In this document: positions 1-64,000 of the stretch, in pieces | How positions within the stretch are numbered: the stretch's first letter is position 1 | Layout: each line of letters opens with the position of its first letter | NCBI RefSeq assembly: GCF_003058465.1 | Contig: NZ_CP028901.1 | Location: forward strand, 2,666,001-2,730,000 | Direction: 5' to 3' | Origin: Orrella marina | GTDB lineage: Bacteria; Pseudomonadota; Gammaproteobacteria; Burkholderiales; Burkholderiaceae_B | DNA: 64,000 nt | Notes under the pieces: model-generated | The model's input: only the letters and a program-made list of their open reading frames with translations | Databases searched by the model: none | Told to the model about the DNA's origin: nothing | Program-made: the position numbers and the translations under genes

Positions 1-168
1 CCGCATCAGCACGATTCAATTCAGGACATCCGACGATCGGCGTTGACATTCAATCCACCTCACTTGCTTGACAATTCAAGATAATCAGAAAGCGGCCATT
101 CTCGTATCGACCCTGCATGACCGATCACAACCATCTACCTGTGCGTACCTAACGTTCTACCCGGACCC

Positions 169-1212
169 CTATTCCTGCCCGACCACCACAGCAGGATGAT
201 GCCAGTCGCCCGTCACTGAAACGGGCAATTTCGATCGTCGCAGGATAATGTTGACACCAGGCACGGTCAGACCCTGGCCACTTCGCTGCGTGTCCACATC
301 AAACAGAAACGAGACCGTCTGATTGTTAAGGTCGACCTCACCAGACACCAGTTCAACATTTGGTCCTGCACCAACCAGCAAAAAGGAGGTTAATGTTGCG
401 ACGCCCGATTCGAGCTCCCACTGGCCGCGCACCGTTTCCACCTGCAGGGCATCACCATCTAGATAGTTGCTTTCTCTGAGCCATCGCGACAGACCCGCAT
501 TCAGGAATGACTCACCAACCGACAGATCATCCGACTCGAAGCGGACCTGACCTGTCGCATAGGTCAGCCCCAGACTCGCCTCATCATCAGCGTCAGACCG
601 AGCTTTCAAATTGAAAGCTCCCGCGGCTTTTCTAGCCTGCACCAGCATCTCCAGGCCACGCGATGCGTCACATTGTTGCCACGTCAGTCCATTGATCGTC
701 AGTTCGTCAACCTGTAGTTCAGCGTGCTGTGACATCCAGCCTGTATCGCGGCTGGCCAGCCACCCTTGCAGGCTCTTTAACAAGCCTTCCTGGTCGCCTG
801 TTGCCTGATCGCCCCGAGGCAAACCCTGCATGATTCTGAGTTCATCCAACTGCACCACCGGAAACAAAATCTTTCCTGTAAAGAGCGATTGCCAATCCAG
901 CACCCACTCCACCCTCTGAGCTCCGATGTGAACAGGGTCCTCTTTCACCCCTGTGTCGGCCAGACAGGCTTGTGGAACACGTCCGAGATTCGCTGGCGCA
1001 ACCAGACCAGAAGCCCGAACAGTCATCATGGGAAGCAGATCAACGTCGACCGACCCACGCACTTCAATGTCAGGATCAACTGTGGCGCGCAACGCGCGCT
1101 CCAGCATCCAGCCAGCCCCGGTGGATGTTTTGATGGTGACAAGCACCAGCAAACATGCACCCAGAGCCAACAGGATGACTCCACCTAGCAGACTCAATAG
1201 CCACTTCGTCAT
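169..1212 (-). CDS. AsmA-like membrane-anchored protein
   Basis: A protein of 347 aa with one N-terminal membrane segment (about residues 4-27) followed by a long, beta-rich, presumably periplasmic part. The residues just after the membrane segment (ALRATVDPDIEVRGSVDVDL, then LLPMMTVRASGL) follow the start of AsmA-type proteins, which act at the envelope in outer-membrane and lipid homeostasis. It is shorter than E. coli AsmA (about 617 aa), and no AsmA C-terminal domain is obvious. It lies 30 bases downstream of the methyltransferase on the same strand and is probably the last gene of the four-gene minus-strand run. The AsmA relationship is a family-level inference; the substrate is unknown. 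Confidence 0.5.
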   Translation of the reverse strand: MTKWLLSLLGGVILLALGACLLVLVTIKTSTGAGWMLERALRATVDPDIEVRGSVDVDLLPMMTVRASGLVAPANLGRVPQACLADTGVKEDPVHIGAQRVEWVLDWQSLFTGKILFPVVQLDELRIMQGLPRGDQATGDQEGLLKSLQGWLASRDTGWMSQHAELQVDELTINGLTWQQCDASRGLEMLVQARKAAGAFNLKARSDADDEASLGLTYATGQVRFESDDLSVGESFLNAGLSRWLRESNYLDGDALQVETVRGQWELESGVATLTSFLLVGAGPNVELVSGEVDLNNQTVSFLFDVDTQRSGQGLTVPGVNIILRRSKLPVSVTGDWHHPAVVVGQE

Positions 1213-1242
1213 ATTCTCCTGCGCTTTGACAGGACAGCCTGT

Positions 1243-2109
1243 TTATGAGGACTGCCCCGCCGCAAATAGATCCAGATGTCCGATCGATCCGGACGTGCTA
1301 TCCAGCCGAAAGGCCAGCCAGTCATTGATATCCGGCATTCCAAGCTGGTGCATCTTGCCCGCGGCAGCAGCCACGCCTTGCAGCAACTGATGATGCAAAC
1401 GCGCGTCACCTGCTTCAAGATGCCATGTACTGTCGCCTTTTACCACTACCATGCCTTTGCGGGTGAGTTGTTGCTCGAGAATCGAGACAGCCTGCCAGCC
1501 AGCAGCTGGCCCAAACCCCTTGTCGGTCAACTGGTGCGCATTGAACGCCTCGACAACCTCCACATCCAGGGGATGCACCGGCGTCCATTGCATGCGCCCG
1601 TCATAAGTCAGAACCGTATACAGCGGGCAGGAAAGACGCTCACAAAATGTCGTGAGCCACGAGGCCGAAACCAGATCAAACAACGCCGAGGCTGTCAACA
1701 GATCAGCCTCGAACATGCCTTGCACTGCTTCAACATTCTCTGCCAGATCCGCCGCCACGAACGCGACCTGAATTTCGCATACTCCTTTGCGAACAGTCAG
1801 TGAGGAGGTTGTATCCTCCAAGACCATATCGGCCCAACCGCTGATCGCGTGCCGCGCGGCCTCCAGCAGGATCGGGTCATTGTCAACGAGCCGCCACGAC
1901 TGCTCGCGCCCCAGCAGAGGCGCCACGGCCCGCAGATTCGACCCCGTGCCACAACCGATATCCACCACATTTAGCCGGCTGAGCGAGCGGCCATGAACGC
2001 GGCGCAATTCGCCAAGCATGGCATTCCTGACAGCCACACTCCGGCTGGCATGGTCTATTGGCTCCCTCAATCCCAGCCAGCCCGAAGAAAAACCCGTCAT
2101 GTCCCTCAC
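1243..2109 (-). CDS. Class I SAM-dependent methyltransferase
   Basis: A protein of 288 aa with a class I methyltransferase fold. The SAM-binding motif I is VVDIGCGTGSNLRAV (about residues 47-61), followed by an acidic loop (WRLVDNDPILLEAA) that would bind the ribose of SAM, and by FDLVSASWL as the motif IV region. The methyl acceptor cannot be read from sequence. It follows the ABC transporter with a 37-base gap and is in the same orientation as the OpgH-like gene. I infer that it may belong functionally to the pteridine-type genes on the other side of the OpgH/ABC pair (5.9-10.5 kb), because that set otherwise lacks a methyltransferase. That link needs comparative support. Confidence 0.75.
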   Translation of the reverse strand: MRDMTGFSSGWLGLREPIDHASRSVAVRNAMLGELRRVHGRSLSRLNVVDIGCGTGSNLRAVAPLLGREQSWRLVDNDPILLEAARHAISGWADMVLEDTTSSLTVRKGVCEIQVAFVAADLAENVEAVQGMFEADLLTASALFDLVSASWLTTFCERLSCPLYTVLTYDGRMQWTPVHPLDVEVVEAFNAHQLTDKGFGPAAGWQAVSILEQQLTRKGMVVVKGDSTWHLEAGDARLHHQLLQGVAAAAGKMHQLGMPDINDWLAFRLDSTSGSIGHLDLFAAGQSS

Positions 2110-2146
2110 CCTTAAGCATTATGTCGTGTTGCCACTGATTCGATCA

Positions 2147-3952
2147 CTACTGTGCCAGACTGGAACGACCAAACTGTCTGTCAACCATCTGCGCAAAAGC
2201 ACCTTTAGCCCGAGCCAGTTCCTCAAATGTACCTGATTCGACGATCTCGCCATCATCCAGTACGACAATCCGGTCTGCACGCCTGACGGTTGCAAGCCTG
2301 TGAGCAATGACAAGGGTGGTGCGTCCTTGCCTGGCACGTTCAATCGCCTCCTGCACGCTGGCCTCGGTTACCGCATCCAGTGCACTGGTCGCCTCATCAA
2401 GTAGCAGGATGGGTGGATTCTTCAGCAAGACTCGTGCAATTGCCAGGCGCTGACGCTCACCGCCCGACAGATGTCGCCCTCTTTCCCCGGCGAGCGCATC
2501 AAACTGGGCGGGCATCCGTTCAATGAAATCGAGTGCGTGGGCCTGGCTGGCTGCCACTCTGAGCTGCTCTGGATCTGCATTCGGGTCACCCACCATCAGG
2601 TTCTCGGCGATCGACCGATTAAACAACAGTGCCTCCTGCGAGACTACACCGAGATTTCGTCGTAGGCCGGTCAAGGTCATATCCCGAATGTCCAGACCAT
2701 CGATCAGCACTCGCCCTTGCTGCGGGTCGAACAGTCTATAGACCAGTGACATGGCAGTCGACTTCCCTGCGCCAGAGAGCCCCACCAGCGCAACCGTCTG
2801 ACCCGGCTCGATACTCAGATTGAACGCGCGCAAGGCACTTCGTCGTCCGTCGTAACTGAACGTGACCTGATCAAATTTGATCGCTCCAGAAAGCCGCCCA
2901 GGATCCCTTGCATTCTCCGCTTCTGCAACACCCGGCTGGCTGTCCAGCACCTCGAAAAACTCGACCAGTTTTGGTGCTTCCATTGAAAGCCGGTTTGCAA
3001 AGCTGACAGTCTGTTCAAGACGAGAGATGATCACCCCGGAGAACCCGATGAACGTGACGATCTCGCCAACCGTAGCAAGACCACGAGAGAACAGGAACAG
3101 GCCAATGATCAACATAGCCAGCACCGTCAAGGTTGTGGCGGCCCGGACCAGAACCGTGACGATCGCCCACCACCAAAGCACCGGAAACTGGGCACTGATC
3201 ACCTGCTCGCTGAGTTGACGCAGGCTGCTGACTTCCGCCTGGATTCGCCCAAAACTCTGAACCAGGGTCACATTGCCCAGCGTATCAGCCGCAAATTCGG
3301 CCAGATTTGAATGATGGCCCTCAACCGAACGCTGCATTGATTCGGTACGCCTCAGGATCAGACGAGTCAGAGCGATAAACACCGCACCAAGAACCAGGAG
3401 CAGCATCCCCATCCGCCAGTTCAAATACAGCGCAACTGGTACCAGCACGATGGCTGCGGAGAATGCACCGAAGTAATCTCTGAAGAACCCCAGTAACAAG
3501 GCCCCGATTGAATCAGTCCCCTGCAACATGATCTTGAGCAAACGCCCTGAATGACGGGCATCACGGTGATGAACCGGTAATTGCAGAACATGTTCGAAAT
3601 AGTCGCGCAACACTTCGTGTCGCCGCCGGTGTGCCAAACGATCCGCAAACAGCGCGACACTGGCGCCCGCCATGATCGCGATCAGACCGACCAACACCCA
3701 GGCACCCAGTAACGGATAAAGCTGTTGCCAGAGAGCGGACGGCAAACCACTGGATGTCTGGTCAACTTGCCCCGCCGCCCGGCTCAGAGCATCAATCACT
3801 TTGCCAAACAAAATGGGCTCGGATAGCGTTGCCACAACCACGAGCAGGTTGGCACCAATCAGCCTGGCAGCCGTCTGTCGCTGACTGCCCAGCAAGCGCA
3901 ATACTCGAAGATAAATCTGCACAAAACCCGAAGTGCGTCTTTGTGCCATCAC
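2147..3952 (-). CDS. ABC exporter, fused permease and ATPase, NdvA/ChvA-like
   Basis: A 601-aa half-transporter with six predicted membrane helices in the first 330 residues and a C-terminal ATPase. The ATPase has Walker A GLSGAGKST, the signature LSGGERQRL, Walker B ILLLDEATSALD and a switch histidine (IAHRLATVRRADRI). Length and architecture match the type I exporters that move cyclic beta-glucans (NdvA/ChvA) and the related MsbA group; it would act as a homodimer in the inner membrane. Its start overlaps the end of the OpgH-like gene by 4 bases (ATGA), so the two are translationally coupled. This supports export of the glucan, or another product, made by that enzyme. The substrate is inferred from this neighbour only. 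Confidence 0.8.
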   Translation of the reverse strand: MMAQRRTSGFVQIYLRVLRLLGSQRQTAARLIGANLLVVVATLSEPILFGKVIDALSRAAGQVDQTSSGLPSALWQQLYPLLGAWVLVGLIAIMAGASVALFADRLAHRRRHEVLRDYFEHVLQLPVHHRDARHSGRLLKIMLQGTDSIGALLLGFFRDYFGAFSAAIVLVPVALYLNWRMGMLLLVLGAVFIALTRLILRRTESMQRSVEGHHSNLAEFAADTLGNVTLVQSFGRIQAEVSSLRQLSEQVISAQFPVLWWWAIVTVLVRAATTLTVLAMLIIGLFLFSRGLATVGEIVTFIGFSGVIISRLEQTVSFANRLSMEAPKLVEFFEVLDSQPGVAEAENARDPGRLSGAIKFDQVTFSYDGRRSALRAFNLSIEPGQTVALVGLSGAGKSTAMSLVYRLFDPQQGRVLIDGLDIRDMTLTGLRRNLGVVSQEALLFNRSIAENLMVGDPNADPEQLRVAASQAHALDFIERMPAQFDALAGERGRHLSGGERQRLAIARVLLKNPPILLLDEATSALDAVTEASVQEAIERARQGRTTLVIAHRLATVRRADRIVVLDDGEIVESGTFEELARAKGAFAQMVDRQFGRSSLAQ

Positions 3953-5718
3953 CTGCTCTCGGGGGCAACATGATTCGGGCCTGGCAGCGTGCTGATCACG
4001 GCCATGCTGCGGGCGATCTCTTCAAGTAGTCGTGGCGGCCTGGTCTCCTCAGGCAGACACAGCAGGCGATGGCGAACCAGCCATTCCCCAAGTTTCGGTC
4101 GAGAAGTCAGTACGGCCAGCGGAATGGCTAACCAGAGTCCGCCCATGAACAGGCTGGCAATCAGAATGGCGCCCGCCCCCATGTCGAATACAGGCCATGC
4201 CATCACCACACCCACGAGCGTATGAAATCCGAAACTCCTGATTGCATCCAGCCAGTCAATCCTGTGTGCCTCGCGATTCTGTGATGCCCAGGTAATCCGC
4301 TTGCCAGCCAGAAGCCCAAACAGAAACACGCTCTGGGACACCCACAGAATCGGGGTGACCATCAAAGCAAACAGAATCTGCAATAGCAATCCTGTGACGA
4401 AACGAATCGCGCCACCAAACGCCTTGCGAGAACTCGGCCGGACCAGTACACCAATAGCACTGGCCAGTTGAGGCAACAGCATCATAGTCATGACTGCCAA
4501 CAACAGGACACCCGCATGCGTCAGATCAATCTGCTCCAGTAGCGAAGAATCTGTACCGAGCGTCCAGGAGACCATGCTCAGCAAAACGATCCAGGCTGGC
4601 GCCCCCGCGAACATGAGAATGGCAAGCAGCAACTGTACCCGGCTCGTGAATTTGAGCCCCGTCATCGACAACAGGTGCACATATTGCATGTTGCCAGCGC
4701 ACCACCGAAGATCTCGCTGAATAAACTCAACCAGCGTTGGCGGGTTCTCTTCGTAACTCTGATCCTCTAGCGGAAATACGCGGACCTCATATCCCGCTCG
4801 CCGCATCAGAACTGCCTCGACCTGATCATGACTCAGTATGTAGGATGACTTGCCGTGGCGATCAGCCAGGACAGGAAGCCGGCATCCCTCAGAAAACGGT
4901 TTGATGCGCAGGACCGCATTGTGCCCCCAGTACGGTCCACAATCTCCCTGCCACCAGGCGCTTCCGAGCGTATAGGAGCGCATACCGAGTCGCATACCAA
5001 ATTGAAACAGGCGCGTAAACGCACTCCTGGACGGCAAACCGACAACCAGTCCCTGCAAGATGCCGATCTGAGGGTTGGCTGTCATGACACGGACCAGTCT
5101 TTCGATTGCGCTGGCATCCATCAGACTGTCAGCGTCCAGCACGAGGGCGAACGTATGCAAATGCCCCCAGCGATCGCAGAAGTCTTCAATATTGCCCGCC
5201 TTGTATGCGCGATTATTATCCCGCCTGCGGTAAGTTACGGAAATCTTTCCAGCCCACTGGTCGGCCAGCACCCCGAACATCCTTTGCTCCATTGCGGCCA
5301 CGGCGACGTCAGTGGTGTCGCTCAATACGTACACATGGAACTTGTTGTGGTAAGGACTCTTGCCCAGACTCGAGATCATCGCCTGCAGGTTTCTGACAAG
5401 ACGATCCGGCACCTCGTTGCGGATACAAAGCAACAAGGCTGTTGACTCGGTCAGTGGAAGGTCCTCCGGCGTCTGGGCAGCACCAGCGTTGACAACGCGA
5501 AGCGGGTTGCGACTCAACAGGTCTATCAGCAAACCGATTGAGGCGTTCCAGAAGCCAATCACTGTCCACGGCAGAACACATGCAAACGCAACCACGATCA
5601 CCCAATGAAACCAGGAAGCCGAGGGACCGGCCGGTAAAACCGTGATCATCAGCCAGACCAGAGAAAGGACGGTCAGCAGGACAAGCGAAACGAACAGGAC
5701 ACGACGACGCGTCATCAT
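3949..5718 (-). CDS. opgH: Glucans biosynthesis glucosyltransferase H, short form
   Basis: A 589-aa inner-membrane GT2 enzyme. Two helices lie in the first 60 residues. The cytoplasmic GT domain carries LDADSLMDASAIERL (the D-x-D metal site), SHDQVEAVLMRRAGYEV and the QRDLRWCAGN motif (the Q/RxxRW element of processive glucosyltransferases). Several helices follow after about residue 365. OpgH/MdoH polymerises the beta-1,2-glucose backbone of osmoregulated periplasmic glucans from UDP-glucose. E. coli OpgH is about 847 aa; this one lacks most of the N-terminal extension, as do alphaproteobacterial forms. No opgG is seen beside it; the partner is instead an NdvA-like exporter in a 4-base overlap. 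First gene of the minus-strand run, divergent from the dehydrogenase gene. Confidence 0.85.
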   Translation of the reverse strand: MMTRRRVLFVSLVLLTVLSLVWLMITVLPAGPSASWFHWVIVVAFACVLPWTVIGFWNASIGLLIDLLSRNPLRVVNAGAAQTPEDLPLTESTALLLCIRNEVPDRLVRNLQAMISSLGKSPYHNKFHVYVLSDTTDVAVAAMEQRMFGVLADQWAGKISVTYRRRDNNRAYKAGNIEDFCDRWGHLHTFALVLDADSLMDASAIERLVRVMTANPQIGILQGLVVGLPSRSAFTRLFQFGMRLGMRSYTLGSAWWQGDCGPYWGHNAVLRIKPFSEGCRLPVLADRHGKSSYILSHDQVEAVLMRRAGYEVRVFPLEDQSYEENPPTLVEFIQRDLRWCAGNMQYVHLLSMTGLKFTSRVQLLLAILMFAGAPAWIVLLSMVSWTLGTDSSLLEQIDLTHAGVLLLAVMTMMLLPQLASAIGVLVRPSSRKAFGGAIRFVTGLLLQILFALMVTPILWVSQSVFLFGLLAGKRITWASQNREAHRIDWLDAIRSFGFHTLVGVVMAWPVFDMGAGAILIASLFMGGLWLAIPLAVLTSRPKLGEWLVRHRLLCLPEETRPPRLLEEIARSMAVISTLPGPNHVAPESR

Positions 5719-5898
5719 TGAAGATCCGGAAAGTAAAGGCAGGAGTCAAACCGCTCGGGCAGGCTTTCGAGTGCGACAGTCAAACAAGATCGCGAGACAT
5801 GGCAGCTTCCATTCAAGCTCACCCAATCGGGCACGAATTCACCAAACGCCCTGCAGAACCGCGTTGCGCGACCTGCACTGTGACAGTTTGTTGCACCC

Positions 5899-5904
5899 TA
5901 TAAT
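5899..5904 (+). promoter_or_regulatory. Candidate sigma70 -10 box for the pteridine-type gene run
   Basis: A perfect TATAAT lies 78 bases before the proposed GTG start of the dehydrogenase gene, within the 260-base divergent region facing opgH. No good -35 stands at 17-base spacing (CACTGT at 5876-5881 is poor). The box is therefore a plausible but unproven start of the transcript for the dehydrogenase, PTPS-like and glycosyltransferase genes. If correct, any translation start near 5904 is excluded, which favours the downstream GTG. Confidence 0.3.
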
Positions 5905-5981
5905 TGAATTGCTTTGATCAGTATAGGGCAGCGCCCTCAGCCAGCGGAACAGTATTCCGCAACCGAATATGGGTTTATTGC

Positions 5982-6986
5982 GTGCAAACCACACCGCGCC
6001 AAACCAGGGCAATCTGGTACGTCAGTCCAGGACAGGCTGAGATACGGACAGAAGATCTGGAGAATCCAGAGGATCCGGGTGAGCAGACATGTCTTGTGCG
6101 CGCCGTCTACAGCGCAATCAGTCGCGGAACCGAGTCCCTGATCTTTCATGGCCGGGTCCCCGCATCCGAGTATGAGCGTATGCAGGCTCCTTTCATGGGC
6201 GGCAAGTTTCCGTTTCCGGTCCGGTATGGTTATTGCCACGTGGGACAGGTTATCCAGGGCCCTTCGTACCTGCTCGGCCAGTACGTATTCTCACTTAGCC
6301 CCCACCAGACCCTGTTACGTCATCAGTCGTCAGCACTCGTTCCGGTGCCACCTTCGGTCAGTCCCAAGCGTGCGGTACTCGCGGCGAACATGGAAACAGC
6401 ACTGAACGCGGTCTGGACGGGCAAGCCGTGTGCATCTGATCGCATCGCTGTCGTAGGCGCAGGACTGATTGGATTGCTGGTCGCTTATTTGTGCCGCGAC
6501 CTGCCCGGTGCGCAAGTCACTGTTATAGACCCGCAGCCGAGTCGGGCCAGCGTTTGCAAGCAACTTGGGCTCAACTACTGCGAGACCACGGAGGGAACGG
6601 ACAATTGCGACGTCGTGTTTCACGCCAGCGCGACTGCAGCCGGACTATCCAGCGCGCTGGCGCTTGCCGGAAACGAGGCAAGCGTCGTCGAACTAAGCTG
6701 GTACGGCGACCAAACGGTTCCCGTTGCACTTGGGCAGGCGTTCCATAGCCAGCAGATCAGGCTGATATCGTGTCAGGTCGGCCACATCGAATCCTCCCAT
6801 GCTCCACGCTGGAACTATCGCCGCAGACTGACTGCGGCGATGAGCATGTTGTCAGATCCTTGCCTGGATGCACTACTTGAGACACCCATCCCGTTTGAAA
6901 GTCTGCCTGAAGAAATTTCCAGCATTTTTAAACCTGGCTCGGATCGTCTGTGCCAGGTGATCCAGTACCCTGACGGAGTGAATTAA
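5982..6986 (+). CDS. MDR-family dehydrogenase lacking zinc ligands (BchC-like)
   Basis: A medium-chain dehydrogenase/reductase of 334 aa from the GTG at 5982; the open frame runs back to a TTG at 5904, which sits on a TATAAT box and is unlikely as a start. The NAD(P)-binding motif VVGAGLIGLLVAYL is intact. Where zinc MDR enzymes have their Cys-x-x-Asp and Gly-His-Glu catalytic elements, this protein has SAISRGTESLIF and VRYGYCHVGQVI, so the catalytic zinc site is missing, as in BchC-like members. It is followed after 2 bases by the PTPS-like gene and then by the glycosyltransferase, forming a tight operon. Substrate unknown; a redox step on a pteridine or sugar side chain is an inference from the neighbours. 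Confidence 0.7.
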   Translation: MQTTPRQTRAIWYVSPGQAEIRTEDLENPEDPGEQTCLVRAVYSAISRGTESLIFHGRVPASEYERMQAPFMGGKFPFPVRYGYCHVGQVIQGPSYLLGQYVFSLSPHQTLLRHQSSALVPVPPSVSPKRAVLAANMETALNAVWTGKPCASDRIAVVGAGLIGLLVAYLCRDLPGAQVTVIDPQPSRASVCKQLGLNYCETTEGTDNCDVVFHASATAAGLSSALALAGNEASVVELSWYGDQTVPVALGQAFHSQQIRLISCQVGHIESSHAPRWNYRRRLTAAMSMLSDPCLDALLETPIPFESLPEEISSIFKPGSDRLCQVIQYPDGVN

Positions 6987-6988
6987 TC

Positions 6989-7399
6989 ATGTTTGCTGTT
7001 GAAGTTCGCGATCACATCATGATCGCCCACTCGTTTCGCGGCGCGGTGTTTGGCCCGGCTCAGGCGCTGCATGGCGCCACGTTTGTCGTTGACGCAGCGG
7101 TGTTCTCCACGTCGCTCGATGAGAACGGCATCGTGATCGATATTGGACGCGCGCATGAGGTGCTGAAGTCACTGCTTGCTCCGATCAACTACCGCAACCT
7201 GGACGAGGTGGAATTATTCAAAGGGCAGAACACAACCACCGAATTCCTGACCAAATACCTGTTTGACGGTCTTGCGAAGGCGGCCCGCAATGGCGAGCTC
7301 GGCAGGAAGGGCGAGGACCTTGATTCAATCAAGGTCCTGATTTCCGAATCGCACGTCGCACGGGCCTGGTATGAAGGCAAACTGTGGCCCCAGTCCTGA
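6989..7399 (+). CDS. PTPS/QueD-fold protein with degenerate active site
   Basis: A 136-aa protein with the 6-pyruvoyl-tetrahydropterin synthase / QueD fold: IMIAHSF at the first zinc histidine, a LHGA segment where the family has LHGH, VIDIGRAHEVLKSLL, INYRNLDEV where the family has LDHRNLN, NTTTEFLTKYLF, and a closing VLISESHVARAWYEG with the substrate-binding Glu. The catalytic Cys upstream of LHGH, one zinc His and the Asp/His of LDH are all replaced, so normal PTPS or QueD chemistry is unlikely. Dihydroneopterin-like or diaminopyrimidine-derived substrates remain possible. It sits between the dehydrogenase (2-base gap) and the glycosyltransferase (16-base overlap). Confidence 0.75.
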   Translation: MFAVEVRDHIMIAHSFRGAVFGPAQALHGATFVVDAAVFSTSLDENGIVIDIGRAHEVLKSLLAPINYRNLDEVELFKGQNTTTEFLTKYLFDGLAKAARNGELGRKGEDLDSIKVLISESHVARAWYEGKLWPQS

Positions 7400-8553
7400 C
7401 ATTCGCCTACCCGGGTGATCTCGACACCCTGACGGGCGGGTACCTCTATGACAAACACATCATCCACGAGCTGGAAAACCTGGGCTGGACCGTCAAACGA
7501 TTGAGTCTGGGCGACGCATTTCCATTTTCTGATGCGGCAGCCCTGGCAGCTGCCGCAGATCAACTGGCAATCGTTCCAGCCGACTCACTACTGGTGATTG
7601 ACGGTCTTGCCCTTGGTGCTATCGGCCCACTCGCCAAAGTATTTGCCCGTCGCACTGGTGCTGCTGTCACAGGATGCGCCAGCGCCCCCATATCCAGAGG
7701 CTTTGTAGCACTGGTACACCACCCTCTCGGACTCGAATCCGGTCTGAGTCCGGAACAGTCCACAGCGCTGCTGGCATCGGAAGCACAGGCGCTGGCACAC
7801 GCCCGGCATGTCATCGTCAACAGTCCGACCACTGCAGCCACACTCGAATCTTTGTTCGCCATTGGACCAGATCGAGTTTCCGTTGTCGTTCCCGGCACTG
7901 AACGCCCGGCGCTTGACACGCAGGCCTCGCACAACGATGGAGAAGTGTCGTGCCGCGAACACTCTGCGTCACCCATCCTGCTGAGCGTCGGATCCATCAT
8001 TGCGCGCAAAGGATACGATGTTCTGGTTCAAGCCCTGGCATCACTCCAGACGCTAGACTGGGAGCTACGGATCGTCGGCGACCCCGATCGAGACCCCATC
8101 GTCTTCGAGGCGCTAACAACCCAGATTACACGACTCGGAATGAGCGACCGGATTCGACTACTTGGTGCACTGGAGCCCTCGGCTCTCGAACATCAATACG
8201 CACAGGCAGATCTTTTTGTGCTTGCGTCGCATTACGAGGGATATGGCATGGCCTACGCACAGGCCATTGCCCGGGGACTACCGGTCATCGGAACAACAGG
8301 CGGCGCGACCGCTCAGACGGTCGCCCCCGGAACCGGCATTCTGGTCGAACCCGGTGATGTCGAATCGCTTTCAAAGGCAATTGCCCAGTTGCTCTCGCAT
8401 CCCGAGCAGCGGCAGAAGATAGCTCAGGCATCGCGCAAGCATGCGCACGAACTTCCTTCGTGGATCGAATCAGCACGACGGTTCAGCGAGTCGCTCATCA
8501 AAAGCGACACACAACCAGCTGCTCCTGACCCAGCGCAAACGTGCTCGCACTAA
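7384..8553 (+). CDS. Glycosyltransferase family 4 (GT-B fold)
   Basis: A 389-aa GT-B glycosyltransferase from a GTG start that overlaps the PTPS-like gene by 16 bases. The N-terminal half begins with LTFAYPGDLDTLTGGYLYDK, as in GT4 enzymes. The C-terminal nucleotide-sugar domain has ILLSVGSIIARKGYDVLVQAL, LRIVGDPDRDP and the E-x7-E region ASHYEGYGMAYAQAIARGLP with GTTGGA. It would transfer a sugar from an NDP donor to a small acceptor. Translational coupling to a PTPS-fold protein suggests a pteridine-like acceptor, in the manner of cyanobacterial pteridine glycosyltransferases, but this is inference. Its 3' end overlaps the convergent RibD-C gene by 56 bases. Confidence 0.8.
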   Translation: MAPVLTFAYPGDLDTLTGGYLYDKHIIHELENLGWTVKRLSLGDAFPFSDAAALAAAADQLAIVPADSLLVIDGLALGAIGPLAKVFARRTGAAVTGCASAPISRGFVALVHHPLGLESGLSPEQSTALLASEAQALAHARHVIVNSPTTAATLESLFAIGPDRVSVVVPGTERPALDTQASHNDGEVSCREHSASPILLSVGSIIARKGYDVLVQALASLQTLDWELRIVGDPDRDPIVFEALTTQITRLGMSDRIRLLGALEPSALEHQYAQADLFVLASHYEGYGMAYAQAIARGLPVIGTTGGATAQTVAPGTGILVEPGDVESLSKAIAQLLSHPEQRQKIAQASRKHAHELPSWIESARRFSESLIKSDTQPAAPDPAQTCSH

Positions 8554-9205
8554 ATCGCCTGGCAGCAGCAAGGTCCCGGACCGGCGCAAGCCGTAATCCG
8601 GGCGTACCCTCACCCAGCAGGACTGGCGCCACAATCAGATGCAAGTAATCGAGGCAGTCCGCCTGAAGGAATCGGGTCACAGTTGTTGCCCCACCCTCGA
8701 CCAGCACCTTGTACCATCCCTGACGAGCCATCCAGTCCAGTAATTCGCCTGGCGCAATGTCGCCCCCTTGTTCGCCAAGACTGACAACTTCCACGCAGTC
8801 AGGCAACCCTTTGACATGGGTGACCCCCGCTGTCATCAGTACCTTGCGCACATCTCCTTCACTGAACATGCGGGCCTCTACTGGAACACGCCCCTTCGGA
8901 TCAATCACAACACGGTCCGGGTCAGGTCCTTCAACCAGTCGAACATTCAGGCGTGGGTCATCGGCGTGAACAGTCCCGACTCCCACCAGCACGACATCGG
9001 CCCAGGCGCGCAAGCGATGTAGATGCTCCAGCCCTGCCTGACCGTTAATGTACTTGGACTTTCCAGTCGCAGTCGCGATCTGTCCGTCCAGAGATTGACC
9101 CAGTTGTGCAATGACAATCTGGCCACTTTGCGGGAACTTGTCAATAAGGATTTCAGACCAAACAGGCCCGGTGTGCGCTTTTTGTTGCATAACTGTAAAA
9201 GTCAC
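8498..9205 (-). CDS. Stand-alone RibD C-terminal domain reductase
   Basis: A 235-aa protein made only of the RibD C-terminal (DHFR-like) reductase domain. IAQLGQSLDGQIAT at the start of the domain, VLVGVGTVHADDPRLNVR, and VLVEGGATTVTRFLQ for NADPH and substrate are present. The deaminase half of bifunctional RibD is absent. Such reductases turn the ribosyl side chain of a diaminopyrimidine phosphate into ribityl. With the GTP cyclohydrolase II gene divergent from it, the pair could make a ribityl-diaminopyrimidine without deamination. The annotated start is GTG at 9205; ATG at 9190 is an equally good choice. It converges on the glycosyltransferase gene with an unusual 56-base overlap. Confidence 0.8.
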   Translation of the reverse strand: MTFTVMQQKAHTGPVWSEILIDKFPQSGQIVIAQLGQSLDGQIATATGKSKYINGQAGLEHLHRLRAWADVVLVGVGTVHADDPRLNVRLVEGPDPDRVVIDPKGRVPVEARMFSEGDVRKVLMTAGVTHVKGLPDCVEVVSLGEQGGDIAPGELLDWMARQGWYKVLVEGGATTVTRFLQADCLDYLHLIVAPVLLGEGTPGLRLAPVRDLAAARRFSASTFALGQEQLVVCRF

Positions 9206-9307
9206 TGCTTATCAGAATGGACATTGGGGTCACTACTAGGGTTTAGCAGTAAGATTACTTCGTTGACAGATTCTTCTGTCTGTGATTTCCCTTCCTCCAT
9301 TACGCTC

Positions 9308-10477
9308 ATGAATATTCCTGCAGCAACTCTTTCAGAAATTTTAAGGGCAGAATCGACTGCCCTGACTCGTCTGGATCGTGTGATCAGCGAGTTACGACGA
9401 TCCGGAATCATTCTGGTTCGTGCGGGTCAGGAAGCATATTGGATCAGTTCTGCGGAGACTGTCAACGAAACGGCTCTTGAAACTTTCATGCAACTTGCCA
9501 GTGGCGAGCCCAGTCTGGTCATTACCGGTCAGCGCGCAAGTCGCCTTGGATTTGACGTGGAACGTGACGCGACTGTCTACTGCCTGCACGGTTTTGACGT
9601 CATCACACAAACGCTGATCGAGCGAATCGCTGATCCAGCGAGTCCGCTCTGGGCATCGGAAGCAGCAGCGTTTGATCTGGAAGACGTCACGGTGACCCGA
9701 GGTGGAAAAGTCGCCCAGGCTGTCATCGCCTTGTCCAAGCACGCAGGCCTGCTTCCGGCGGTACTGGCTACGAAAGCTGATACGTCAGGATCGTTTGACA
9801 GCGTGCTGGAAATTTCATCTGAAGAAATCTGGCAAGGTCTGCATGAGGCGACTCGCCAGTTGCAAGTTGTTGCTCAGGCTCGAGTCCCTCTCGAGGACTC
9901 GGAAAATACGCGCATCGTCGCCTTCAGACCTCTTGACGGTGGCTCGGAGCATCTGGCAATCATTGTCGGTGAACCAGACCTGAATGCACCCGTTCTGATC
10001 AGGATTCATTCCGAGTGCTATACCGGGGACCTGCTTGGCTCGCTGCGGTGTGATTGCGGACATCAGTTGCGAGGAGCGATCGCTCTGATGGCAACGGCTG
10101 GCAGCGGCATTGTTCTCTACATGGCACAGGAAGGTCGCGGCATCGGACTGATCAACAAACTGCGTGCCTACAAACTTCAGGATCAAGGACGTGACACAGT
10201 CGATGCCAATCTGGACCTGGGATTTGAGGAAGACGAAAGGGATTATCACGGTGCCGTGCAGATGCTCAAGCTGCTAGGAGTCAAACAAGTGAGACTTCTG
10301 ACCAACAATCCGCGTAAAGTGGACTCACTGACCAGTCTTGATGTCGAGGTGGTTGAGAGAGTTGCCCACATTTTTCCGGCTAACCGTCATAATCGTGGCT
10401 ATCTGTACACCAAAGGATCGCGCAGCGGTCACCTGTTCAATCTCACAGAACTTGAAACGGATCCGCACAAGGCCTGA
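9308..10477 (+). CDS. ribA: GTP cyclohydrolase II with extra N-terminal domain
   Basis: A 389-aa protein from ATG 9308; the frame is open further upstream, but that part overlaps the reductase gene and lacks family character. Residues from about 185 on form a complete GTP cyclohydrolase II: zinc cysteines in HSECYTGDLLGSLRCDCGHQ, the catalytic YMAQEGRGIGL, VDANLDLGFEEDERDY, and LLTNNPRKVDSL. The enzyme opens GTP to the diaminopyrimidine ribosyl phosphate. The first about 180 residues (beginning MNIPAATLSEILRAEST) are not a recognisable intact RibB. Divergent from the RibD-C reductase and ending at a strong terminator, it looks like the entry enzyme of the local pathway and not the housekeeping riboflavin gene. 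Confidence 0.85.
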   Translation: MNIPAATLSEILRAESTALTRLDRVISELRRSGIILVRAGQEAYWISSAETVNETALETFMQLASGEPSLVITGQRASRLGFDVERDATVYCLHGFDVITQTLIERIADPASPLWASEAAAFDLEDVTVTRGGKVAQAVIALSKHAGLLPAVLATKADTSGSFDSVLEISSEEIWQGLHEATRQLQVVAQARVPLEDSENTRIVAFRPLDGGSEHLAIIVGEPDLNAPVLIRIHSECYTGDLLGSLRCDCGHQLRGAIALMATAGSGIVLYMAQEGRGIGLINKLRAYKLQDQGRDTVDANLDLGFEEDERDYHGAVQMLKLLGVKQVRLLTNNPRKVDSLTSLDVEVVERVAHIFPANRHNRGYLYTKGSRSGHLFNLTELETDPHKA

Positions 10478-10503
10478 CGCCTCACCGCAGCTGACCGCCT
10501 CCA

Positions 10504-10541
10504 GTCGCCCCCAACCAAACGGTTGAGGGCGACTTTTTTTT
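10504..10541 (+). terminator. Rho-independent terminator after ribA
   Basis: The stem GTCGCCC (10504-10510) pairs with GGGCGAC (10527-10533). An inner AACC/GGTT extension surrounds a short loop, and a run of eight T follows. It ends the ribA transcript just before the convergent histidine kinase gene. Confidence 0.9.
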
Positions 10542-10563
10542 CACCCGCAAAGCAAGCACACGC

Positions 10564-12423
10564 TCAGGCAGAATCGGGCAGCCAGAGCGTAAACACAATC
10601 TGATGATCCAGAACCTGACAAGTCAGGCTGCCACCGAGCATTTGTACCAGGCGTCTGCACAGGTGCAAGCCCAGGCCGGAGCCGGACAATCCGGTCGCTG
10701 TCGGGCCTCTGACATACTTCTCGAAGATAGCCCTGCTGTCCGGTGGTTGATTCCCCAGAAACTTGTTCGTAACGGTCAGACTCGTGCCCCGAGCAAACCG
10801 TCCAGTTGCCGTACCAAGTTCAACCTTGACACGGGCCGTCGCTGGTGAATACTTGATCGCGTTGTCGACTAGATTGTGTATCACGACCGACAACAGCTGA
10901 CGATCAGAGTCCACCATCACGGAGTCGACATCGAGATCGACTTTGCCTGGCTCCAGACATGCGTCCGTGACCTCCTCAACCATCTCGGCAAGATCAAACG
11001 ATTCGTTGACAACACTCAGACGCTGCTCGTCAATCTGCGTCGACAATCTGCAACGGTCAATCACCTCGGACATGGTACGCAAGGCTCTCTCCAGACGTAC
11101 GCGCTTCTTGTCAGGGAAACTCAGAGTGTCAAGCGTTAGCTGAATCACGCTGATAGGCGTTTTAAGCTCATGAGAGAGCATGTCCATGAACTGCCTTTGC
11201 TCATCGAGCTTGAGCTGATGGTCCCGCAACCCTTGCTCGACTCGTTCGAGCTTGAGTTGGTCAGCAATCGCGCTTTTCTCCATCTCGCTAGAACGTCTGT
11301 AAAGAAAGACGCCCATGATGATGGCACTGACCACGCCTTGCGTGGTGAGCGCGTTTATGTAGAAATCGACGCTCTGCCCCCAGCCAAGCAATGGCATGAT
11401 AACGATCGCCAGAGCCAGTGCCAGTGCGTTGTAGGCGACTCTCAGGGCAATACGTCCTGGAACGGCATCCACCTTCGTGGAGTAACCGAGCCATAGCAAT
11501 GTTGGAATGAAAAACAACAAATTGATCGTGCCGAGCTGCAACCCCTGTCGCGGGAATCCAAACAGAATCAGCGTGATTTCGATTGCTGCCAGGAAGATCA
11601 AAAAATCCAGGACTCGAACTGCCCACCGGCTGGGCTGAAACGGCCGGATCAGCATGCGATGAAAGAGCATGGTCACAGCGATCGACCCCTGAATAATGAC
11701 GGAGGTCAACAGATCGAGATTGAATGAGTGCGGCAGAAACACCGCCAGATAACCCATCAGCGCCAGACTGAACAGAATCTGCATGACCTGAACGGCCACG
11801 AACCAGCCAACCAGCGCCTCCCGTCGTACGATGAAGTCGCTAGTCGCCCATAACAGAATCGCAAACATCAGGCCGATGAAAGGAACCTGAAAGCTCTGAG
11901 TCCGCATGTTCTGGACATACCAGTCGGAAAACGTCAGCACCTGGACCTCGATCATGGCCGTGCTGGTCGTCTTGACCCGCAGGTAATAGGTAGTTTCCTG
12001 TCGGGGCTCAATCTCGAAAATATGAGATTCGTTCAGGCGCTCGTCACCCTGATTGTGCACCCTGTCTCCCGCAACCTGGGTGCTCCAGACACCCGGTACC
12101 GCAGTGGACGTGTAGAGCGTCAGAGTGTCCAGAAAATGCGGCTTGACCGTCAGATACAGCGGTTTGTCTGACGCCTTCACGCGGATACGTAGCCATATGA
12201 CCGAGTCCGTATAGCCTTCGCTGAGCATGCCATCGAAGACGGTGAACGATTGCGCCATGACCTCGTCAACCGTCAGTCTTCCTGACGAGTCATCATAGTA
12301 CGCAGTCTGCAGCAGAAAACTCTGTGCCGACGCCGCGCAGGAGACGGCCAGCATCACCAGACACATCAGAAATCCGCGAAACATCCGATCGACGATCAAT
12401 TGCTGGCCTCGACTACGTATCAC
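10564..12423 (-). CDS. 7TMR-DISM sensor histidine kinase, orphan
   Basis: A 619-aa membrane histidine kinase. A signal peptide (residues 1-33, ending SCAASAQS) is followed by a periplasmic 7TMR-DISMED2-type beta sandwich (to about residue 165), seven predicted membrane helices (about 180-390), a short coiled coil, the HisKA domain with DMLSHELKTPISVIQ (phosphoacceptor His), and the ATPase domain with VVIHNLVDNAIKYS (N box) and GSGLGLHLCRRLV (G box). DISMED2 domains are thought to bind carbohydrate-like ligands. No response regulator gene adjoins it, so its partner must be elsewhere. It converges on ribA across the terminator. The ligand is unknown. Confidence 0.85.
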   Translation of the reverse strand: MIRSRGQQLIVDRMFRGFLMCLVMLAVSCAASAQSFLLQTAYYDDSSGRLTVDEVMAQSFTVFDGMLSEGYTDSVIWLRIRVKASDKPLYLTVKPHFLDTLTLYTSTAVPGVWSTQVAGDRVHNQGDERLNESHIFEIEPRQETTYYLRVKTTSTAMIEVQVLTFSDWYVQNMRTQSFQVPFIGLMFAILLWATSDFIVRREALVGWFVAVQVMQILFSLALMGYLAVFLPHSFNLDLLTSVIIQGSIAVTMLFHRMLIRPFQPSRWAVRVLDFLIFLAAIEITLILFGFPRQGLQLGTINLLFFIPTLLWLGYSTKVDAVPGRIALRVAYNALALALAIVIMPLLGWGQSVDFYINALTTQGVVSAIIMGVFLYRRSSEMEKSAIADQLKLERVEQGLRDHQLKLDEQRQFMDMLSHELKTPISVIQLTLDTLSFPDKKRVRLERALRTMSEVIDRCRLSTQIDEQRLSVVNESFDLAEMVEEVTDACLEPGKVDLDVDSVMVDSDRQLLSVVIHNLVDNAIKYSPATARVKVELGTATGRFARGTSLTVTNKFLGNQPPDSRAIFEKYVRGPTATGLSGSGLGLHLCRRLVQMLGGSLTCQVLDHQIVFTLWLPDSA

Positions 12424-12583
12424 GCCACAAAGGGCTCTTCAGGCACTCTGAACTGAAGAATACCAGTCGGCCACGTTCATTCGCCGCAAACGCAAGCATT
12501 CACCCCAGGTCGCACGACTCGCCATCCAGAAATCAATCAGTCATACTTTATCCAGACAACCCTCTCACTGCTGGAATCTCAAC

Positions 12584-14395
12584 ATGGCCAATGCAGACAA
12601 TCAATCCGACAAACCTGGCTTGCCGGGTCAGCAACAAGGGCAACAAAGCAGATCAGGACAGGCTGAATCCCGGTCTGGGCAATCCGGCGGCCTGTCCAGA
12701 GGTCTGACCCAGTACGGAGATGCAGGCTTCTCTATGTTTTTACGCAAAGCCTTCATCAAAGGAGCTGGCTATACCGATCAGGTGCTGAACAAGCCCATTA
12801 TCGGTATAGCAAGTACTGGCAGCGCTTACAACCCGTGTCACGGCAACATGCCGCAACTGCTCGAAGCACTCAAACGCGGCATAATGCTCGCAGGAGGGCT
12901 GCCGATGGAGTTTCCAACCATCTCGCTGCACGAGAGCTTCTCCAGGCCAACCAGCATGTACCTACGCAATCTGATGTCAATGGACACAGAGGAGATGGTT
13001 CGCGCCCAGCCAATGGATGCTGTGGTGCTGATCGGTGGCTGCGACAAGACCGTGCCGGCCCAGTTAATGGGTGCGGCCAGTGCCGGCATTCCTGCCATTG
13101 AGCTCATCACAGGCTCAATGCTCACCGGTTCGCATCGGTCGGAGCGTGTCGGTGCCTGTACTGACTGTCGTCGCTTCTGGGGCAAATACAGGGCGAACGA
13201 AATCGATGCAAACGAAATCAGAGAGGTCAACGACCAGCTCGTTGCAAGTGTCGGCACATGCTCGGTGATGGGAACCGCCAGTACCATGGCCTGCCTGTCC
13301 GAGGCACTTGGCATGACCGTACCGGGAGGAGCCTCACCGCCAGCCGTTACGGCAGACCGGATGCGCATTGCTGAACAGACCGGAACCGCTGCGGTCGACA
13401 TGGCTCGGCGGGGGTTGACAATCGACCAGATTCTGACGGCCGATGCATTCGAGAATGCAATGCGTGTGTTACTTGCCATTGGCGGTTCAACCAACGGTCT
13501 CATCCACCTGACTGCAATCGCCGGTCGCACGGGCTACACCATCGATCTGGAAGCATTTGACAGAATGGGGCGAGAGACACCGGTGCTGGTCAACCTCAAA
13601 CCCTCTGGACAACATTACATGGAAGATTTTCATGCGGCCGGCGGCATGACGACCTTGCTGCGCGAGCTTAGGCCGCTTTTACATCTGGATGCGATGACCG
13701 TGACCGGCAGAACGCTCGGAGAAGAGCTCGATGCCCGCCCTGATTCCTTCGACCAGACTGTCATCCGTCCACTAAGCAACCCCGTCTATCCGCAAGGTGG
13801 GATGGCCGTACTCAGGGGCAACCTTGCGCCAGGCGGTGCAATCATCAAACAATCAGCTGCTGATGCCGGGTTGATGGAGCATGAAGCACGGGCTGTCGTG
13901 TTCGAGAACGCGCAGGATCTCGCTGACCGCATTGACGACCCAGACCTGGACATCTGCGACCAGGACATCATCGTTTTGAAGAACATCGGTCCGAAGGGAG
14001 GCCCTGGTATGCCCGAAGCAGGATACATACCTATCCCGGCCAAGCTCGCCCGCGCTGGCGTCAAGGACATTGTCAGAATTTCTGATGGACGCATGAGTGG
14101 AACCGCCTTTGGCACCATCGTTCTGCACGTCACGCCGGAGTCTGCTGACGGTGGCCCACTCGCCTGGGTGCAGACAGGGGATCGCATCAGACTGAGCGTG
14201 GCCAGGCGAGAGCTCAGCCTGCTGGTCAGTGAAGAGGAGCTGGCGCAGAGAAAGCATCAGAACCCGGTTTCACCACGCGGGGCAGCCAGGGGCTACGAGA
14301 AACTGTACTTTGACGAAATCAACCAGGCGGATGAGGGCGTTGATTTCCGGTTTCTTGCCAACCCTGACGCCAAAGGCTCCATACCGCGCACCTGA
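12584..14395 (+). CDS. IlvD/Edd family dehydratase, sugar-acid type
   Basis: A 603-aa protein of the dihydroxy-acid / sugar-acid dehydratase family. After a low-complexity Gln/Ser/Gly-rich start of about 45 residues come TGSAYNPCHGNMPQL and GGCDKTVPAQLMGAA, each with an FeS-ligand Cys, RVGACTDCRRFWGKYRA, SVGTCSVMGTASTMACL with the third ligand, and near the C terminus GPKGGPGMPEAGYIPIP and RISDGRMSGTAFG. The FWGKYRA and PEAGYIPIP segments resemble arabonate/xylonate dehydratases more than IlvD of the branched-chain pathway. It is monocistronic here, lying between the histidine kinase and a convergent LysR gene. The substrate cannot be fixed. Confidence 0.8.
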   Translation: MANADNQSDKPGLPGQQQGQQSRSGQAESRSGQSGGLSRGLTQYGDAGFSMFLRKAFIKGAGYTDQVLNKPIIGIASTGSAYNPCHGNMPQLLEALKRGIMLAGGLPMEFPTISLHESFSRPTSMYLRNLMSMDTEEMVRAQPMDAVVLIGGCDKTVPAQLMGAASAGIPAIELITGSMLTGSHRSERVGACTDCRRFWGKYRANEIDANEIREVNDQLVASVGTCSVMGTASTMACLSEALGMTVPGGASPPAVTADRMRIAEQTGTAAVDMARRGLTIDQILTADAFENAMRVLLAIGGSTNGLIHLTAIAGRTGYTIDLEAFDRMGRETPVLVNLKPSGQHYMEDFHAAGGMTTLLRELRPLLHLDAMTVTGRTLGEELDARPDSFDQTVIRPLSNPVYPQGGMAVLRGNLAPGGAIIKQSAADAGLMEHEARAVVFENAQDLADRIDDPDLDICDQDIIVLKNIGPKGGPGMPEAGYIPIPAKLARAGVKDIVRISDGRMSGTAFGTIVLHVTPESADGGPLAWVQTGDRIRLSVARRELSLLVSEEELAQRKHQNPVSPRGAARGYEKLYFDEINQADEGVDFRFLANPDAKGSIPRT

Positions 14396-14429
14396 GATCC
14401 GCTGAACAAGGGAGCGAACAGAAGCTCTT

Positions 14430-15371
14430 TTACTGGGACCGGGGACCTTGATCAGGCGGCCCGGCCTGACCGCGTCGCATGATCAACCGGTCAAGGCGTT
14501 CGATCCGGTGCCTGTGCGGAGTCGTAATAGCATAAAAGTTCTCCTGAAGATCATCTGACTGCCCGACTACGGTCAGCATTCCTGTCCCCAGCTCGTCCTG
14601 CACTACGACTTCCGGCAGCAACGTCAACCAACCACTGTCACGCGCAATCAGACGGAGCATGGCCATGTCGTCAACCTCGGCACGAATCCTTGGTTTCACA
14701 TCGGCTGCAATACACAACGCCTCAAACTGCCCCCTGAGTGCGTGACGCAATCCTGGCACGGCAATCTCGATGCCATCCAGATCCTCAGGTATTCGCAGGG
14801 ATCGCGCCTGCCACGGATTCGCAGGCCCCACCACACAGATCGCCTGACTACCCAGAAACCGGCATAGCAAGGGACGCTGTGCATCAGACGAAACCGGTTC
14901 GTTGGCTAGCACCAGATCCAGCTGATGCCTGATCAGTCGATCCAGCAGCCCTTCCAGCAATCCGGACTCAAGTGTCAGCGTGACAGTTGAATCGCTCAAA
15001 AGCGGCCGAAGCAGGTTCTCCTGGTAGTTTCTTGACATGGTGGCCACGCTGCCTACCCGGACCGAGACCAGACCATCGCGGCTTCCCTGAAGTCTGCCAA
15101 GCATCTCCTGACCGAGCCCAAAGATGTTTTCTGCGTACGAGAACACCATCTGACCCGTGGCTGTCAATGTGAGCGAGCGCCCTGCACGTTCGAACAATGA
15201 CTCACCCAGTCGATCTTCAAGTTGCCGGATCTGGGCCGAAAGTGCTGACTGGGAAATATGGATCTGGTTTGCGGCCTGGGTCAGATGGCCAAGCTTTGCC
15301 ACCCGCCAGAAGTAGAACAGGTGATTGAAATTCAGTTGTTTCAAGTCCATTTTCAAGTTCATGCGGTTCAC
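14430..15371 (-). CDS. LysR-family regulator, NhaR-like, next to DAB operon
   Basis: A 313-aa LysR regulator. The N-terminal winged helix-turn-helix is clear (FYFWRVAKLGHLTQAANQIH and SQSALSAQIRQLEDRLGESL); LFERAGRSLTLTATGQ closes the DNA-binding domain, and an effector domain follows. The NFNHLFYFWRVAK start is like NhaR, and similar regulators often lie beside DabB/DabA carbon-uptake genes. It is divergent from dabB with 200 bases between them and a perfect palindrome in that gap, so it probably controls both promoters. The likely signal is inorganic carbon limitation or pH; this is inferred from the neighbours. Confidence 0.85.
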   Translation of the reverse strand: MNRMNLKMDLKQLNFNHLFYFWRVAKLGHLTQAANQIHISQSALSAQIRQLEDRLGESLFERAGRSLTLTATGQMVFSYAENIFGLGQEMLGRLQGSRDGLVSVRVGSVATMSRNYQENLLRPLLSDSTVTLTLESGLLEGLLDRLIRHQLDLVLANEPVSSDAQRPLLCRFLGSQAICVVGPANPWQARSLRIPEDLDGIEIAVPGLRHALRGQFEALCIAADVKPRIRAEVDDMAMLRLIARDSGWLTLLPEVVVQDELGTGMLTVVGQSDDLQENFYAITTPHRHRIERLDRLIMRRGQAGPPDQGPRSQ

Positions 15372-15459
15372 CTTTCTCTGCTTTCGGATCGACCTGCATC
15401 AGGTCTGGCGACACAAGGCGCGAGACGTGCACGAGGTAGTTCGACATTCACTTGCCTTG

Positions 15460-15482
15460 ATTGTTCTTTATAAAAGAACAAT
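15460..15482. promoter_or_regulatory. Perfect 10-3-10 palindrome, likely LysR operator
   Basis: The arms ATTGTTCTTT and AAAGAACAAT flank an ATA centre, an exact inverted repeat of 23 bases. It lies 88 bases before the LysR start and 89 bases before the dabB start, so it is central in the divergent promoter region. A dyad in this place fits LysR-type autoregulation and activation of the divergent operon. Neither arm is followed by a T run in a gene context that would suggest a terminator. Confidence 0.6.
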
Positions 15483-15571
15483 AGATTCTTATATATGTAT
15501 TTTACAGAACAACCAAGCGCCTTCATCATGAGATCTGTTCGACATCCGACCACCTTATTCCTCCCCACACC

Positions 15572-17200
15572 ATGTCATTCACCATTGCTCTTGTCTCGGG
15601 CCTGGCTCTGTTTGTACCGAGCGTCCTGATTCTCTACGCGATCGCGCTCACGGCCAGACAAGCCACTGACTCGTCTGCCCATGCAGCATGGAAAAAGTTC
15701 AGGCGACTCACTGCCATCACCGCGCTCGCATCCCTGATCGCAGCTGTGGCAGTCTGGGTAGCTCACCCAGGCACAGACCCTGTCTGGATCATTCAGGACT
15801 GGCTTGGGTTAACCCGCTTCTCAGTCATCTTCGCCTTGCTGGTGCAGGGTCTAGGTCTTGTGATCAGCACCTTCTCGGCTCGCTATCTGGAAGGCGAGCA
15901 CAGACAGATCTACTACATCACCTGGCTGGCATGCGTACTTGGTTCGGTTCAAGTGCTCATATTTGCACAACACTGGATCATCCTGATCACCGCCTGGTCT
16001 GCCGTTGGCCTCTCCATGCAGAAGCTGCTCTGCTTTTACCCGGACCGCCCGTTTGCGCTTCTGGCCGCCCGCAAGAAGCAGTTGGCCGACCGGATTGCAG
16101 ATCTTCTGCTCATACTGGCCGCAGGACTGATCTGGTTCGAAGTGGGGCAGGGTTCGCTTGCCGCGCTGGAAAGCCACCTCGCAGCAGGCTCGGCAGGACT
16201 GACACTCCAGATTGGCTCAATACTGCTAGTCGTGGCCATCCTCATTCGCACCGCACTGTTGCCAGCCCATGGGTGGCTGACACAGGTCATGGAGGCCCCG
16301 ACTCCCGTGTCCGCACTGTTGCACGCAGGTGTTGTCAATCTTGGCGGATTTGTGCTGATACAACTGGCTCCGCTACTTGACTCAGTCATCTGGGCCAGAT
16401 GGATCCTGATTGTGATGGGCCTTGCCACCACATTGCTGGCCGGACTGGTGATTCTGACCCGTGTCAGCATCAAGGTGCGACTCGCATGGTCAACCATCGC
16501 CCAGATGGGATTCATGGTGCTCGAGTGTGGTCTTGGACTTTATACCCTGGCAGCCCTTCATCTGATTGGTCACTCGCTTTACAAAGCACACGCATTCCTG
16601 CGAGCGTCAAGCACTGTACAGGACACCCGGGTACGTCGCATGCATCAGCCTGTCCAATACACCTGGCCAAACCTGGTAGCCGCTCCGGCACTGGCCTTGC
16701 TGATCACGATTCCAATGATCAGCCTGCCAGTCCAAAGCACCGGTGCGACGGGTCTGCCAATCTGGTGGGCTGTCTTGTTGGCCATGGCCTGGTCGCCCTT
16801 GTTCTGGCAAGGCCGGCAACCCGCGAACCTTCACCGGTTCTCCTTCAGAATCCATCTCTGGAAACTGGCAAGCACCTTCGCACTCATTGTCATGCTCTCA
16901 CTGATCATCAGGATCACCCATCTGGTGCCACTCGGGGTGACTGACTCACCCGCACCGATCGCTGGATGGGTGAGCGCGCTGGCAATGAGCGCTTTCTACG
17001 CAGTTCTGGTCTGCATGCAGGTCTGTCCTGCCAGGCTGGAAACGCTCAGGCGCTGGAGCTACGCCGGGTTCTATGTTGACGAGCTCTATACCCGCATGAC
17101 GTTGCGTCTGTGGCCGGGTCAGTGGATGCCCGATCAATCAAATCGACGCACAGCCAGCCGGCTCTGGATGGCAGGCGGCGATAGGCCGACCATGCCCTGA
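15572..17200 (+). CDS. dabB: DabB, NuoL/NdhF-like membrane subunit of DAB transporter
   Basis: A 542-aa polytopic membrane protein of the proton-conducting NuoL/MrpA family, with about 13 predicted helices. Conserved elements include the charged helix TALLPAHGWLTQVMEAPTPVSALLHAG (written here in part: LPAHGWL, then APTPVSALLHAGVVN), KVRLAWSTIAQMGFM and LHLIGHSLYKAHAFL. No other complex I genes are present. A NuoL-like protein directly before DabA is the signature of the DAB energy-coupled inorganic carbon accumulator, in which DabB is thought to supply ion flow for CO2 hydration by DabA. The gene starts 200 bases from the divergent LysR gene; dabA follows after 62 bases. Confidence 0.88.
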   Translation: MSFTIALVSGLALFVPSVLILYAIALTARQATDSSAHAAWKKFRRLTAITALASLIAAVAVWVAHPGTDPVWIIQDWLGLTRFSVIFALLVQGLGLVISTFSARYLEGEHRQIYYITWLACVLGSVQVLIFAQHWIILITAWSAVGLSMQKLLCFYPDRPFALLAARKKQLADRIADLLLILAAGLIWFEVGQGSLAALESHLAAGSAGLTLQIGSILLVVAILIRTALLPAHGWLTQVMEAPTPVSALLHAGVVNLGGFVLIQLAPLLDSVIWARWILIVMGLATTLLAGLVILTRVSIKVRLAWSTIAQMGFMVLECGLGLYTLAALHLIGHSLYKAHAFLRASSTVQDTRVRRMHQPVQYTWPNLVAAPALALLITIPMISLPVQSTGATGLPIWWAVLLAMAWSPLFWQGRQPANLHRFSFRIHLWKLASTFALIVMLSLIIRITHLVPLGVTDSPAPIAGWVSALAMSAFYAVLVCMQVCPARLETLRRWSYAGFYVDELYTRMTLRLWPGQWMPDQSNRRTASRLWMAGGDRPTMP

Positions 17201-17262
17201 AAGACTGAGTTCGAGACGACTCACACCTGCACGTCAAAAATCATTTCTTACGGAACGGCATC

Positions 17263-19830
17263 ATGAGCACCACTGCGATATTTGAGGACAGGGACACCAG
17301 CACGGCGGTCAATGCGCGGATGCGGTTGACATGCAAGCGGGCCGCTGCACAAGCCTGCCATGCGATCGCCCCTGCCTGGCCACTGGACCAGTCCATCGCT
17401 GTCAACCCTTATCACCAGCGAACAGAACGACCGCTGCGTGAGATCGCTACCAGAATGGCGGTGTTTGCGGGCATCCATGTCTTCCCGCCGCGCGCATACT
17501 TTCGGCAAGCCTGGCAAGACGGAAGGATTCACATCCAGGATCTGGAACAGGCACTCAGAGGGTGCGGTGCCACAGGACAGGATGGACAGTCAGCCGATCA
17601 CGCGTTAAGCACTCGTATCTGCATTCAGGCACTGAACACTGAACCCGCTTTGCCACGCCTGCCCTTGCTGATGGATGTGCTAGACGATGACCCGGGGCGC
17701 CACACACGCCTGAACTGGCGTCAGGCCATCACGCACCAGATCAGTCAGACCTGCGCAGCGTACTTCGATCAGGATCAAGCAGACTGGCATCCTGATCGCG
17801 ACCAGGGTCTCTACACATTCTGGCGCAAGACTTTGAGCAGGGATCACGGGATCGGTACACTGATGGGGTTACCTGATCTTGGACTAGCCACACGTTCAAT
17901 CGCGATTGACGCCGACGCTGCGCTTACCCGTGTCCTGGGCCGAATCGGCCTGCCAGAGGCCGTCTGGGCTGACTACTTCGAAGCCGTCCTGCTAACGGTC
18001 AATGGCTGGGCCTCCTGGTGTGCCCATCTTGGTTGGCAGGCGCGTCTTCGTGGCGAGAAGGACAACCATCTGCATCAACTACTTGCCATTCGCCTTGCGT
18101 GGGGCGCCTTGCTCCTTGAGTGTAAAAGTGCAGACAGCTCCAGACACGCATTCGCAGCCATGAGAAGCCAGTGGGCACGCGCCTCTGAAACCCTGCGGCA
18201 AGCAGACAGCACGCTACACATCGACGAGATCTGGCAGTCTGCGCTGGACATCAGCTACCAGCGTAAACTGCTCGCCAAACTGAGGACACCAGCACCGCGG
18301 CTCCCCGTAACCGACGCCCCGTCGTGCCTTGCCTTTCAGGCTGTGTTCTGCATCGATGTCCGCAGTGAACCCATGCGGCGTGCGATCGAAACGGTCAATC
18401 CGCAAGCCCAGACCATTGGCTTTGCCGGATTCTTTGGGATGCCCGTGTTGTACACACCTGCGGGCACGTCAGCCAGCAGAGCACAACTGCCGGGCCTGTT
18501 TACGCCCTCCATGAACGTGACCGATCGCGTGATCACGCCAGTTACGCCAGTTACGCCAGCAAGACAGTCTGTGTCACTCAGCCAGACAAAACTGCTTGAT
18601 CGCCGGTATCGCAACTTTGCGAGCGGACAACCGTGGCAGGCAGCCAGCCACTGGCCCAGCGCAGCGTTCTCGTTTGTCGAGACGCTCGGACTCACCTATG
18701 TCAGAAAGCTTTCCGGCTGGCTTTTGCCGTCAGAAAGCAAAGCGGCAAACGATGATCTGACAGGGGTTCCGGCCAGATATCGCTCAATTCTGCGACCAGT
18801 TCTTACCACCCCCGATCTCGACACGAAAATCTCTCTTGCAGCAGGCATCCTGAGCACGATGGGATTGCTCAGGTTCGCCCCAGTGGTACTCCTGGTTGGA
18901 CACGAAAGTCAGTCTGCCAACAATGCACATGCATGCGCACTTGACTGCGGCGCCTGTGGCGGCCAATCGGGTCAAGTCAATGCGAGAGCCCTTGCCAGCC
19001 TGCTCAACGAACAGGGTGTACGCAAAGGACTAAAACAACTCAGCGTTGACATTCCTGAACATACAGCATTCGTCCCCGCCGTTCACAACACGACAACAGA
19101 CGAGATAACGTGCTTTGACCTTGACCTGCTGCCAGAATCAATTCAGCAGCAGTGTGCCCAGATCCAGAAGCAATTCAGACTCGCTGGGGACAAGGCCCGG
19201 GCAGAAAGAGCAGGGTCACTCGGACTGGAACCGTCTCTATCGGAGTCAAGCCTGCTAAAGAGCTTGCGCCGGCGGGCCAATGATGGTGCCCAGACCCGTC
19301 CCGAGTGGGGCTTGGCTGGCAATGCGGCCATCATCTTCGGCCAGCGTGATCTCACAAAAACCCTGGATCTCCAAGGCAGGGTCTTTCTGCATGATTACAA
19401 CCGGCGCGCAGATCCGCAGGGAGCCGTTCTTGAAGCCTTGCTGACCGGACCTTTGATGGTTGCCTGCTGGATCAACTGGCAATATCACGCCAGCACCAGC
19501 GATCCCGATCACATGGGTAGCGGCAATAAAGTTCTTCACAACGTCGTAGGGGGCCGCATCGGTGTCTTTGAGGGAAACGGCGGTGACCTGAGGATAGGGC
19601 TATCCCGACAGTCACTTCACGACGGCACCTCCTGGCGGCACGAACCAGTCAGACTGACGGTGATCGTCGATGCGCCCAAAGAACGTATCGATACCATCCT
19701 GAATCGACACCTGAACGTGGCCAGCCTGTTGCACAACCACTGGATCCACCTGTGGCAAAGAGACCCGGACGGATCTATCCACCGTTTCGTGTCAGGTCAA
19801 AAGGGGAAATGGGTGACAGTACAGGACTGA
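17263..19830 (+). CDS. dabA: DabA, carbonic-anhydrase-like subunit of DAB transporter
   Basis: An 855-aa DUF2309/UPF0753 protein. The zinc-site residues described for Halothiobacillus DabA are all present: Cys363 and Asp365 in FCIDVRSEPMRRAIE, His547 in LVGHESQSANNAHACALD, and Cys562 in CGACGG. The 15-residue spacing of the last two equals that known for the family. DabA converts CO2 to bicarbonate in the cytoplasm at the membrane, driven through DabB, and so raises internal inorganic carbon. In a heterotroph this supports anaplerotic carboxylation in low-CO2 air. A small in-frame TPV repeat (ITPVTPVTPAR) is the only oddity. No carboxysome or RuBisCO genes occur in the window. Confidence 0.92.
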   Translation: MSTTAIFEDRDTSTAVNARMRLTCKRAAAQACHAIAPAWPLDQSIAVNPYHQRTERPLREIATRMAVFAGIHVFPPRAYFRQAWQDGRIHIQDLEQALRGCGATGQDGQSADHALSTRICIQALNTEPALPRLPLLMDVLDDDPGRHTRLNWRQAITHQISQTCAAYFDQDQADWHPDRDQGLYTFWRKTLSRDHGIGTLMGLPDLGLATRSIAIDADAALTRVLGRIGLPEAVWADYFEAVLLTVNGWASWCAHLGWQARLRGEKDNHLHQLLAIRLAWGALLLECKSADSSRHAFAAMRSQWARASETLRQADSTLHIDEIWQSALDISYQRKLLAKLRTPAPRLPVTDAPSCLAFQAVFCIDVRSEPMRRAIETVNPQAQTIGFAGFFGMPVLYTPAGTSASRAQLPGLFTPSMNVTDRVITPVTPVTPARQSVSLSQTKLLDRRYRNFASGQPWQAASHWPSAAFSFVETLGLTYVRKLSGWLLPSESKAANDDLTGVPARYRSILRPVLTTPDLDTKISLAAGILSTMGLLRFAPVVLLVGHESQSANNAHACALDCGACGGQSGQVNARALASLLNEQGVRKGLKQLSVDIPEHTAFVPAVHNTTTDEITCFDLDLLPESIQQQCAQIQKQFRLAGDKARAERAGSLGLEPSLSESSLLKSLRRRANDGAQTRPEWGLAGNAAIIFGQRDLTKTLDLQGRVFLHDYNRRADPQGAVLEALLTGPLMVACWINWQYHASTSDPDHMGSGNKVLHNVVGGRIGVFEGNGGDLRIGLSRQSLHDGTSWRHEPVRLTVIVDAPKERIDTILNRHLNVASLLHNHWIHLWQRDPDGSIHRFVSGQKGKWVTVQD

Positions 19831-20009
19831 GGTAATGAACTTGTCACCCTAATGACTACATTCGGCGCCGTCCCATTCATGACCCGGTTTGGATGAGAGA
19901 GGCATACCCATTCAGGCACAGTTGCCGAAACTCACATAGGTTTTATGACTCTGACCGATGACACTTCGCTGAGCAGGCCGTTGCGGCCGCACAACAACGA
20001 CATTCGGAC

Positions 20010-21335
20010 ATGGAAAAAACTGTCATCTTCTGGTTCAGAAGCGACCTGCGGCTTCACGACCAACCTGCCTTGAAGGCAGCCATCGATTCTGGTGCAAGCA
20101 CGATACTGCCGGTTTACTGTCACCTGGACCAGGACATGGCCTCGCCCTGGGGATTCGCAAGACAACAAGGACTGCATCGACGGTACTGGATACAGCGTGC
20201 ACTGCAAGGCCTCGAACGCGAGTTGACCGGACTTGGCAGCACCTTGCTTCACTGCCTTGGTGCCCCGGAGAAAGTACTTCCCGAACTCGCCCGCTCCATC
20301 GGGACCCGCAGGATCTACTGCGAGTCGATCGCCGCCCCCTATGAAGAACAGGAAGTCGTCGCACTACGCGCAGCAGGGTTGTCCGTCACGACAGTCTGGC
20401 AAAGCTCGATGCTGGATCCGTACGATCTGCCTTGGCCAGCACAGAAGCTTCCCGCGTCATTCACTCCCTTCAGACAGGCGATAGAGTCGGCGCGCATTCA
20501 GCCTCCCGCCCCCTTGTCCGTGCCGATACGGTTGCCCGCAGCACCTGACATGGCAATTCCAGCCGGGCTATCGGGCAGACCTGCCACCCTGCCTGCACCC
20601 TTTCTGGATCCGCGGTCCTCGTTTCCTTATACGCAACCGGAGTTCGATGGAACAGAACAGGCTGGACTGACACATCTCGAGCAGTATCTCCACGCACGAA
20701 GGCCACACACCTACAAACAGACCCGTAACGACCTGACCGGAACCGGGTACTCGAGCAAATGGTCTCCGTGGCTCGCAACAGGCTCGCTCTCGGCACGTGA
20801 AGTCATGTCTCAACTGCGCGGGTTTGAGGAATCTTACGGTGCCAATGACGGAAGCTACTGGCTGTGGTTCGAACTTCTCTGGCGCGACTATTTCCGTTTC
20901 CTGCACCGTCAATATGGACAAAAGCTCTACAGACAGAGGGGACTGGCAGACTTCCAGCCGCCCAGATTTCATGCGGCAAGCGGCTACGCCGGGCACAACG
21001 AGGAAGGATTCTGGCGCTGGTGTCACTCTGAAACAGGACAGCCACTGATCGATGCTGCCATGCGAGAGTTGCGACTCACGGGATTCCTGAGCAATCGACT
21101 GCGACAGATCGTTGCGAGTTACCTGGTTCATGATATTGGTGGAGACTGGCGCGCCGGCGCGGCCTGGTTCGAATCACAATTGCTGGACTACGACCCGTAC
21201 AGCAACCAGGGAAACTGGCTGTACATTGCAGGACGCGGTACGGATCCACGAGGTGGTCGGCACTTCAACCTGCAAAAGCAAATGCAACAGTACGATCCAC
21301 AAGGCCGATATCAGCAAAAATGGAGCAAAGATTGA
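20010..21335 (+). CDS. DASH-type cryptochrome / photolyase
   Basis: A 441-aa FAD flavoprotein of the photolyase family. The N-terminal antenna-domain start is VIFWFRSDLRLHDQPAL. In the FAD domain are YKQTRNDLTGTGYSSKWSPW, LATGSLSAREV, WLWFELLWRDYFRF and, near the end, GNWLYIAGRGTDPRGGRHFN and YDPQGRYQQKW. The WLxFELLWRDYFRF segment and the G-x-G-x-DPR-x-x-R-x-FN ending are typical of cry-DASH, which repairs CPD lesions in single-stranded DNA and may sense blue light, using folate as antenna. Its stop overlaps the start of the second photolyase by 16 bases, so the two are co-expressed. Confidence 0.88.
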   Translation: MEKTVIFWFRSDLRLHDQPALKAAIDSGASTILPVYCHLDQDMASPWGFARQQGLHRRYWIQRALQGLERELTGLGSTLLHCLGAPEKVLPELARSIGTRRIYCESIAAPYEEQEVVALRAAGLSVTTVWQSSMLDPYDLPWPAQKLPASFTPFRQAIESARIQPPAPLSVPIRLPAAPDMAIPAGLSGRPATLPAPFLDPRSSFPYTQPEFDGTEQAGLTHLEQYLHARRPHTYKQTRNDLTGTGYSSKWSPWLATGSLSAREVMSQLRGFEESYGANDGSYWLWFELLWRDYFRFLHRQYGQKLYRQRGLADFQPPRFHAASGYAGHNEEGFWRWCHSETGQPLIDAAMRELRLTGFLSNRLRQIVASYLVHDIGGDWRAGAAWFESQLLDYDPYSNQGNWLYIAGRGTDPRGGRHFNLQKQMQQYDPQGRYQQKWSKD

Positions 21336-22903
21336 GCACCTCACTGTCCGGAAACCAAATCTCCATTACTCCGGCACACACTATTCGGCTCATTCTGGGT
21401 GACCAACTGAACCCGCGCCACCACTGGTTCGAGAACACGGATCCAGGTGTGCTGTACGTGTTGATGGAGGTTCGGCAAGAAACCGACTATGTCCTGCACC
21501 ATGCCCAGAAAATCATCGCGATCTTCGCTGCCATGCGCGCCTTTGCTGGCAAGCTGCGCCAACAGGGACACAGGGTCCGTTATGTAACGTTAGATGATCC
21601 TTCAAACCGGCACTCCATCACTGACAACCTTGATGCCCTTTTCGCCCGCTATCAGGCGCAACGCATGCAATGGCAACTTCCGGATGAATGGCGCCTTGAT
21701 CAATGTCTGCAAAACTGGGCCAAAGCCGGGACATTCGAATATGAAACCGTGGACACCGATCACTTCCTGACCGACCGCAACGAGATGTCCCACCTGTTTA
21801 AAGGGCGCAAGCAATGGCTGATGGAACACTTCTATCGGGTCATGCGCAGAAAATGGAACGTCCTGATTGCGGCAGATGGATCACCGGTCGGTGGAAAATG
21901 GAACTTTGACAAGGAAAACCGTAAGCCGTGGCCAGGCACACCAGCCGAGCCTGACGACACTCGCTCTGTCCACGATCACAGTGCGCTCTGGGCCATGATA
22001 GAAGGCTGCGGTGTCAAAAGTTTTGGGGATTCTCAGGCGCAGACGTTTCGCTGGCCTTGTGATCGTGATGAAGCGCTTTCCCAGCTCGAGGCATTTGTCG
22101 AGCACACTTTGCCACACTTCGGGGACTACGAGGACGCGATGAGTGTCAGCAGTGAACGACTGTTTCACAGCCTGCTGTCCTTTGCACTCAACACAAAAAT
22201 GCTGCATCCGCTTGAGGTCGTGAGGCGAGTCGAGCAAGCTCATGAAGCTGGGCACGCCCCCCTGGCAGCGGTTGAAGGCTTCATCCGCCAGATTATCGGC
22301 TGGCGCGAATATGTCCGAGGCATCTACTGGTCGCAGATGCCTGGATACGACCAACTCAACGGACTTGATCATCATCGCCCGCTGCCGTCGTGGTTCTGGA
22401 CCGGACAGACCCGAATGAACTGCCTGCGCCATAGCATCGGCCAGTCACTCAAAACAGCCCATGCTCATCATATCCAGAGACTGATGGTGATCGGAAACTT
22501 CTCGCTATTGGCAGGTCTTGACCCACAGGAGTTGCATCGGTGGTACCTGGGCGTATACATCGACGCGTTCGAATGGGTGGAACTTCCCAATACAGCGGGA
22601 ATGAGCCAATGGGCAGATCAGGGACTGATAGCCACCAAACCCTACGTCAGCAGCGCGGCATACATCGACCGCATGAGTGATTACTGCAAAACCTGTCATT
22701 ACAACAAAAAGCAGAAAACTTCCGATCAAGCCTGCCCATTCAACGCGCTTTACTGGAATTTCTTTGAACACCATGGACCAACCCTGCGTCAAAACCCCCG
22801 TCTGGTTATGGCGTACCGACAAATCGGCAAAATGAACAACGAGCAACGGGCAGAAATCAGAAACCGTGCGCAGTGGATTCTGGAACACATCGAATCACTC
22901 TAG
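21320..22903 (+). CDS. FeS-type prokaryotic (6-4) photolyase, CryB/PhrB group
   Basis: A 527-aa protein of the iron-sulfur bacterial cryptochrome/photolyase group. It begins with RLILGDQLNPRHHWF and ends with the cluster-binding C-x2-C-x12-C in CKTCHYNKKQKTSDQACPFN, with a further Cys in RMNCLRHSIGQ. These match the four 4Fe-4S ligands of Agrobacterium PhrB. FAD-domain elements include FIRQIIGWREYVRGIYW and FEWVELPNTAGMSQWAD. Relatives repair (6-4) photoproducts and carry 6,7-dimethyl-8-ribityllumazine as antenna. It starts inside the end of the cry-DASH gene, and an SDR gene follows after 21 bases. The antenna type makes the pteridine-type genes 11 kb upstream notable. Confidence 0.9.
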   Translation: MEQRLSTSLSGNQISITPAHTIRLILGDQLNPRHHWFENTDPGVLYVLMEVRQETDYVLHHAQKIIAIFAAMRAFAGKLRQQGHRVRYVTLDDPSNRHSITDNLDALFARYQAQRMQWQLPDEWRLDQCLQNWAKAGTFEYETVDTDHFLTDRNEMSHLFKGRKQWLMEHFYRVMRRKWNVLIAADGSPVGGKWNFDKENRKPWPGTPAEPDDTRSVHDHSALWAMIEGCGVKSFGDSQAQTFRWPCDRDEALSQLEAFVEHTLPHFGDYEDAMSVSSERLFHSLLSFALNTKMLHPLEVVRRVEQAHEAGHAPLAAVEGFIRQIIGWREYVRGIYWSQMPGYDQLNGLDHHRPLPSWFWTGQTRMNCLRHSIGQSLKTAHAHHIQRLMVIGNFSLLAGLDPQELHRWYLGVYIDAFEWVELPNTAGMSQWADQGLIATKPYVSSAAYIDRMSDYCKTCHYNKKQKTSDQACPFNALYWNFFEHHGPTLRQNPRLVMAYRQIGKMNNEQRAEIRNRAQWILEHIESL

Positions 22904-22924
22904 GCATTACTCGAGGACAGCCAT

Positions 22925-23623
22925 ATGAAGTCCCTTCCAAATGGATATAACGCACTGATCATTGGCTCAACTGGTGAGATCGGCTCGGCGTTCGCCGAGT
23001 ACCTGGAAAAAGATCCAGGTTGTTCGAACCTTGTCAGACTCAGCCGAAACAGCACCCCACCCCTGGACTACAACGACGAATCAAGTATCGCCGATGCAGC
23101 GCGGCAACTGCGGTCTCAAGCGCCCTTTCACCTGATCCTCATTGCAACTGGCATGCTGCATCAGGCAAACCAGTTGCCAGAGAAACGCCTGTCCGGGCTG
23201 ACCGCACAACAGATGGCAGACAATTTCAGGATCAACACTATCGGTCCGGCGCTCACCATTGCCCAATTCTCTCCATTACTCGCAAGGGACTCGCGCAGTC
23301 TGATGGGCGTGCTTTCAGCCAAGATCGGCAGCATAGGTGACAATCGTCTCGGTGGCTGGTATAGCTACCGAGCATCCAAGGCAGCGTTGAACATGGTCGT
23401 CCGGACCGCAGCAATCGAGCTGGCTCGCACTCACCCAATGGCCGCACTGGTCGCTTTGCATCCCGGTACGGTTAACAGCCGACTTTCAGCGCCATTTCGC
23501 GGTGCCGAGATCGGACGCCCCGCAACAGATGCTGCGAGCGACCTGCTTTCGGTTCTTGACCAGCTTAGTTCCGACAACTCCGGAACCTTCTGGTCCTACA
23601 ACGGCGAACAACTGCCCTGGTAG
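22925..23623 (+). CDS. Short-chain dehydrogenase/reductase (CsgA/C-factor-like)
   Basis: A 232-aa SDR. The cofactor motif is LIIGSTGEIGSAFAEYL, an IATGML segment stands in place of NNAG, the catalytic Ser is in GVLSAKIGSIGDN, and the Tyr/Lys pair is in GWYSYRASKAALNM. LHPGTVNSRLSAPF and a closing GEQLPW are typical of the C-factor-like SDRs that often travel with photolyase genes. It directly follows the FeS photolyase (21-base gap) and is likely in the same operon, but no biochemical role there is established. The following 244 bases up to slyX hold no gene that I can support. Confidence 0.85.
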   Translation: MKSLPNGYNALIIGSTGEIGSAFAEYLEKDPGCSNLVRLSRNSTPPLDYNDESSIADAARQLRSQAPFHLILIATGMLHQANQLPEKRLSGLTAQQMADNFRINTIGPALTIAQFSPLLARDSRSLMGVLSAKIGSIGDNRLGGWYSYRASKAALNMVVRTAAIELARTHPMAALVALHPGTVNSRLSAPFRGAEIGRPATDAASDLLSVLDQLSSDNSGTFWSYNGEQLPW

Positions 23624-23867
23624 CCAGATGACCCGAAGCGCTACTGGCCTTCATTGGACCCACCCCTTCCCTTGCCGGGCATGAGCAGTTGGCCGCGCTC
23701 CAATGGCAGACCTGTCCGTTGCTCACCCCAGTCAAGTGACTTGAAAGTGGTTTGTCTCGGAGGTTTCACTGGAACATCCGACCTTGCCATCGATCAAACG
23801 ATCTACAATTATTTAAAGTATTTGCACACTGATATGCATCCCACCAACGCTAGAAGGCTCATTCACC

Positions 23868-24083
23868 ATGCAGAAATCCGAAATTGAGGAACGGCTCGAA
23901 CGGATCGAAACCAAACTGAGTTTTGCGGAGGATCTGCTCGAAGAACTCAACAACCTGGCGTTTCGTCAACAAGCACAGATTGATCGTCTCGACGCTCAGA
24001 TACGCCAGATTCAAGAACGATCTGAGCACTCTAGCGGCGCGCACGCGCGCGACCCCAGAGACGATATTCCGCCCCACTATTGA
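23868..24083 (+). CDS. slyX: SlyX-like small coiled-coil protein
   Basis: A 71-aa acidic protein that is almost entirely one coiled-coil helix (IEERLERIETKLSFAEDLLE, then LNNLAFRQQAQIDRLDAQI) with a proline-rich tail ending PPHY. This is the pattern of SlyX, whose function is not known. The stop codon overlaps the ATG of the rhodanese lipoprotein (ATGA), so the two are translationally coupled. Confidence 0.85.
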   Translation: MQKSEIEERLERIETKLSFAEDLLEELNNLAFRQQAQIDRLDAQIRQIQERSEHSSGAHARDPRDDIPPHY

Positions 24084-24528
24084 GTTCACCACACATGTTC
24101 AGGAAAACTCTTCTCTGTCTGGCAACGGCACTCCTGGTATCCGCCTGCTCGGGTGAAGACGCCCGGCAGCTGACAGCACCAGAAGCCTTCGAACAAGCTC
24201 AGGCTGGCGAGATCACACTGATCGACATCAGGCGTCCGGACGAATGGAAGCAGACTGGTCTGGCAAGGGATGTTGTCGCGATCGACATGAACCACCCGCA
24301 AGGCATCCCCGGATTTGCAAAAGAGGTTGCGCGAACAGTCAACAACGATCTCGATGCACCCATTGTCTTGATATGTCGCACTGGCAACCGCAGCAGTCGC
24401 ATGGCCGAGATTCTATCGGAAACAGGATTCACCAACGTCAAACATATCCCGAAGGTATGCTCGGTAGTTCAGATGGTCCTGGCTGGGTGGCACGCGGGTT
24501 ACCGGTTGAACCTTGCGCACAGTGCTAG
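24080..24528 (+). pseudogene. Rhodanese-domain lipoprotein, one-base frameshift near the end
   Basis: A single rhodanese domain behind a lipoprotein signal (LLVSACSG, lipobox Cys). Domain elements are ITLIDIRRPDEW and the active-site loop LICRTGNRSSRM. As written, the frame leaves the family after FTNVKHIP and would run to 24652 with unrelated residues. One base earlier the expected ending EGMLGSSDGPGWVARGLPVE appears and stops at 24528. Restoring one C in the CCC at about 24448-24450 repairs the gene to about 149 aa. The start is ATG 24080, overlapping the slyX stop; ATG 24095 is possible. Sulfurtransferase activity is expected at the periplasmic face. A consensus error is more likely than a real mutation. 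Confidence 0.8.
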
Positions 24529-24636
24529 AGAGCCCCGATACTCTGATGAGAGACACTCGTCGCATGTGAAACAATGCGAGTGTGGCCTGCTCGAATGCCA
24601 ACCTGGCAGCCTTGCTGGCGCAGGCGAGCCAGACAC

Positions 24637-24658
24637 AAAAAACCCCGCGTAAACGGGG
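24637..24658 (-). terminator. Rho-independent terminator of ychF
   Basis: On the minus strand CCCCG and CGGGG flank a six-base loop and are followed by six T. It lies 54 bases behind the ychF stop. The read-through frame of the broken rhodanese gene would run into it from the other side. Confidence 0.8.
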
Positions 24659-24674
24659 TGGTTGGCATGCTGTC

Positions 24675-24700
24675 ACTGTTCACGGGATACCGTGAACAGT
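24675..24700. other. 11-bp perfect hairpin between ychF and its terminator
   Basis: The arms ACTGTTCACGG and CCGTGAACAGT enclose the tetraloop GATA. It lies 12 bases after the ychF stop and before the terminator, with no T run of its own. It could protect the ychF mRNA 3' end or be a protein-binding dyad; which is not decidable here. Confidence 0.5.
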
Positions 24701-24711
24701 ATTGCACCTGG

Positions 24712-25803
24712 CTAGACGTTGAACAGGAAGTTCATGACGTCACCATCCTGCACCACATACTCCTTGCCCTCTGATCGCATCTTGCCGGCTTCCTTCGCAC
24801 CCTGCTCACCTTTGCAGGCAATAAAGTCCTCGTATGCGATTGTCTGCGCCCGGATGAAACCCCGCTCAAAATCCGTGTGGATCACGCCTGCTGCCTGGGG
24901 CGCCGATGCACCGACGGGTACTGTCCAGGCACGCACCTCTTTCACACCAGCCGTGAAGTAAGTCTGCAATCCCAGCAGTCTGAATGCAGCCCTGATCAGT
25001 CGGTTCAGTCCTGGCTCTTGCATACCCATGTCTGCCAGGAAGATCTCTTTGTCCTCGTCAGGCAGATCCGCAATCTCGGCCTCGGTCGCGGCACAGATTG
25101 CAACTACGGGCGCGCCGCGCTTTTCTGCGTACTCTTTCAGGTTGTCCAGGAGAGGATTGCTGTCAAAGCCATGCTCGCTCACGTTACCAACGTACATAGC
25201 AGGTTTGGCCGTGATCAGACACAAAGGCGAGAGAAGTTTGCGCTCGCCTTCATCCAGGTCCAAGGTGCGTACAGGATGCCCCTGATCAAGGTGTTTGACA
25301 CATTGCTCAAGGATGGTGACCAGTTTCTGCGCATCCTTGTCACCAGATCGCGCTGTTTTCTGGTGCCGGTGCAATGACTTCTCAACCGTTTGCAGATCAG
25401 CCAGCGCCAGCTCCGTTTCAATGACTTCGATATCAGCAATCGGATCCACACGGCCTGCGACGTGAATTACGTTGTCATCCTCAAAACACCGAACCACATT
25501 GACGATCGCGTCAGTTTCCCGAATGTGCGACAGAAACTGGTTTCCAAGCCCCTCGCCCTGGCTCGCTCCAGCGACCAGTCCGGCAATATCCACGAACTCG
25601 ACAGTCGCGGGCAGAATGCGCTCTGGCTTCACAATCCCGGCAAGACTCTCAAGCCTCGGATCAGGAACCTCGACCACGCCAACGTTGGGTTCAATGGTGC
25701 AGAAAGGATAGTTTTCTGCGGCGATTCCCGCTTTGGTCAGCGCATTAAAAAGAGTGGACTTGCCAACGTTGGGCAGACCAACAATACCGCACTTCAAACT
25801 CAT
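24712..25803 (-). CDS. ychF: YchF, redox-sensitive P-loop ATPase (OLA1 family)
   Basis: A 363-aa protein, the same length as E. coli YchF, taking the ATG at 25803 ([19 protein letters not shown]); the frame is open for 67 more codons upstream without family character. P loop [15 protein letters not shown], switch region [19 protein letters not shown]3 [18 protein letters not shown], and the TGS domain near the C terminus ([15 protein letters not shown], ending [11 protein letters not shown]). YchF binds the 50S/70S ribosome, prefers ATP to GTP, and acts in stress and initiation fidelity. A monocistronic gene with its own terminator; in many relatives it adjoins pth. Confidence 0.96.
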
Positions 25804-26272
25804 TGAACTTCCTCGGGAAACAAGATGGACACCAGAGCTGCGATACAAGAGGTACGGGTGACGCAACAGACACCAGGCAACCTCAACGGTGCGCATAGCA
25901 ATTACCGGCGGGCTTTCAACGCCTGGCCAGCCGCACCACATGCACTCAGGCATCGTGACAAACCCGTCAGGTTGCTGCCTCGTGGCATACAGGAAACCTG
26001 TCAACGGGTCGCGAAACCCCCGATTTTAACCCGCTAACAAGACGACCTCCGAACTCACGAGATTTCTCCAACGAGTTATACCCAGACGTCCGAGGATGAA
26101 CAGGACATTCCTGCACTTTCCGGTCGTTTACTCACGTGCGCGTTGACCGGCAAGAGTTGCTGCGTGCTATCTTGGATCATCGCTGGCAACCTTTATGTGA
26201 AACGGCCGAGCCAGGCATCTGCGGGTTGCCTCAATCACTTTGAACGACTTGAAGAACACTTTCCGTAGCATC

Positions 26273-27835
26273 ATGACTACCATATCCGAACGTATCAATT
26301 CTCCATTTCAGACACTCTCAGACCTGTTGCGCCAGACGGCAATCGAGCAGCCTGGCCACCCAGCCATCATCCTGAATGATGAAGTCATTGACTACCAGAC
26401 TTTTGATGCGATGGTCGATGCTGTTGCGGCAAGCCTGCAACGAGACGGACTTGTACCAGGTGACGTCGTCGCGGTCTGCGCCCAGACATCCATTCGTTAC
26501 GTGGCGACTTACTGTGGATGCCTGCGCGCCGGGGGAGTACTGGCTCCGTTGCCTCCGTCAGCACGTGCGGATAATCTGACTGCCATGCTGGACAACAGTG
26601 AAGCCAGATGGTTGTTTCTGGATCAGGCGGTTCATGGTGAATGGCCACAGCAGCAAGCACTCGCTCACCTTAAGCGCATCACAGTGGATGACAGTGAGGT
26701 GGCAACGCCGTGGTCATCCTGGCTTGACGACCAGTTGACGCCCAAACCAGTCGAGATCAAACCGCAAGACCCGTTCAATCTGATCTACTCCTCTGGTACG
26801 ACCGGTGTTCCCAAGGGAATTGTGCAACCGCATGGAATGCGCTATTCCCACATCCAACGCGCCTGGATCAATGGATACCGGCCAGAGTCGGTCGTCATGA
26901 CAGGTACACCGTTGTACTCGAACACGACCCTGGTGGCTGTGTTGCCATCGCTTGCGATCGGGGCAACCGTGGTGCTGATGGACAAGTTCGACGCACAGAA
27001 GTACCTCGAACAGGCGCACCGTTACCGTGCGACCCACACCATCCTGGTTCCTATTCAGTTCCAGCGCATCCTGGCACACCCAGCGTTCGACCGATTCGAT
27101 CTGTCGGGTTTTCAGGGGAAGTTTTCTACCAGCGCGCCGTTTACAGCCAAGCTAAAGGCGGATGTACTTGATCGCTGGCCTGGTGAACTGACTGAGATTT
27201 ATGGCATGACTGAAGGCGGAGGCCGGTGCGAACTTCAGGCTCACTTACATCGCGACAAACTGCACACGGTCGGGCAACCAGCGGAAGGTTGCGAGATCCG
27301 GATCATTGATGATCAAGGCGTGGAAGTTGCCCCTGGCCAGCAAGGAGAGATTGTTGGTCGCTCCAAGGCCATGATGAAGGGGTACCATCGGCAGCCCGAC
27401 CTGACCCGCCAGGCTGAATGGTACTCACCGCAAGGGCTGCGATTCATTCGGACAGGTGATGTCGGACGCTTCGATGAAGACGGGTTTCTTGTACTCGGAG
27501 ACCGCAAGAAGGACATGCTGATATCCGGTGGATTCAATATCTACCCTTCAGACCTCGAAAGCGAGCTGATTCAGCACCCTGATGTACTGGATTGCACTGT
27601 GGTCGGGGTTGCATCAGAGCGCTGGGGAGAGACACCGGTCGGCTTTGTCGTGCTCAAACCAGGAGCGAGTGCGGGTGATGGTGATATTCTGGCCTGGGTC
27701 AATGAACGGCTGGGAAAGACACAGCGCCTGGCACGACTTGAGATAGTCGCTGAGCTGCCCCGCAACGCAATCGGCAAGGTCCTCAAACGTGAGTTGCGAG
27801 ACAGCTTTTCTCGCGACCACGGCGTACTTAACTGA
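26273..27835 (+). CDS. Acyl-CoA synthetase / AMP-dependent ligase
   Basis: A 520-aa member of the ANL adenylating family, taking the ATG at 26273; the frame opens at a TTG 33 bases earlier. Core motifs are the P loop LIYSSGTTGVPKGIVQPHG, the A5 region LTEIYGMTEGGGRCE, the A7/A8 hinge FIRTGDVGRFDEDGFLVLGD, KDMLISGGFNIYPSDLES, and the catalytic lysine in RNAIGKVLKREL. It activates a carboxylic acid with ATP and then forms the CoA thioester. Medium- or long-chain fatty or aromatic acids are possible substrates; nothing nearby decides. It stands alone between ychF and the CPBP gene. Confidence 0.85.
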   Translation: MTTISERINSPFQTLSDLLRQTAIEQPGHPAIILNDEVIDYQTFDAMVDAVAASLQRDGLVPGDVVAVCAQTSIRYVATYCGCLRAGGVLAPLPPSARADNLTAMLDNSEARWLFLDQAVHGEWPQQQALAHLKRITVDDSEVATPWSSWLDDQLTPKPVEIKPQDPFNLIYSSGTTGVPKGIVQPHGMRYSHIQRAWINGYRPESVVMTGTPLYSNTTLVAVLPSLAIGATVVLMDKFDAQKYLEQAHRYRATHTILVPIQFQRILAHPAFDRFDLSGFQGKFSTSAPFTAKLKADVLDRWPGELTEIYGMTEGGGRCELQAHLHRDKLHTVGQPAEGCEIRIIDDQGVEVAPGQQGEIVGRSKAMMKGYHRQPDLTRQAEWYSPQGLRFIRTGDVGRFDEDGFLVLGDRKKDMLISGGFNIYPSDLESELIQHPDVLDCTVVGVASERWGETPVGFVVLKPGASAGDGDILAWVNERLGKTQRLARLEIVAELPRNAIGKVLKRELRDSFSRDHGVLN

Positions 27836-27911
27836 CGGACACCAGGAATTGGGTGGACGATCACCACCCCATCACTGTCGGATCGGGCGGTACGCCTGCT
27901 CTGAATGTCGG

Positions 27912-28664
27912 CTAGGGCAACATGTCTGACGGCACGAGCTGAACGGTCGTCCAGACCAGTAAAAGCGGCCCAAAATTAAAGAGCGCATGCAACAGGATCG
28001 CCGCGCCAATGCCGTGCATCACCCGCATCCAGCCAAGTACCAGCCCGGTGATCCACTGGGGCAATACCAGAATAGGCAGCATCCACCATTCGAACGCTTC
28101 GAACGTGAAGTTTTTAATATGAAGGGCGGCAAACAGCAAAGTCGAAGCGTGAAAGATCCACCAGAAATGATTGCGATATCGCTTTAGCCATCGCCTCGCG
28201 CCAGGTGCTGGCACACTGGTTGATCGCGTTGAACGATAGATCAGGTAAAGGCCCAACGCAAACAGCAAACCTTGCACCAGGCCGGGCCCGTTCCAGAGTG
28301 CCATGATCATGAGCGGCACCAGCCATAAAGCAATAGCTGGTCGACGCAAACCGAACCGGAACAACATCTCCTCGACCAGCGGCGCCCACACAAGCGCCAG
28401 TAACCATGGCAACTGCGTAGGGCTGACAGCGTGGGTTGCACCCGCACTCTGTGCTACACCGATCACCAGCGGACCGAACAGGAACATGTTCAGCAACCAG
28501 AGCGCCGTTGCCCACTTCAGGAGATCACGCCAACCGATATCGGGTAACCAGTCTTGCACCCAACCGGCACGCGGGTGAATATGACGACGGCGTGGTGCCA
28601 GATAAGGTCTGGCACAAAACCGGATGAACAAGCGCCACTGCTGGCGCCACGTCTGAGCGGTCAT
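27912..28664 (-). CDS. CPBP-family intramembrane endopeptidase
   Basis: A 250-aa membrane protein with about seven helices. [17 protein letters not shown] carries the EExxxR motif of the CAAX-protease/bacteriocin-immunity family (Abi, Rce1-like); a further conserved His lies in [15 protein letters not shown], and the third motif follows in [17 protein letters not shown]. These intramembrane glutamate proteases have various roles, and none can be assigned here. The start overlaps the stop of pth by 4 bases (ATGA), so it is the last gene of that minus-strand operon. Confidence 0.8.
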
Positions 28665-29281
28665 GCGCCTGTTGCCTGTTGAGAAGCGACCGGATCACGA
28701 TGCAACTCACCCATCACCTTGTTCATGTTGCCGTCCAGAATCTTGTCCATTGCCTGATCGCAACGAGCGAGTGCCTCATCAATCGCCCTGGCCTCCTCCA
28801 GGCGGGGAGGATGCAGCACAAAATCCGCGACTCCCTGCTGCAAGCCAAGACTACGCGGATGTCCAATGCCAATGCGCAGGCGCCAGAACCCGGGCCCACC
28901 TAGAGCAGATTGAATATCCCTCAGGCCGTTGTGTCCGGCATGTCCACCACCCTTTTTGAGACGCACCTGACCTGGCAACAGGTCCAACTCATCATGCACC
29001 ACGAGTATCTGTTCGGGGTCAATCTTGTAAAAACGCGCCAGTGCACTCACACTCTGTCCAGAACGGTTCATGTAAGTCTGAGGCTTGAGCAACCACATCG
29101 GTTGCCCATGGTTCCTGGATTTGGCTACTTCCCCAAAAAAAGACTTCTCCAGATGAAACGCAGAGCCTAGTCGTGACGCCCACTGTTCCACTAACCAGAA
29201 ACCTACGTTGTGACGTGTCTGCTCGTACTGACTACCCGGATTACCCAGTCCGACAACGAGCTGGATCGAACTTTCTATCAT
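28661..29281 (-). CDS. pth: Peptidyl-tRNA hydrolase
   Basis: A 206-aa Pth from ATG 29281; the TTG four codons earlier lies in the T run of the rplY terminator. [21 protein letters not shown] holds the catalytic His; [12 protein letters not shown] and [18 protein letters not shown] with GHNGLRDI are the other family signatures. The enzyme releases tRNA from peptidyl-tRNAs that drop off the ribosome and is essential. It follows rplY across a terminator, in the usual betaproteobacterial order. Confidence 0.96.
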
Positions 29282-29291
29282 GCTTGCACCC

Positions 29292-29327
29292 AAAAAAACG
29301 CCCTGCTGACTAGTATGTCAGCAGGGC
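29292..29327 (-). terminator. Rho-independent terminator between rplY and pth
   Basis: Perfect 11-bp arms GCCCTGCTGAC and GTCAGCAGGGC flank a six-base loop and are followed on the minus strand by seven T. The T run ends about 10 bases before the pth ATG, so pth is either reached by read-through or has a promoter inside this region. Confidence 0.88.
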
Positions 29328-29387
29328 CGGTCAATGTCACGTAACGGGTCGACAACCTGTCAGGCTCGCAACCCGGACAAGACTCGT

Positions 29388-29999
29388 TTACTCGGCGGCT
29401 TCGTCACCTTCCTCAGCAGCCTCGTCAGACTTGGCGCCACCTGGCATAACTGCCGTTACGAGCAACGGATTTTCGTCACCACCATGCGGAACGAACTTGA
29501 CACCTACGGGCAGACGGATGTCTGCGAGGTGCATCGAAGCACCTGCAACGAACTTGGCCAGATTCACTTCAATGAACTGGGGCAGGTTTGCAGGCAGACA
29601 CTCGATGTCGAGTTCGGTTACGACGTGAGTAATCACGGCTGCCGAAAGCTTGACTGCTGGTGAAGTTTCGGCATTGATGAAGTGCAGAGGCACTTTGGTA
29701 TGAATGACCTCTTTGGCGCTGACACGCTGGAAGTCAACGTGCAAAACGAGCTGCTTGTAGGGGTGCCATTGCACGTCACGCAAAATCACCGACTGGGTCT
29801 TGCCCTCGATCTTCATATCCAGCACGGATGCATGGAACTGCTCCTTGCGCAAGCTATGGTAGATCTCATTATGATCCAGTTCGATGCTCAGCGGCTGATC
29901 AGTACCACCGTATACGATTGCAGGCACCCGACCTGCACGGCGCAGGCGGCGGCTCGCACTCGATCCCTGAACGCTACGTGGGGTTGCGTTAAATTCCAT
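29388..29999 (-). CDS. rplY: 50S ribosomal protein L25, long CTC form
   Basis: A 203-aa L25/Ctc protein from ATG 29999 ([20 protein letters not shown]). An N-terminal 5S-rRNA-binding domain ([18 protein letters not shown]) is followed by the TL5 C-terminal domain ([35 protein letters not shown]), and the protein ends in a Glu/Ala-rich tail ([11 protein letters not shown]). It binds 5S rRNA in the central protuberance. It lies between prs and pth, the standard arrangement. Confidence 0.96.
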
Positions 30000-30114
30000 T
30001 TCTAAACTCCAGAACGGGTCACTCGACCCAATGTTGGCAGGGCGCCTTATGGCACCCTGCATCGGTTTCATGCCGCGACCAGCATGAAATCTAATTCTTG
30101 TTCATCAGAGACGA

Positions 30115-31065
30115 TCAGTCTACAAACAGTGAGCTCACGGATTCAGCGTGCGAGATCCGGAGAATTGTTTCCCCGAGCAACGCCGCACAAGAAAGCTGGC
30201 GAATCCTGCCAGTTGCCGCCGCTTCCGCAGAAAGCGGGATCGTATCTGTCACAACCAGCTCATCAAGTTCTGACTCAGCGATCCGCTCGACCGCGCCACC
30301 CGAGAGTACAGCGTGAGTGCAATAGGCATATACGGCACCCGCTCCACGTTCTTTCAGAGCCGAAGCGGCCTTACAGAGCGTCCCGGCTGTATCGACCATG
30401 TCGTCCATGATCACGCAAGTCCGTCCGTCTACCTCGCCAATGATATTCATCACCTCAGATACGTTGGCCCTCGGCCTGCGTTTGTCGATGATCGCAAGGT
30501 CTGCTTCAAGCTGCTTGGCAAGCGCACGCGCACGAACCACGCCACCGATGTCGGGAGACACCACCACCAGGTTGGAAAGATTGCGGCGCCAGATATCTCC
30601 GAGCAGAATCGGCCCCGCATAGATGTTGTCGACCGGGATATCAAAAAACCCCTGAATCTGGTCGGCGTGGAGGTCCATCGTCAGCACGCGGTCGACACCA
30701 ACGACCTGCAACATGTTCGCAACCACTTTGGCAGAAATCGCAACTCTGGCTGAGCGTGGACGCCGATCCTGACGTGCGTAGCCAAAGTAAGGAATTGCCG
30801 CCGTGATACGACCTGCCGAGGCTCGACGCAATGCATCAACCATGACCATGATTTCCATCAAATTGTCATTGGTGGGTGCACAGGTGGGCTGAAGAACAAA
30901 AACGTCCTTTCCCCGGACATTTTCGTTAATCTCGACCATGACTTCGCCGTCGGAGAACCGACCCACGGTCATTTTGCCGAGCGACATGTCAAGATGATTA
31001 ACTACGTCTACGGCGAGACGGGTGTTCGCCGTCCCCGTAAATATCATGAAACTTTCAGAGGCCAT
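30115..31065 (-). CDS. prs: Ribose-phosphate pyrophosphokinase
   Basis: A 316-aa PRPP synthase from ATG 31065; the frame is open further upstream through the tRNA gene, which cannot be coding there. Motifs: [35 protein letters not shown] (ATP-binding flexible loop), [13 protein letters not shown], and [18 protein letters not shown] (PRPP-binding loop). It makes PRPP for purine, pyrimidine, His, Trp and NAD synthesis. It lies directly downstream of tRNA-Gln, as in other Burkholderiales. Confidence 0.97.
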
Positions 31066-31151
31066 GATGAAAGCGTCGCTCACGTCAAAAACAAAAAGCT
31101 GTTGAACCGCGCCGAACGGATGTGAGGCATGTTCAACAGCTTGTGAATGAG

Positions 31152-31228
31152 TGGCTGGGGAGGAAGGACTCGAACCCTCGCATGCCGGAATCAAAATCCG
31201 GTGCCTTAACCAACTTGGCGACTCCCCA
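31152..31228 (-). tRNA. tRNA-Gln (UUG)
   Basis: A 77-base cloverleaf with encoded CCA. The acceptor stem TGGGGAG pairs with CTCCCCA; the D arm holds GGTTAAGG; the anticodon loop TTTTGAT gives anticodon TTG; the T arm is GGGTTCGAGTCC. The 5' 23 bases also encode the end of ispE, including its stop codon, which lies in the D loop. It is followed by prs on the same strand and is probably processed from an ispE-tRNA-prs transcript or made from its own promoter inside ispE. Confidence 0.96.
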
Positions 31229-32213
31229 ACGAGTCGGATACCCAATCTTTTAAAGGGTGGAACTGAAGCCCGTCACAAACGTGAACTGATTTCAGAGAAC
31301 CCCCCAACTTGAAGTTGGATATTTCATTGCCAGACTGCATTTTAGCGAGCAATTCTTCTGATGCCAACTGCGCGCTTTCAGGAGTGTCTGCTTCTGCAAA
31401 CAGGCAAGACCCCGAACCGGACAATCTTGCTTCGACTCCTAGCGTGGACAACCAGGATTTTACCCGATGAACCGCAGCAAACCTTCTGAGAACCACCGCT
31501 TCAAGATCATTTTTCCCGAAACCGCTGCCTGACCAGATTGTCTTGTTTCGCATTATAACGCCATCGGACAACCTGTTTTGGACTGTGTTTCCTGACCCAA
31601 CGAAATTGATGCAACCAGAAAAGTCCGTTATTTTGACTGTTTCTGAGTCTCGTGTCAAATCGGGATCTGTAAAAACTGCTGCGGTCTCGATATGGACATC
31701 CGGTTTAAAGACCAGATAACTGATATCCGGCACGTTGACTGACTCGATCTGCTCGCCAATTCCCTGCACAAAGGCAGCCGTACCCTGCAAAAAGAATGGC
31801 ACATCTGCACCGAGCGTCAAGCCAATCGCCATGAGTTGCTGGCGATTCAGACCTGTTCGCCACATACGATTAAGCGCAAGCAACACGGTCGCCGCGTCAC
31901 TGGATCCACCACCGAGACCTGCACCGGAAGGAATCCGCTTGTTGACATGAATATGTGCGCCCAGTACGCAACCGGTTGCTCTCTGAATAGCGCGCGCAGC
32001 CCGTACAACCAGATCTGATTCGTCGGCGATCTGCTCCGTGAGCGTGCTTTCGCGGCTGATCCTTCCGTCTCGACGTAAATCAATCGTAATGGAGTCAGAC
32101 AGAGAAATCAGACGGAACAGGCTCTGGAGAAGATGATAACCATCCTCTCGCCGACCGACGACATGAAGGAACAGATTGAGTTTCGCGGGGGCCGGCAAAT
32201 CGTAGAAGGTCAT
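31206..32213 (-). CDS. ispE: 4-diphosphocytidyl-2-C-methyl-D-erythritol kinase
   Basis: A 335-aa GHMP kinase from ATG 32213 ([20 protein letters not shown]). The ATP-binding motif is [19 protein letters not shown]; the third GHMP motif is [14 protein letters not shown]. It phosphorylates CDP-methylerythritol in the MEP isoprenoid pathway. It is slightly long for the family (about 280-310) because of an inserted segment around residues 200-225 and a C-terminal extension. The last six residues (GSRQVG) and the stop are read from the tRNA-Gln gene. It lies downstream of lolB on the same strand, 64 bases away. Confidence 0.94.
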
Positions 32214-32277
32214 CGGTTCGGGCAATTAATAAAAACTTGATGTGCACATGAGTTGACAAAAAGGCCCTGGAGAGGAT

Positions 32278-32943
32278 TCAGGATACCGTGCTTGCCGGAC
32301 CGTGACCGTCTTCCCGCGAACTTCCTGATACGTGCGCAGAGTCCACCACCATCCGCAAGATCACCGTCCGTCCCAGTTCAACACCAGAAATTTCCATCAA
32401 TCTCGGACCTGCCCCGTCATAACGATCAAACCTGACCTGCCAGCCGTCCTGTCGCAACGAGACAACACGACCTTGCTCGTCGTACTGCACGTTCTGGACA
32501 CGCGCATCATCCTGGATATGACCACGCAACCAGTCAGCGAGTGCATCAACCGGAACCTGCGCACCGAACAGATCAGCAACAAGCGCAGAAGCTGTAGGCG
32601 CGCTCCTTGTCTCATTTCCCGGACGCTGCAACACAACAACGCCCGGAGAAGCATCCAGACGCGCAAGTGTGTTTCCGAGCGGACCGAGCAAGTCCAGTTG
32701 CCAGCCGTACTCTGCCTGACGCCATCGAAACCCGCCCTGGACAGACTCCGCAGGCTCACCCGACGCCACAACCTGAGCCACAAATCTTCCGGACCTCTCA
32801 AACTGAGACACAAAACCAGGTTCAGGATGCGAGGCACAAGAAGCGATCAGCATGACCGCCCCTGTGAAACAAATTAAACGCCAGAGCGACCTGATCACCT
32901 TTGAATCGCGTAGTCGCACTGAAATCAAGAGCACTTGCGTCAA
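32278..32943 (-). CDS. lolB: Outer-membrane lipoprotein receptor LolB
   Basis: A protein of up to 221 aa. Type II signal peptide with lipobox LIASCASHPEP. The mature part shows the LolB pattern RSGRFVAQV, VQGGFRWRQAEYGWQLDLLG, GNTLARLDA and WLRGH, ending with MEISGVELGRTVILRMVVDS. LolB takes lipoproteins from LolA and inserts them in the outer membrane. The open frame begins with TTG 32943, overlapping the TPR gene stop; a GTG at 32898 just before the hydrophobic stretch (VIRSLWRLICFTGAVML) gives a more normal signal peptide. It is in an operon with the TPR gene and ispE, the usual betaproteobacterial order. Confidence 0.88.
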   Translation of the reverse strand: MTQVLLISVRLRDSKVIRSLWRLICFTGAVMLIASCASHPEPGFVSQFERSGRFVAQVVASGEPAESVQGGFRWRQAEYGWQLDLLGPLGNTLARLDASPGVVVLQRPGNETRSAPTASALVADLFGAQVPVDALADWLRGHIQDDARVQNVQYDEQGRVVSLRQDGWQVRFDRYDGAGPRLMEISGVELGRTVILRMVVDSAHVSGSSREDGHGPASTVS

Positions 32944-34781
32944 GAATCAGCTCCGTAGCGCTGAATGGTTTCAATCAGCACGGGATCCTGTGAATTGATC
33001 TGCAGGCCCTCCTGCCAGATCGCGCGCGCAGCTTCCTGCTGCCCGAGCTCCCAGAGCACCTCTCCCAGATGAGCAGCAATCTCGGATTCCGGTCGCATGT
33101 TGTAGGCCTGCTCAAGGTATCGGCGCGCCTGTTCAAGGTCGCCTTGACGGTATTTGACCCACCCCAGACTGTCCAGGATATAAGGGTCGTCCGGCAGAAT
33201 CTGGTGCGCCTGAGTAACCAGCTGCAGGGCTTCACCCAGGCGATCCCCCCGATCTGCCAGGGTATATCCGAGTGCGTTGTAAGCGTGTGCATACCCTGGA
33301 TCAAGTGCGATCACCTGCCGAAGATAACGCTCCATTCCGAGAATATCGTCCTTGCGCTCGAGCAACATACCCAGCTCATACTTGATCTCGACCGAATCAG
33401 GGATCTGGTTGTCAGCCTCTCTCAGCCGCTCGATGGCCTGATCGATCCGGCCATCCTGGCGAAGAATCTGCGTGAGCGTCAAAACGCCGATCAGCTGCTC
33501 ATCCTGATCCAGAGGGTGCGCCGCGTCGATCATGCGAACCGCCTCGTCGACACGTCCCTGATCTCCCCGGATCTTGGCCTGACGCAGTCGGGCTGAATAC
33601 ATCGCTGTGGGATCTTCAATCCATCCGAGCCACTCGACCGCCCGATCATGCTGACCCTGACGCTCTGCGATACTGGACATGAGTGTGTACGCGTCGGTCA
33701 ATGCAGCGGTCGCGTCGGTTGCACCCGCAGACATCGCGTCCTCGCGCTGACTCTGCACCTCGATAAACTCACTGAGCAAAAGACTGGCGTCGTCAAGCCG
33801 GCCCATCTGAAACGCAAACTGCGCCCGAATAAACAGCAGATCAAAGTCCTCGGGAAACTCGGCGGACATCAAGCGAAGCTCATCAAACGCTTCGTCAATC
33901 GCGCCTTGTTCAGCCATTTGTCCAGCCAGCATCAGTCTCAGGCGCCTGGCCTGCGGGTGAGACCGCGCAAACTGCCTGGCAGCGGCAATCGCTTTCTGAG
34001 CGTCAACAGGAACTCCGTAGTCAAGCACTCGCATCGCGGCATCTTCAGAGCCCGGATCCAGCGCAAGCGCCTTGCTAGCCTGTTCAAACGCGAGCTCATA
34101 GTTCTGCGCGGCTTCGGCCAGATCCGCAGTTGCCATGAATGCTGACATGGTACCCGTCTGCCCACTCTGATCGATCACATCGGTGATGATCTGGAGCGCT
34201 TCCTCACGGTCCTTCATCCGCGCCAGAATACCCATGACCTGTGCCAGTGCCTCGGTTTTGTCAGACCGGGCGTCCACATGCTCGACCAGCGCATCAACCA
34301 GCCCACCGGTCTGACCGATGGCCGCCATCAGTGCCAGTCGCATGGATTGCGCCTCTTCGTTGCCTGGATCAATCACACGCCAGGCATTGACAGCGCTAAG
34401 TGCCCCTCTGTAATTTCCGACAAGCATGTAGAACTCAACCGCTCGCTGGGCCAGGCGAGGGTCGCCTGTAAACCGGGCAAGTTCCAGGCTGGTGTCCGCT
34501 GCCGGCTGAAATCCGCCTCGCTGAGCAGCGAATTCAGCGACCAGAAGCCGGTAGAGCACATCGGCAGTCAGCCTCACGCCGGGCAGCTGGTCCGACTGAA
34601 GGACAATAACATCATCCTCCTGCGGCAATGGCCGTATTTCCAGGTCGCTATCCTGCGCAAAGCTGGCCGGCGGCGAGGCACAGGCACCACTGAAGGCAGC
34701 GGCCAGCAGCGCAGCGCTCAGACATTTGGCAGGGCCAAGCCAGCCTTTCGAAGACGTTGTAAACAAACGAGTCAATCCCAC
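32940..34781 (-). CDS. TPR-repeat envelope protein upstream of lolB
   Basis: A 613-aa protein with an N-terminal export signal (LSAALLAAAFSGACASP, possibly a lipoprotein) and tetratricopeptide repeats over most of its length. Repeats are clearest at the C terminus (ALDPGYAHAYNALGYTLADRG, DDPYILDSLGWVKYRQGDLE, and QAYNMRPESEIAAHLGEVLW). Such proteins regularly precede lolB in Burkholderiales and are thought to be periplasmic scaffolds; no precise role is known. It overlaps lolB by 4 bases and is divergent from mutM (65 bases). Confidence 0.85.
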   Translation of the reverse strand: MGLTRLFTTSSKGWLGPAKCLSAALLAAAFSGACASPPASFAQDSDLEIRPLPQEDDVIVLQSDQLPGVRLTADVLYRLLVAEFAAQRGGFQPAADTSLELARFTGDPRLAQRAVEFYMLVGNYRGALSAVNAWRVIDPGNEEAQSMRLALMAAIGQTGGLVDALVEHVDARSDKTEALAQVMGILARMKDREEALQIITDVIDQSGQTGTMSAFMATADLAEAAQNYELAFEQASKALALDPGSEDAAMRVLDYGVPVDAQKAIAAARQFARSHPQARRLRLMLAGQMAEQGAIDEAFDELRLMSAEFPEDFDLLFIRAQFAFQMGRLDDASLLLSEFIEVQSQREDAMSAGATDATAALTDAYTLMSSIAERQGQHDRAVEWLGWIEDPTAMYSARLRQAKIRGDQGRVDEAVRMIDAAHPLDQDEQLIGVLTLTQILRQDGRIDQAIERLREADNQIPDSVEIKYELGMLLERKDDILGMERYLRQVIALDPGYAHAYNALGYTLADRGDRLGEALQLVTQAHQILPDDPYILDSLGWVKYRQGDLEQARRYLEQAYNMRPESEIAAHLGEVLWELGQQEAARAIWQEGLQINSQDPVLIETIQRYGADS

Positions 34782-34846
34782 AAACCCACCTCATTAGTGG
34801 CACAATCTGCCACAACTGGATAGAGACCTGATCTTAGCACCCGAGT

Positions 34847-35701
34847 ATGCCGGAATTACCAGAAGTCGAAACAACTCGCGCAGGAATTGAAACCGCGGCA
34901 AAGGGACAGAAGCTTCAAGCGATGCTGATACGTCAGCGTCAGCTACGCTGGCCTGTTCCTGACTGTCTGCCCCAGGTAATTGTCGGTCACACCCTGAACT
35001 CGGTCGAACGACGCGGCAAGTACCTTTTGCTCGGCTTCGATCCAGGCCACCTGATCGTTCACCTAGGTATGTCAGGCTCCATCCGCTCAGTCGAACCTGG
35101 CGCACTTTGGAGAACCCACGATCACGTCGAATGGTTGTTTGACCGGAATTGCAGTCTGAGGTTGCATGACCCCAGAAGATTCGGTGCGATTCTCTGGCAT
35201 GTGCGCGGGGACAAGCCCCTGCTTGAGCATCCTCTACTCGAGCGCCTCGGTGTGGAACCACTGAGTCAGGCATTTACACCTCACACATTGCTTGATGGCG
35301 TCAAAAACCGGCGTGTCAGCATTAAACAAGCCCTCCTCGCAGGTCATATCGTGGTGGGTGTCGGAAACATTTACGCATCGGAAAGCCTGTTTCGTGCACG
35401 GATTCACCCACAGATGCCTGCCTGTGACCTGACCCGGCAACAGGCCACGCGACTACACGCTGCGATCATCCAGACCCTGCAAGATGCGCTTGAGAGCGGC
35501 GGCAGCACGCTGCGCGATTATGTCAATGCAACAGGGGAGCCCGGCAGCTATTTCACCATTCACGCAGCAGTTTACGAACGCGAAAACACACCTTGCAGAG
35601 TCTGCACGACACCCATCCGGCGCATCGTGCAGGGGCAACGGGCCACTTACTTCTGCCCGGGATGTCAACGCCTCAGACGTAGAGCACCTTCCCGGGGTTG
35701 A
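34847..35701 (+). CDS. mutM: Formamidopyrimidine-DNA glycosylase
   Basis: A 284-aa Fpg. The N terminus PELPEVETTRAGIE has the catalytic Pro2 and Glu3; the conserved Lys is in VERRGKYLLLGF; VGVGNIYASESLF is in the helix-two-turn-helix; the C-terminal zinc finger is CRVCTTPIRRIVQGQRATYF then CPGC. It excises 8-oxoguanine and formamidopyrimidines. The 3' end overlaps the convergent FAD oxidase gene by 29 bases. Confidence 0.97.
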   Translation: MPELPEVETTRAGIETAAKGQKLQAMLIRQRQLRWPVPDCLPQVIVGHTLNSVERRGKYLLLGFDPGHLIVHLGMSGSIRSVEPGALWRTHDHVEWLFDRNCSLRLHDPRRFGAILWHVRGDKPLLEHPLLERLGVEPLSQAFTPHTLLDGVKNRRVSIKQALLAGHIVVGVGNIYASESLFRARIHPQMPACDLTRQQATRLHAAIIQTLQDALESGGSTLRDYVNATGEPGSYFTIHAAVYERENTPCRVCTTPIRRIVQGQRATYFCPGCQRLRRRAPSRG

Positions 35702-37082
35702 GCAGCCCCTTCGGATCCAGCGCCACCTTGATCTGACGCATCAACCGCAATTCGAGTTCACTCTTGTACCGGGGCAACTCTCGCGTCTTTAGCTGGCCAA
35801 CCCCATGTTCGGCACTGATTGAGCCGTTAAAAGCATGGACACTGTCGTGAACCAGCTGATAAATCTGGTCCTGCAAGCCCAACAGTTCCTGTTCGGTCTG
35901 ATCCTCAGATCGTGAGACGTTGTAATGCAGGTTACCGTCGCCCAGATGGCCAAAAACGATGTTCTTGACGCCGGGAAACTTTGTTTGCAGCGCTGCATTG
36001 GTCACGTCCACGAACTCAGCAATTCGGGAGATCGGAATGGAGACATCGTGCTTGACGCTTTTACCAAGCTCTGCCTCGGCAAGCGGAATACTTTCGCGCA
36101 GATGCCATAACGCCTTGCTTTGCGCAACCGATTCGGCAATCGCCGCATCGAGCACCAGACCATCCTCTATCGCCTGCCCGAGCACGTGCTCAAACCGCGT
36201 CTGAGCATGCTCCGCGCTTTCGCTATCGGACAGCTCCAGCAGCGCAAACCAGGCAGACTTGGCACTATCCCCATCAAACGGAATCCGCTGCTGCGGGAAC
36301 AGCTTCACGACCGCTTCCAGCACATGACCCGCCATGACTTCAAACCCCGTCAAAGAAGGTCCGAACCCGGATCGTGCGCGAGAGAGCATGGCCACGGCGT
36401 CAGGCAGACTTCGTAGCGCAAGCAGCGCAGTACGCTGCGCCACTGGCACGGGATACAGTTTGAGCGTCGCTGCAGTGATGATGCCAAGCGTGCCCTCACT
36501 ACCAATAAAAAGGTCACGCAAGTCGTAACCAGTGTTGTCCTTTCTGAGACCGCGCAACCCATCCCAGATCTCTCCCTGGGGCGTCACCACTTCCAGACCA
36601 AGCGCCTGTTCGCGGGCGTTGCCGTATCGCAGGACTTGAGTCCCTCCGGCATTGGTCGCCAGATTGCCACCAATTGTGCAACTACCCTCTGCCGCCAGAC
36701 TAAGAGCAAACAGACGATCTGCCTTGCGAGCCGCCTCCTGCAAGTTCTGCAAAACGCACCCCGCCTCGACCGTGATCGTGTCGTTATCTGTATCAATTTC
36801 ACGAACGCGGTTCAGCCTCCCGGTCGACAGCACCACTGAACGCCCTGACGAGTCGGGAGTAGCGCCGCCACATAGCCCCGTATTCCCGCCGACAGTCACA
36901 ATCGGGACGCCGGCATCGTAGCAAAGCTTGATGACCGCGGCGACCTCCTGGGTCGAACCCGGGCGCACCACCGCAAGTGCCTGACCTCTGTAGCGCTTTC
37001 TCCAGTCTTCCAGGTACGGTTGCGCCGCCTCATCCGTCAGCACATGCTCCACTCCAACAATTGCTTGCAGTTCAGTTTTCAA
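35673..37082 (-). CDS. FAD-linked oxidase, GlcD/D2HGDH type
   Basis: A 469-aa vanillyl-alcohol-oxidase family flavoprotein. The FAD domain has VVRPGSTQEVAAVIKLCYD, IVTVGGNTGLCGGATPD and EGSCTIGGNLATNAGGTQVL; the C-terminal domain has VFGHLGDGNLHYNV and ISAEHGVGQLKTRELP. Members oxidise D-2-hydroxy acids (glycolate, D-lactate, D-2-hydroxyglutarate) and reduce quinone or an electron-transfer protein. The single-subunit form without glcE/glcF nearby fits a D-2-hydroxyglutarate or D-lactate dehydrogenase, for example cleaning up a side product of SerA. Which substrate is undecided. Confidence 0.87.
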   Translation of the reverse strand: MKTELQAIVGVEHVLTDEAAQPYLEDWRKRYRGQALAVVRPGSTQEVAAVIKLCYDAGVPIVTVGGNTGLCGGATPDSSGRSVVLSTGRLNRVREIDTDNDTITVEAGCVLQNLQEAARKADRLFALSLAAEGSCTIGGNLATNAGGTQVLRYGNAREQALGLEVVTPQGEIWDGLRGLRKDNTGYDLRDLFIGSEGTLGIITAATLKLYPVPVAQRTALLALRSLPDAVAMLSRARSGFGPSLTGFEVMAGHVLEAVVKLFPQQRIPFDGDSAKSAWFALLELSDSESAEHAQTRFEHVLGQAIEDGLVLDAAIAESVAQSKALWHLRESIPLAEAELGKSVKHDVSIPISRIAEFVDVTNAALQTKFPGVKNIVFGHLGDGNLHYNVSRSEDQTEQELLGLQDQIYQLVHDSVHAFNGSISAEHGVGQLKTRELPRYKSELELRLMRQIKVALDPKGLLNPGKVLYV

Positions 37083-37324
37083 GTGTCAACCCCTTGTCGC
37101 GTCATGTCCCGCTGCGTCATGTACTGTCCTGACCGCCGGGCCTTGTTAGATCTGTTGATCCTCATAATCCGACAACCCTGTGCATCATCGTCATATCACC
37201 TTTCAGTCTGCCATAATACCGATGAAGCTTTCCCCAAGAGAATCTCAGCGAGTGCCTCGAGCGCTTCGAACCAACCTTGGCCGACTACCTGGTCTGGCCA
37301 GCTCCTTATTGCGATACCGCCATC

Positions 37325-38706
37325 ATGCCAAACCGCGAACTTCCTGCACATGTTTTTAAAGCCTATGACATCCGGGGTGTCGTCCCCGACGCCTTGAACC
37401 CGAGTTTGCCACCCTCCTTGGGCGGGCACTGGGCAAGCGCGCAAGGCAAGCCCAGGTTTCTGCCATCGTGGTCGGATACGATGGCCGGCACAGCAGCCCG
37501 GATCTTGCCCAGGCACTCGTGACAGGCATCCAGGAAGAAGGCGTCGATACGATCGAGGTTGGGCAGGTTCCTACTCCGCTCGTTTATTACGCCGCTCACA
37601 CGATGGAAACAGGCACCGGGGTGGCCATTACTGGCAGTCACAACCCCCCCGAATACAACGGTTTCAAGATGATGATGGCAGGGGTCACGCTATACGGACA
37701 GGCCATTACCAGCCTGCGAGACGAGATGTTACGGCCTGTTGCGATCGCTGATCGCCGGGGCGAATCCCGCCCCACCAACATCATTGATACCTACATTGAG
37801 GAAATCACCCGCGACGTCAGACTGGCACGCCCCATCCGGATCGCCATCGACTGTGGCAACGGCGTTGCATCGGAGATCGCACCTCGCCTGTTCAGGGCAC
37901 TGGGTTGCGAGGTGGTTGAGCTCTTTTGCGAAGTCGATGGCTCATTTCCTAACCATCACCCCGATCCTGCAGATCCACACAACCTCCAGGACCTGATTGC
38001 TGCAGTCGAGCGCGAGGACTGCGAACTTGGACTGGCCTTTGATGGTGATGGTGACCGGCTCGGTATCGTCACCCGTTCCGGCGAGATCATCTGGCCAGAT
38101 CGCCAGATGATCGTGTTCGCGCGCGATGTGCTGTCGCGCAATCCAGGTAGCGAGATCCTGTTTGATGTCAAATGCTCACGACAGCTTGCAGTTGCCATCG
38201 AACAGGCCGGTGGCAAGCCCGTCATGTGGAGAACGGGACACTCGCTAATCAAAGCCAAGCTCAAAGAAAGCGGCGCACCACTGGCAGGAGAGATGAGTGG
38301 TCACATTTTCTTCAAAGAACGCTGGTTCGGATTTGATGACGGCCTTTATACAGGCGCACGTCTTCTGGAGATTCTGTCTCGCTCAGAGAACGCTTGCGCA
38401 GAGCTTGAAGCACTGCCGAACGCATTCTCAACCCCGGAACTGAAGATCGAGATGGCCGAAGGCGAACCCTTCAAGATCATCGCTGCCTTACAAGCAGACC
38501 AGTCATTCGGTCCGGCGGACGTCTCGATCATTGACGGCGTGAGAGCAGACTATGAGGATGGTTTCGGACTTGCAAGGGCATCCAACACGACACCAGTCGT
38601 CGTACTCAGGTTCGAAGGTGACACTCCGATGGCACTCGACCGGATCAAGGGCGTCTTCAGAGAGAAGCTCACCAGGCTTGCTCCGAATGCCAAGCTACCT
38701 TTCTAA
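37325..38706 (+). pseudogene. algC: Phosphomannomutase/phosphoglucomutase, one-base frameshift
   Basis: An alpha-D-phosphohexomutase split over two frames. Frame one from ATG 37325 gives PAHVFKAYDIRGVVPDAL and then departs from the family. The second frame takes over at LEPEFATLLGRALGKRARQA and runs through VVGYDGRHSSPDLA, the phosphoserine loop GVAITGSHNPPEYNGFKMM, the metal loop GLAFDGDGDRLGIV, the sugar loop AGEMSGHIFF and the phosphate loop FRFEGDT-like region near the end. One missing C in the CC at 37392-37393 explains the break; the repaired protein has 460 aa, the normal AlgC/ManB length. It interconverts hexose 1- and 6-phosphates for LPS and glycan precursors, and pgi follows. A sequencing error is the simplest cause. 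Confidence 0.85.
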
Positions 38707-38816
38707 ACAACTCGTACTGACTCGCCTTCAAACGATACAAAGTGTGCTGCATTAGTCATGGGCTGGCGGGGGAGGATCGTCCCGCCAACCACTGCATCGT
38801 TGATCACAATTGAAAA

Positions 38817-40409
38817 ATGAATAAATTGCGCTTATCTGACTCGTCCAGTCTTCAGAATTCTGAAACCGTAAATAAAGTGTGGAGCGACTTCGAGCGCTCG
38901 GTCAGGAGTGCTCACCAGAAACGTTGCGCCGACACCCGGATCATCCGGGCTGCAGACCTGGACATTGACCTGAGCCTTCAACACAACAGCCAGGAAATGA
39001 ATGATGCCTCTGTCGCTTTGCTCGAAGCACACCACTTCAACACCATGCGTCAGGCACTATTTCGCGGCGAACACGTAAACTGGACCGAAGACCGGCCTGC
39101 TTTGCACACAGCTCTGCGCCAGAGTCCTGCGCCTGAGGTCGTATCAGCGCAGATTGCTGAATCGCTTGCATGTATGAAAGCATTCGTCGATCAGTGCAAC
39201 GCGCGAAACCAGTTTCGCAACATCGTTCACCTGGGCATAGGCGGTAGTGACTGGGGGCCTCGCATGGTCTGGGAGTCACTCAGAGGTCACGAAACACGGC
39301 GTAAGCTTCGCTTTGCAGCCAACATTGACGCGCAAGCAATCACCACCGCGCTCGACGGTCTGGACCCGAGAGACACGCTGCTCGTGATTGCCTCCAAGTC
39401 CTTCACGACCATTGAGTCCATTACCAATGCAAAGTACGCGCTGCAATGGATGCGCAACGCCGGCGTAGAAGATCCTTATGCCCAGACTGTTGCGCTCACT
39501 GCCAATCGCAAAGCGGCTCAAGCATTTGGTGTACCCGATGCACAAATATTCGAGTTCTGGGACTGGGTAGGTGGACGGTACTCCCTCTGGTCGAGCATTG
39601 GCATGTCGCTGGCGCTGACACTAGGATGGAGCACGTTCCTGCAACTGCTCGCTGGGGCGAGGGACATGGACACCCATTTCATGGATAGTCCTGTCCAGAC
39701 CAACGCACCAGTCCAGATGGCACTGAGCGCGGTGGCCAACACAAGCGTGCTCGGGTACTCATCTCAGGTCATCTGCCCGTACGACGCCAGGCTGGCGGGA
39801 TTCGTCATGTGGTTACAGCAACTCGAAATGGAATCCCTGGGCAAATCTGTCGATGAGAACTCACGCCCCATCCGACTGCATATCAGCCCGGCAGTCTGGG
39901 GCATGCCTGGCACTGACAGCCAGCACACGTTCTTTCAGTGGCTTCACCAGGACCAGACAGGTGCACCGGTCGATTTCATTGTGCGCAGGAGCGCAGATTG
40001 CCAGCACCCGGAACACCAGCGACTTCTGGTGGCCAACTGCCTGGCGCAGCGAGCCACACTCTGGCAAGGCAAACCGCTGGAACAAGTCAGACAGGAACTG
40101 GCACAAGCCGGACGCAGTGAAGATGACATCGAGAAGCTCGCCCCACATCTGGTGCACCCGGGCAACAGACCGTCGACACTGATTGTGCTTCCAGAGTTAT
40201 CTGCACACACACTAGGCTCACTGCTAGCACTTTATGAGCACAAAGTTTTTGTCCAGAGCGTGTTGTGGGGAATCAATCCATTTGATCAGTGGGGTGTCGA
40301 GTTTGGCAAGAACATGGCCCGACGCATGACTCAGGGTGACCAGCAAGCGCTTGGCGATCTGGACGCTTCCACGCGCTACTGGATGCAGTCACTACTGTCT
40401 GACGGTTGA
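38817..40409 (+). CDS. pgi: Glucose-6-phosphate isomerase
   Basis: A 530-aa Pgi. Signature segments: VHLGIGGSDWGPRMVWESL, VIASKSFTTIESITNA, FEFWDWVGGRYSLWSSIGMS, LQQLEMESLGKSVDENSRP, the catalytic Glu region PAVWGMPGTDSQHTFFQWLH, and GSLLALYEHKVFVQSVLWGI with FDQWGVEFGKNMA. It interconverts glucose-6-P and fructose-6-P. It follows the phosphomannomutase with a 110-base gap that contains an imperfect GC-rich hairpin, so the two may be partly uncoupled. The start MNKLRLSDSS is the first ATG of the frame. Confidence 0.96.
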   Translation: MNKLRLSDSSSLQNSETVNKVWSDFERSVRSAHQKRCADTRIIRAADLDIDLSLQHNSQEMNDASVALLEAHHFNTMRQALFRGEHVNWTEDRPALHTALRQSPAPEVVSAQIAESLACMKAFVDQCNARNQFRNIVHLGIGGSDWGPRMVWESLRGHETRRKLRFAANIDAQAITTALDGLDPRDTLLVIASKSFTTIESITNAKYALQWMRNAGVEDPYAQTVALTANRKAAQAFGVPDAQIFEFWDWVGGRYSLWSSIGMSLALTLGWSTFLQLLAGARDMDTHFMDSPVQTNAPVQMALSAVANTSVLGYSSQVICPYDARLAGFVMWLQQLEMESLGKSVDENSRPIRLHISPAVWGMPGTDSQHTFFQWLHQDQTGAPVDFIVRRSADCQHPEHQRLLVANCLAQRATLWQGKPLEQVRQELAQAGRSEDDIEKLAPHLVHPGNRPSTLIVLPELSAHTLGSLLALYEHKVFVQSVLWGINPFDQWGVEFGKNMARRMTQGDQQALGDLDASTRYWMQSLLSDG

Positions 40410-40569
40410 CGCATTCTCGAACCCTGAATGACGGTTTCCCGAGGATGGAGCTTGTCGTGCACTCGCTCAACAGCACCTGTGCAAGCCAATCTGTCCCCAT
40501 GCCATTGTCTGAGCGTGAGGGCCTGCAGCCGATGACGTATCCGTTTGTCCAGAGCTTTTGATGCAACCT

Positions 40570-40935
40570 TGCGTTCGACGACTACTACGACCTCTGCTGA
40601 CTTCTCGCTCCGGCTCAACGCCGTTATACCCTTTCAGGATCAAGGCGAGATCTCCCCAGGTAAGGGTTCACGCACACCTTCGTCGCACAACCGCCGCATC
40701 TACACCACCTCGCCTTGGACACAAGAGCTTTGCGGTCTATGGCCCGCTCGCTCTGCTCGGCAGTGCCTTGTATGCGATTTCTGTTCGTCGGCTCGCAACT
40801 TACGCTCCACGCTTGGCCCCTCGCTTCGCTCTCCCCACGATCGGTCACCCTTTCGCAGTTGCGCTTCACTTTGCTCACTGTGACCAGCTCGCAGCGGGAC
40901 TTGCACCCGCAGGTGTGCGCCCATGCTGGGCGCAC
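40570..40935 (-). mobile_element. 5' remnant of a bacterial group II intron
   Basis: Read on the minus strand, the fragment starts GTGCGCCCAGCATGGGCGCA (a perfect hairpin), followed by GGGTGCAAGTCCC, GGTCACAGTGAGCAAAGTGA, and further on CGAGCCGACGAACAGAAATC, ACCTTACCTGGGGAGATC-like sequence (40655-40670) and AGAAGTCAGCAGAGGTCGTA, an order familiar from the 5' part (domain I up to the ORF domain) of bacterial group II introns. No reverse transcriptase frame, domain V or 3' end follows, and the sequence up to pgi (40410-40569) shows nothing recognisable. Its 5' end abuts the T run of a Rho-independent terminator, the site preferred by class C introns. Identification is from remembered motif order; the left boundary is approximate. 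Confidence 0.6.
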
Positions 40936-40937
40936 AT

Positions 40938-40970
40938 AAAAAAAGGCCCGGGATCGTAAGATTCCGGGCC
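40938..40970 (-). terminator. Rho-independent terminator of the small RNA gene
   Basis: On the minus strand GGCCCGGAAT pairs with ATCCCGGGCC (one G-U pair) around a six-base loop and is followed by seven T. The group II intron remnant begins three bases beyond the T run. Confidence 0.88.
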
Positions 40971-41211
40971 AAATCCACCAAAGGAGGAGGGTGGAGGAGA
41001 CAACCTTGTGTTGATGAACCACCCCCAGTTGCACAAGCAGCTTTTACGACTGCGCGCAGGGGAGGAAGTTCCCGATAACCAACAGAACATCACTCTCACG
41101 TTTCACTCTGTCGCTCCTTGAATGCAACTCGCTAAATTTTCGTAGCTTACCTTTCAAAAAGCAGTGAAATGAAGTGTTTCTAGATCTTTAGCTAACGTCT
41201 TCATCAACCAC
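40938..41211 (-). ncRNA. Candidate small RNA or short dual-ORF mRNA
   Basis: A strong promoter and a strong terminator define a transcript of about 270 bases with no normal gene. It holds two tiny frames: 41204-41154 (16 aa, MKTLAKDLETLHFTAF) and, behind a good AAGGAG, 41106-41044 (20 aa from GTG, VKRESDVLLVIGNFLPCAQS). It also has CU-rich stretches ACTTCCTCCCC and TCTCCTCCACCCTCCTCC (about 40983-41000) that resemble anti-Shine-Dalgarno loops of the cuckoo/CcsR sRNA family, which often sit behind a short ORF. Whether it acts as RNA, as leader peptides or as both cannot be decided. It is upstream of, and on the same strand as, no other gene; coq7 ends 144 bases before it. Confidence 0.5.
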
Positions 41212-41217
41212 ACCTCA

Positions 41218-41246
41218 ACTATAACGATTTTTTTTGTGCAATGCAA
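41218..41246 (-). promoter_or_regulatory. Sigma70-type promoter of the small RNA gene
   Basis: On the minus strand TTGCAT (41246-41241) and TATAGT (41223-41218) are separated by exactly 17 bases, giving an expected start near 41211. Each box has one or two mismatches to consensus, and the spacer is A/T rich. Confidence 0.65.
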
Positions 41247-41354
41247 GAACCACCTGACCGCACACAGACGACACTCTTGGTAATTTGTTGGTGCGCTGCA
41301 ACAAACTAAAGCTAGGGTTAGTACCAAGGTGCGATTTGGACTCCTTTCCTGGCA

Positions 41355-42023
41355 CTAAATCCAGTATGAACTGGAGGTCATCAGCCTGGAAGTCAGTTTC
41401 ATCAGACTGGGCACCGGATCTGGAAGTCGCGCCGCCCCATGGCGCTGAGCGGTCTTACGGTGCTTGATCTCGTCGTCCCGCATTTGAACCACTATCTTGC
41501 GAGAGCGACTATCCTGAGCAGGCAACTCTTTCAAGTGGCCATCCAGGTGAGCCTCGACCTGACGTTCCGTTTCAGCCATGAACCCAAGGTTATATCGTTC
41601 GGGCGTCAGACTTGCGACAAGACCCAGTGCAAACGAACCGGCGTACCAGACTGGATTCAGAAAACTGACCCGGCTACCAAGTTCGCGAAGTCGTTGATCG
41701 CACCAGACCAGATGATCGACCTCTTCCGCTGCAGACTCCATCAGCATCTGACGCGTTGGTTCGCGTTTCGCGACGAAAGCCTGCCCGCGGTAAAGAGCCT
41801 GCGCGCAGACCTCACCGACGTGATTCACACGCATCAAACCAGCACTGTGACGTTTTTCGTGCTGGCTCAGAGCCTCATCTTCGGTCTCATTGAAATCTCC
41901 GGCAGGGTTTGGCCGCGCGGCATGCGCGACCCCTGACACCACTTGCAGTGCTGCAGCGACTTCACCAATGAGCTTCTCAAAAGGCGTGTGATGACGGCGC
42001 AATCGAACAGAAGTTGAAGACAT
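41355..42023 (-). CDS. coq7: Coq7, demethoxyubiquinone hydroxylase
   Basis: A 222-aa di-iron carboxylate protein from ATG 42023; the frame is open 82 codons further but without family character. The ligands lie in LMRVNHVGEVCAQALYRGQA, SAAEEVDHLVWCDQRL, ETERQVEAHLDGHL and MRDDEIKHRKTAQRHGA, the two ExxH pairs and bridging Glu of Coq7. It hydroxylates the last position of the ring in ubiquinone synthesis at the membrane. Monocistronic; its 3' side opens onto the small RNA gene. Confidence 0.94.
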   Translation of the reverse strand: MSSTSVRLRRHHTPFEKLIGEVAAALQVVSGVAHAARPNPAGDFNETEDEALSQHEKRHSAGLMRVNHVGEVCAQALYRGQAFVAKREPTRQMLMESAAEEVDHLVWCDQRLRELGSRVSFLNPVWYAGSFALGLVASLTPERYNLGFMAETERQVEAHLDGHLKELPAQDSRSRKIVVQMRDDEIKHRKTAQRHGAARLPDPVPSLMKLTSRLMTSSSYWI

Positions 42024-42423
42024 ATTCCCACCTTTTGAACAGGATCGACCGATTCGGACTCTCACCGGCCTACACACCAGACTGGGCAAACCAGCGCAGG
42101 CGCACATGCACCCTCTAGTCTCAATTATAGAAACCCGAGAGGGAGAGTGTCCCTTACTTCCTTGCCCGAACATATGAGTCAGATCAGACTGAATCAACCA
42201 CCCTCTGCGATTCTCCTCTACCGGTTCCAAACAGCGACGGCACAGGGGGAACAGCAACACTGGGGGCATACCGGCTTTATCATACGAGATGCTGGGCGCT
42301 GTTTATGCTGCTTGCACACGCAACCCGGCTGGAATATGAAGCGACATTGACCCAGGCGGCCAGGTCTATTTACAAAAAATTATGATCGACGCCATCTTGG
42401 CGCATTGACGAAGGAGTCTGAGA

Positions 42424-42891
42424 ATGAGCATGGAATGCACAGTCAACTGGGGCGGCCCGGATGGCATGCTGTTTGTGGCAACAACAGGATCAGGCCATGT
42501 CACGGCAATGGACGGCGCGCCGGGCGGCGGCGGACATAACCTGGCTCCCCGGCCAATGGAGATGCTGCTGGCTGGAACGGGCGGCTGCACGGCCTATGAC
42601 GTCGTGCTGATCCTCAAGCGAGGCCGCCACCAGGTGACAGGCTGCAGCGTGAAGCTCTCAGGGGAGCGCACCGAGACGGACCCCAAGGTTTTTACAAAGA
42701 TCCACTTCCACTTCATTGTGACGGGCAAGAATCTTTCTCAGCAGGCAGTCGAAAGAGCGGTGAAGCTCTCACATGAAAAGTATTGCTCTGCGTCTGCGAT
42801 GATGGAAAAAACGGCCGAGATCACAACTTCCGTGGAAATAGTCGACTCGAATGGAGCGATTGAAGCGGCTTCTGGTGACGGACAAGCATGA
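42424..42891 (+). CDS. OsmC-family protein
   Basis: A 155-aa OsmC/Ohr-fold protein. [20 protein letters not shown] and [20 protein letters not shown] hold the two conserved cysteines; the C-terminal half has [19 protein letters not shown]. The arrangement resembles the YhfA/OsmC group more than Ohr. Members reduce organic peroxides with thiols, but the role of this subgroup is not well defined. The stop overlaps the thyA start (ATGA), and thyA overlaps folA the same way, so this gene leads a folate/thymidylate operon. Confidence 0.88.
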
Positions 42892-43681
42892 ATCAGTACG
42901 AAACATTGATGCGCCATGTTCATGAGCATGGTGTAGAGAAAGCAGATCGCACCGGGACCGGCACAAAATCTGTCTTTGGTTATCAGATGCGTTTTGACCT
43001 GTCTGAAGGTTTTCCGCTCGTGACAACCAAGAAGCTTCACACACGAAGCATCTTCGTCGAGTTGCTATGGTTTCTGCGCGGCGATTCGAACGCCAGATGG
43101 CTGCAGGAACGGGGCGTATCAATCTGGAACGAATGGGCGCGTGCAGACGGTGAACTCGGCCCGATCTACGGCGTTCAATGGCGATCCTGGCCAGCGCCTG
43201 ACGGACGCAAGATTGACCAGATCAGCCAGGTCATTGATCAGATTCGCAACTCGCCGGACTCGAGACGCATGATCGTATCGGCCTGGAACGTCGGGGAGAT
43301 CGAGAACATGGCCCTGCCACCTTGCCACGCGTTCTTTCAGTTTTATGTCGCGCAAGGCAAGCTGTCTTGCCAGCTATATCAGCGCAGTGCGGACATTTTT
43401 CTCGGGGTACCCTTCAATATTGCCAGCTACGCCCTGCTGACTCACATGGTTGCACAGCAATGTGATCTTGAGCCGGGGAGTTTATCTGGACCGGGGGTGA
43501 CTGCCACCTCTACAACAACCATCTGGACCAGGTGAAAGAGCAGCTCAGTCGGACCCCATACCCCTACCCGACACTGAAGCTGGAACGCAAACCCGAGACG
43601 ATCTTCGGCTATGAGCTGGAGGACATCGTGATCGAAAATTACCAGCACCACCCGCACATCAAAGCGCCAGTAGCCGTATGA
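42888..43681 (+). pseudogene. thyA: Thymidylate synthase, one-base frameshift
   Basis: A complete ThyA except for one missing base. Up to [15 protein letters not shown] the frame is normal: [35 protein letters not shown], the catalytic Cys in [13 protein letters not shown], and [20 protein letters not shown]. Then it runs out of frame to 43535. In the next frame the expected [20 protein letters not shown] and the closing [20 protein letters not shown] to 43681 follow. Adding one G to the GGGG run at 43475-43478 gives a 264-aa protein, exactly E. coli length. It makes dTMP from dUMP with methylene-tetrahydrofolate. It overlaps osmC-like and folA by 4 bases each. A real loss would demand thymidine, so a consensus error is likely. 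Confidence 0.9.
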
Positions 43682-44187
43682 CGTCCACACAACCAACAAG
43701 TGAGCAAGGCACCACCATCAAGCTGATTGTTGCCTACAGTCGCAACAGAACGATTGGCAGAGACAACACCCTGCCCTGGCGACTGCCGGGCGATCTGAAG
43801 CATTTCAAACAGCAGACACTGGGCCACCCGATCATCATGGGCAGAAAAACCTGGGAGTCTCTGGGCCGACCGCTGCCTGGCCGACTGAATGTGGTGGTAA
43901 CACGAACCTTGAAAGAAATCCAGGGTGCGAAAGTCGCGGCATCGCTCGAACAAGCGATCAGCCTGACACACGGCCATGACTGTGCGTACATCATCGGTGG
44001 CGCCAATCTGTACGAACAGGCACTTGTATACGCCACGGAAATCATCGCAACAGAGATTCAGGCAGAGATTGACGGCGATGCGCACTTCCCGGAACTTGAC
44101 CGCAATATATGGGCTGAGACACAACGACGGCCCCAGCCCCCGGAAAACGGTCTCCGGTACGACTTTGTCACCTACGTGAAACGATAG
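43678..44187 (+). CDS. folA: Dihydrofolate reductase
   Basis: A 169-aa [24 protein letters not shown] includes the Met20-loop equivalent and the W in [33 protein letters not shown] and [13 protein letters not shown] bind NADPH. It regenerates tetrahydrofolate from the dihydrofolate made by ThyA. The start overlaps the corrected thyA stop (ATGA), which supports the corrected thyA reading. It has a slightly long N terminus ([15 protein letters not shown]). Confidence 0.96.
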
Positions 44188-44229
44188 GGAAAGCACATCC
44201 CGGCTTCAGGGTTTCAAAGCAATCAGGAA

Positions 44230-44263
44230 GATGCCCGGTCAGAGTCAGATCTGGCAGGGCATC
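44230..44263. other. Hairpin between convergent folA and gcvP
   Basis: Arms GATGCCCGGTCAGA and TCTGGCAGGGCATC pair over 14 positions with two mismatches around a six-base loop. No T run follows on either strand. It may serve as a shared 3' end structure for the two convergent operons. Confidence 0.35.
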
Positions 44264-44300
44264 TGTCAATCCATGCACCCCATCTGCGGGACGCACCGAA

Positions 44301-47171
44301 TCAGGCATACTCTTGTATCGGCGGGCACGAACACATCACATTACGGTCACCCCACGCATTGTCGACTCTTGCAACAGGTGGCCAGTATTTGTTCTGACGC
44401 AAGGACTCGACCGGATAGGCCGCCTGACTGCGACTATACGGGTGATACCACTCGTCAGCCATCAGCATCTGTGCCGTATGAGGTGCATTCTTGAGGACGT
44501 TGTCCTCTGCATCCATCTCCCCTCTTGAAATCTGATCGATTTCCTTGCGAATCGAGATCATCGCGTCGATGAACCGATCCAGCTCGGCAAGCCCTTCCGA
44601 CTCAGTAGGCTCCACCATGAGGGTACCGGCAACCGGGAAAGACATCGTCGGCGCATGGAATCCATAGTCCATCAAACGCTTGGCAATATCTTCGGCGGAA
44701 ATACCTGTCTGATCCTTGATCGGCCGGATATCCAGAATACATTCATGCGCAACTCTGCCGTTCTGTCCTGCATACAGAACCGGATAGTGCGGTGCCAGTC
44801 GAGCGGCAATGTAGTTGGCGTTCAGGATCGCAATCTCAGTTGCCTGACGCAGCCCATCCGGTCCCATCAGTAGAATGTACGCATAGGAAATCGGCAAGAT
44901 GCTGGCAGAACCGAACGGGGCCGCACTGACAGGCCCTACCGGAGCATTGGCAGGCAACTCACCTCTGGAGTCAATCACACCCGGCAGATAGGGAGCCAGA
45001 TGCGCACGAACCGCGACGGGTCCTACGCCAGGCCCGCCACCACCGTGAGGAATGCAGAAGGTTTTATGAAGATTCAGATGGGAGACATCCGATCCGAACC
45101 AGCCCGGTTTGGCCACACCAACCATAGCATTCATGTTGGCTCCGTCCATGTAAACCTGCCCACCAGCCTCATGCACCAGCGCACAGATCTCCTGAATGGC
45201 TTGTTCAAACACACCGTGCGTTGACGGATATGTGATCATGAGGGCAGCCAGCCTGTCACCCACCTCGGCAATTTTTCGTTTGAGATCCTCGACGTCCACG
45301 TTGCCACGCGAATCTGCGCTCACCACAACCACATCCATGCCGACCATGTTGGCCGAGGCAGGGTTGGTGCCATGCGCTGACGACGGAATCAGGCAAACGT
45401 TTCTATGTCCCTGATTATTGGCCTCGTGATAAGCCTTGATCGCCAATAGACCGGCATACTCCCCCTGTGCACCCGAGTTGGGCTGCAGGCTGACCGCATC
45501 ATATCCGGTGATCTCGCACAAATACCTGGAAAAACGCGCAATCAATTCGCGATAGCCTTGAGCCTGATCTTCCGGCGCAAAGGGATGGATCCCCGAGAAC
45601 TGCGGCCATGTGATCGGGATCATCTCGACTGTCGCATTGAGTTTCATCGTGCAAGAGCCCAGCGGAATCATGGTGCGATCCAGCGCAAGGTCCTTGTCGG
45701 AAAGCCTGCGAAGATAACGCAGCATGTCCGTTTCAGACTGGATACTCGAAAACACAGGGTGAGACAGCGGGATGCTCTGGCGCTCTAGCGCAGAAGGAAT
45801 CCCCGGCAACCCTTCACCTGGCTGTCCTGCCTGGGCCGACGAAATGCCCTGTGCCGATTCAAACACTGACACCAGACTGGCCAGATCATCCTCAGTCACC
45901 GTCTCATCCAGAGAAATCGCAAGATGCTCAGCATCGACTTCCCGCAGATTGATTCCGCGCGAACGGGCCAGGCTGTGGATGACAGCTACCTTTCCCTTTG
46001 CGCGAAGCAGCAACGTGTCGAAGAAGGTCTCGTTGACGACGTCAAGTCCTACAGCAAGGATCGCCTCACGCAACGAGGCAGTCTGTCGGTGAACACGCTG
46101 CGCGATCGAACGCAGGCCATCGGGACCATGCCACAATGCATACATGCCAGCCATCACGGCAAGTAGTACCTGTGCAGTGCAGATGTTGGAAGTCGCTTTC
46201 TCGCGCCGGATATGTTGTTCACGCGTTTGCAGGGCAAGACGCAATGCCGGACTGTTCATGGAATCTCTGGAAACGCCTACCAGGCGACCAGGCAAATGCC
46301 TCCTGAACGAATCTTTGCACGCCATGAAGGCCGCGTGCGGCCCACCATACCCAAACGGGACACCAAATCGCTGCGCGGAGCCCACCGCGATATCCGCCCC
46401 CCACTCTCCGGGAGGACTCAACACCATCATCGCAAGCAGATCGGTGGCACATACCACCACCCCGCCCCGGGCATGAACCGTCTGTGCCAGCTCCCGGTAA
46501 TCAACCACACGCCCAAGCGAATGTGGATACTGCACGAGTACACCGAAGCACTGCTCAACCGAATGGGTCAGCTCATCACCGACAATCAGTTCGATCCCCA
46601 GACCACTGGCACGGGTGCGAACCACTTCCAGCGTCTGCGGATGGCAATGTATGGAAACAAAGAAAGGCTGGCTTTTGTCACGTGCGACCCGCCACGCCAT
46701 CGCCATGGCCTCTGCCGCTGCGGTTCCCTCATCAAGCAGAGACGCATTGGCAATGTCAAGTCCGGTCAAATCGGCGACCATCGTCTGAAAGTTCAGAATT
46801 GCCTCCAGTCGTCCTTGAGAGATCTCCGGCTGGTATGGCGTGTAAGCTGTATACCAGGCGGGGTTCTCAAGCACGTTGCGCAAAATGACATTGGGTGTGT
46901 GGGTTCCGTAGTACCCCTGCCCGATGTAGTTGCGCATCAACCGGTTGTTGTCTGCCAGCTCTCTCAGATGAGCCAGGACACCTGGCTCATCGTACGGCTG
47001 CGGCAGATCCAGCGGGTCTCTGGTTCTGATCGAGGACGGCACGACCTGCTCCATGAGCGCCTCGATGCTTTCTACATCAAGCACTTTGAGCATGTGTGCA
47101 CGATCCTCTTGCACCGGGCCAATATGCCTGGCAACAAAAGGACCTTCAGTCGTTGGTCGTTCAAATGTCAT
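44301..47171 (-). CDS. gcvP: Glycine dehydrogenase (decarboxylating), P protein
   Basis: A 956-aa fused P protein from ATG 47171 ([20 protein letters not shown]); the frame is open 20 codons further, into gcvH. N-terminal half: [61 protein letters not shown]-terminal half with the PLP lysine: [40 protein letters not shown]. It decarboxylates glycine and loads the aminomethyl group on the lipoyl arm of GcvH. Third gene of gcvT-gcvH-gcvP, one base after gcvH and under the glycine riboswitch. Confidence 0.97.
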
Positions 47172-47172
47172 A

Positions 47173-47553
47173 TCAGCTTGCGTCCACAACCGCCTGGTAG
47201 CCATCGGCATCGAGCAATGTCTCGATGTCATCCGGGTTCACAGGCTTGAGCTTAAAAATCCAGTTGCCATACGGATCAGCGTTGAGCTTCTCCGGCGCGT
47301 CACCGAGTTCATCGTTAAAAGCAACCACCTCACCGTCAACAGGAGCATAAATATCCGAGGCGGCCTTGACCGACTCGACCACACCTGCGGTATCTCCGGC
47401 TTTGAGTTTGGCGCCTACTCGCACGTCGCCCACAAACACCAGATCGCCCAACTGGTCCTGGGCTGGATCAGAAATCCCTACCAGCATCACGTCACCCTCA
47501 GCGCGGATCCACTCGTGTGTCTGTGCGTACTTGCGATCATTCGGAATGCTCAT
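47173..47553 (-). CDS. gcvH: Glycine cleavage system H protein
   Basis: A 126-aa lipoyl carrier. [20 protein letters not shown] and the lipoylation motif [20 protein letters not shown] (modified Lys) are typical, ending with the [13 protein letters not shown] segment. It shuttles the aminomethyl group between GcvP, GcvT and Lpd. It lies between gcvT and gcvP. Confidence 0.97.
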
Positions 47554-47592
47554 TCAGTTACTCCCTCGAATTAAAAACTTGGTATGTTCGGT

Positions 47593-48687
47593 TCAATGTG
47601 TCACAGCCTTGCCGTGCCTTACAAATGGTAATAGGCAAACCTGTGCCGCAACAGACTTTCCGCGTATTTCGACACGAACTTCATCACCGGCCTTGACTTC
47701 GAGGGGCAATCTGGCCATGGCAATGGAAAACCCGAGTGTCGGCGACATGGTTCCACTCGTGATTTCACCTGCACCATGTTCTGTGTGGACCGGCATATAC
47801 GAGCGCATGACGCCTTTTTCCAGCAGCTTCAGTCCAAGTAACCGGGCTTCTGGAGCAAACTGCCCGAGCGCATCCCGGCCAATAAAGAGACGGGACTCAT
47901 CCTTGAGGTGGATGGTCCAGCTCAGCCCTGCCTCTGCGGGCAGAGTCAGCTCATCCATTTCCTGTCCGTACAGCGCCATACCTGCCTCAAGACGCAAGGT
48001 GTCACGGGCGCCCAGTCCACAGGGGACTACATCAGCAGCGATTAACGCCTCCCAGAACGGTTGGATCTGATCGCCAGGCATCGCAATCTCGAAACCGTCC
48101 TCACCTGTATATCCCGTCCGTGCAATCAGCAGATCATCCTGGTGCGACGCTGAGAAAGGCTTGAGGTCGTCAAGCACAGAACGCCACTCTGGCCTGATTT
48201 GCGCCAGACGATCTTTCGCCTGCGGACCCTGCACGGCCAGCATGGCCAGATCCCTACGTGGCGTCAGTGCAACATCCAGCGAGAAACGGGCAATTACCCG
48301 TCGCATCCACGCAACATCTTTCTCTGCGCACCCAGCATTCACGACCAGTCGCCAGTCCGTGTCAGAAAAGAAATATGTAATCAGGTCGTCAATCACCCCA
48401 CCGCGCGGATTAAGCATGCAACTGTAGAGAGCTCGCCCGGCTACGCTCAGGCGATCGACGTCATTGGCCAGCAACTGGCGGAGAAAAAGCCTGGCATCGG
48501 GTCCGGTGACATCCACACTCAGCATGTGCGAGACATCAAAAACACCGACGCCCTCTCGTACAGCATGATGCTCCTGGATCTGGGAGCCGTAGCTGACAGG
48601 CATTTCCCATCCGCCAAAATCGACCAGACGCGCCTGTGCCTGCTTGTGAGCTTCGTATAGTGGGGTTCGTTTGAGTGCAGCAGACAT
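47593..48687 (-). CDS. gcvT: Aminomethyltransferase, T protein
   Basis: A 364-aa T protein. VDFGGWEMPVSYGSQIQEHH at the start, VFDVSHMLSVDVTGPDARLF, DLITYFFSDTDWRLVVNAGC, GYTGEDGFEIAMP, and ARDTLRLEAGMALYGQEMDE for folate and substrate. It moves the one-carbon unit to tetrahydrofolate and frees ammonia. First gene of the gcv operon, directly behind the glycine riboswitch; the products feed the folate cycle used by ThyA and FolA. Confidence 0.97.
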   Translation of the reverse strand: MSAALKRTPLYEAHKQAQARLVDFGGWEMPVSYGSQIQEHHAVREGVGVFDVSHMLSVDVTGPDARLFLRQLLANDVDRLSVAGRALYSCMLNPRGGVIDDLITYFFSDTDWRLVVNAGCAEKDVAWMRRVIARFSLDVALTPRRDLAMLAVQGPQAKDRLAQIRPEWRSVLDDLKPFSASHQDDLLIARTGYTGEDGFEIAMPGDQIQPFWEALIAADVVPCGLGARDTLRLEAGMALYGQEMDELTLPAEAGLSWTIHLKDESRLFIGRDALGQFAPEARLLGLKLLEKGVMRSYMPVHTEHGAGEITSGTMSPTLGFSIAMARLPLEVKAGDEVRVEIRGKSVAAQVCLLPFVRHGKAVTH

Positions 48688-48740
48688 AAGGACTCGCTAT
48701 AAAAGGGATCAAAGACAACCAGTATGTTGTCTCTGCCCCC

Positions 48741-48840
48741 CTGTCCTTTTGCCTGAGAGTTGCCCGGTCAGAAAGAAGACTGAACCGGTTTGCACCTTCG
48801 GCGCCCGCATGCAGTCAGCGGGTCTCTCCAGAGTCGTGTG
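48741..48840 (-). promoter_or_regulatory. Glycine riboswitch upstream of gcvT
   Basis: On the minus strand the core order is GGAGAGACCCGC, GGGCGCCGAAGGTGCAAACC, a variable arm (GGTTCAGTC...GACCGGG) and ACTCTCAGGCAAAAGGACAG. The GCCGAAGG and CTCTCAGGCAAAAGGACAG blocks are the conserved halves of one glycine aptamer. Only one clear core is visible; the sequence just upstream (48841-48880) could form a remnant of a second. It lies 54 bases before the gcvT start and should turn the operon on with glycine. Confidence 0.92.
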
Positions 48841-49115
48841 ACAGCCCGGACTTCGGACTGATCTCTGCGCGGTACATGAACCTGAGCGATTATGGGCGTA
48901 TTGCGCCTTCGGTGGCTTTACCTTGCAGCAAAGCGCTCTCCCGCTAGAGTTATCACATCATGATTCGAAAGATTAAGCCAAAAGACTCAGAATCACAAGT
49001 CTTTAAGGTGACCCGGACTGGCGACTGAGGAGCCAGGCATACCAACGGGTACACCTGGTCCTCTCGCGACTCAATTCGCAATGGTGACACGACCTGTCAC
49101 GATGCCCGAATCACT

Positions 49116-50078
49116 TCACTTGATGTTCGCTTGCTTGATCGTTTCACCCCATGCAGCGTAATCAGCGTTAATCCTGTCCGCAGCCTGTTGCTGCGACATA
49201 TCCATCGGCTCGTAACCTTCCTGTCTCACGATTTTCTGGACCTCGGGATCCTTCATCGCCTTCGCGAACTCGCTGACCAGGCGCTTCTCTACATCTGCAG
49301 GCAGCCCGGCAGGCGCCACCATACCAAACCAGATTTGTGCGTCAAACCCCGGATACCCTTGCTCGGCGATCGTCGGCACGTCAGGAAACATGGAACTGCG
49401 GCTAGCCGCCGAGTTCGCCAAGGCACGCACTGTACCGGCCTTGATGTGAGGCGCTGCGGCACCCAGCGAAGAAAACAGAATAGGGACATGTCCACCCAGC
49501 AACTCGGTCATGGCCGGGTTTCCGCCTTTGTAGGGAATGTGATTGATGTCCAGACTGGCAGCCGTCTTGAACTGTTCACCTGCCAAATGTGCGACCCCAC
49601 CAACGCCTGACGTACCGTAGCTCCATTTGGCAGGATCTTTCTTTGCCAGCTCGACAAACTCCTGCAAAGTCCTGGCGGGAGAGTCTTCGCGAACGACAAC
49701 AACCACACCACCTTCACCGACCATACCAAGCGGCACAAAGCTCTTCAGTGACTCATATCCAACCTGACGGATATGGGGAACGATCGTCATTGGGCCAGAG
49801 TCCGTTAAGTGAACGGTGTAACCGTCCGGGTCCTGTTTCGAAACATAATCCAGTGCAATCGTCGCGCCCGCACCGGGCTTGTAGTCAAACACGAACTGCT
49901 GTCCCATGCTCTGGGAAACTCGCTCTGAAAGTGGCCGGGCCAGTTTGTCAGCCGCACCACCTGGGGTGTAGCCGACCACCATCTTGATGGGCCTTTCTGG
50001 ATACTGCGCCATCGCAGCCATTGGCACAGTCAGTATCAGGCCGGCTGCTACGCCCGCCAATCCTTTTTTAAAAATCAT
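49116..50078 (-). CDS. Bug/TctC-family periplasmic solute-binding protein
   Basis: A 320-aa exported binding protein. Signal peptide VAAGLILTVPMAAMAQ; then YPERPIKMVVGYTPGGAADK, LSERVSQSMGQQFVFDYKPG, KDPAKWSYGTSGVGGVAHLA and FKTAASLDINHIPYKGGNPA, all typical of Bug receptors. They bind small carboxylates or amides in the periplasm and are massively expanded in Alcaligenaceae. No TctA/TctB permease gene lies nearby, so it is an orphan receptor. A short AT-rich region (50079-50365) upstream holds its promoter and no gene I can support. Ligand unknown. Confidence 0.93.
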   Translation of the reverse strand: MIFKKGLAGVAAGLILTVPMAAMAQYPERPIKMVVGYTPGGAADKLARPLSERVSQSMGQQFVFDYKPGAGATIALDYVSKQDPDGYTVHLTDSGPMTIVPHIRQVGYESLKSFVPLGMVGEGGVVVVVREDSPARTLQEFVELAKKDPAKWSYGTSGVGGVAHLAGEQFKTAASLDINHIPYKGGNPAMTELLGGHVPILFSSLGAAAPHIKAGTVRALANSAASRSSMFPDVPTIAEQGYPGFDAQIWFGMVAPAGLPADVEKRLVSEFAKAMKDPEVQKIVRQEGYEPMDMSQQQAADRINADYAAWGETIKQANIK

Positions 50079-50365
50079 TATCCGTCTCCGTTGTAAGTAG
50101 TGCGACCGGTCGTCTTGCGCGACCTGCTAAATTCATAAATGAGACACTCTTCATTTGCTTGTAGCATTGAGCATCACTGGACTCAAGGATGAAGGTCTAC
50201 CCCTTGAACAATACTCAAACCGATCATCCTGTCGACTCGTCAGACAAGAGAATCGCTACTCGGGAGGAGCAAACGGCCCAAGCGAGCACCCGGATTGAAC
50301 ATAAAGTCAGGATCTGGAAACTGAAACGCTTGTATCTGCATTTGAGCCAGGTGATACTGGAAGAC

Positions 50366-51595
50366 TCAGTCTTGTTTGGATACGCTGGAACTTAAGCTTG
50401 AAATCGCACTGGCACAAGAAACGGCACAAGACCAGGCCCACTGGAAGTTATACCCGCCCAGCCATCCCGTCACATCCACCACTTCACCGATAAAGTGAAG
50501 CCCGGGCACGCGATTTGATTCAAATGACCGTTGATTGAGCTCTGAGGTATCGACACCGCCGCTCATGACCTCAGCTTTCTTGTAGCCCTCAGTGCCACTA
50601 GGCGTGATTTGCCAGCCAGCGATCTGTCTGGCCAACTCGCGAACCTGACGATCCGGCATTTCGGCCAGACGCCGCGTGCCCAGTTCGCCCGCCCAATACT
50701 GCGCAAGCCGCTTCGGTAGATGTAGACCCAGCGCGGCCAGCAAACTCTGTTTGGTCTGCTGCTTGTTGTCGATAAGAAACTGCTCAAGATCGACTGATGG
50801 GACAAGATTGATACGCAGCGGCTGACCGGGACGCCAGTAGCTCGAAATCTGCAATATTCCAGGTCCTGACAGCCCGCGGTGGGTGAACAACATATCCTCG
50901 GCAAACCTGACCACACCTTGCTTGCCACCAAAAACAGAACTCACACCCAGATCTACGGGCAATGCGACCCCTGCCAGTTCAGTCAAACCTTTCCATTGCT
51001 CGCTATCGAATTTCAGGGGGACCAGCGCAGGCCGGGGCTCGATGATCCTGAGCCCAAACTGACGAGCCAGTTTCAAACCGAAATCGGTCGCGCCAACTTG
51101 CGGCAAAGCCATGCCCCCTGTGGCAACTACGAGTCGTCCGGATATGATCGGCCCGGATTCTGTGCCTAGCAGAAAACCCTCAGCAACCTTCTGCACATCC
51201 AGGACCGTGCACCCCATTCTCCAGTCCACCTGCGCCTGATCGCACTGCAGACGTAGCCAGTCAATGATGGCCTGGCTACTCGTGTCACAAAACAGTTGGC
51301 CACGATGCTTCTCATGCCAGGCGATACCATGGGCTTGAATCTCACGCAAAAAGTCTTGCGGCGTATAAGCGGACAGCGCAGCCTTGGGAAAGTGCGGATT
51401 CGTGCAGATGAAGTTACGCGCAGAGACATCCAGATTGGTGAAGTTGCAACGCCCCCCACCCGAGATACGAATTTTCTCGGCCAGCTTGCTCGCGTGGTCG
51501 ATAAGTACAACCCGCAATCCGGCTCGCCCGAGGCGGGCGGCATTCATCATGCCGGCCGCCCCTGCGCCAATCACCGCAACATCATAAGCAGACAA
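50366..51595 (-). CDS. BaiN/YhiN (HI0933) family flavoprotein
   Basis: A 409-aa FAD protein. The dinucleotide motif is VAVIGAGAAGMMNAARLGRA; further segments are KIRISGGGRCNFTN, CDTSSQAIIDWLRLQCDQAQ, RLVVATGGMALPQVGATDFG, DMLFTHRGLSGPGILQISSY, and at the end HFIGEVVDVTGWLGGYNFQW. This family is conserved but poorly characterised. It starts 2 bases after the end of the PLP decarboxylase gene and is likely cotranscribed. Confidence 0.88.
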   Translation of the reverse strand: MSAYDVAVIGAGAAGMMNAARLGRAGLRVVLIDHASKLAEKIRISGGGRCNFTNLDVSARNFICTNPHFPKAALSAYTPQDFLREIQAHGIAWHEKHRGQLFCDTSSQAIIDWLRLQCDQAQVDWRMGCTVLDVQKVAEGFLLGTESGPIISGRLVVATGGMALPQVGATDFGLKLARQFGLRIIEPRPALVPLKFDSEQWKGLTELAGVALPVDLGVSSVFGGKQGVVRFAEDMLFTHRGLSGPGILQISSYWRPGQPLRINLVPSVDLEQFLIDNKQQTKQSLLAALGLHLPKRLAQYWAGELGTRRLAEMPDRQVRELARQIAGWQITPSGTEGYKKAEVMSGGVDTSELNQRSFESNRVPGLHFIGEVVDVTGWLGGYNFQWAWSCAVSCASAISSLSSSVSKQD

Positions 51596-51597
51596 AC

Positions 51598-53859
51598 CTA
51601 GTCCTCACGGATGCAGTCGACGTAGTACCGGATCTCGCCATTCTCAGTCCGGTCGTCGGCCAGTCCATGAATGTAGGTTTCAAACCCCGGAAAACTCGCA
51701 TTGAACTTTCTTGCAAACTGCAGATACTGAACGATTGTCTTGTTAAATCGCTCACCGGGAATCAGCAAAGGAATACCAGGCGGGTAAGGTGTCAGCAACA
51801 CGCCCGTCACCCGTCCCTCGAGATCATCAATCGACACCCGCTCAACCTCACCATGAGCCATGTGCGCGAACGCATCTGACGGCTTGAGTGCTGGAACCAT
51901 GTCACTGAGATAGACCTCGGTCGTCAGCTTGGCAACATCATGTGCGCGGTAGGCTTCGTGAATCTTCTGGCAGAGATCTCGCAGTCCCATGCGCTCATAC
52001 TGGCGATGCCCTTTGCAAAAGTCCGGCAGGATGCGCCAAAGCGGCTGGTTGCGGTCGTAGTCATCCTTGAACTGCTGCAAAGCCGTGAGCAAAGTGTTCC
52101 AGCGCCCTTTTGTGATACCAATGGTAAACAGAATAAAAAACGAATACAGACCTGTTTTCTCAACCACCACACCATGTTCAGTCAGATATTTGGAAACCAG
52201 CGCGGCGGGAATGCCAGTCTCCCCGAAATGCCCAGACATATCGAGTCCAGGCGTCACAATCGTCGCCTTGATGGGATCGAGCATATTGAAGTCGGTCGCC
52301 AGATCACCAAAACCGTGCCAGTGATCGTTGGCCTTGAGCATCCAGTCCGACTGCGTCCCCATTCCTTCGGTCACCAGTTTGTCAGGGCCCCATACCTTGA
52401 ACCACCAGTCCGCATCACCGTACTCTGCTTCCACCTTGCGCATGGCTCGCCGAAAGTCCATGGCCTCACGGATACTTTCGGCAACCAGCGCGGTTCCCCC
52501 AGGGGGCTCCATCATGGCTGCTGCGACATCACATGAGGCAATGATGGCGTACTGAGGCGAAGTGGACGTATGCATCAAATACGCTTCATTGAAGACGTTT
52601 CGGTCAAGCTTTCTGCTCAGGGGTTCCTGCACCACGATCTGGGATGCCTGAGAAATTCCGGCAAGCAGCTTGTGGGTCGAGTGCGTCGCGTAAACCATCG
52701 AACGCTCACAGCGCGGACGATCCACTCCGATTGCGTGCATGTCCCGATAAAACGTGTGAAACGTCGCATGTGGAAGCCACGCCTCGTCGAAATGCAGCGT
52801 ATCGATCTTGTCGCCTAGCCGCTCTTTGATCATCTCGACGTTGTAGATCACACCATCATAGGTGCTCTGCGTAAGCGTCAGGATTCGTGGCTTGTGATTG
52901 CGCGCCCTGCGCGCAAACGGATTGGCTTCGATCTTCTTCTGAATGTTCTCCGGCTCGAATTCGCTAAGCGGAATCGGTCCGATGATGCCAAGATGGTTGC
53001 GTGTTGGTCGCAAGAAAACCGGAATCGCCCCCGTCATGGTGATCGCGTGCAGAATCGACTTGTGACAATTACGATCCACCACCACGATGTCGTCTGCTGC
53101 CACGTGAGCATGCCAGACTACCTTGTTGGACGTCGACGTACCATTGGTCACGAAGAAACAGTGGTCTGCATTGAAAATTCGTGCCGCGTTGAGTTCAGAC
53201 TCCGCAATGGGACCTGTGTGATCCAGCAACTGCCCAAGCTCGTCGACCGCATTACAGACATCGGCACGCAGCATATTCTCGCCGAAGAACTGGTGAAACA
53301 TCTGCCCGACAGGACTCTTCAGGAAGGCAACACCTCCTGAGTGACCTGGGCAATGCCACGAATAGGACCCGTCCTGCGCATATTTGACCAGTTCCCGGAA
53401 GAAGGGAGGCGCCAGTCCGTCGACGTAACTTCTTGCCTCGCGGATGATGTGTCTTGCAACAAACTCGGGCGTATCTTCAAACATGTGAATGAAGCCATGC
53501 AACTCCCGCAGAATATCGTTGGGAATGTGCTCTGACGTTCGCGTCTCCCCGTACAGATAGATCGGAATATCGGCGTTTCGAAACCGCAATTCGCCGATGA
53601 ATGCACGAAGATTCTGAATCACACTCGAGGTGCCGGACGCAGCATCAATCTCGAACTCTTCATCGTCGATGGAGAGAATAAATGCACTGGCCCGACTCTG
53701 TTGCTGGGCAAACGAACTCAGGTCGCCATAACTCGTCACACCGATGACTTCAACGCCTTCGGCTTCGATCGCAGAAGCGAGCGCTCGCACACCCAGGCCT
53801 GAAGCATTCTCGGAACGGTAATCCTCATCAATGATGAAGATTGGAAAGCGGAATTTCAT
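51598..53859 (-). CDS. Arginine/lysine/ornithine decarboxylase, fold III PLP type
   Basis: A 753-aa decarboxylase from ATG 53859 (MKFRFPIFIIDEDYRSENAS), with a receiver-like wing domain (about residues 1-130), the PLP domain with SWHCPGHSGGVAFLKSPVGQ, LHFDEAWLPHATF and the PLP lysine in YATHSTHKLLAGISQASQIV, and a C-terminal domain (LLTPYPPGIPLLIPGERFNK). Length and motifs fit the AdiA/SpeF/LdcC group. In Burkholderiales this gene accompanies dcd and mrp and probably makes agmatine or cadaverine/putrescine; which amino acid is used cannot be settled. It follows dcd by 17 bases. Confidence 0.92.
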   Translation of the reverse strand: MKFRFPIFIIDEDYRSENASGLGVRALASAIEAEGVEVIGVTSYGDLSSFAQQQSRASAFILSIDDEEFEIDAASGTSSVIQNLRAFIGELRFRNADIPIYLYGETRTSEHIPNDILRELHGFIHMFEDTPEFVARHIIREARSYVDGLAPPFFRELVKYAQDGSYSWHCPGHSGGVAFLKSPVGQMFHQFFGENMLRADVCNAVDELGQLLDHTGPIAESELNAARIFNADHCFFVTNGTSTSNKVVWHAHVAADDIVVVDRNCHKSILHAITMTGAIPVFLRPTRNHLGIIGPIPLSEFEPENIQKKIEANPFARRARNHKPRILTLTQSTYDGVIYNVEMIKERLGDKIDTLHFDEAWLPHATFHTFYRDMHAIGVDRPRCERSMVYATHSTHKLLAGISQASQIVVQEPLSRKLDRNVFNEAYLMHTSTSPQYAIIASCDVAAAMMEPPGGTALVAESIREAMDFRRAMRKVEAEYGDADWWFKVWGPDKLVTEGMGTQSDWMLKANDHWHGFGDLATDFNMLDPIKATIVTPGLDMSGHFGETGIPAALVSKYLTEHGVVVEKTGLYSFFILFTIGITKGRWNTLLTALQQFKDDYDRNQPLWRILPDFCKGHRQYERMGLRDLCQKIHEAYRAHDVAKLTTEVYLSDMVPALKPSDAFAHMAHGEVERVSIDDLEGRVTGVLLTPYPPGIPLLIPGERFNKTIVQYLQFARKFNASFPGFETYIHGLADDRTENGEIRYYVDCIRED

Positions 53860-53876
53860 GATGCTGCTCCAGAGAG

Positions 53877-54440
53877 TCATGTGCGGGGCAATGTGACCCC
53901 ACGTTGTCCTTGATATTTACCACCGCGGTCACGATAGGAGGTTTCACAAACCTCATCGCTCTCAAAAAACAGCATCTGTGCGCAGCCTTCACCAGCATAT
54001 ATCTTGGCGGGCAAGGGAGTGGTGTTGCTGAACTCGAGCGTCACATGGCCTTCCCACTCCGGTTCGAGAGGTGTGACGTTGACAATGACTCCGCAGCGGG
54101 CGTATGTGCTCTTCCCGAGACAGACCGTCAAAACCGTTCGGGGAATCCGGAAGAACTCGACAGTACGGGCCAGCGCAAACGAGTTGGGAGGAATGATGCA
54201 GACATCCCCTTTGAAATTGACAAAGGACTTCTCGTCGAAAGCCTTCGGGTCAACAATCGTCGAATTGATGTTGGTAAAAATCTTGAACTCGTCAGCACAA
54301 CGTACGTCATACCCATAGCTGCTGGTCCCGTAGCTGACGATCTTGCCCTTTTCATTCTCACGGACTTGCCCCGCTTCAAACGGCTCGATCATGCCTTGCC
54401 GGGCGGCCTCGCGAATCCAGCGATCGTTCTTGATGCTCAT
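53877..54440 (-). CDS. dcd: dCTP deaminase
   Basis: A 187-aa Dcd. [60 protein letters not shown] with the catalytic Glu in [16 protein letters not shown], and the closing [14 protein letters not shown]. It deaminates dCTP to dUTP, feeding dUMP to ThyA. It is followed by the decarboxylase gene; the 238 bases between it and mrp contain no supported feature. Confidence 0.96.
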
Positions 54441-54678
54441 GTCAGCCCCTGAACTGAGGTAAAGCCCTGAATTTTACCTTCACGAAGGCGACTGCGCGCT
54501 GAATACAGCAAGCCTCATCTATTCCCTGCCACCAGGAACCTGTGCGCAACCGCGATCGCAAGGGTGCGGCCAACCAGTTGCGCCCCCCGTGGAACAAAAA
54601 AGCAAGGCCCTGAGGATGCCTGGATGCACGCTCTGGCATACCAGGATGGTCTGACTCCCACTGACCGGCAATCACCCA

Positions 54679-55761
54679 CTAGCGCTTTTTCTCGACGACA
54701 ACTGATGGAAACTTACTTGACATGTCACGTGGCAAGGCTGCGACCTGTCCAGCCAGATTGCGCGCTATCTGACGATACATGGAAGCCACTTCAGACTCTG
54801 GCGATCGCGCAACAGTTGGCTGACCCGCATCCGCGTCCTCCCGAACAGCAAGCGCCAGCGGAAGACTACCCAGCACACCAACATTGAACTGTTGCGCCAT
54901 CTTGCGCGCCCCCCCTTCGCCGAACAGATGCTCGACGTGACCGCATTGAGAACACACATGTACGGCCATGTTCTCTATGATCCCCAGCACGGGAACTTCG
55001 ACCTTCTCGAACATGCGCGCGCCTTTGACAGCATCAAGCAAGGCGATGTCCTGGGGCGTTGTCACAATCACCGCGCCCGTCACCGGTACGCGCTGCGCCA
55101 GCGTCAGTGCGATGTCACCCGTCCCGGGAGGCATATCGACAACCAGGTAATCCAGATCACCCCATCGCGTCTGCCTCAGAAGCTGCTCAAGCGCCTGAGT
55201 CACCATCGGACCGCGCCAGATGGCCGGGGCATCGGCATCAATCAGATATCCGATCGAGTTGGACTTGATGCCGTGGCCCACCAGTGGCTCCATCGTCTTG
55301 CCATCCTGGGATTCCGGTTTGCCTGACACGTTCAGAAGCAAAGGCACGCTTGGTCCGTAAATATCAGCGTCCAGAATACCCACCTTGGCCCCCTCATCGC
55401 GAAGCGCCAGGGCCAGGTTGACGGCGGTGGTACTTTTACCCACTCCGCCCTTGCCAGAGGCAACTGCCACAATGTTCTTCACGCCCGGGACACGATCGAC
55501 ACCCGCCCGTACCCTGTGAGACTGAATCCGCGGCTGCACCAACAGATCAACTGATTCAACCCCGACAGCAGCCAGCGCATCGCGCAATGGCCTGAATACA
55601 TCGCCACCGCCTTCCTGTGCCGGGTACCCGGGCGCCAGCGTGAGTCGCCAGCTACCGCCTGACACATCCATCGAGGCAATCATTTCATCATAGGCTTTGC
55701 CCGTGAGAGGATCGGTTGTTCTGGCCAGAACGGCCCGAATATCTTGTTCGCTGACAGTCAT
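54679..55761 (-). CDS. apbC: Mrp/ApbC iron-sulfur cluster carrier ATPase
   Basis: A 360-aa P-loop protein from ATG 55761 (MTVSEQDIRAVLARTTDPLT); the longer open frame upstream crosses the opposite-strand membrane protein gene and has no family character. An N-terminal DUF59/MIP18-like domain (about residues 1-90) is followed by the deviant Walker A ASGKGGVGKSTTAVNLALAL, DADIYGPSVPLLL, VDMPPGTGDIALTLAQRVPV and the cluster-binding CSQCGHVEHLFG (CxxC). It carries 4Fe-4S clusters to target proteins. It is divergent from metG in the usual order for Alcaligenaceae. Confidence 0.95.
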   Translation of the reverse strand: MTVSEQDIRAVLARTTDPLTGKAYDEMIASMDVSGGSWRLTLAPGYPAQEGGGDVFRPLRDALAAVGVESVDLLVQPRIQSHRVRAGVDRVPGVKNIVAVASGKGGVGKSTTAVNLALALRDEGAKVGILDADIYGPSVPLLLNVSGKPESQDGKTMEPLVGHGIKSNSIGYLIDADAPAIWRGPMVTQALEQLLRQTRWGDLDYLVVDMPPGTGDIALTLAQRVPVTGAVIVTTPQDIALLDAVKGARMFEKVEVPVLGIIENMAVHVCSQCGHVEHLFGEGGARKMAQQFNVGVLGSLPLALAVREDADAGQPTVARSPESEVASMYRQIARNLAGQVAALPRDMSSKFPSVVVEKKR

Positions 55762-55840
55762 TTTGCTCTGTTTCAAAAAATTACAATACGTTGAACGGGT
55801 TATCACACTCGCGCGGGAAACTGGTCGTATACTTTTCTGT

Positions 55841-56110
55841 ATGGAAACCTTGACCCGCATCTTTCGCGCTTTGGCTTTTGGACTGATCGCCATGATCGGT
55901 CTGTTCATGGCGCTTGTGTTCACATTCTCGACCATCATAGCGGTCGCGGTGCTTTATGTCGTCGCGCGCTTTCGTGGTCGCAAGTTCTCTGTTCAAGAAT
56001 ACTGGACGACACGCCAGACTGAACGCAAACCCGTATTCCCGACAGGGGTCCGTTCGGGCGTGCGACCACGTGACGGTGTGACTGATGTCGAGGCGCGCGA
56101 CATTCCCTGA
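55841..56110 (+). CDS. Small membrane protein of unknown function
   Basis: An 89-aa protein from ATG 55841 with two close or one long hydrophobic segment (about residues 9-42: FGLIAMIGLFMALVFTFSTI, then IAVAVLYVVARF), followed by a basic, polar tail (RTQTER-like: TTRQTERKPVFPTGV). I do not recognise a family. Position between mrp and metG, composition and a plausible start make it a likely real gene. The frame is open 48 codons further upstream, overlapping mrp on the other strand. The 296 bases after it, up to metG, show no gene. Confidence 0.6.
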   Translation: METLTRIFRALAFGLIAMIGLFMALVFTFSTIIAVAVLYVVARFRGRKFSVQEYWTTRQTERKPVFPTGVRSGVRPRDGVTDVEARDIP

Positions 56111-56406
56111 CCAGCTTCAATGGCCAGGCGTCCGCTTGAGCAGACCCGGCGCAGTACCCGCCAGCGACACGAACAAAGCCATCTTCATCGGGTCGACTTT
56201 CCCGGGTAGCCTCTTTTACACAGACTTCCTGTCGCCTGCCCATCTGCAAGTGACCTGAGCCGCTGCCAGTTCCCGACTGCAAATCAGTCGCCGAATCACG
56301 ACGAATCCTGATCACCAGTCGGCACTCGCCTCATCGCCCCCATCGGGTGAACGCCCTCCATGCTTTAAAATCTGTGCCTTGGCTGTCTCGCCCTGTCGGA
56401 GAATGT

Positions 56407-58482
56407 ATGTCACGCACGCTGTTCGTCACCACCGCCCTGCCCTACGCCAATGGATCCTTCCACATTGGCCACATCATGGAGTACATCCAGGCTGACATCT
56501 GGGTCAGAGCCATGCGGATGGCCGGACACACCGTCCATTTTGTAGGCGCGGACGACACTCACGGCGCCCCCATCATGCTCAAGGCCCAGTCTGAGAACAT
56601 TACGCCACAGGATCTGGTCGCCCGGTATGCTCAGGAGCGACCCACCTATCTGAATGGATTTCATATCCGTTTCGATCACTGGCACTCAACCGACTCCCCT
56701 GAGAACACGGCGTTGTCCCAGGACATCTACCGCAAACTGGTCGCTGCCGGACTGATCGAAACCAAAACCATTGAACAGTTTTACGACCCTGTGCAGGGTA
56801 TGTTCCTGCCCGACCGTTATATCAAGGGCGAGTGCCCCAAATGTCATGCTAAAGATCAGTACGGCGACGCATGCGAGGTTTGCAGTGCAGTCTACGCCCC
56901 GACCGACCTGATCGCCCCCTACTCGACCATTTCAGGTGCCCGGCCAGAACTTAGAAACTCCGAGCATTTCTTTTTCAAGTTATCAGATCCTCGCTGCGTC
57001 GAGTTTCTGAAACAATGGACAAAGGGCAAGGGTCGACACGGGATCCCTCACCTGCAGCCTGAGGTGCTGGCCAAAACGCGGGAGTGGCTGGGCGACGACA
57101 GCCAGGAGGCCAAACTCGGTGACTGGGACATCTCGCGCGATGCACCGTATTTCGGTATCGAGATACCTGATGCGCCGGGCAAGTACTTTTACGTCTGGCT
57201 TGACGCGCCAGTCGGTTATCTGGCGTCACTGAAAGCCTATTGCGACTTGCGCGGTCTCGATTTCGAAAAACTGGTCAGTCCGGACAGTGAAACAGAGCAG
57301 ATTCACTTCATCGGCAAGGACATCGTCTATTTTCATGCTTTGTTCTGGCCCGCCACACTGAAATTCTCCGGCCGCAAGGTGCCAGACCAGATCAACGTTC
57401 ACGGATTCATTACGGTGAGCGGGGAAAAAATGTCCAAGAGTCGAGGCACCGGCATTTCTCCTCTGCGTTACCTCGAAATCGGAATGAACGCGGAGTGGCT
57501 GCGTTATTACCTGGCGGCCAAACTCAACAGCCGGGTCGAGGATATCGACTTCAACCCGGACGATTTCATTGCCCGCGTCAACAGCGACCTGGTCGGCAAG
57601 TACATCAACATCGCAAGTCGCGCAGCCAACTTCATCACACGTCATTTTGAAGGCGTGCTGGCCTACACAGGCGATCAAGGTGTGCTCAGTTTCCAGTGGC
57701 AATCTGTCGCAGACGAAGTGCGCGGGCTGATCGAAGCCAGAGAATATGGTCGGGCGATCAGGGAGATCATGGCCCAGGCCGATATCATCAATCAGGCTTT
57801 TGATACGGCTCAGCCCTGGGTACTGGCCAAAGGCATCAGTTCAGCCAGTGATGAAGACAAGGAAAGCCTGCAGGACATCTGTTCGACCGCACTGGCCGGA
57901 TTCAAGGCCCTGTCCGTCATGCTCACCCCGATTCTCCCTGCCTTGTCGACCCGCATCGCGCAGGAACTGTTCGGGATGGAAAGAGACTTTGTCTGGGCTG
58001 ACGCAGGCGTACTGCCGCGCACGATTGCCCCCTTCAAGCACCTGATGCAACGGGTCACTCCCGATATGGTCGACTCGCTTTTTGAGATGCCTGAAGCTGC
58101 TCCTGCGCCTGCTGTCGAGCCGGGTGGTGAAGCCATCGCGCCGACGATCACGATCGACGATTTCCTGAAAGTCGATTTGCGGGTTGCAAAGATCGTCGCA
58201 TGCGAAGAGGTGGAAGGTTCTCACAAGCTGCTCAGACTGACGCTGGACGCAGGTGAAGGCAAGACCCGTCAAGTTTTTTCCGGGATCAAGTCGGCCTACA
58301 AGCCGCAAGATCTGGTCAACCGGCTCACCGTTCTGGTGGCCAACCTGGCCCCCAGAAAAATGAAGTTTGGCCTATCGGAAGGAATGGTACTCGCCGCAGG
58401 GCACGCTGATGACAAGGTGGATTCGGGCATTTATCTGCTTGATCCGGCTTCAGGTGCACAGCCCGGCATGCGCGTACGCTGA
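56407..58482 (+). CDS. metG: Methionyl-tRNA synthetase
   Basis: A 691-aa MetRS from ATG 56407 ([20 protein letters not shown]); the longer frame adds 20 codons without family character. The HIGH motif is [15 protein letters not shown]; zinc-finger cysteines are in [17 protein letters not shown]; the KMSKS motif is [20 protein letters not shown]; the anticodon domain follows; the C-terminal Trbp111-like tRNA-binding domain begins at [20 protein letters not shown] and ends MRVR. The dimeric, E. coli-like form. It charges initiator and elongator tRNA-Met. Confidence 0.97.
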
Positions 58483-58498
58483 TACCCTAGTCCGACCC

Positions 58499-58531
58499 GG
58501 AGCACGTCAGGTTGTCACACTGACCTGCTCC
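58499..58531. other. Hairpin between convergent metG and trhO
   Basis: GGAGCACGTCAG and CTGACCTGCTCC pair with one mismatch around a nine-base loop. There is no T run, but its place in the 69-base gap between two convergent stops suggests a shared 3' end structure. Confidence 0.4.
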
Positions 58532-58551
58532 GTTCATTGCCATTGACCGCG

Positions 58552-59349
58552 TCAGGTCTTGTCCGCCTTGTCCGCCTTGTCCACCCCGGTCTCGCTTTCT
58601 TCGTGCGCCACGATCGGCTTTGGGTGCAAGCCAGGATCCAGGGTCTCACGTTCATCAAACACAAAACACGTGCCTTCAAACTCGGCTCCGCCCGTCTCCT
58701 CGAAATACTTGAGGATGCCACCTTCAAGCTGGTAAACATGATCGAGCCCGACCTCATTCATGTAAAGCGCCGCTTTCTCGCAGCGAATACCCCCCGTACA
58801 GAAGCTGATCACAGTCTTGTCCCTGATTTCATCATAGTGATCGTGGACAGCCTCCGGGAACTGGGTGAACCGATCCAGATGCCAGTGCTGGGCACCCTTG
58901 AAGGTCCCTGCCTCGATTTCGAACTCATTGCGTGTGTCGAGCAACATGACGGGACGGCCCTCATCATCTTGCCCCTGCCGGATCCAGCGCAGGGCAGTGT
59001 GTGAGTCCACGCTCGGTGCTCGCCCTTCAAATGGGTGCACCGAGGGGTGATTCATACGAATGATTTCATTCTTGATCTTGATTTTCATGCGTTTGAACGG
59101 AACCGTGTCAGACCAGCTGTACTTCACTTCTATCTCGGCAAACGGCTCGATTTCACGCAACCATGTCACAAAGTCATTGACGGCCTGCTCAGTCCCCGCC
59201 AGAAAAAGGTTGATACCTTCATGAGCCACCAGAATCGTTCCGCGCAGGTCAAGTTCGCGCGTTCGCATGAGAAAGCGCTCCTTCCACAAAGGCAGATCAG
59301 ACAGCGGTGTAAACCGGTATGCAGCAATATTGAGAACGGACTGGGACAT
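58552..59349 (-). CDS. trhO: tRNA uridine 5-hydroxylase TrhO (rhodanese fold)
   Basis: A 265-aa YceA/TrhO protein from ATG 59349. The N-terminal domain has LRGTILVAHEGINLFLAGTE; the rhodanese domain has VMLLDTRNEFEIEAGTFKGA and the active-site Cys in VISFCTGGIRCEKAALYMNE, followed by VYQLEGGILKYFEETGG and GTCFVFDERETLDPGL. TrhO makes 5-hydroxyuridine at position 34 of tRNAs with oxygen. The C terminus ends in a short repeat (DKADKADKT) encoded by a 9-base direct repeat. Taking the later ATG avoids an unsupported 65-residue extension. Confidence 0.93.
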   Translation of the reverse strand: MSQSVLNIAAYRFTPLSDLPLWKERFLMRTRELDLRGTILVAHEGINLFLAGTEQAVNDFVTWLREIEPFAEIEVKYSWSDTVPFKRMKIKIKNEIIRMNHPSVHPFEGRAPSVDSHTALRWIRQGQDDEGRPVMLLDTRNEFEIEAGTFKGAQHWHLDRFTQFPEAVHDHYDEIRDKTVISFCTGGIRCEKAALYMNEVGLDHVYQLEGGILKYFEETGGAEFEGTCFVFDERETLDPGLHPKPIVAHEESETGVDKADKADKT

Positions 59350-59595
59350 GACAATAGCTTTTAAAAGTGACGACTGTGATTTGAAGACAGGACCGTATCG
59401 TGATGGCGAGAGGTGTCTATCAGCGGTGCAAAACAAGCTGTGCCAATAAAGCTGGAGACAGGCTGACAGGCTGCTTAGATTGTAAAACGCCCCAGTCACA
59501 CCGATCGATTCCGTTGGGTGACATGCTATGACACCGGCTACCAAGGCTGATTCGGCCGACGTCTATCAGGGTTGCGTCAGATTACACCCGAACAC

Positions 59596-60897
59596 TCAGC
59601 CCCCCTTCGAAGCCCGGCTCGTTTCCATCGTCTCATCTTGATCCTGATCAACAGTGGCCGGGATCGGTTTGGCAACAAAGAGCTCGGAGATAAGATCTGC
59701 ATCAAACTTTTCTCCTCTCAGGATTCTCGACAGCAGCTCGGCACTCAGCAGCTGCGGAGAAAACACAAGATCTGGTTTGACTCGACGAATCTTCTCCAGA
59801 TTCTGGCTGTTGTTGACGACCGCTATTGTCCTGGCCTGAGAACCATCAATTGCTTTAACAGCCAGAACAATGAAGGCATTCTCTGCGTCCTCATCCTGCA
59901 TAGCCAGCACGTTGCTCGCCTGTTTGACTCCGGCCTGTTCGAGAACCTCATCGCTGGCGGCGTCACCCTCAATCAGATCGGTCGAGGCGGGATACTCATT
60001 ATGCAAGCCAGGCTTGATGATCACTGTCACTGGTTCGGCCCTTGCGATCAGACTTTTATACAGGGCCAGAGCCAGCGGCGTTGCTCCGCACAGGATCGTA
60101 TGGTTCTTCTTCATGGATAGCCTCGCCTTACGCTGAATCATTGACCGGATTTTTCCCGACACAACTGGCACCAGGACTGCACCTAGTGCACTTGCGAACA
60201 CCGTCACGCCCAGTAGAATCACGGAGACCACAAACATCCGGGAAGCTTCGGAAACCGGGACAATGTCACCAAATCCGACCGTAGTCATGGCCACCACCGC
60301 AAAATATACGGCATCTGGCAATGAAAGCACCTTCGGAGCAAACTCGTGCCCCAGATACAACACCCCGAGAATCGCGTACCAGAAAAGTGATACCAGACTG
60401 GAAAGCGCAAACAGTGTGGCCGCGGCCACACTGCTGCGGCCGAAAGCGCTCCAGTAATGCAGGAGAGCAAGTCCCAGAAGACCATTGTAAATACTGCTTG
60501 CGGTGAGATGGCCATCGTGCTGATAGACCGAAACCCAGATAGCGGGTGTCAACATGACCAACGTAAAAACCCAGGCAACCCTGGCTCTGGAGAGCAAGCC
60601 AAATGACATCAGCACCAGCGAGAGTGAGATCACAACCCTTGGAAGCTGCGCCAGTCCTACGGCATTCAGGACGTCGCGCCAGGAGTCCTGTGCAAACCAC
60701 TCCAGATGGTCACCCTCGAGCACACTTGACACGAGCGGCCAGATGAACATGACTCCGCTAAAGAGAACGGCCACGGCTAACAGGCGGTGCGCCTGGGCAT
60801 CGACTTTGCGCAAAACATGGATCAACGATCCGCCTGCGACCAACATGCTGGAATCCTCTGACGCGCCGGCGACAATTTGCTCGCCCGATCTGTTCAC
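59596..60897 (-). CDS. Potassium channel with RCK (TrkA-N) domain
   Basis: A 433-aa membrane protein with about six to seven helices, the pore signature AVVAMTTVGFGDIVPVSEAS (about residue 215-235), and a cytoplasmic Rossmann domain (HTILCGATPLALALYKSLIA, LIEGDAASDEVLEQAG, NVLAMQDEDAENAFIVLAVK) of RCK type. It resembles Kch/YugO-like voltage or ligand-gated K+ channels. The nucleotide or metal ligand of the RCK domain is not known. Monocistronic, divergent from serA; the 246 bases between it and trhO hold no gene. Confidence 0.9.
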   Translation of the reverse strand: MNRSGEQIVAGASEDSSMLVAGGSLIHVLRKVDAQAHRLLAVAVLFSGVMFIWPLVSSVLEGDHLEWFAQDSWRDVLNAVGLAQLPRVVISLSLVLMSFGLLSRARVAWVFTLVMLTPAIWVSVYQHDGHLTASSIYNGLLGLALLHYWSAFGRSSVAAATLFALSSLVSLFWYAILGVLYLGHEFAPKVLSLPDAVYFAVVAMTTVGFGDIVPVSEASRMFVVSVILLGVTVFASALGAVLVPVVSGKIRSMIQRKARLSMKKNHTILCGATPLALALYKSLIARAEPVTVIIKPGLHNEYPASTDLIEGDAASDEVLEQAGVKQASNVLAMQDEDAENAFIVLAVKAIDGSQARTIAVVNNSQNLEKIRRVKPDLVFSPQLLSAELLSRILRGEKFDADLISELFVAKPIPATVDQDQDETMETSRASKGG

Positions 60898-61101
60898 AAT
60901 CTGAGAGTTTGAATCTCGTCAATATTATCGCCGACGCGCCGTGCAACGTCTGCAAGCAGGCCACACCCTGCGTTGCACTTGCACCGCACACCAACACATC
61001 AGATTACTGCGATCAGGGTTTCTACGTAAGCTTTCATCGGGGTGCGTCATACTAGAACACTGAAGCAAGTTACATAAAATCGCACAAAGGTCCTCAGATC
61101 C

Positions 61102-62301
61102 ATGACACGCATCGTACTCCTGGAGAATATCCACCCCAGCGCCAGCGAAGTTTTCAGGGTGGCTGGCGAATCAGAGATCATCACACATTCTTCGGCCCTC
61201 TCAAGGGACGCTTTACTGGAGGCCGTTTCTGATGCAACGATTCTCGGCATACGGTCGCGCACTCACGTTGATCTAGCCGTGCTGCAGGCCGCAAAATCTT
61301 TACGTGCCATCGGATGCTTTTGCATCGGAACCAATCAGGTGGACGTAGACGAAGCACTGCTGCGTGGCATTCCTGTATTTAACGCCCCCTTTTCCAACAC
61401 TCGGTCAGTCGCAGAACTGGTGCTCGGAGAAGCCATCCTCCTTTTACGCCGCATACCGGAAAAGAATGCACGCGTGCACCAGGGGTTCTGGGACAAGACC
61501 GCGGAGGGTGCGTTCGAAGCCCGCGGCAAGACGCTCGGGATCATCGGCTATGGCAACATTGGTTCACAGGTCGGCACGCTCGCCGAGGCAGCTGGCATGC
61601 GAGTCGTATTCCATGACGTCGAGGCCAAGCTACCGCTTGGTAATGCACGCCCCGCCGGCTCTCTCAAAAAACTGCTGAATCAATCAGACGTGGTGACCCT
61701 GCATGTGCCAGGAGGATCATCGACCAAAAACATCATCGATGCAAAAGCCTTGTCGGTAATGAAGCCTGGTTCCATACTGATCAACGCATCCAGGGGCACG
61801 GTGGTTGACATCGACGCGCTGCACGAAGCGCTCAAGGCAGATCACCTAAGCGGGGCAGCACTTGATGTTTTCCCGGCCGAGCCCAAAGGTCGCGACGAGC
61901 CGCTCGACAGCCCGCTGCGAGGCATGCAGAATGTCATCCTGACACCGCATATTGGCGGCAGTACCCAGGAGTCTCAGGAGAATATCGGTCGCGAGGTGGC
62001 GGAGAAACTGGTGCAGTTTGCACGCGCCGGCGCCACAAAAGGATCGGTCAATTTCCCGGAAATCAGCTACCGGCCCCCAGCAGGATCGGCACGCATTCTG
62101 CACACTCACAAGAACGTGCCAGGCGCTCTCGGTTCGCTGAGTAACGTCATGGCATCACACGGATTGAACATCGTTAGCCAGCACCTGCAGACAATGGGAC
62201 AGATCGGTTACGTGATTTCGGATGTCGAAGGTGAAGTCGGCGCAGCTGTCATGGACGACCTGAAAGCCCAGCCTTTCACTGTTCGGTGTGACCGCGTCTG
62301 A
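61102..62301 (+). CDS. serA: D-3-phosphoglycerate dehydrogenase
   Basis: A 399-aa SerA of the E. coli type. NAD motif LGIIGYGNIGSQVGTLAEAA, SRGTVVDIDALHEAL, the catalytic His in NVILTPHIGGSTQESQENIG, and a C-terminal ACT domain starting RILHTHKNVPGALGSLSNVM for feedback by serine. It starts serine synthesis; serine supplies glycine for the gcv system. Its stop lies 54 bases before the IS element, close to the original end of the nsrR-like gene. Confidence 0.95.
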   Translation: MTRIVLLENIHPSASEVFRVAGESEIITHSSALSRDALLEAVSDATILGIRSRTHVDLAVLQAAKSLRAIGCFCIGTNQVDVDEALLRGIPVFNAPFSNTRSVAELVLGEAILLLRRIPEKNARVHQGFWDKTAEGAFEARGKTLGIIGYGNIGSQVGTLAEAAGMRVVFHDVEAKLPLGNARPAGSLKKLLNQSDVVTLHVPGGSSTKNIIDAKALSVMKPGSILINASRGTVVDIDALHEALKADHLSGAALDVFPAEPKGRDEPLDSPLRGMQNVILTPHIGGSTQESQENIGREVAEKLVQFARAGATKGSVNFPEISYRPPAGSARILHTHKNVPGALGSLSNVMASHGLNIVSQHLQTMGQIGYVISDVEGEVGAAVMDDLKAQPFTVRCDRV

Positions 62302-62346
62302 CCAGAACTAGGCTGAACCCGCCTGGTCAGGATCTGGCGCGACTTT

Positions 62347-62355
62347 GTGAGGAAC
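62347..62355. repeat. Target-site duplication, left copy
   Basis: GTGAGGAAC directly precedes the left end of the IS4-family element and is repeated exactly at 63687-63695. The copy at the other end lies in the coding sequence of the nsrR-like gene. Confidence 0.85.
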
Positions 62356-63686
62356 CACTGCTGTCCGGTTAACTTTCGAATAATTTCAATTGCTTAGGAA
62401 GATCGGTTCGTTCATTCTGGTCATCAGTCTCTCGAAAGACGCATAAAAGCTGGGTTTTCTCGAAGACAGACACCGACAGAATCTGTAGCAAAGTGTAGAG
62501 TGAGGCCTCAATTTGAAGTTCCTTTTTCACAATGGCAATCAGTACGTAGGTCGAGACAGCGCACCAGATCTGCGTCTTGACCGCGTTCTCGCTGTTGCCC
62601 AGGAATTTCTTGATCCTGAGGTGTTGCTTGATCCACTTGAAGAACAGTTCGACCTGCCAGCGATTCTTGTAAAGCGTGGCAATCGTCAGGGGCGCGAGCG
62701 CAAAGTTGTTGGTCAGAAAGACCAGCGTTTTGCCCGTCGTGGGATCTTTGAACCGGATCCTTCGCAGTTGCTCTGGGTAGTGTCGTGCGGCAAGAAATCC
62801 GTTGAACACCACCGTCTGATCGCAGATGACGCCACTCTGTCGATCGGTACGCCGCGAGTAGATCCTTCGCATCCGGGTATTGGACTTGGCTCGGGTGACA
62901 AAGAACGCGCCGCGCTGATGCATCGCAAACAGACGAGCAAAGTCGAGGTAGCCGCGGTCCATGACATAGAACGAACCTGCCTCCACAGGCATGACGTCGA
63001 GCACGTTGACGTCGTGCATCTTGCCGTTGCTGATATGGATGAAAGCCGGGATGCTTCCTCGAAGATCGAGCAGTGTATGCATCTTGACCGCTGCTTTGGT
63101 CTGTCGAAAGCTGGCCCAGTCGAACAGACTCAGGCAGAGGTCGATCGTAGTGGAGTCCAGTGCATAGACTGTGTTCTTGAGATCGAGGCCGACCAGATCC
63201 GTGTCGCTGTACAGTTTGCGGGCACGTTTGATCAGCAACGCCGCAAGATCGGACCAGATGCGCCAGTCCCGAGACTCGTTGGCATCGGCCAGGGTCGAGC
63301 GACGAATGCTGTGACGAAAGCCCATACCGTAGAGCTTGCTGGGATGTGCACCGAGCGTGACTTCGATATCTCTCAGACTTTCTCGCCAGGTCAACTGCGC
63401 AAAGGCCATGACTCGAAATTGCTCTGCACAGCTCAACCGGCGAACCCGTGTGTTGCCACCGTAGCGCTCGACAATCCGGCCAAAGCTCGTCCAGGGCACG
63501 AACTCCATGAGTTGCGCAAACAAGGTCTTGCCGACGTTCATGAGCCACTCCCAAAAGGTCTACCCTTTCGAAAGTACTCAAAAATGAAGAATTCAGTTTC
63601 AAATCGGCACCAAACAAAATCGTCTCGAAAGCCGCGCCAATACTGGCTTTCACTGAAAAAATTACCGGTTTAACCGGACACTAGTG
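62356..63686 (-). mobile_element. IS4-family insertion sequence, complete (1331 bp)
   Basis: Bounded by inverted repeats CACTGCTGTCCGGTTAA (62356-62372) and the complement of CACTAGTGTCCGGTTAA (63670-63686), matching at 15 of 17 positions, and by 9-bp duplications GTGAGGAAC. It carries one intact transposase gene on the minus strand. Intact frame, near-perfect ends and perfect duplications point to a recent insertion. The element is named only to family level. Confidence 0.9.
62369..63541 (-). CDS. IS4-family DDE transposase
   Basis: A 390-aa transposase. N-terminal DNA-binding part (FAQLMEFVPWTSFGRIVERY, RRLSCAEQFRVMAFAQLTWR), first Asp in VYALDSTTIDLCLSLFDW, second Asp in FYVMDRGYLDFARL, and the YREK signature with the catalytic Glu in LYKNRWQVELFFKWIKQHLR. 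No frameshift or stop is seen, so it is likely active. The 386-aa frame on the opposite strand is a shadow of this gene. Confidence 0.95.
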   Translation of the reverse strand: MNVGKTLFAQLMEFVPWTSFGRIVERYGGNTRVRRLSCAEQFRVMAFAQLTWRESLRDIEVTLGAHPSKLYGMGFRHSIRRSTLADANESRDWRIWSDLAALLIKRARKLYSDTDLVGLDLKNTVYALDSTTIDLCLSLFDWASFRQTKAAVKMHTLLDLRGSIPAFIHISNGKMHDVNVLDVMPVEAGSFYVMDRGYLDFARLFAMHQRGAFFVTRAKSNTRMRRIYSRRTDRQSGVICDQTVVFNGFLAARHYPEQLRRIRFKDPTTGKTLVFLTNNFALAPLTIATLYKNRWQVELFFKWIKQHLRIKKFLGNSENAVKTQIWCAVSTYVLIAIVKKELQIEASLYTLLQILSVSVFEKTQLLCVFRETDDQNERTDLPKQLKLFES

Positions 63687-64000
63687 GTGAGGAACAATTC
63701 TCACAAAGCCATCTCGGCCCCTACCTGCAGAATCGGGCGGGATGTCACCAGAACCAGGCGTGGTCGGCGGCATTGTGAGTGCATCAAAGGGCAGGATATC
63801 TGCCAGTGTGAACTGATCCAGATAGTTCATGAACTGATCGAGCGCACCGCTCAGGACACCCGCCAGACGACAGCTACCAAGAAGCACGCAGTTGCTGTGA
63901 CCTGCAAAACACTCCACCAGTGACAGGTCGTTCTCCGTGTCACGTATCACATCACCCAGACGGATCTGGGCGGGCGGCCTTGAAAGGCGCATACCACCGT
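63681..64000 (-). CDS. nsrR: NsrR-like Rrf2 regulator, 3' end changed by IS; runs off window
   Basis: The C-terminal part of an Rrf2 regulator; the start lies beyond the window (GGMRLSRPPAQIRLGDVIRD continues upstream). Three cysteines in LVECFAGHSN-CVLLGSCRL match the iron-sulfur ligands of NsrR/IscR-type sensors; spacing C-x7-C-x5-C is NsrR-like. NsrR senses nitric oxide and represses NO-detoxifying genes. The last codons now read VRIVPHH and stop at a TAG formed by the IS end. Across the element, the old reading frame continues as KVAPDPDQAGSA and stops at 62308, so about 12 residues were replaced by one His. The core fold should survive. Confidence 0.75.
   Translation of the reverse strand, partial: GGMRLSRPPAQIRLGDVIRDTENDLSLVECFAGHSNCVLLGSCRLAGVLSGALDQFMNYLDQFTLADILPFDALTMPPTTPGSGDIPPDSAGRGRDGFVRIVPHH
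63687..63695. repeat. Target-site duplication, right copy
   Basis: GTGAGGAAC follows the right end of the IS4-family element and equals the left copy at 62347-62355. It encodes the VPH codons of the nsrR-like gene. Confidence 0.85.

Follow-up and report, generated by a model that had tools for sequence, protein, structure and literature searches.

In this work, we found that Orrella marina carries a dedicated, widespread gene cluster that, at slightly better than even likelihood, makes a methylated, glycosylated 2-amino-4-oxo pyrimidine or pteridine conjugated to a membrane glycan or lipid. The DNA analyzed, hereafter the window, spans 64,000 nt (NZ_CP028901.1, positions 2,666,001-2,730,000, forward strand), and the cluster occupies positions 1243-10477 of it. 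This reading draws on gene content, the RibA and RibD_C motifs, apparent metal-site losses in the PTPS-like and MDR proteins, neighborhood conservation, and a link to glucan genes, all read from sequence. A first-pass annotation had proposed an uncharacterized cluster for a modified pteridine or pyrimidine; the cluster is indeed conserved, and its enzymes are consistent with the opening of GTP as well as with reducing, methylating, and glycosylating steps, but the glucan link through MdoH had been missed. The genes were met in Alpha-, Beta-, and Gammaproteobacteria and in Actinomycetota, and because they recur together in such diverse bacteria, they probably encode a real but undescribed pathway; our search of the available papers found no description of one.

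Profile matches recovered all of the cluster genes named in the first-pass annotation (RibA, RibD_C, PTPS-fold, MDR, GT4, and methyltransferase) as well as the adjoining NdvA-like exporter gene. The first three genes lie on the reverse strand: a class I SAM methyltransferase belonging to the cluster (MT; 1243-2109; Pfam PF13649, 27.4 bits), an ABC exporter of the NdvA/ChvA glucan exporter family (2147-3952; NCBIfam NF010178, 763.8 bits, cut-off 733), and a cluster-type MdoH/OpgH-family membrane glucosyltransferase (GT2; 3949-5718; NF003958, 507.8 bits, above the cut-off of 419; NF003963, 629.8 bits, below the cut-off of 884). The last of these, absent from the earlier annotation, sits between the ABC and MDR genes and overlaps the former by 4 bases. 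Across a divergent intergenic region (5719-5981, bounds that assume an MDR start at 5982) lie the forward-strand genes for an MDR dehydrogenase without catalytic zinc ligands (to 6986, from 5904 or about 5982, where a GTG is the likely start codon), a PTPS/QueD-fold (T-fold) protein of the SCO6650 family (6989-7399; PF01242, 72.3 bits; 3d7j, E 3.6e-38), and a GT4 glycosyltransferase (7384-8553; PF00534, 111.6 bits), the last two overlapping by 16 bases. The genes for a RibD_C reductase (8498-9205, reverse strand; PF01872, 128.3 bits) and a GTP cyclohydrolase II (RibA; 9308-10477, forward strand; PF00925, 203.1 bits; NF006456, 285.6 bits, below the cut-off of 464) diverge from a second intergenic region (9206-9307), where an inverted repeat, GACAGA-N4-TCTGTC (9265-9280), is a possible operator. 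Promoter-like sites showed no excess over shuffled sequence between 1000 and 10700, and none of the five Rfam matches at gathering cut-offs across the window falls inside the cluster. An anti-phage defense system was rejected, since a PADLOC scan of seven cluster proteins (NdvA left out) gave a single match of 19.7 bits, to the SAM-binding stretch of MT.

The main sample comprised 398 Pseudomonadota genomes, of which 26 besides the window's are PTPS-positive. Co-occurrence of the gene families, set beforehand as a test of the first-pass annotation, was borne out: the MDR gene (ADH) lies near PTPS in 26/26 genomes, GT4 in 25/26, MT in 24/26, RibD_C in 22/26, and RibA in 11/26, a co-occurrence far from chance among loci that are not independent of one another. 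RibA is thus missing from 15 of these loci and RibD_C from four; three of the latter genomes have only a housekeeping-type RibD, and in the fourth a cluster-type copy lies about 60 kb off. RibD_C is also missing from 18 of 42 full-length genome-contig loci, mostly of Roseibium type. Among 80 related loci, 14 repeat the window's exact eight-gene order and strands, 12 more hold an unbroken multi-gene part of it, a 13th has PTPS only, and 44 show the variant order MdoH- ADH+ PTPS+ GT4+ MT+. Plasmid records of Methylosinus, Rhizobium, Thiodictyon, Microbacterium, Palleronia, Peteryoungia, and Agrobacterium carry the core of ADH, PTPS, GT4, MT, and RibD_C. Plasmid loci of Streptomyces fungicidicus and Neorhizobium have this core without RibD_C, that of Rhodobacteraceae SC52 has it without GT4, an Arthrobacter locus matched only ADH and GT4 with PTPS, and three Streptomyces loci had the PTPS gene with no partner matched beside it. 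Evolutionary distances of PTPS correlate with those of its partners (r 0.57-0.78), some part of which common descent alone would give.

In the proposed pathway, for which substrates and step order are predicted from family chemistry, RibA would convert GTP to 2,5-diamino-6-ribosylamino-4(3H)-pyrimidinone 5'-phosphate. Equivalents of C54, C65, C67, Y105, and R128 (E. coli numbering) are all present, and judged by these residues the protein is an intact GTP cyclohydrolase II. Its listed open reading frame starts at 9023; we took the ATG at 9308 as the start, the shorter form being favored by this codon and by the lengths of relatives. The N-terminal extension has no Pfam match and by eye looks like a decayed RibB. 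Of the 53 cluster RibA sequences, 43 were pattern-readable at the Tyr105 position; 42 of these, including that of the window, have Tyr there, and the normal GTP cyclohydrolase II product is therefore expected. RibD_C would then reduce the ribosyl to a ribityl chain. As the first-pass annotation held, Pfam finds no deaminase domain in it, so the 2-amino-4-oxo (guanine-type) ring would be retained. At least 90% of 83 sequences retain each residue of its motifs DG, T-x3-D-x-P-x-L-x-VR, and EGG, and by domain and motif it is a RibD-type pyrimidine reductase of predicted activity.

The MDR and T-fold proteins would modify the ring and probably cyclize it to a pteridine. At least 7999 clustered proteins resemble the T-fold gene. 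Its product shares 71 of 130 aligned residues with Streptomyces SCO6650 (PDB 3d7j) and 26 of the 27 family-invariant residues, which places it by sequence in the SCO6650-type family. E120, H14, and H28 are invariant in 30 sequences, the catalytic Cys and third zinc His are absent (HGA in place of HGH), and the conserved glutamate could anchor the 2-amino-4-oxo ring. The MDR protein scores 26.7 bits against PF00107 (cut-off 31.8) and carries invariant S73 and Y110 at its ligand motifs (21 sequences); compared by eye with the MDR consensus as generally known, these residues led us to reject a zinc-dependent alcohol dehydrogenase, a type marked by a catalytic Cys, a His/Glu, and a third ligand. 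MT and GT4 would decorate the pteridine. W11, L12, R15, D19, and R23 of the N-terminal MT motif WLxLREPxD are invariant in 27 sequences, the window's included, and the AlphaFold model of MT has a pLDDT of 94.6. Among solved structures, GT4 is closest to Tll1590 (6kih, 70.2 bits), followed by a phosphatidylinositol-monomannoside mannosyltransferase (3okc, 68.7 bits).

The glycosylated unit would, in the Orrella lineage, be linked to or carried with a membrane glycan or lipid through the MdoH-type glucan synthase and a predicted export by NdvA, and in other lineages through a CDP-alcohol phosphotransferase and a flippase-like protein. Against an expectation of 0.15, 12 of the 26 genomes, from seven numbered families, have MdoH within 10 kb of PTPS, and mdoG stands by the cluster in 6/11 same-class loci; the actinobacterial loci inspected gave no MdoH match. 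Of 44 loci examined, 18 have a CDP-alcohol phosphotransferase within 5 kb of PTPS, and 15 of these have a flippase-like gene within the same distance; at least 85% of 16 CDP-alcohol phosphotransferase sequences retain the motif residues of that enzyme. NdvA matches lie near PTPS in 27/80 genome-contig loci; in 21 of these the identity is at least 52%, and the six others, at 28-33%, are probably other ABC transporters. With none in the 26 loci of the Pseudomonadota sample, NdvA is a lineage-specific partner. Together, MdoH here and the mdoG, CDP-alcohol phosphotransferase, and flippase-like genes elsewhere favor a product attached to a glycan or lipid over a simple pteridine glycoside in soluble form. 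Such a soluble compound, acting as a UV screen, redox cofactor, or signal and having glucan and lipid genes merely as frequent neighbors, is rather unlikely: six of the 26 loci have neither MdoH nor a CDP-alcohol phosphotransferase within 5 kb of PTPS, and a solved tetrahydrobiopterin glucosyltransferase is weakly related to GT4 (9v0l, 24.8 bits), yet the MdoH, MdoG, and flippase associations argue against it.

A FolE-independent pterin route would be a special case of the glycan- or lipid-linked pathway. In it, MDR would oxidize the ribityl C2' to a 1-deoxypentulosyl amine, the compound that FolE makes through an Amadori rearrangement, and the T-fold protein would close the ring to 7,8-dihydroneopterin phosphate. 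On paper, N6-CH2-CO and the 5-amino group close to a dihydropterin, and a ring that keeps its 2-amino group is a good fit for the T-fold glutamate. The MDR model resembles in fold polyol/alcohol dehydrogenases, including sorbitol, xylitol, L-idonate, and galactitol-phosphate dehydrogenases, and the best NCBIfam match is bchC (50.3 bits, far below the cut-off of 291.25), which we take to be a secondary-alcohol dehydrogenase. However, the polyol-dehydrogenase zinc ligands are absent by eye, and plant alkaloid MDR reductases, presumably zinc-less, match the model too; the route appears improbable. In a decidedly improbable extension, its pterin, once methylated and glycosylated, would be displayed on periplasmic glucan or phospholipid or exported together with it, and we know of no such cell-envelope pterin glycoconjugate elsewhere.

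A slim chance remains with RibA and RibD_C being riboflavin genes displaced from their operon beside an unrelated glycan cluster. The housekeeping RibBA lacks equivalents of the zinc cysteines C54, C65, and C67, and the genome yielded no second GTP cyclohydrolase II that has them; cluster RibA is therefore the only intact one found and may also supply riboflavin. The only high-scoring RibA found lies beside PTPS in 16/18 genomes of the window's genus and genus g325. RibH (TIGR00114, 127.1 bits) and a RibBA-type gene (ribBX-ribH) are found beyond the window's end, about 7 kb to the left of the cluster; the earlier claim that no lumazine synthase is nearby thus reflects where the window was cut. 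Against displacement, full RibD and RibE genes exist elsewhere in the genome, so that of the earlier proviso of a sole ribA and ribD serving riboflavin only the ribA half applies. RibD_C is near PTPS in 26 of 30 loci, 25 scoring as cluster type and the 26th cut by a contig end; counted by genome, 26 of the 30 other PTPS-positive genomes have a cluster-type copy (at least 140 bits) and a 27th a partial 90.8-bit match at a contig end, whereas housekeeping RibD scores at most 89 bits. All 11 same-class sample genomes have a separate RibA with intact residues; in four of them an additional RibA lies near PTPS and on its contig, and in a fifth one lies on another contig carrying cluster genes. Furthermore, 12 of 22 PTPS-less relatives have only one RibBX-like or weaker match, and genomes without such a RibA thus seem to cope. 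A riboflavin operon as such was rejected, in agreement with the first-pass annotation, because ribB, ribE, ribH, and a deaminase-bearing ribD lie outside the cluster.

A queuosine or tetrahydrobiopterin gene set is scarcely credible: most annotated plasmid records label the T-fold gene as 6-carboxytetrahydropterin synthase, and several add a queuosine note, but it scores 35.5 bits against a QueD cut-off of 89.25 and lacks the catalytic Cys and third His, queC, queE, and queF are absent among the cluster genes, and a separate QueD-type gene lies elsewhere, between open reading frames resembling queC and queE by eye. Public annotation thus often gives such genes a role that their residues do not support. 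A pathway whose product may belong to the cell envelope would account for orphan structures such as SCO6650 and illustrate the reuse of riboflavin enzymes, and its product may turn out to be a new pigment, sunscreen, cofactor, or glucan substituent.

Among known systems, SCO6650 of Streptomyces coelicolor is labeled uncharacterized in PDB entry 3d7j, and a close Streptomyces relative (266.7 bits, 132 residues) stands in the same gene set; SCO6650 reportedly does not catalyze the PTPS reaction, and to our knowledge no pathway or product has been assigned to it. SCO6655-type GTP cyclohydrolase II is said to release a formylated pyrimidine; the RibA near the S. fungicidicus PTPS resembles it in having Met at the Tyr105 position, with a creatininase-family gene alongside, unlike the window's RibA. 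In the archaeal and fungal riboflavin branch, reduction precedes deamination, and a deaminase-less RibD_C-type reductase acts on the 2,5-diamino pyrimidine. The Orrella cluster shares this reductase but has no lumazine or riboflavin synthase, and its T-fold, MDR, GT4, and MT proteins are foreign to that branch. The toxoflavin cluster (toxA-E) combines RibA, a RibD-type enzyme, and a methyltransferase to yield a pteridine-like metabolite and is not known to include T-fold, GT4, or MdoH. Its defining feature is the bifunctional deaminase-reductase ToxE with ToxB and ToxA, and a toxoflavin-type assignment was rejected because RibD_C has no deaminase domain. The OpgGH periplasmic glucan system shares the MdoH-family glucosyltransferase, and several same-class genomes have mdoG, with or without mdoH, by the cluster. 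A canonical OpgGH system, which has MdoG, was rejected for O. marina, whose genome gave no MdoG match (PF04349) and a single MdoH match, the cluster's own. The Photorhabdus pepteridine cluster also has a PTPS-family protein and makes a pteridine natural product starting from GTP, and the word glycosyltransferase does not occur in the text describing it (PMC5384830). It differs from the Orrella cluster by using GTP cyclohydrolase I, together with NRPS-like and pyruvate-dehydrogenase-like genes (PMC5384830).

The cluster at 1243-10477 consists of two back-to-back units. Every gene named in the first-pass annotation, which had proposed an uncharacterized cluster for a pteridine or pyrimidine glycoside, was recovered by ORF listing and domain scans, and its list had left out a gene of the MdoH family. 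The leftward run contains genes for a methyltransferase (1243-2109), an NdvA-family ABC exporter (2147-3952), and the MdoH-family glucosyltransferase (3949-5718); the latter two overlap by 4 bases. The rightward run contains genes for an MDR dehydrogenase (ADH; about 5982-6986), a PTPS-fold (T-fold) protein (6989-7399), and a GT4 glycosyltransferase (7384-8553), which overlaps the PTPS gene by 16 bases. The RibD_C reductase gene (8498-9205) faces the GT4 gene and diverges from the RibA gene (9308-10477). The divergent RibD_C/RibA intergenic region carries an inverted repeat, GACAGA-N4-TCTGTC (9265-9280), which is a possible operator. Terminator-like matches were overall no more frequent than in shuffled sequences.

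The gene neighborhood is conserved well beyond this genome. A search of 398 Pseudomonadota genomes with the PTPS protein gave 27 positives including its own genome, and stretches of 20 kb around PTPS (shorter at contig ends) were compared for the 26 others. Within 9.5 kb of PTPS, we found ADH in 26 genomes, GT4 in 25, the methyltransferase in 24, RibD_C in 22 (missing in four), RibA in 11, and MdoH and a CDP-alcohol phosphotransferase in 12 each; NdvA was not found in any of the 26 loci. In a sample of the order, PTPS occurred in 5 of 200 genomes, own genome included, and adding these four loci (n = 30) gave ADH 30, GT4 29, methyltransferase 28, RibD_C 26, RibA 12, and MdoH 15. A genome scan returned at least 525 relatives, of which the best 80 loci were kept. 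Among these 80, many of them truncated by contig ends, the counts were ADH 76, GT4 79, methyltransferase 70, MdoH 69, RibD_C 50, and RibA 35; the 42 full-length loci had ADH 40, GT4 42, methyltransferase 42, MdoH 38, RibD_C 24, and RibA 19, with the 18 that lack RibD_C being mostly of the Roseibium type. The order and strands of all eight genes were exactly repeated in 14 of the best 80 loci, and NdvA was present at 52% identity or more in 21 of them; these loci are the closest relatives and, through common descent, are not independent. Four alphaproteobacterial versions (L092, L099, L100, and L117) have extra sulfatase-fold and flippase-like proteins, as well as an FkbM methyltransferase in all except L100. 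These additions are possibly involved in glucan or lipid decoration.

The plasmid set covered 14 of 20 matched records. An Arthrobacter plasmid locus (L104) has only ADH and GT4 beside the PTPS gene, and three Streptomyces plasmid loci (L096, L102, and L103) have the PTPS gene with no matched cluster partner. In these three, the SCO6650-type gene lies near genes for an MBL-fold hydrolase, a cupin, and a sigma factor, a second context for the T-fold family.

The association with MdoH is far stronger than random placement would give. In 12 of the 26 phylum-sample genomes, MdoH and PTPS are 10 kb or less apart, compared with 0.15 expected from uniform placement of their 32 MdoH copies; the tail probability of this proximity presumes independent genomes, and these genomes share descent. 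The 12 genomes span seven of the search tool's numbered families (f60, f62, f78, f88, f92, f101, and f114). Eight of them have MdoH at a distance of 5 kb or less, and the remaining four (f60 and f62) have a more distant MdoH relative (31-37% identity) at 5-10 kb. Six of 11 same-class loci carry MdoG next to the cluster, two of these six with no MdoH close by, and in a seventh same-class genome MdoG is on a separate contig together with RibA, creatininase, FkbM, and MdoH (L172). In its own genome, no MdoG was found and the cluster copy was the sole MdoH found, so there is no canonical OpgGH pair.

Each residue of the CDP-alcohol phosphotransferase motif D-G-x2-A-R-x8-G-x3-D-x3-D is conserved in 85% or more of 16 sequences. 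None of 44 loci has both this gene and MdoH within 5 kb of PTPS. Mutual exclusion of the two genes as a rule is nevertheless broken by five loci: in L121, L126, L131, and L136, which carry the CDP-alcohol gene, the MdoH relative with 31-37% identity is 5-10 kb off, and in L173 the two genes are side by side, grouped with RibD_C and FkbM about 60 kb from the PTPS gene of that genome.

The cluster RibA has counterparts of Cys54, Cys65, and Cys67 (the zinc cysteines), Tyr105, and Arg128 of the E. coli enzyme. Two genes of the GTP cyclohydrolase II (GCH II) family were found in this genome. The other one (L008 8963-10267, minus strand; PRK14019, 599.4 bits) is of the RibBX type, is located beside ribH 7 kb left of the cluster, and has none of the three zinc cysteines. 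The cluster RibA is thus the only intact GCH II found in its own genome; RibBX domains of this sort are described as having no GTP cyclohydrolase II activity (PMC10012899). Of the 200 genomes sampled from the family, 21 were PTPS-positive, own genome included, and 18 of these 21 belong to the same genus (nine) or to the numbered genus g325 (nine). A high-scoring RibA (more than 190 bits) neighbors PTPS on one contig in 16 of the 18 and is on a different contig in one (G660); none was found in the fragmented genome G764, and a second high-scoring RibA was found in none of the 18. The other three positive genomes (G599, G625, and G745) have high-scoring RibA on contigs other than that of PTPS. 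Among relatives without a PTPS gene, 12 of 22 had a single RibBX-like or weaker match and no other GCH II, and we therefore do not claim an essential role for the cluster RibA. The RibBX-like proteins of three relatives (G003, G053, and G098; L167-L169) were read, and the zinc cysteines are absent in all three. A creatininase-family gene was considered as an ArfB-like deformylase partner of a Met-type, formyl-keeping RibA. This was not supported, as the set contains only one Met-type RibA (L094, with creatininase), Tyr-type RibA occurs with creatininase in 12 loci, and MftE scores exceed ArfB scores in the four creatininase proteins scanned.

In RibD_C, the DG, T-x3-D-x-P-x-L-x-VR, and EGG residues are each conserved in 90% or more of 83 sequences. 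Cluster-type RibD_C reaches at least 140 bits with the protein at 8498-9205 in 26 of 30 other genomes, where housekeeping RibD reaches at most 75 (89 in its own genome); a 27th (G104) matches only partially (90.8 bits), at the end of a contig. The T-fold protein has HGA in place of the HGH of QueD, has no catalytic Cys, and contains Glu120, which is invariant in 30 sequences. It has 26 of 27 family-invariant residues in common with SCO6650, a solved Streptomyces coelicolor protein (PDB 3d7j). This orphan belongs to the same T-fold family, since a relative that matches it with 266.7 bits over 132 residues is encoded within the same gene set on a Streptomyces plasmid. At two zinc-ligand places, the MDR protein has Ser73 and Tyr110, judged by eye against the MDR consensus, and its model matches many dehydrogenases at a TM of about 0.7 with none singled out. 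GT4 carries Gln293 (8260-8262) in place of the second EX7E glutamate, a residue conserved in 90% or more of relatives. The methyltransferase model (pLDDT 94.6) gave two best fold matches at TM 0.55-0.63 and 11% identity; this fold search provided no close solved relative and pointed to no substrate.

These gene contents suggest a route. By family chemistry, RibA yields a diaminopyrimidine and RibD_C reduces the ribosyl chain of this product; in the cluster, RibA would open GTP and RibD_C would act on the resulting chain. Because there is no deaminase, the guanine-like ring would be kept, and such a ring is what T-fold glutamates bind. If the ribityl C2' were then oxidized and attacked by the 5-amino group, a 7,8-dihydropterin skeleton could result, which FolE reaches by a different way. 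The methyltransferase and GT4 may decorate this skeleton, and a membrane stage would probably involve MdoH/NdvA or the CDP-alcohol phosphotransferase/flippase.

As to origin, a phage source is rejected (0 of 50,697 phage records match 5904-9205, and a pattern scan of IMG/VR for six peptide stretches returned no relatives), and a defense system is likewise rejected, PADLOC having given no match of weight. The G+C content of the cluster (56.6%) is close to that of the window (55.9%), so composition gives no sign of recent import.

Elsewhere in the window, genes for an NdhF-like membrane protein and then a large DUF2309-like protein (15572-19830) lie downstream of a LysR-like gene; we take this pair to resemble a putative DAB inorganic carbon transporter. 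At 40668-41002, a group II intron (89.6 bits) neighbors a match to a Betaproteobacteria toxic small RNA (66.5 bits), both on one strand, and two glycine riboswitch aptamers in tandem (61.3 and 53.6 bits) are at 48731-48953.

We rate the cluster as riboflavin- and pterin-type enzymes reused in a conserved pathway for which no earlier description was found. A literature search on its parts did not return such a cluster, and papers beyond the coverage of that search may exist; it also returned no paper on SCO6650 and, for SCO6655, one paper on metabolic modeling. Earlier structural and enzymatic studies of SCO6650 and SCO6655 reportedly did not settle the pathway. The only pteridine gene cluster brought up by the search, that for pepteridine, differs in that it combines GTP cyclohydrolase I with NRPS-like genes (PMC5384830).
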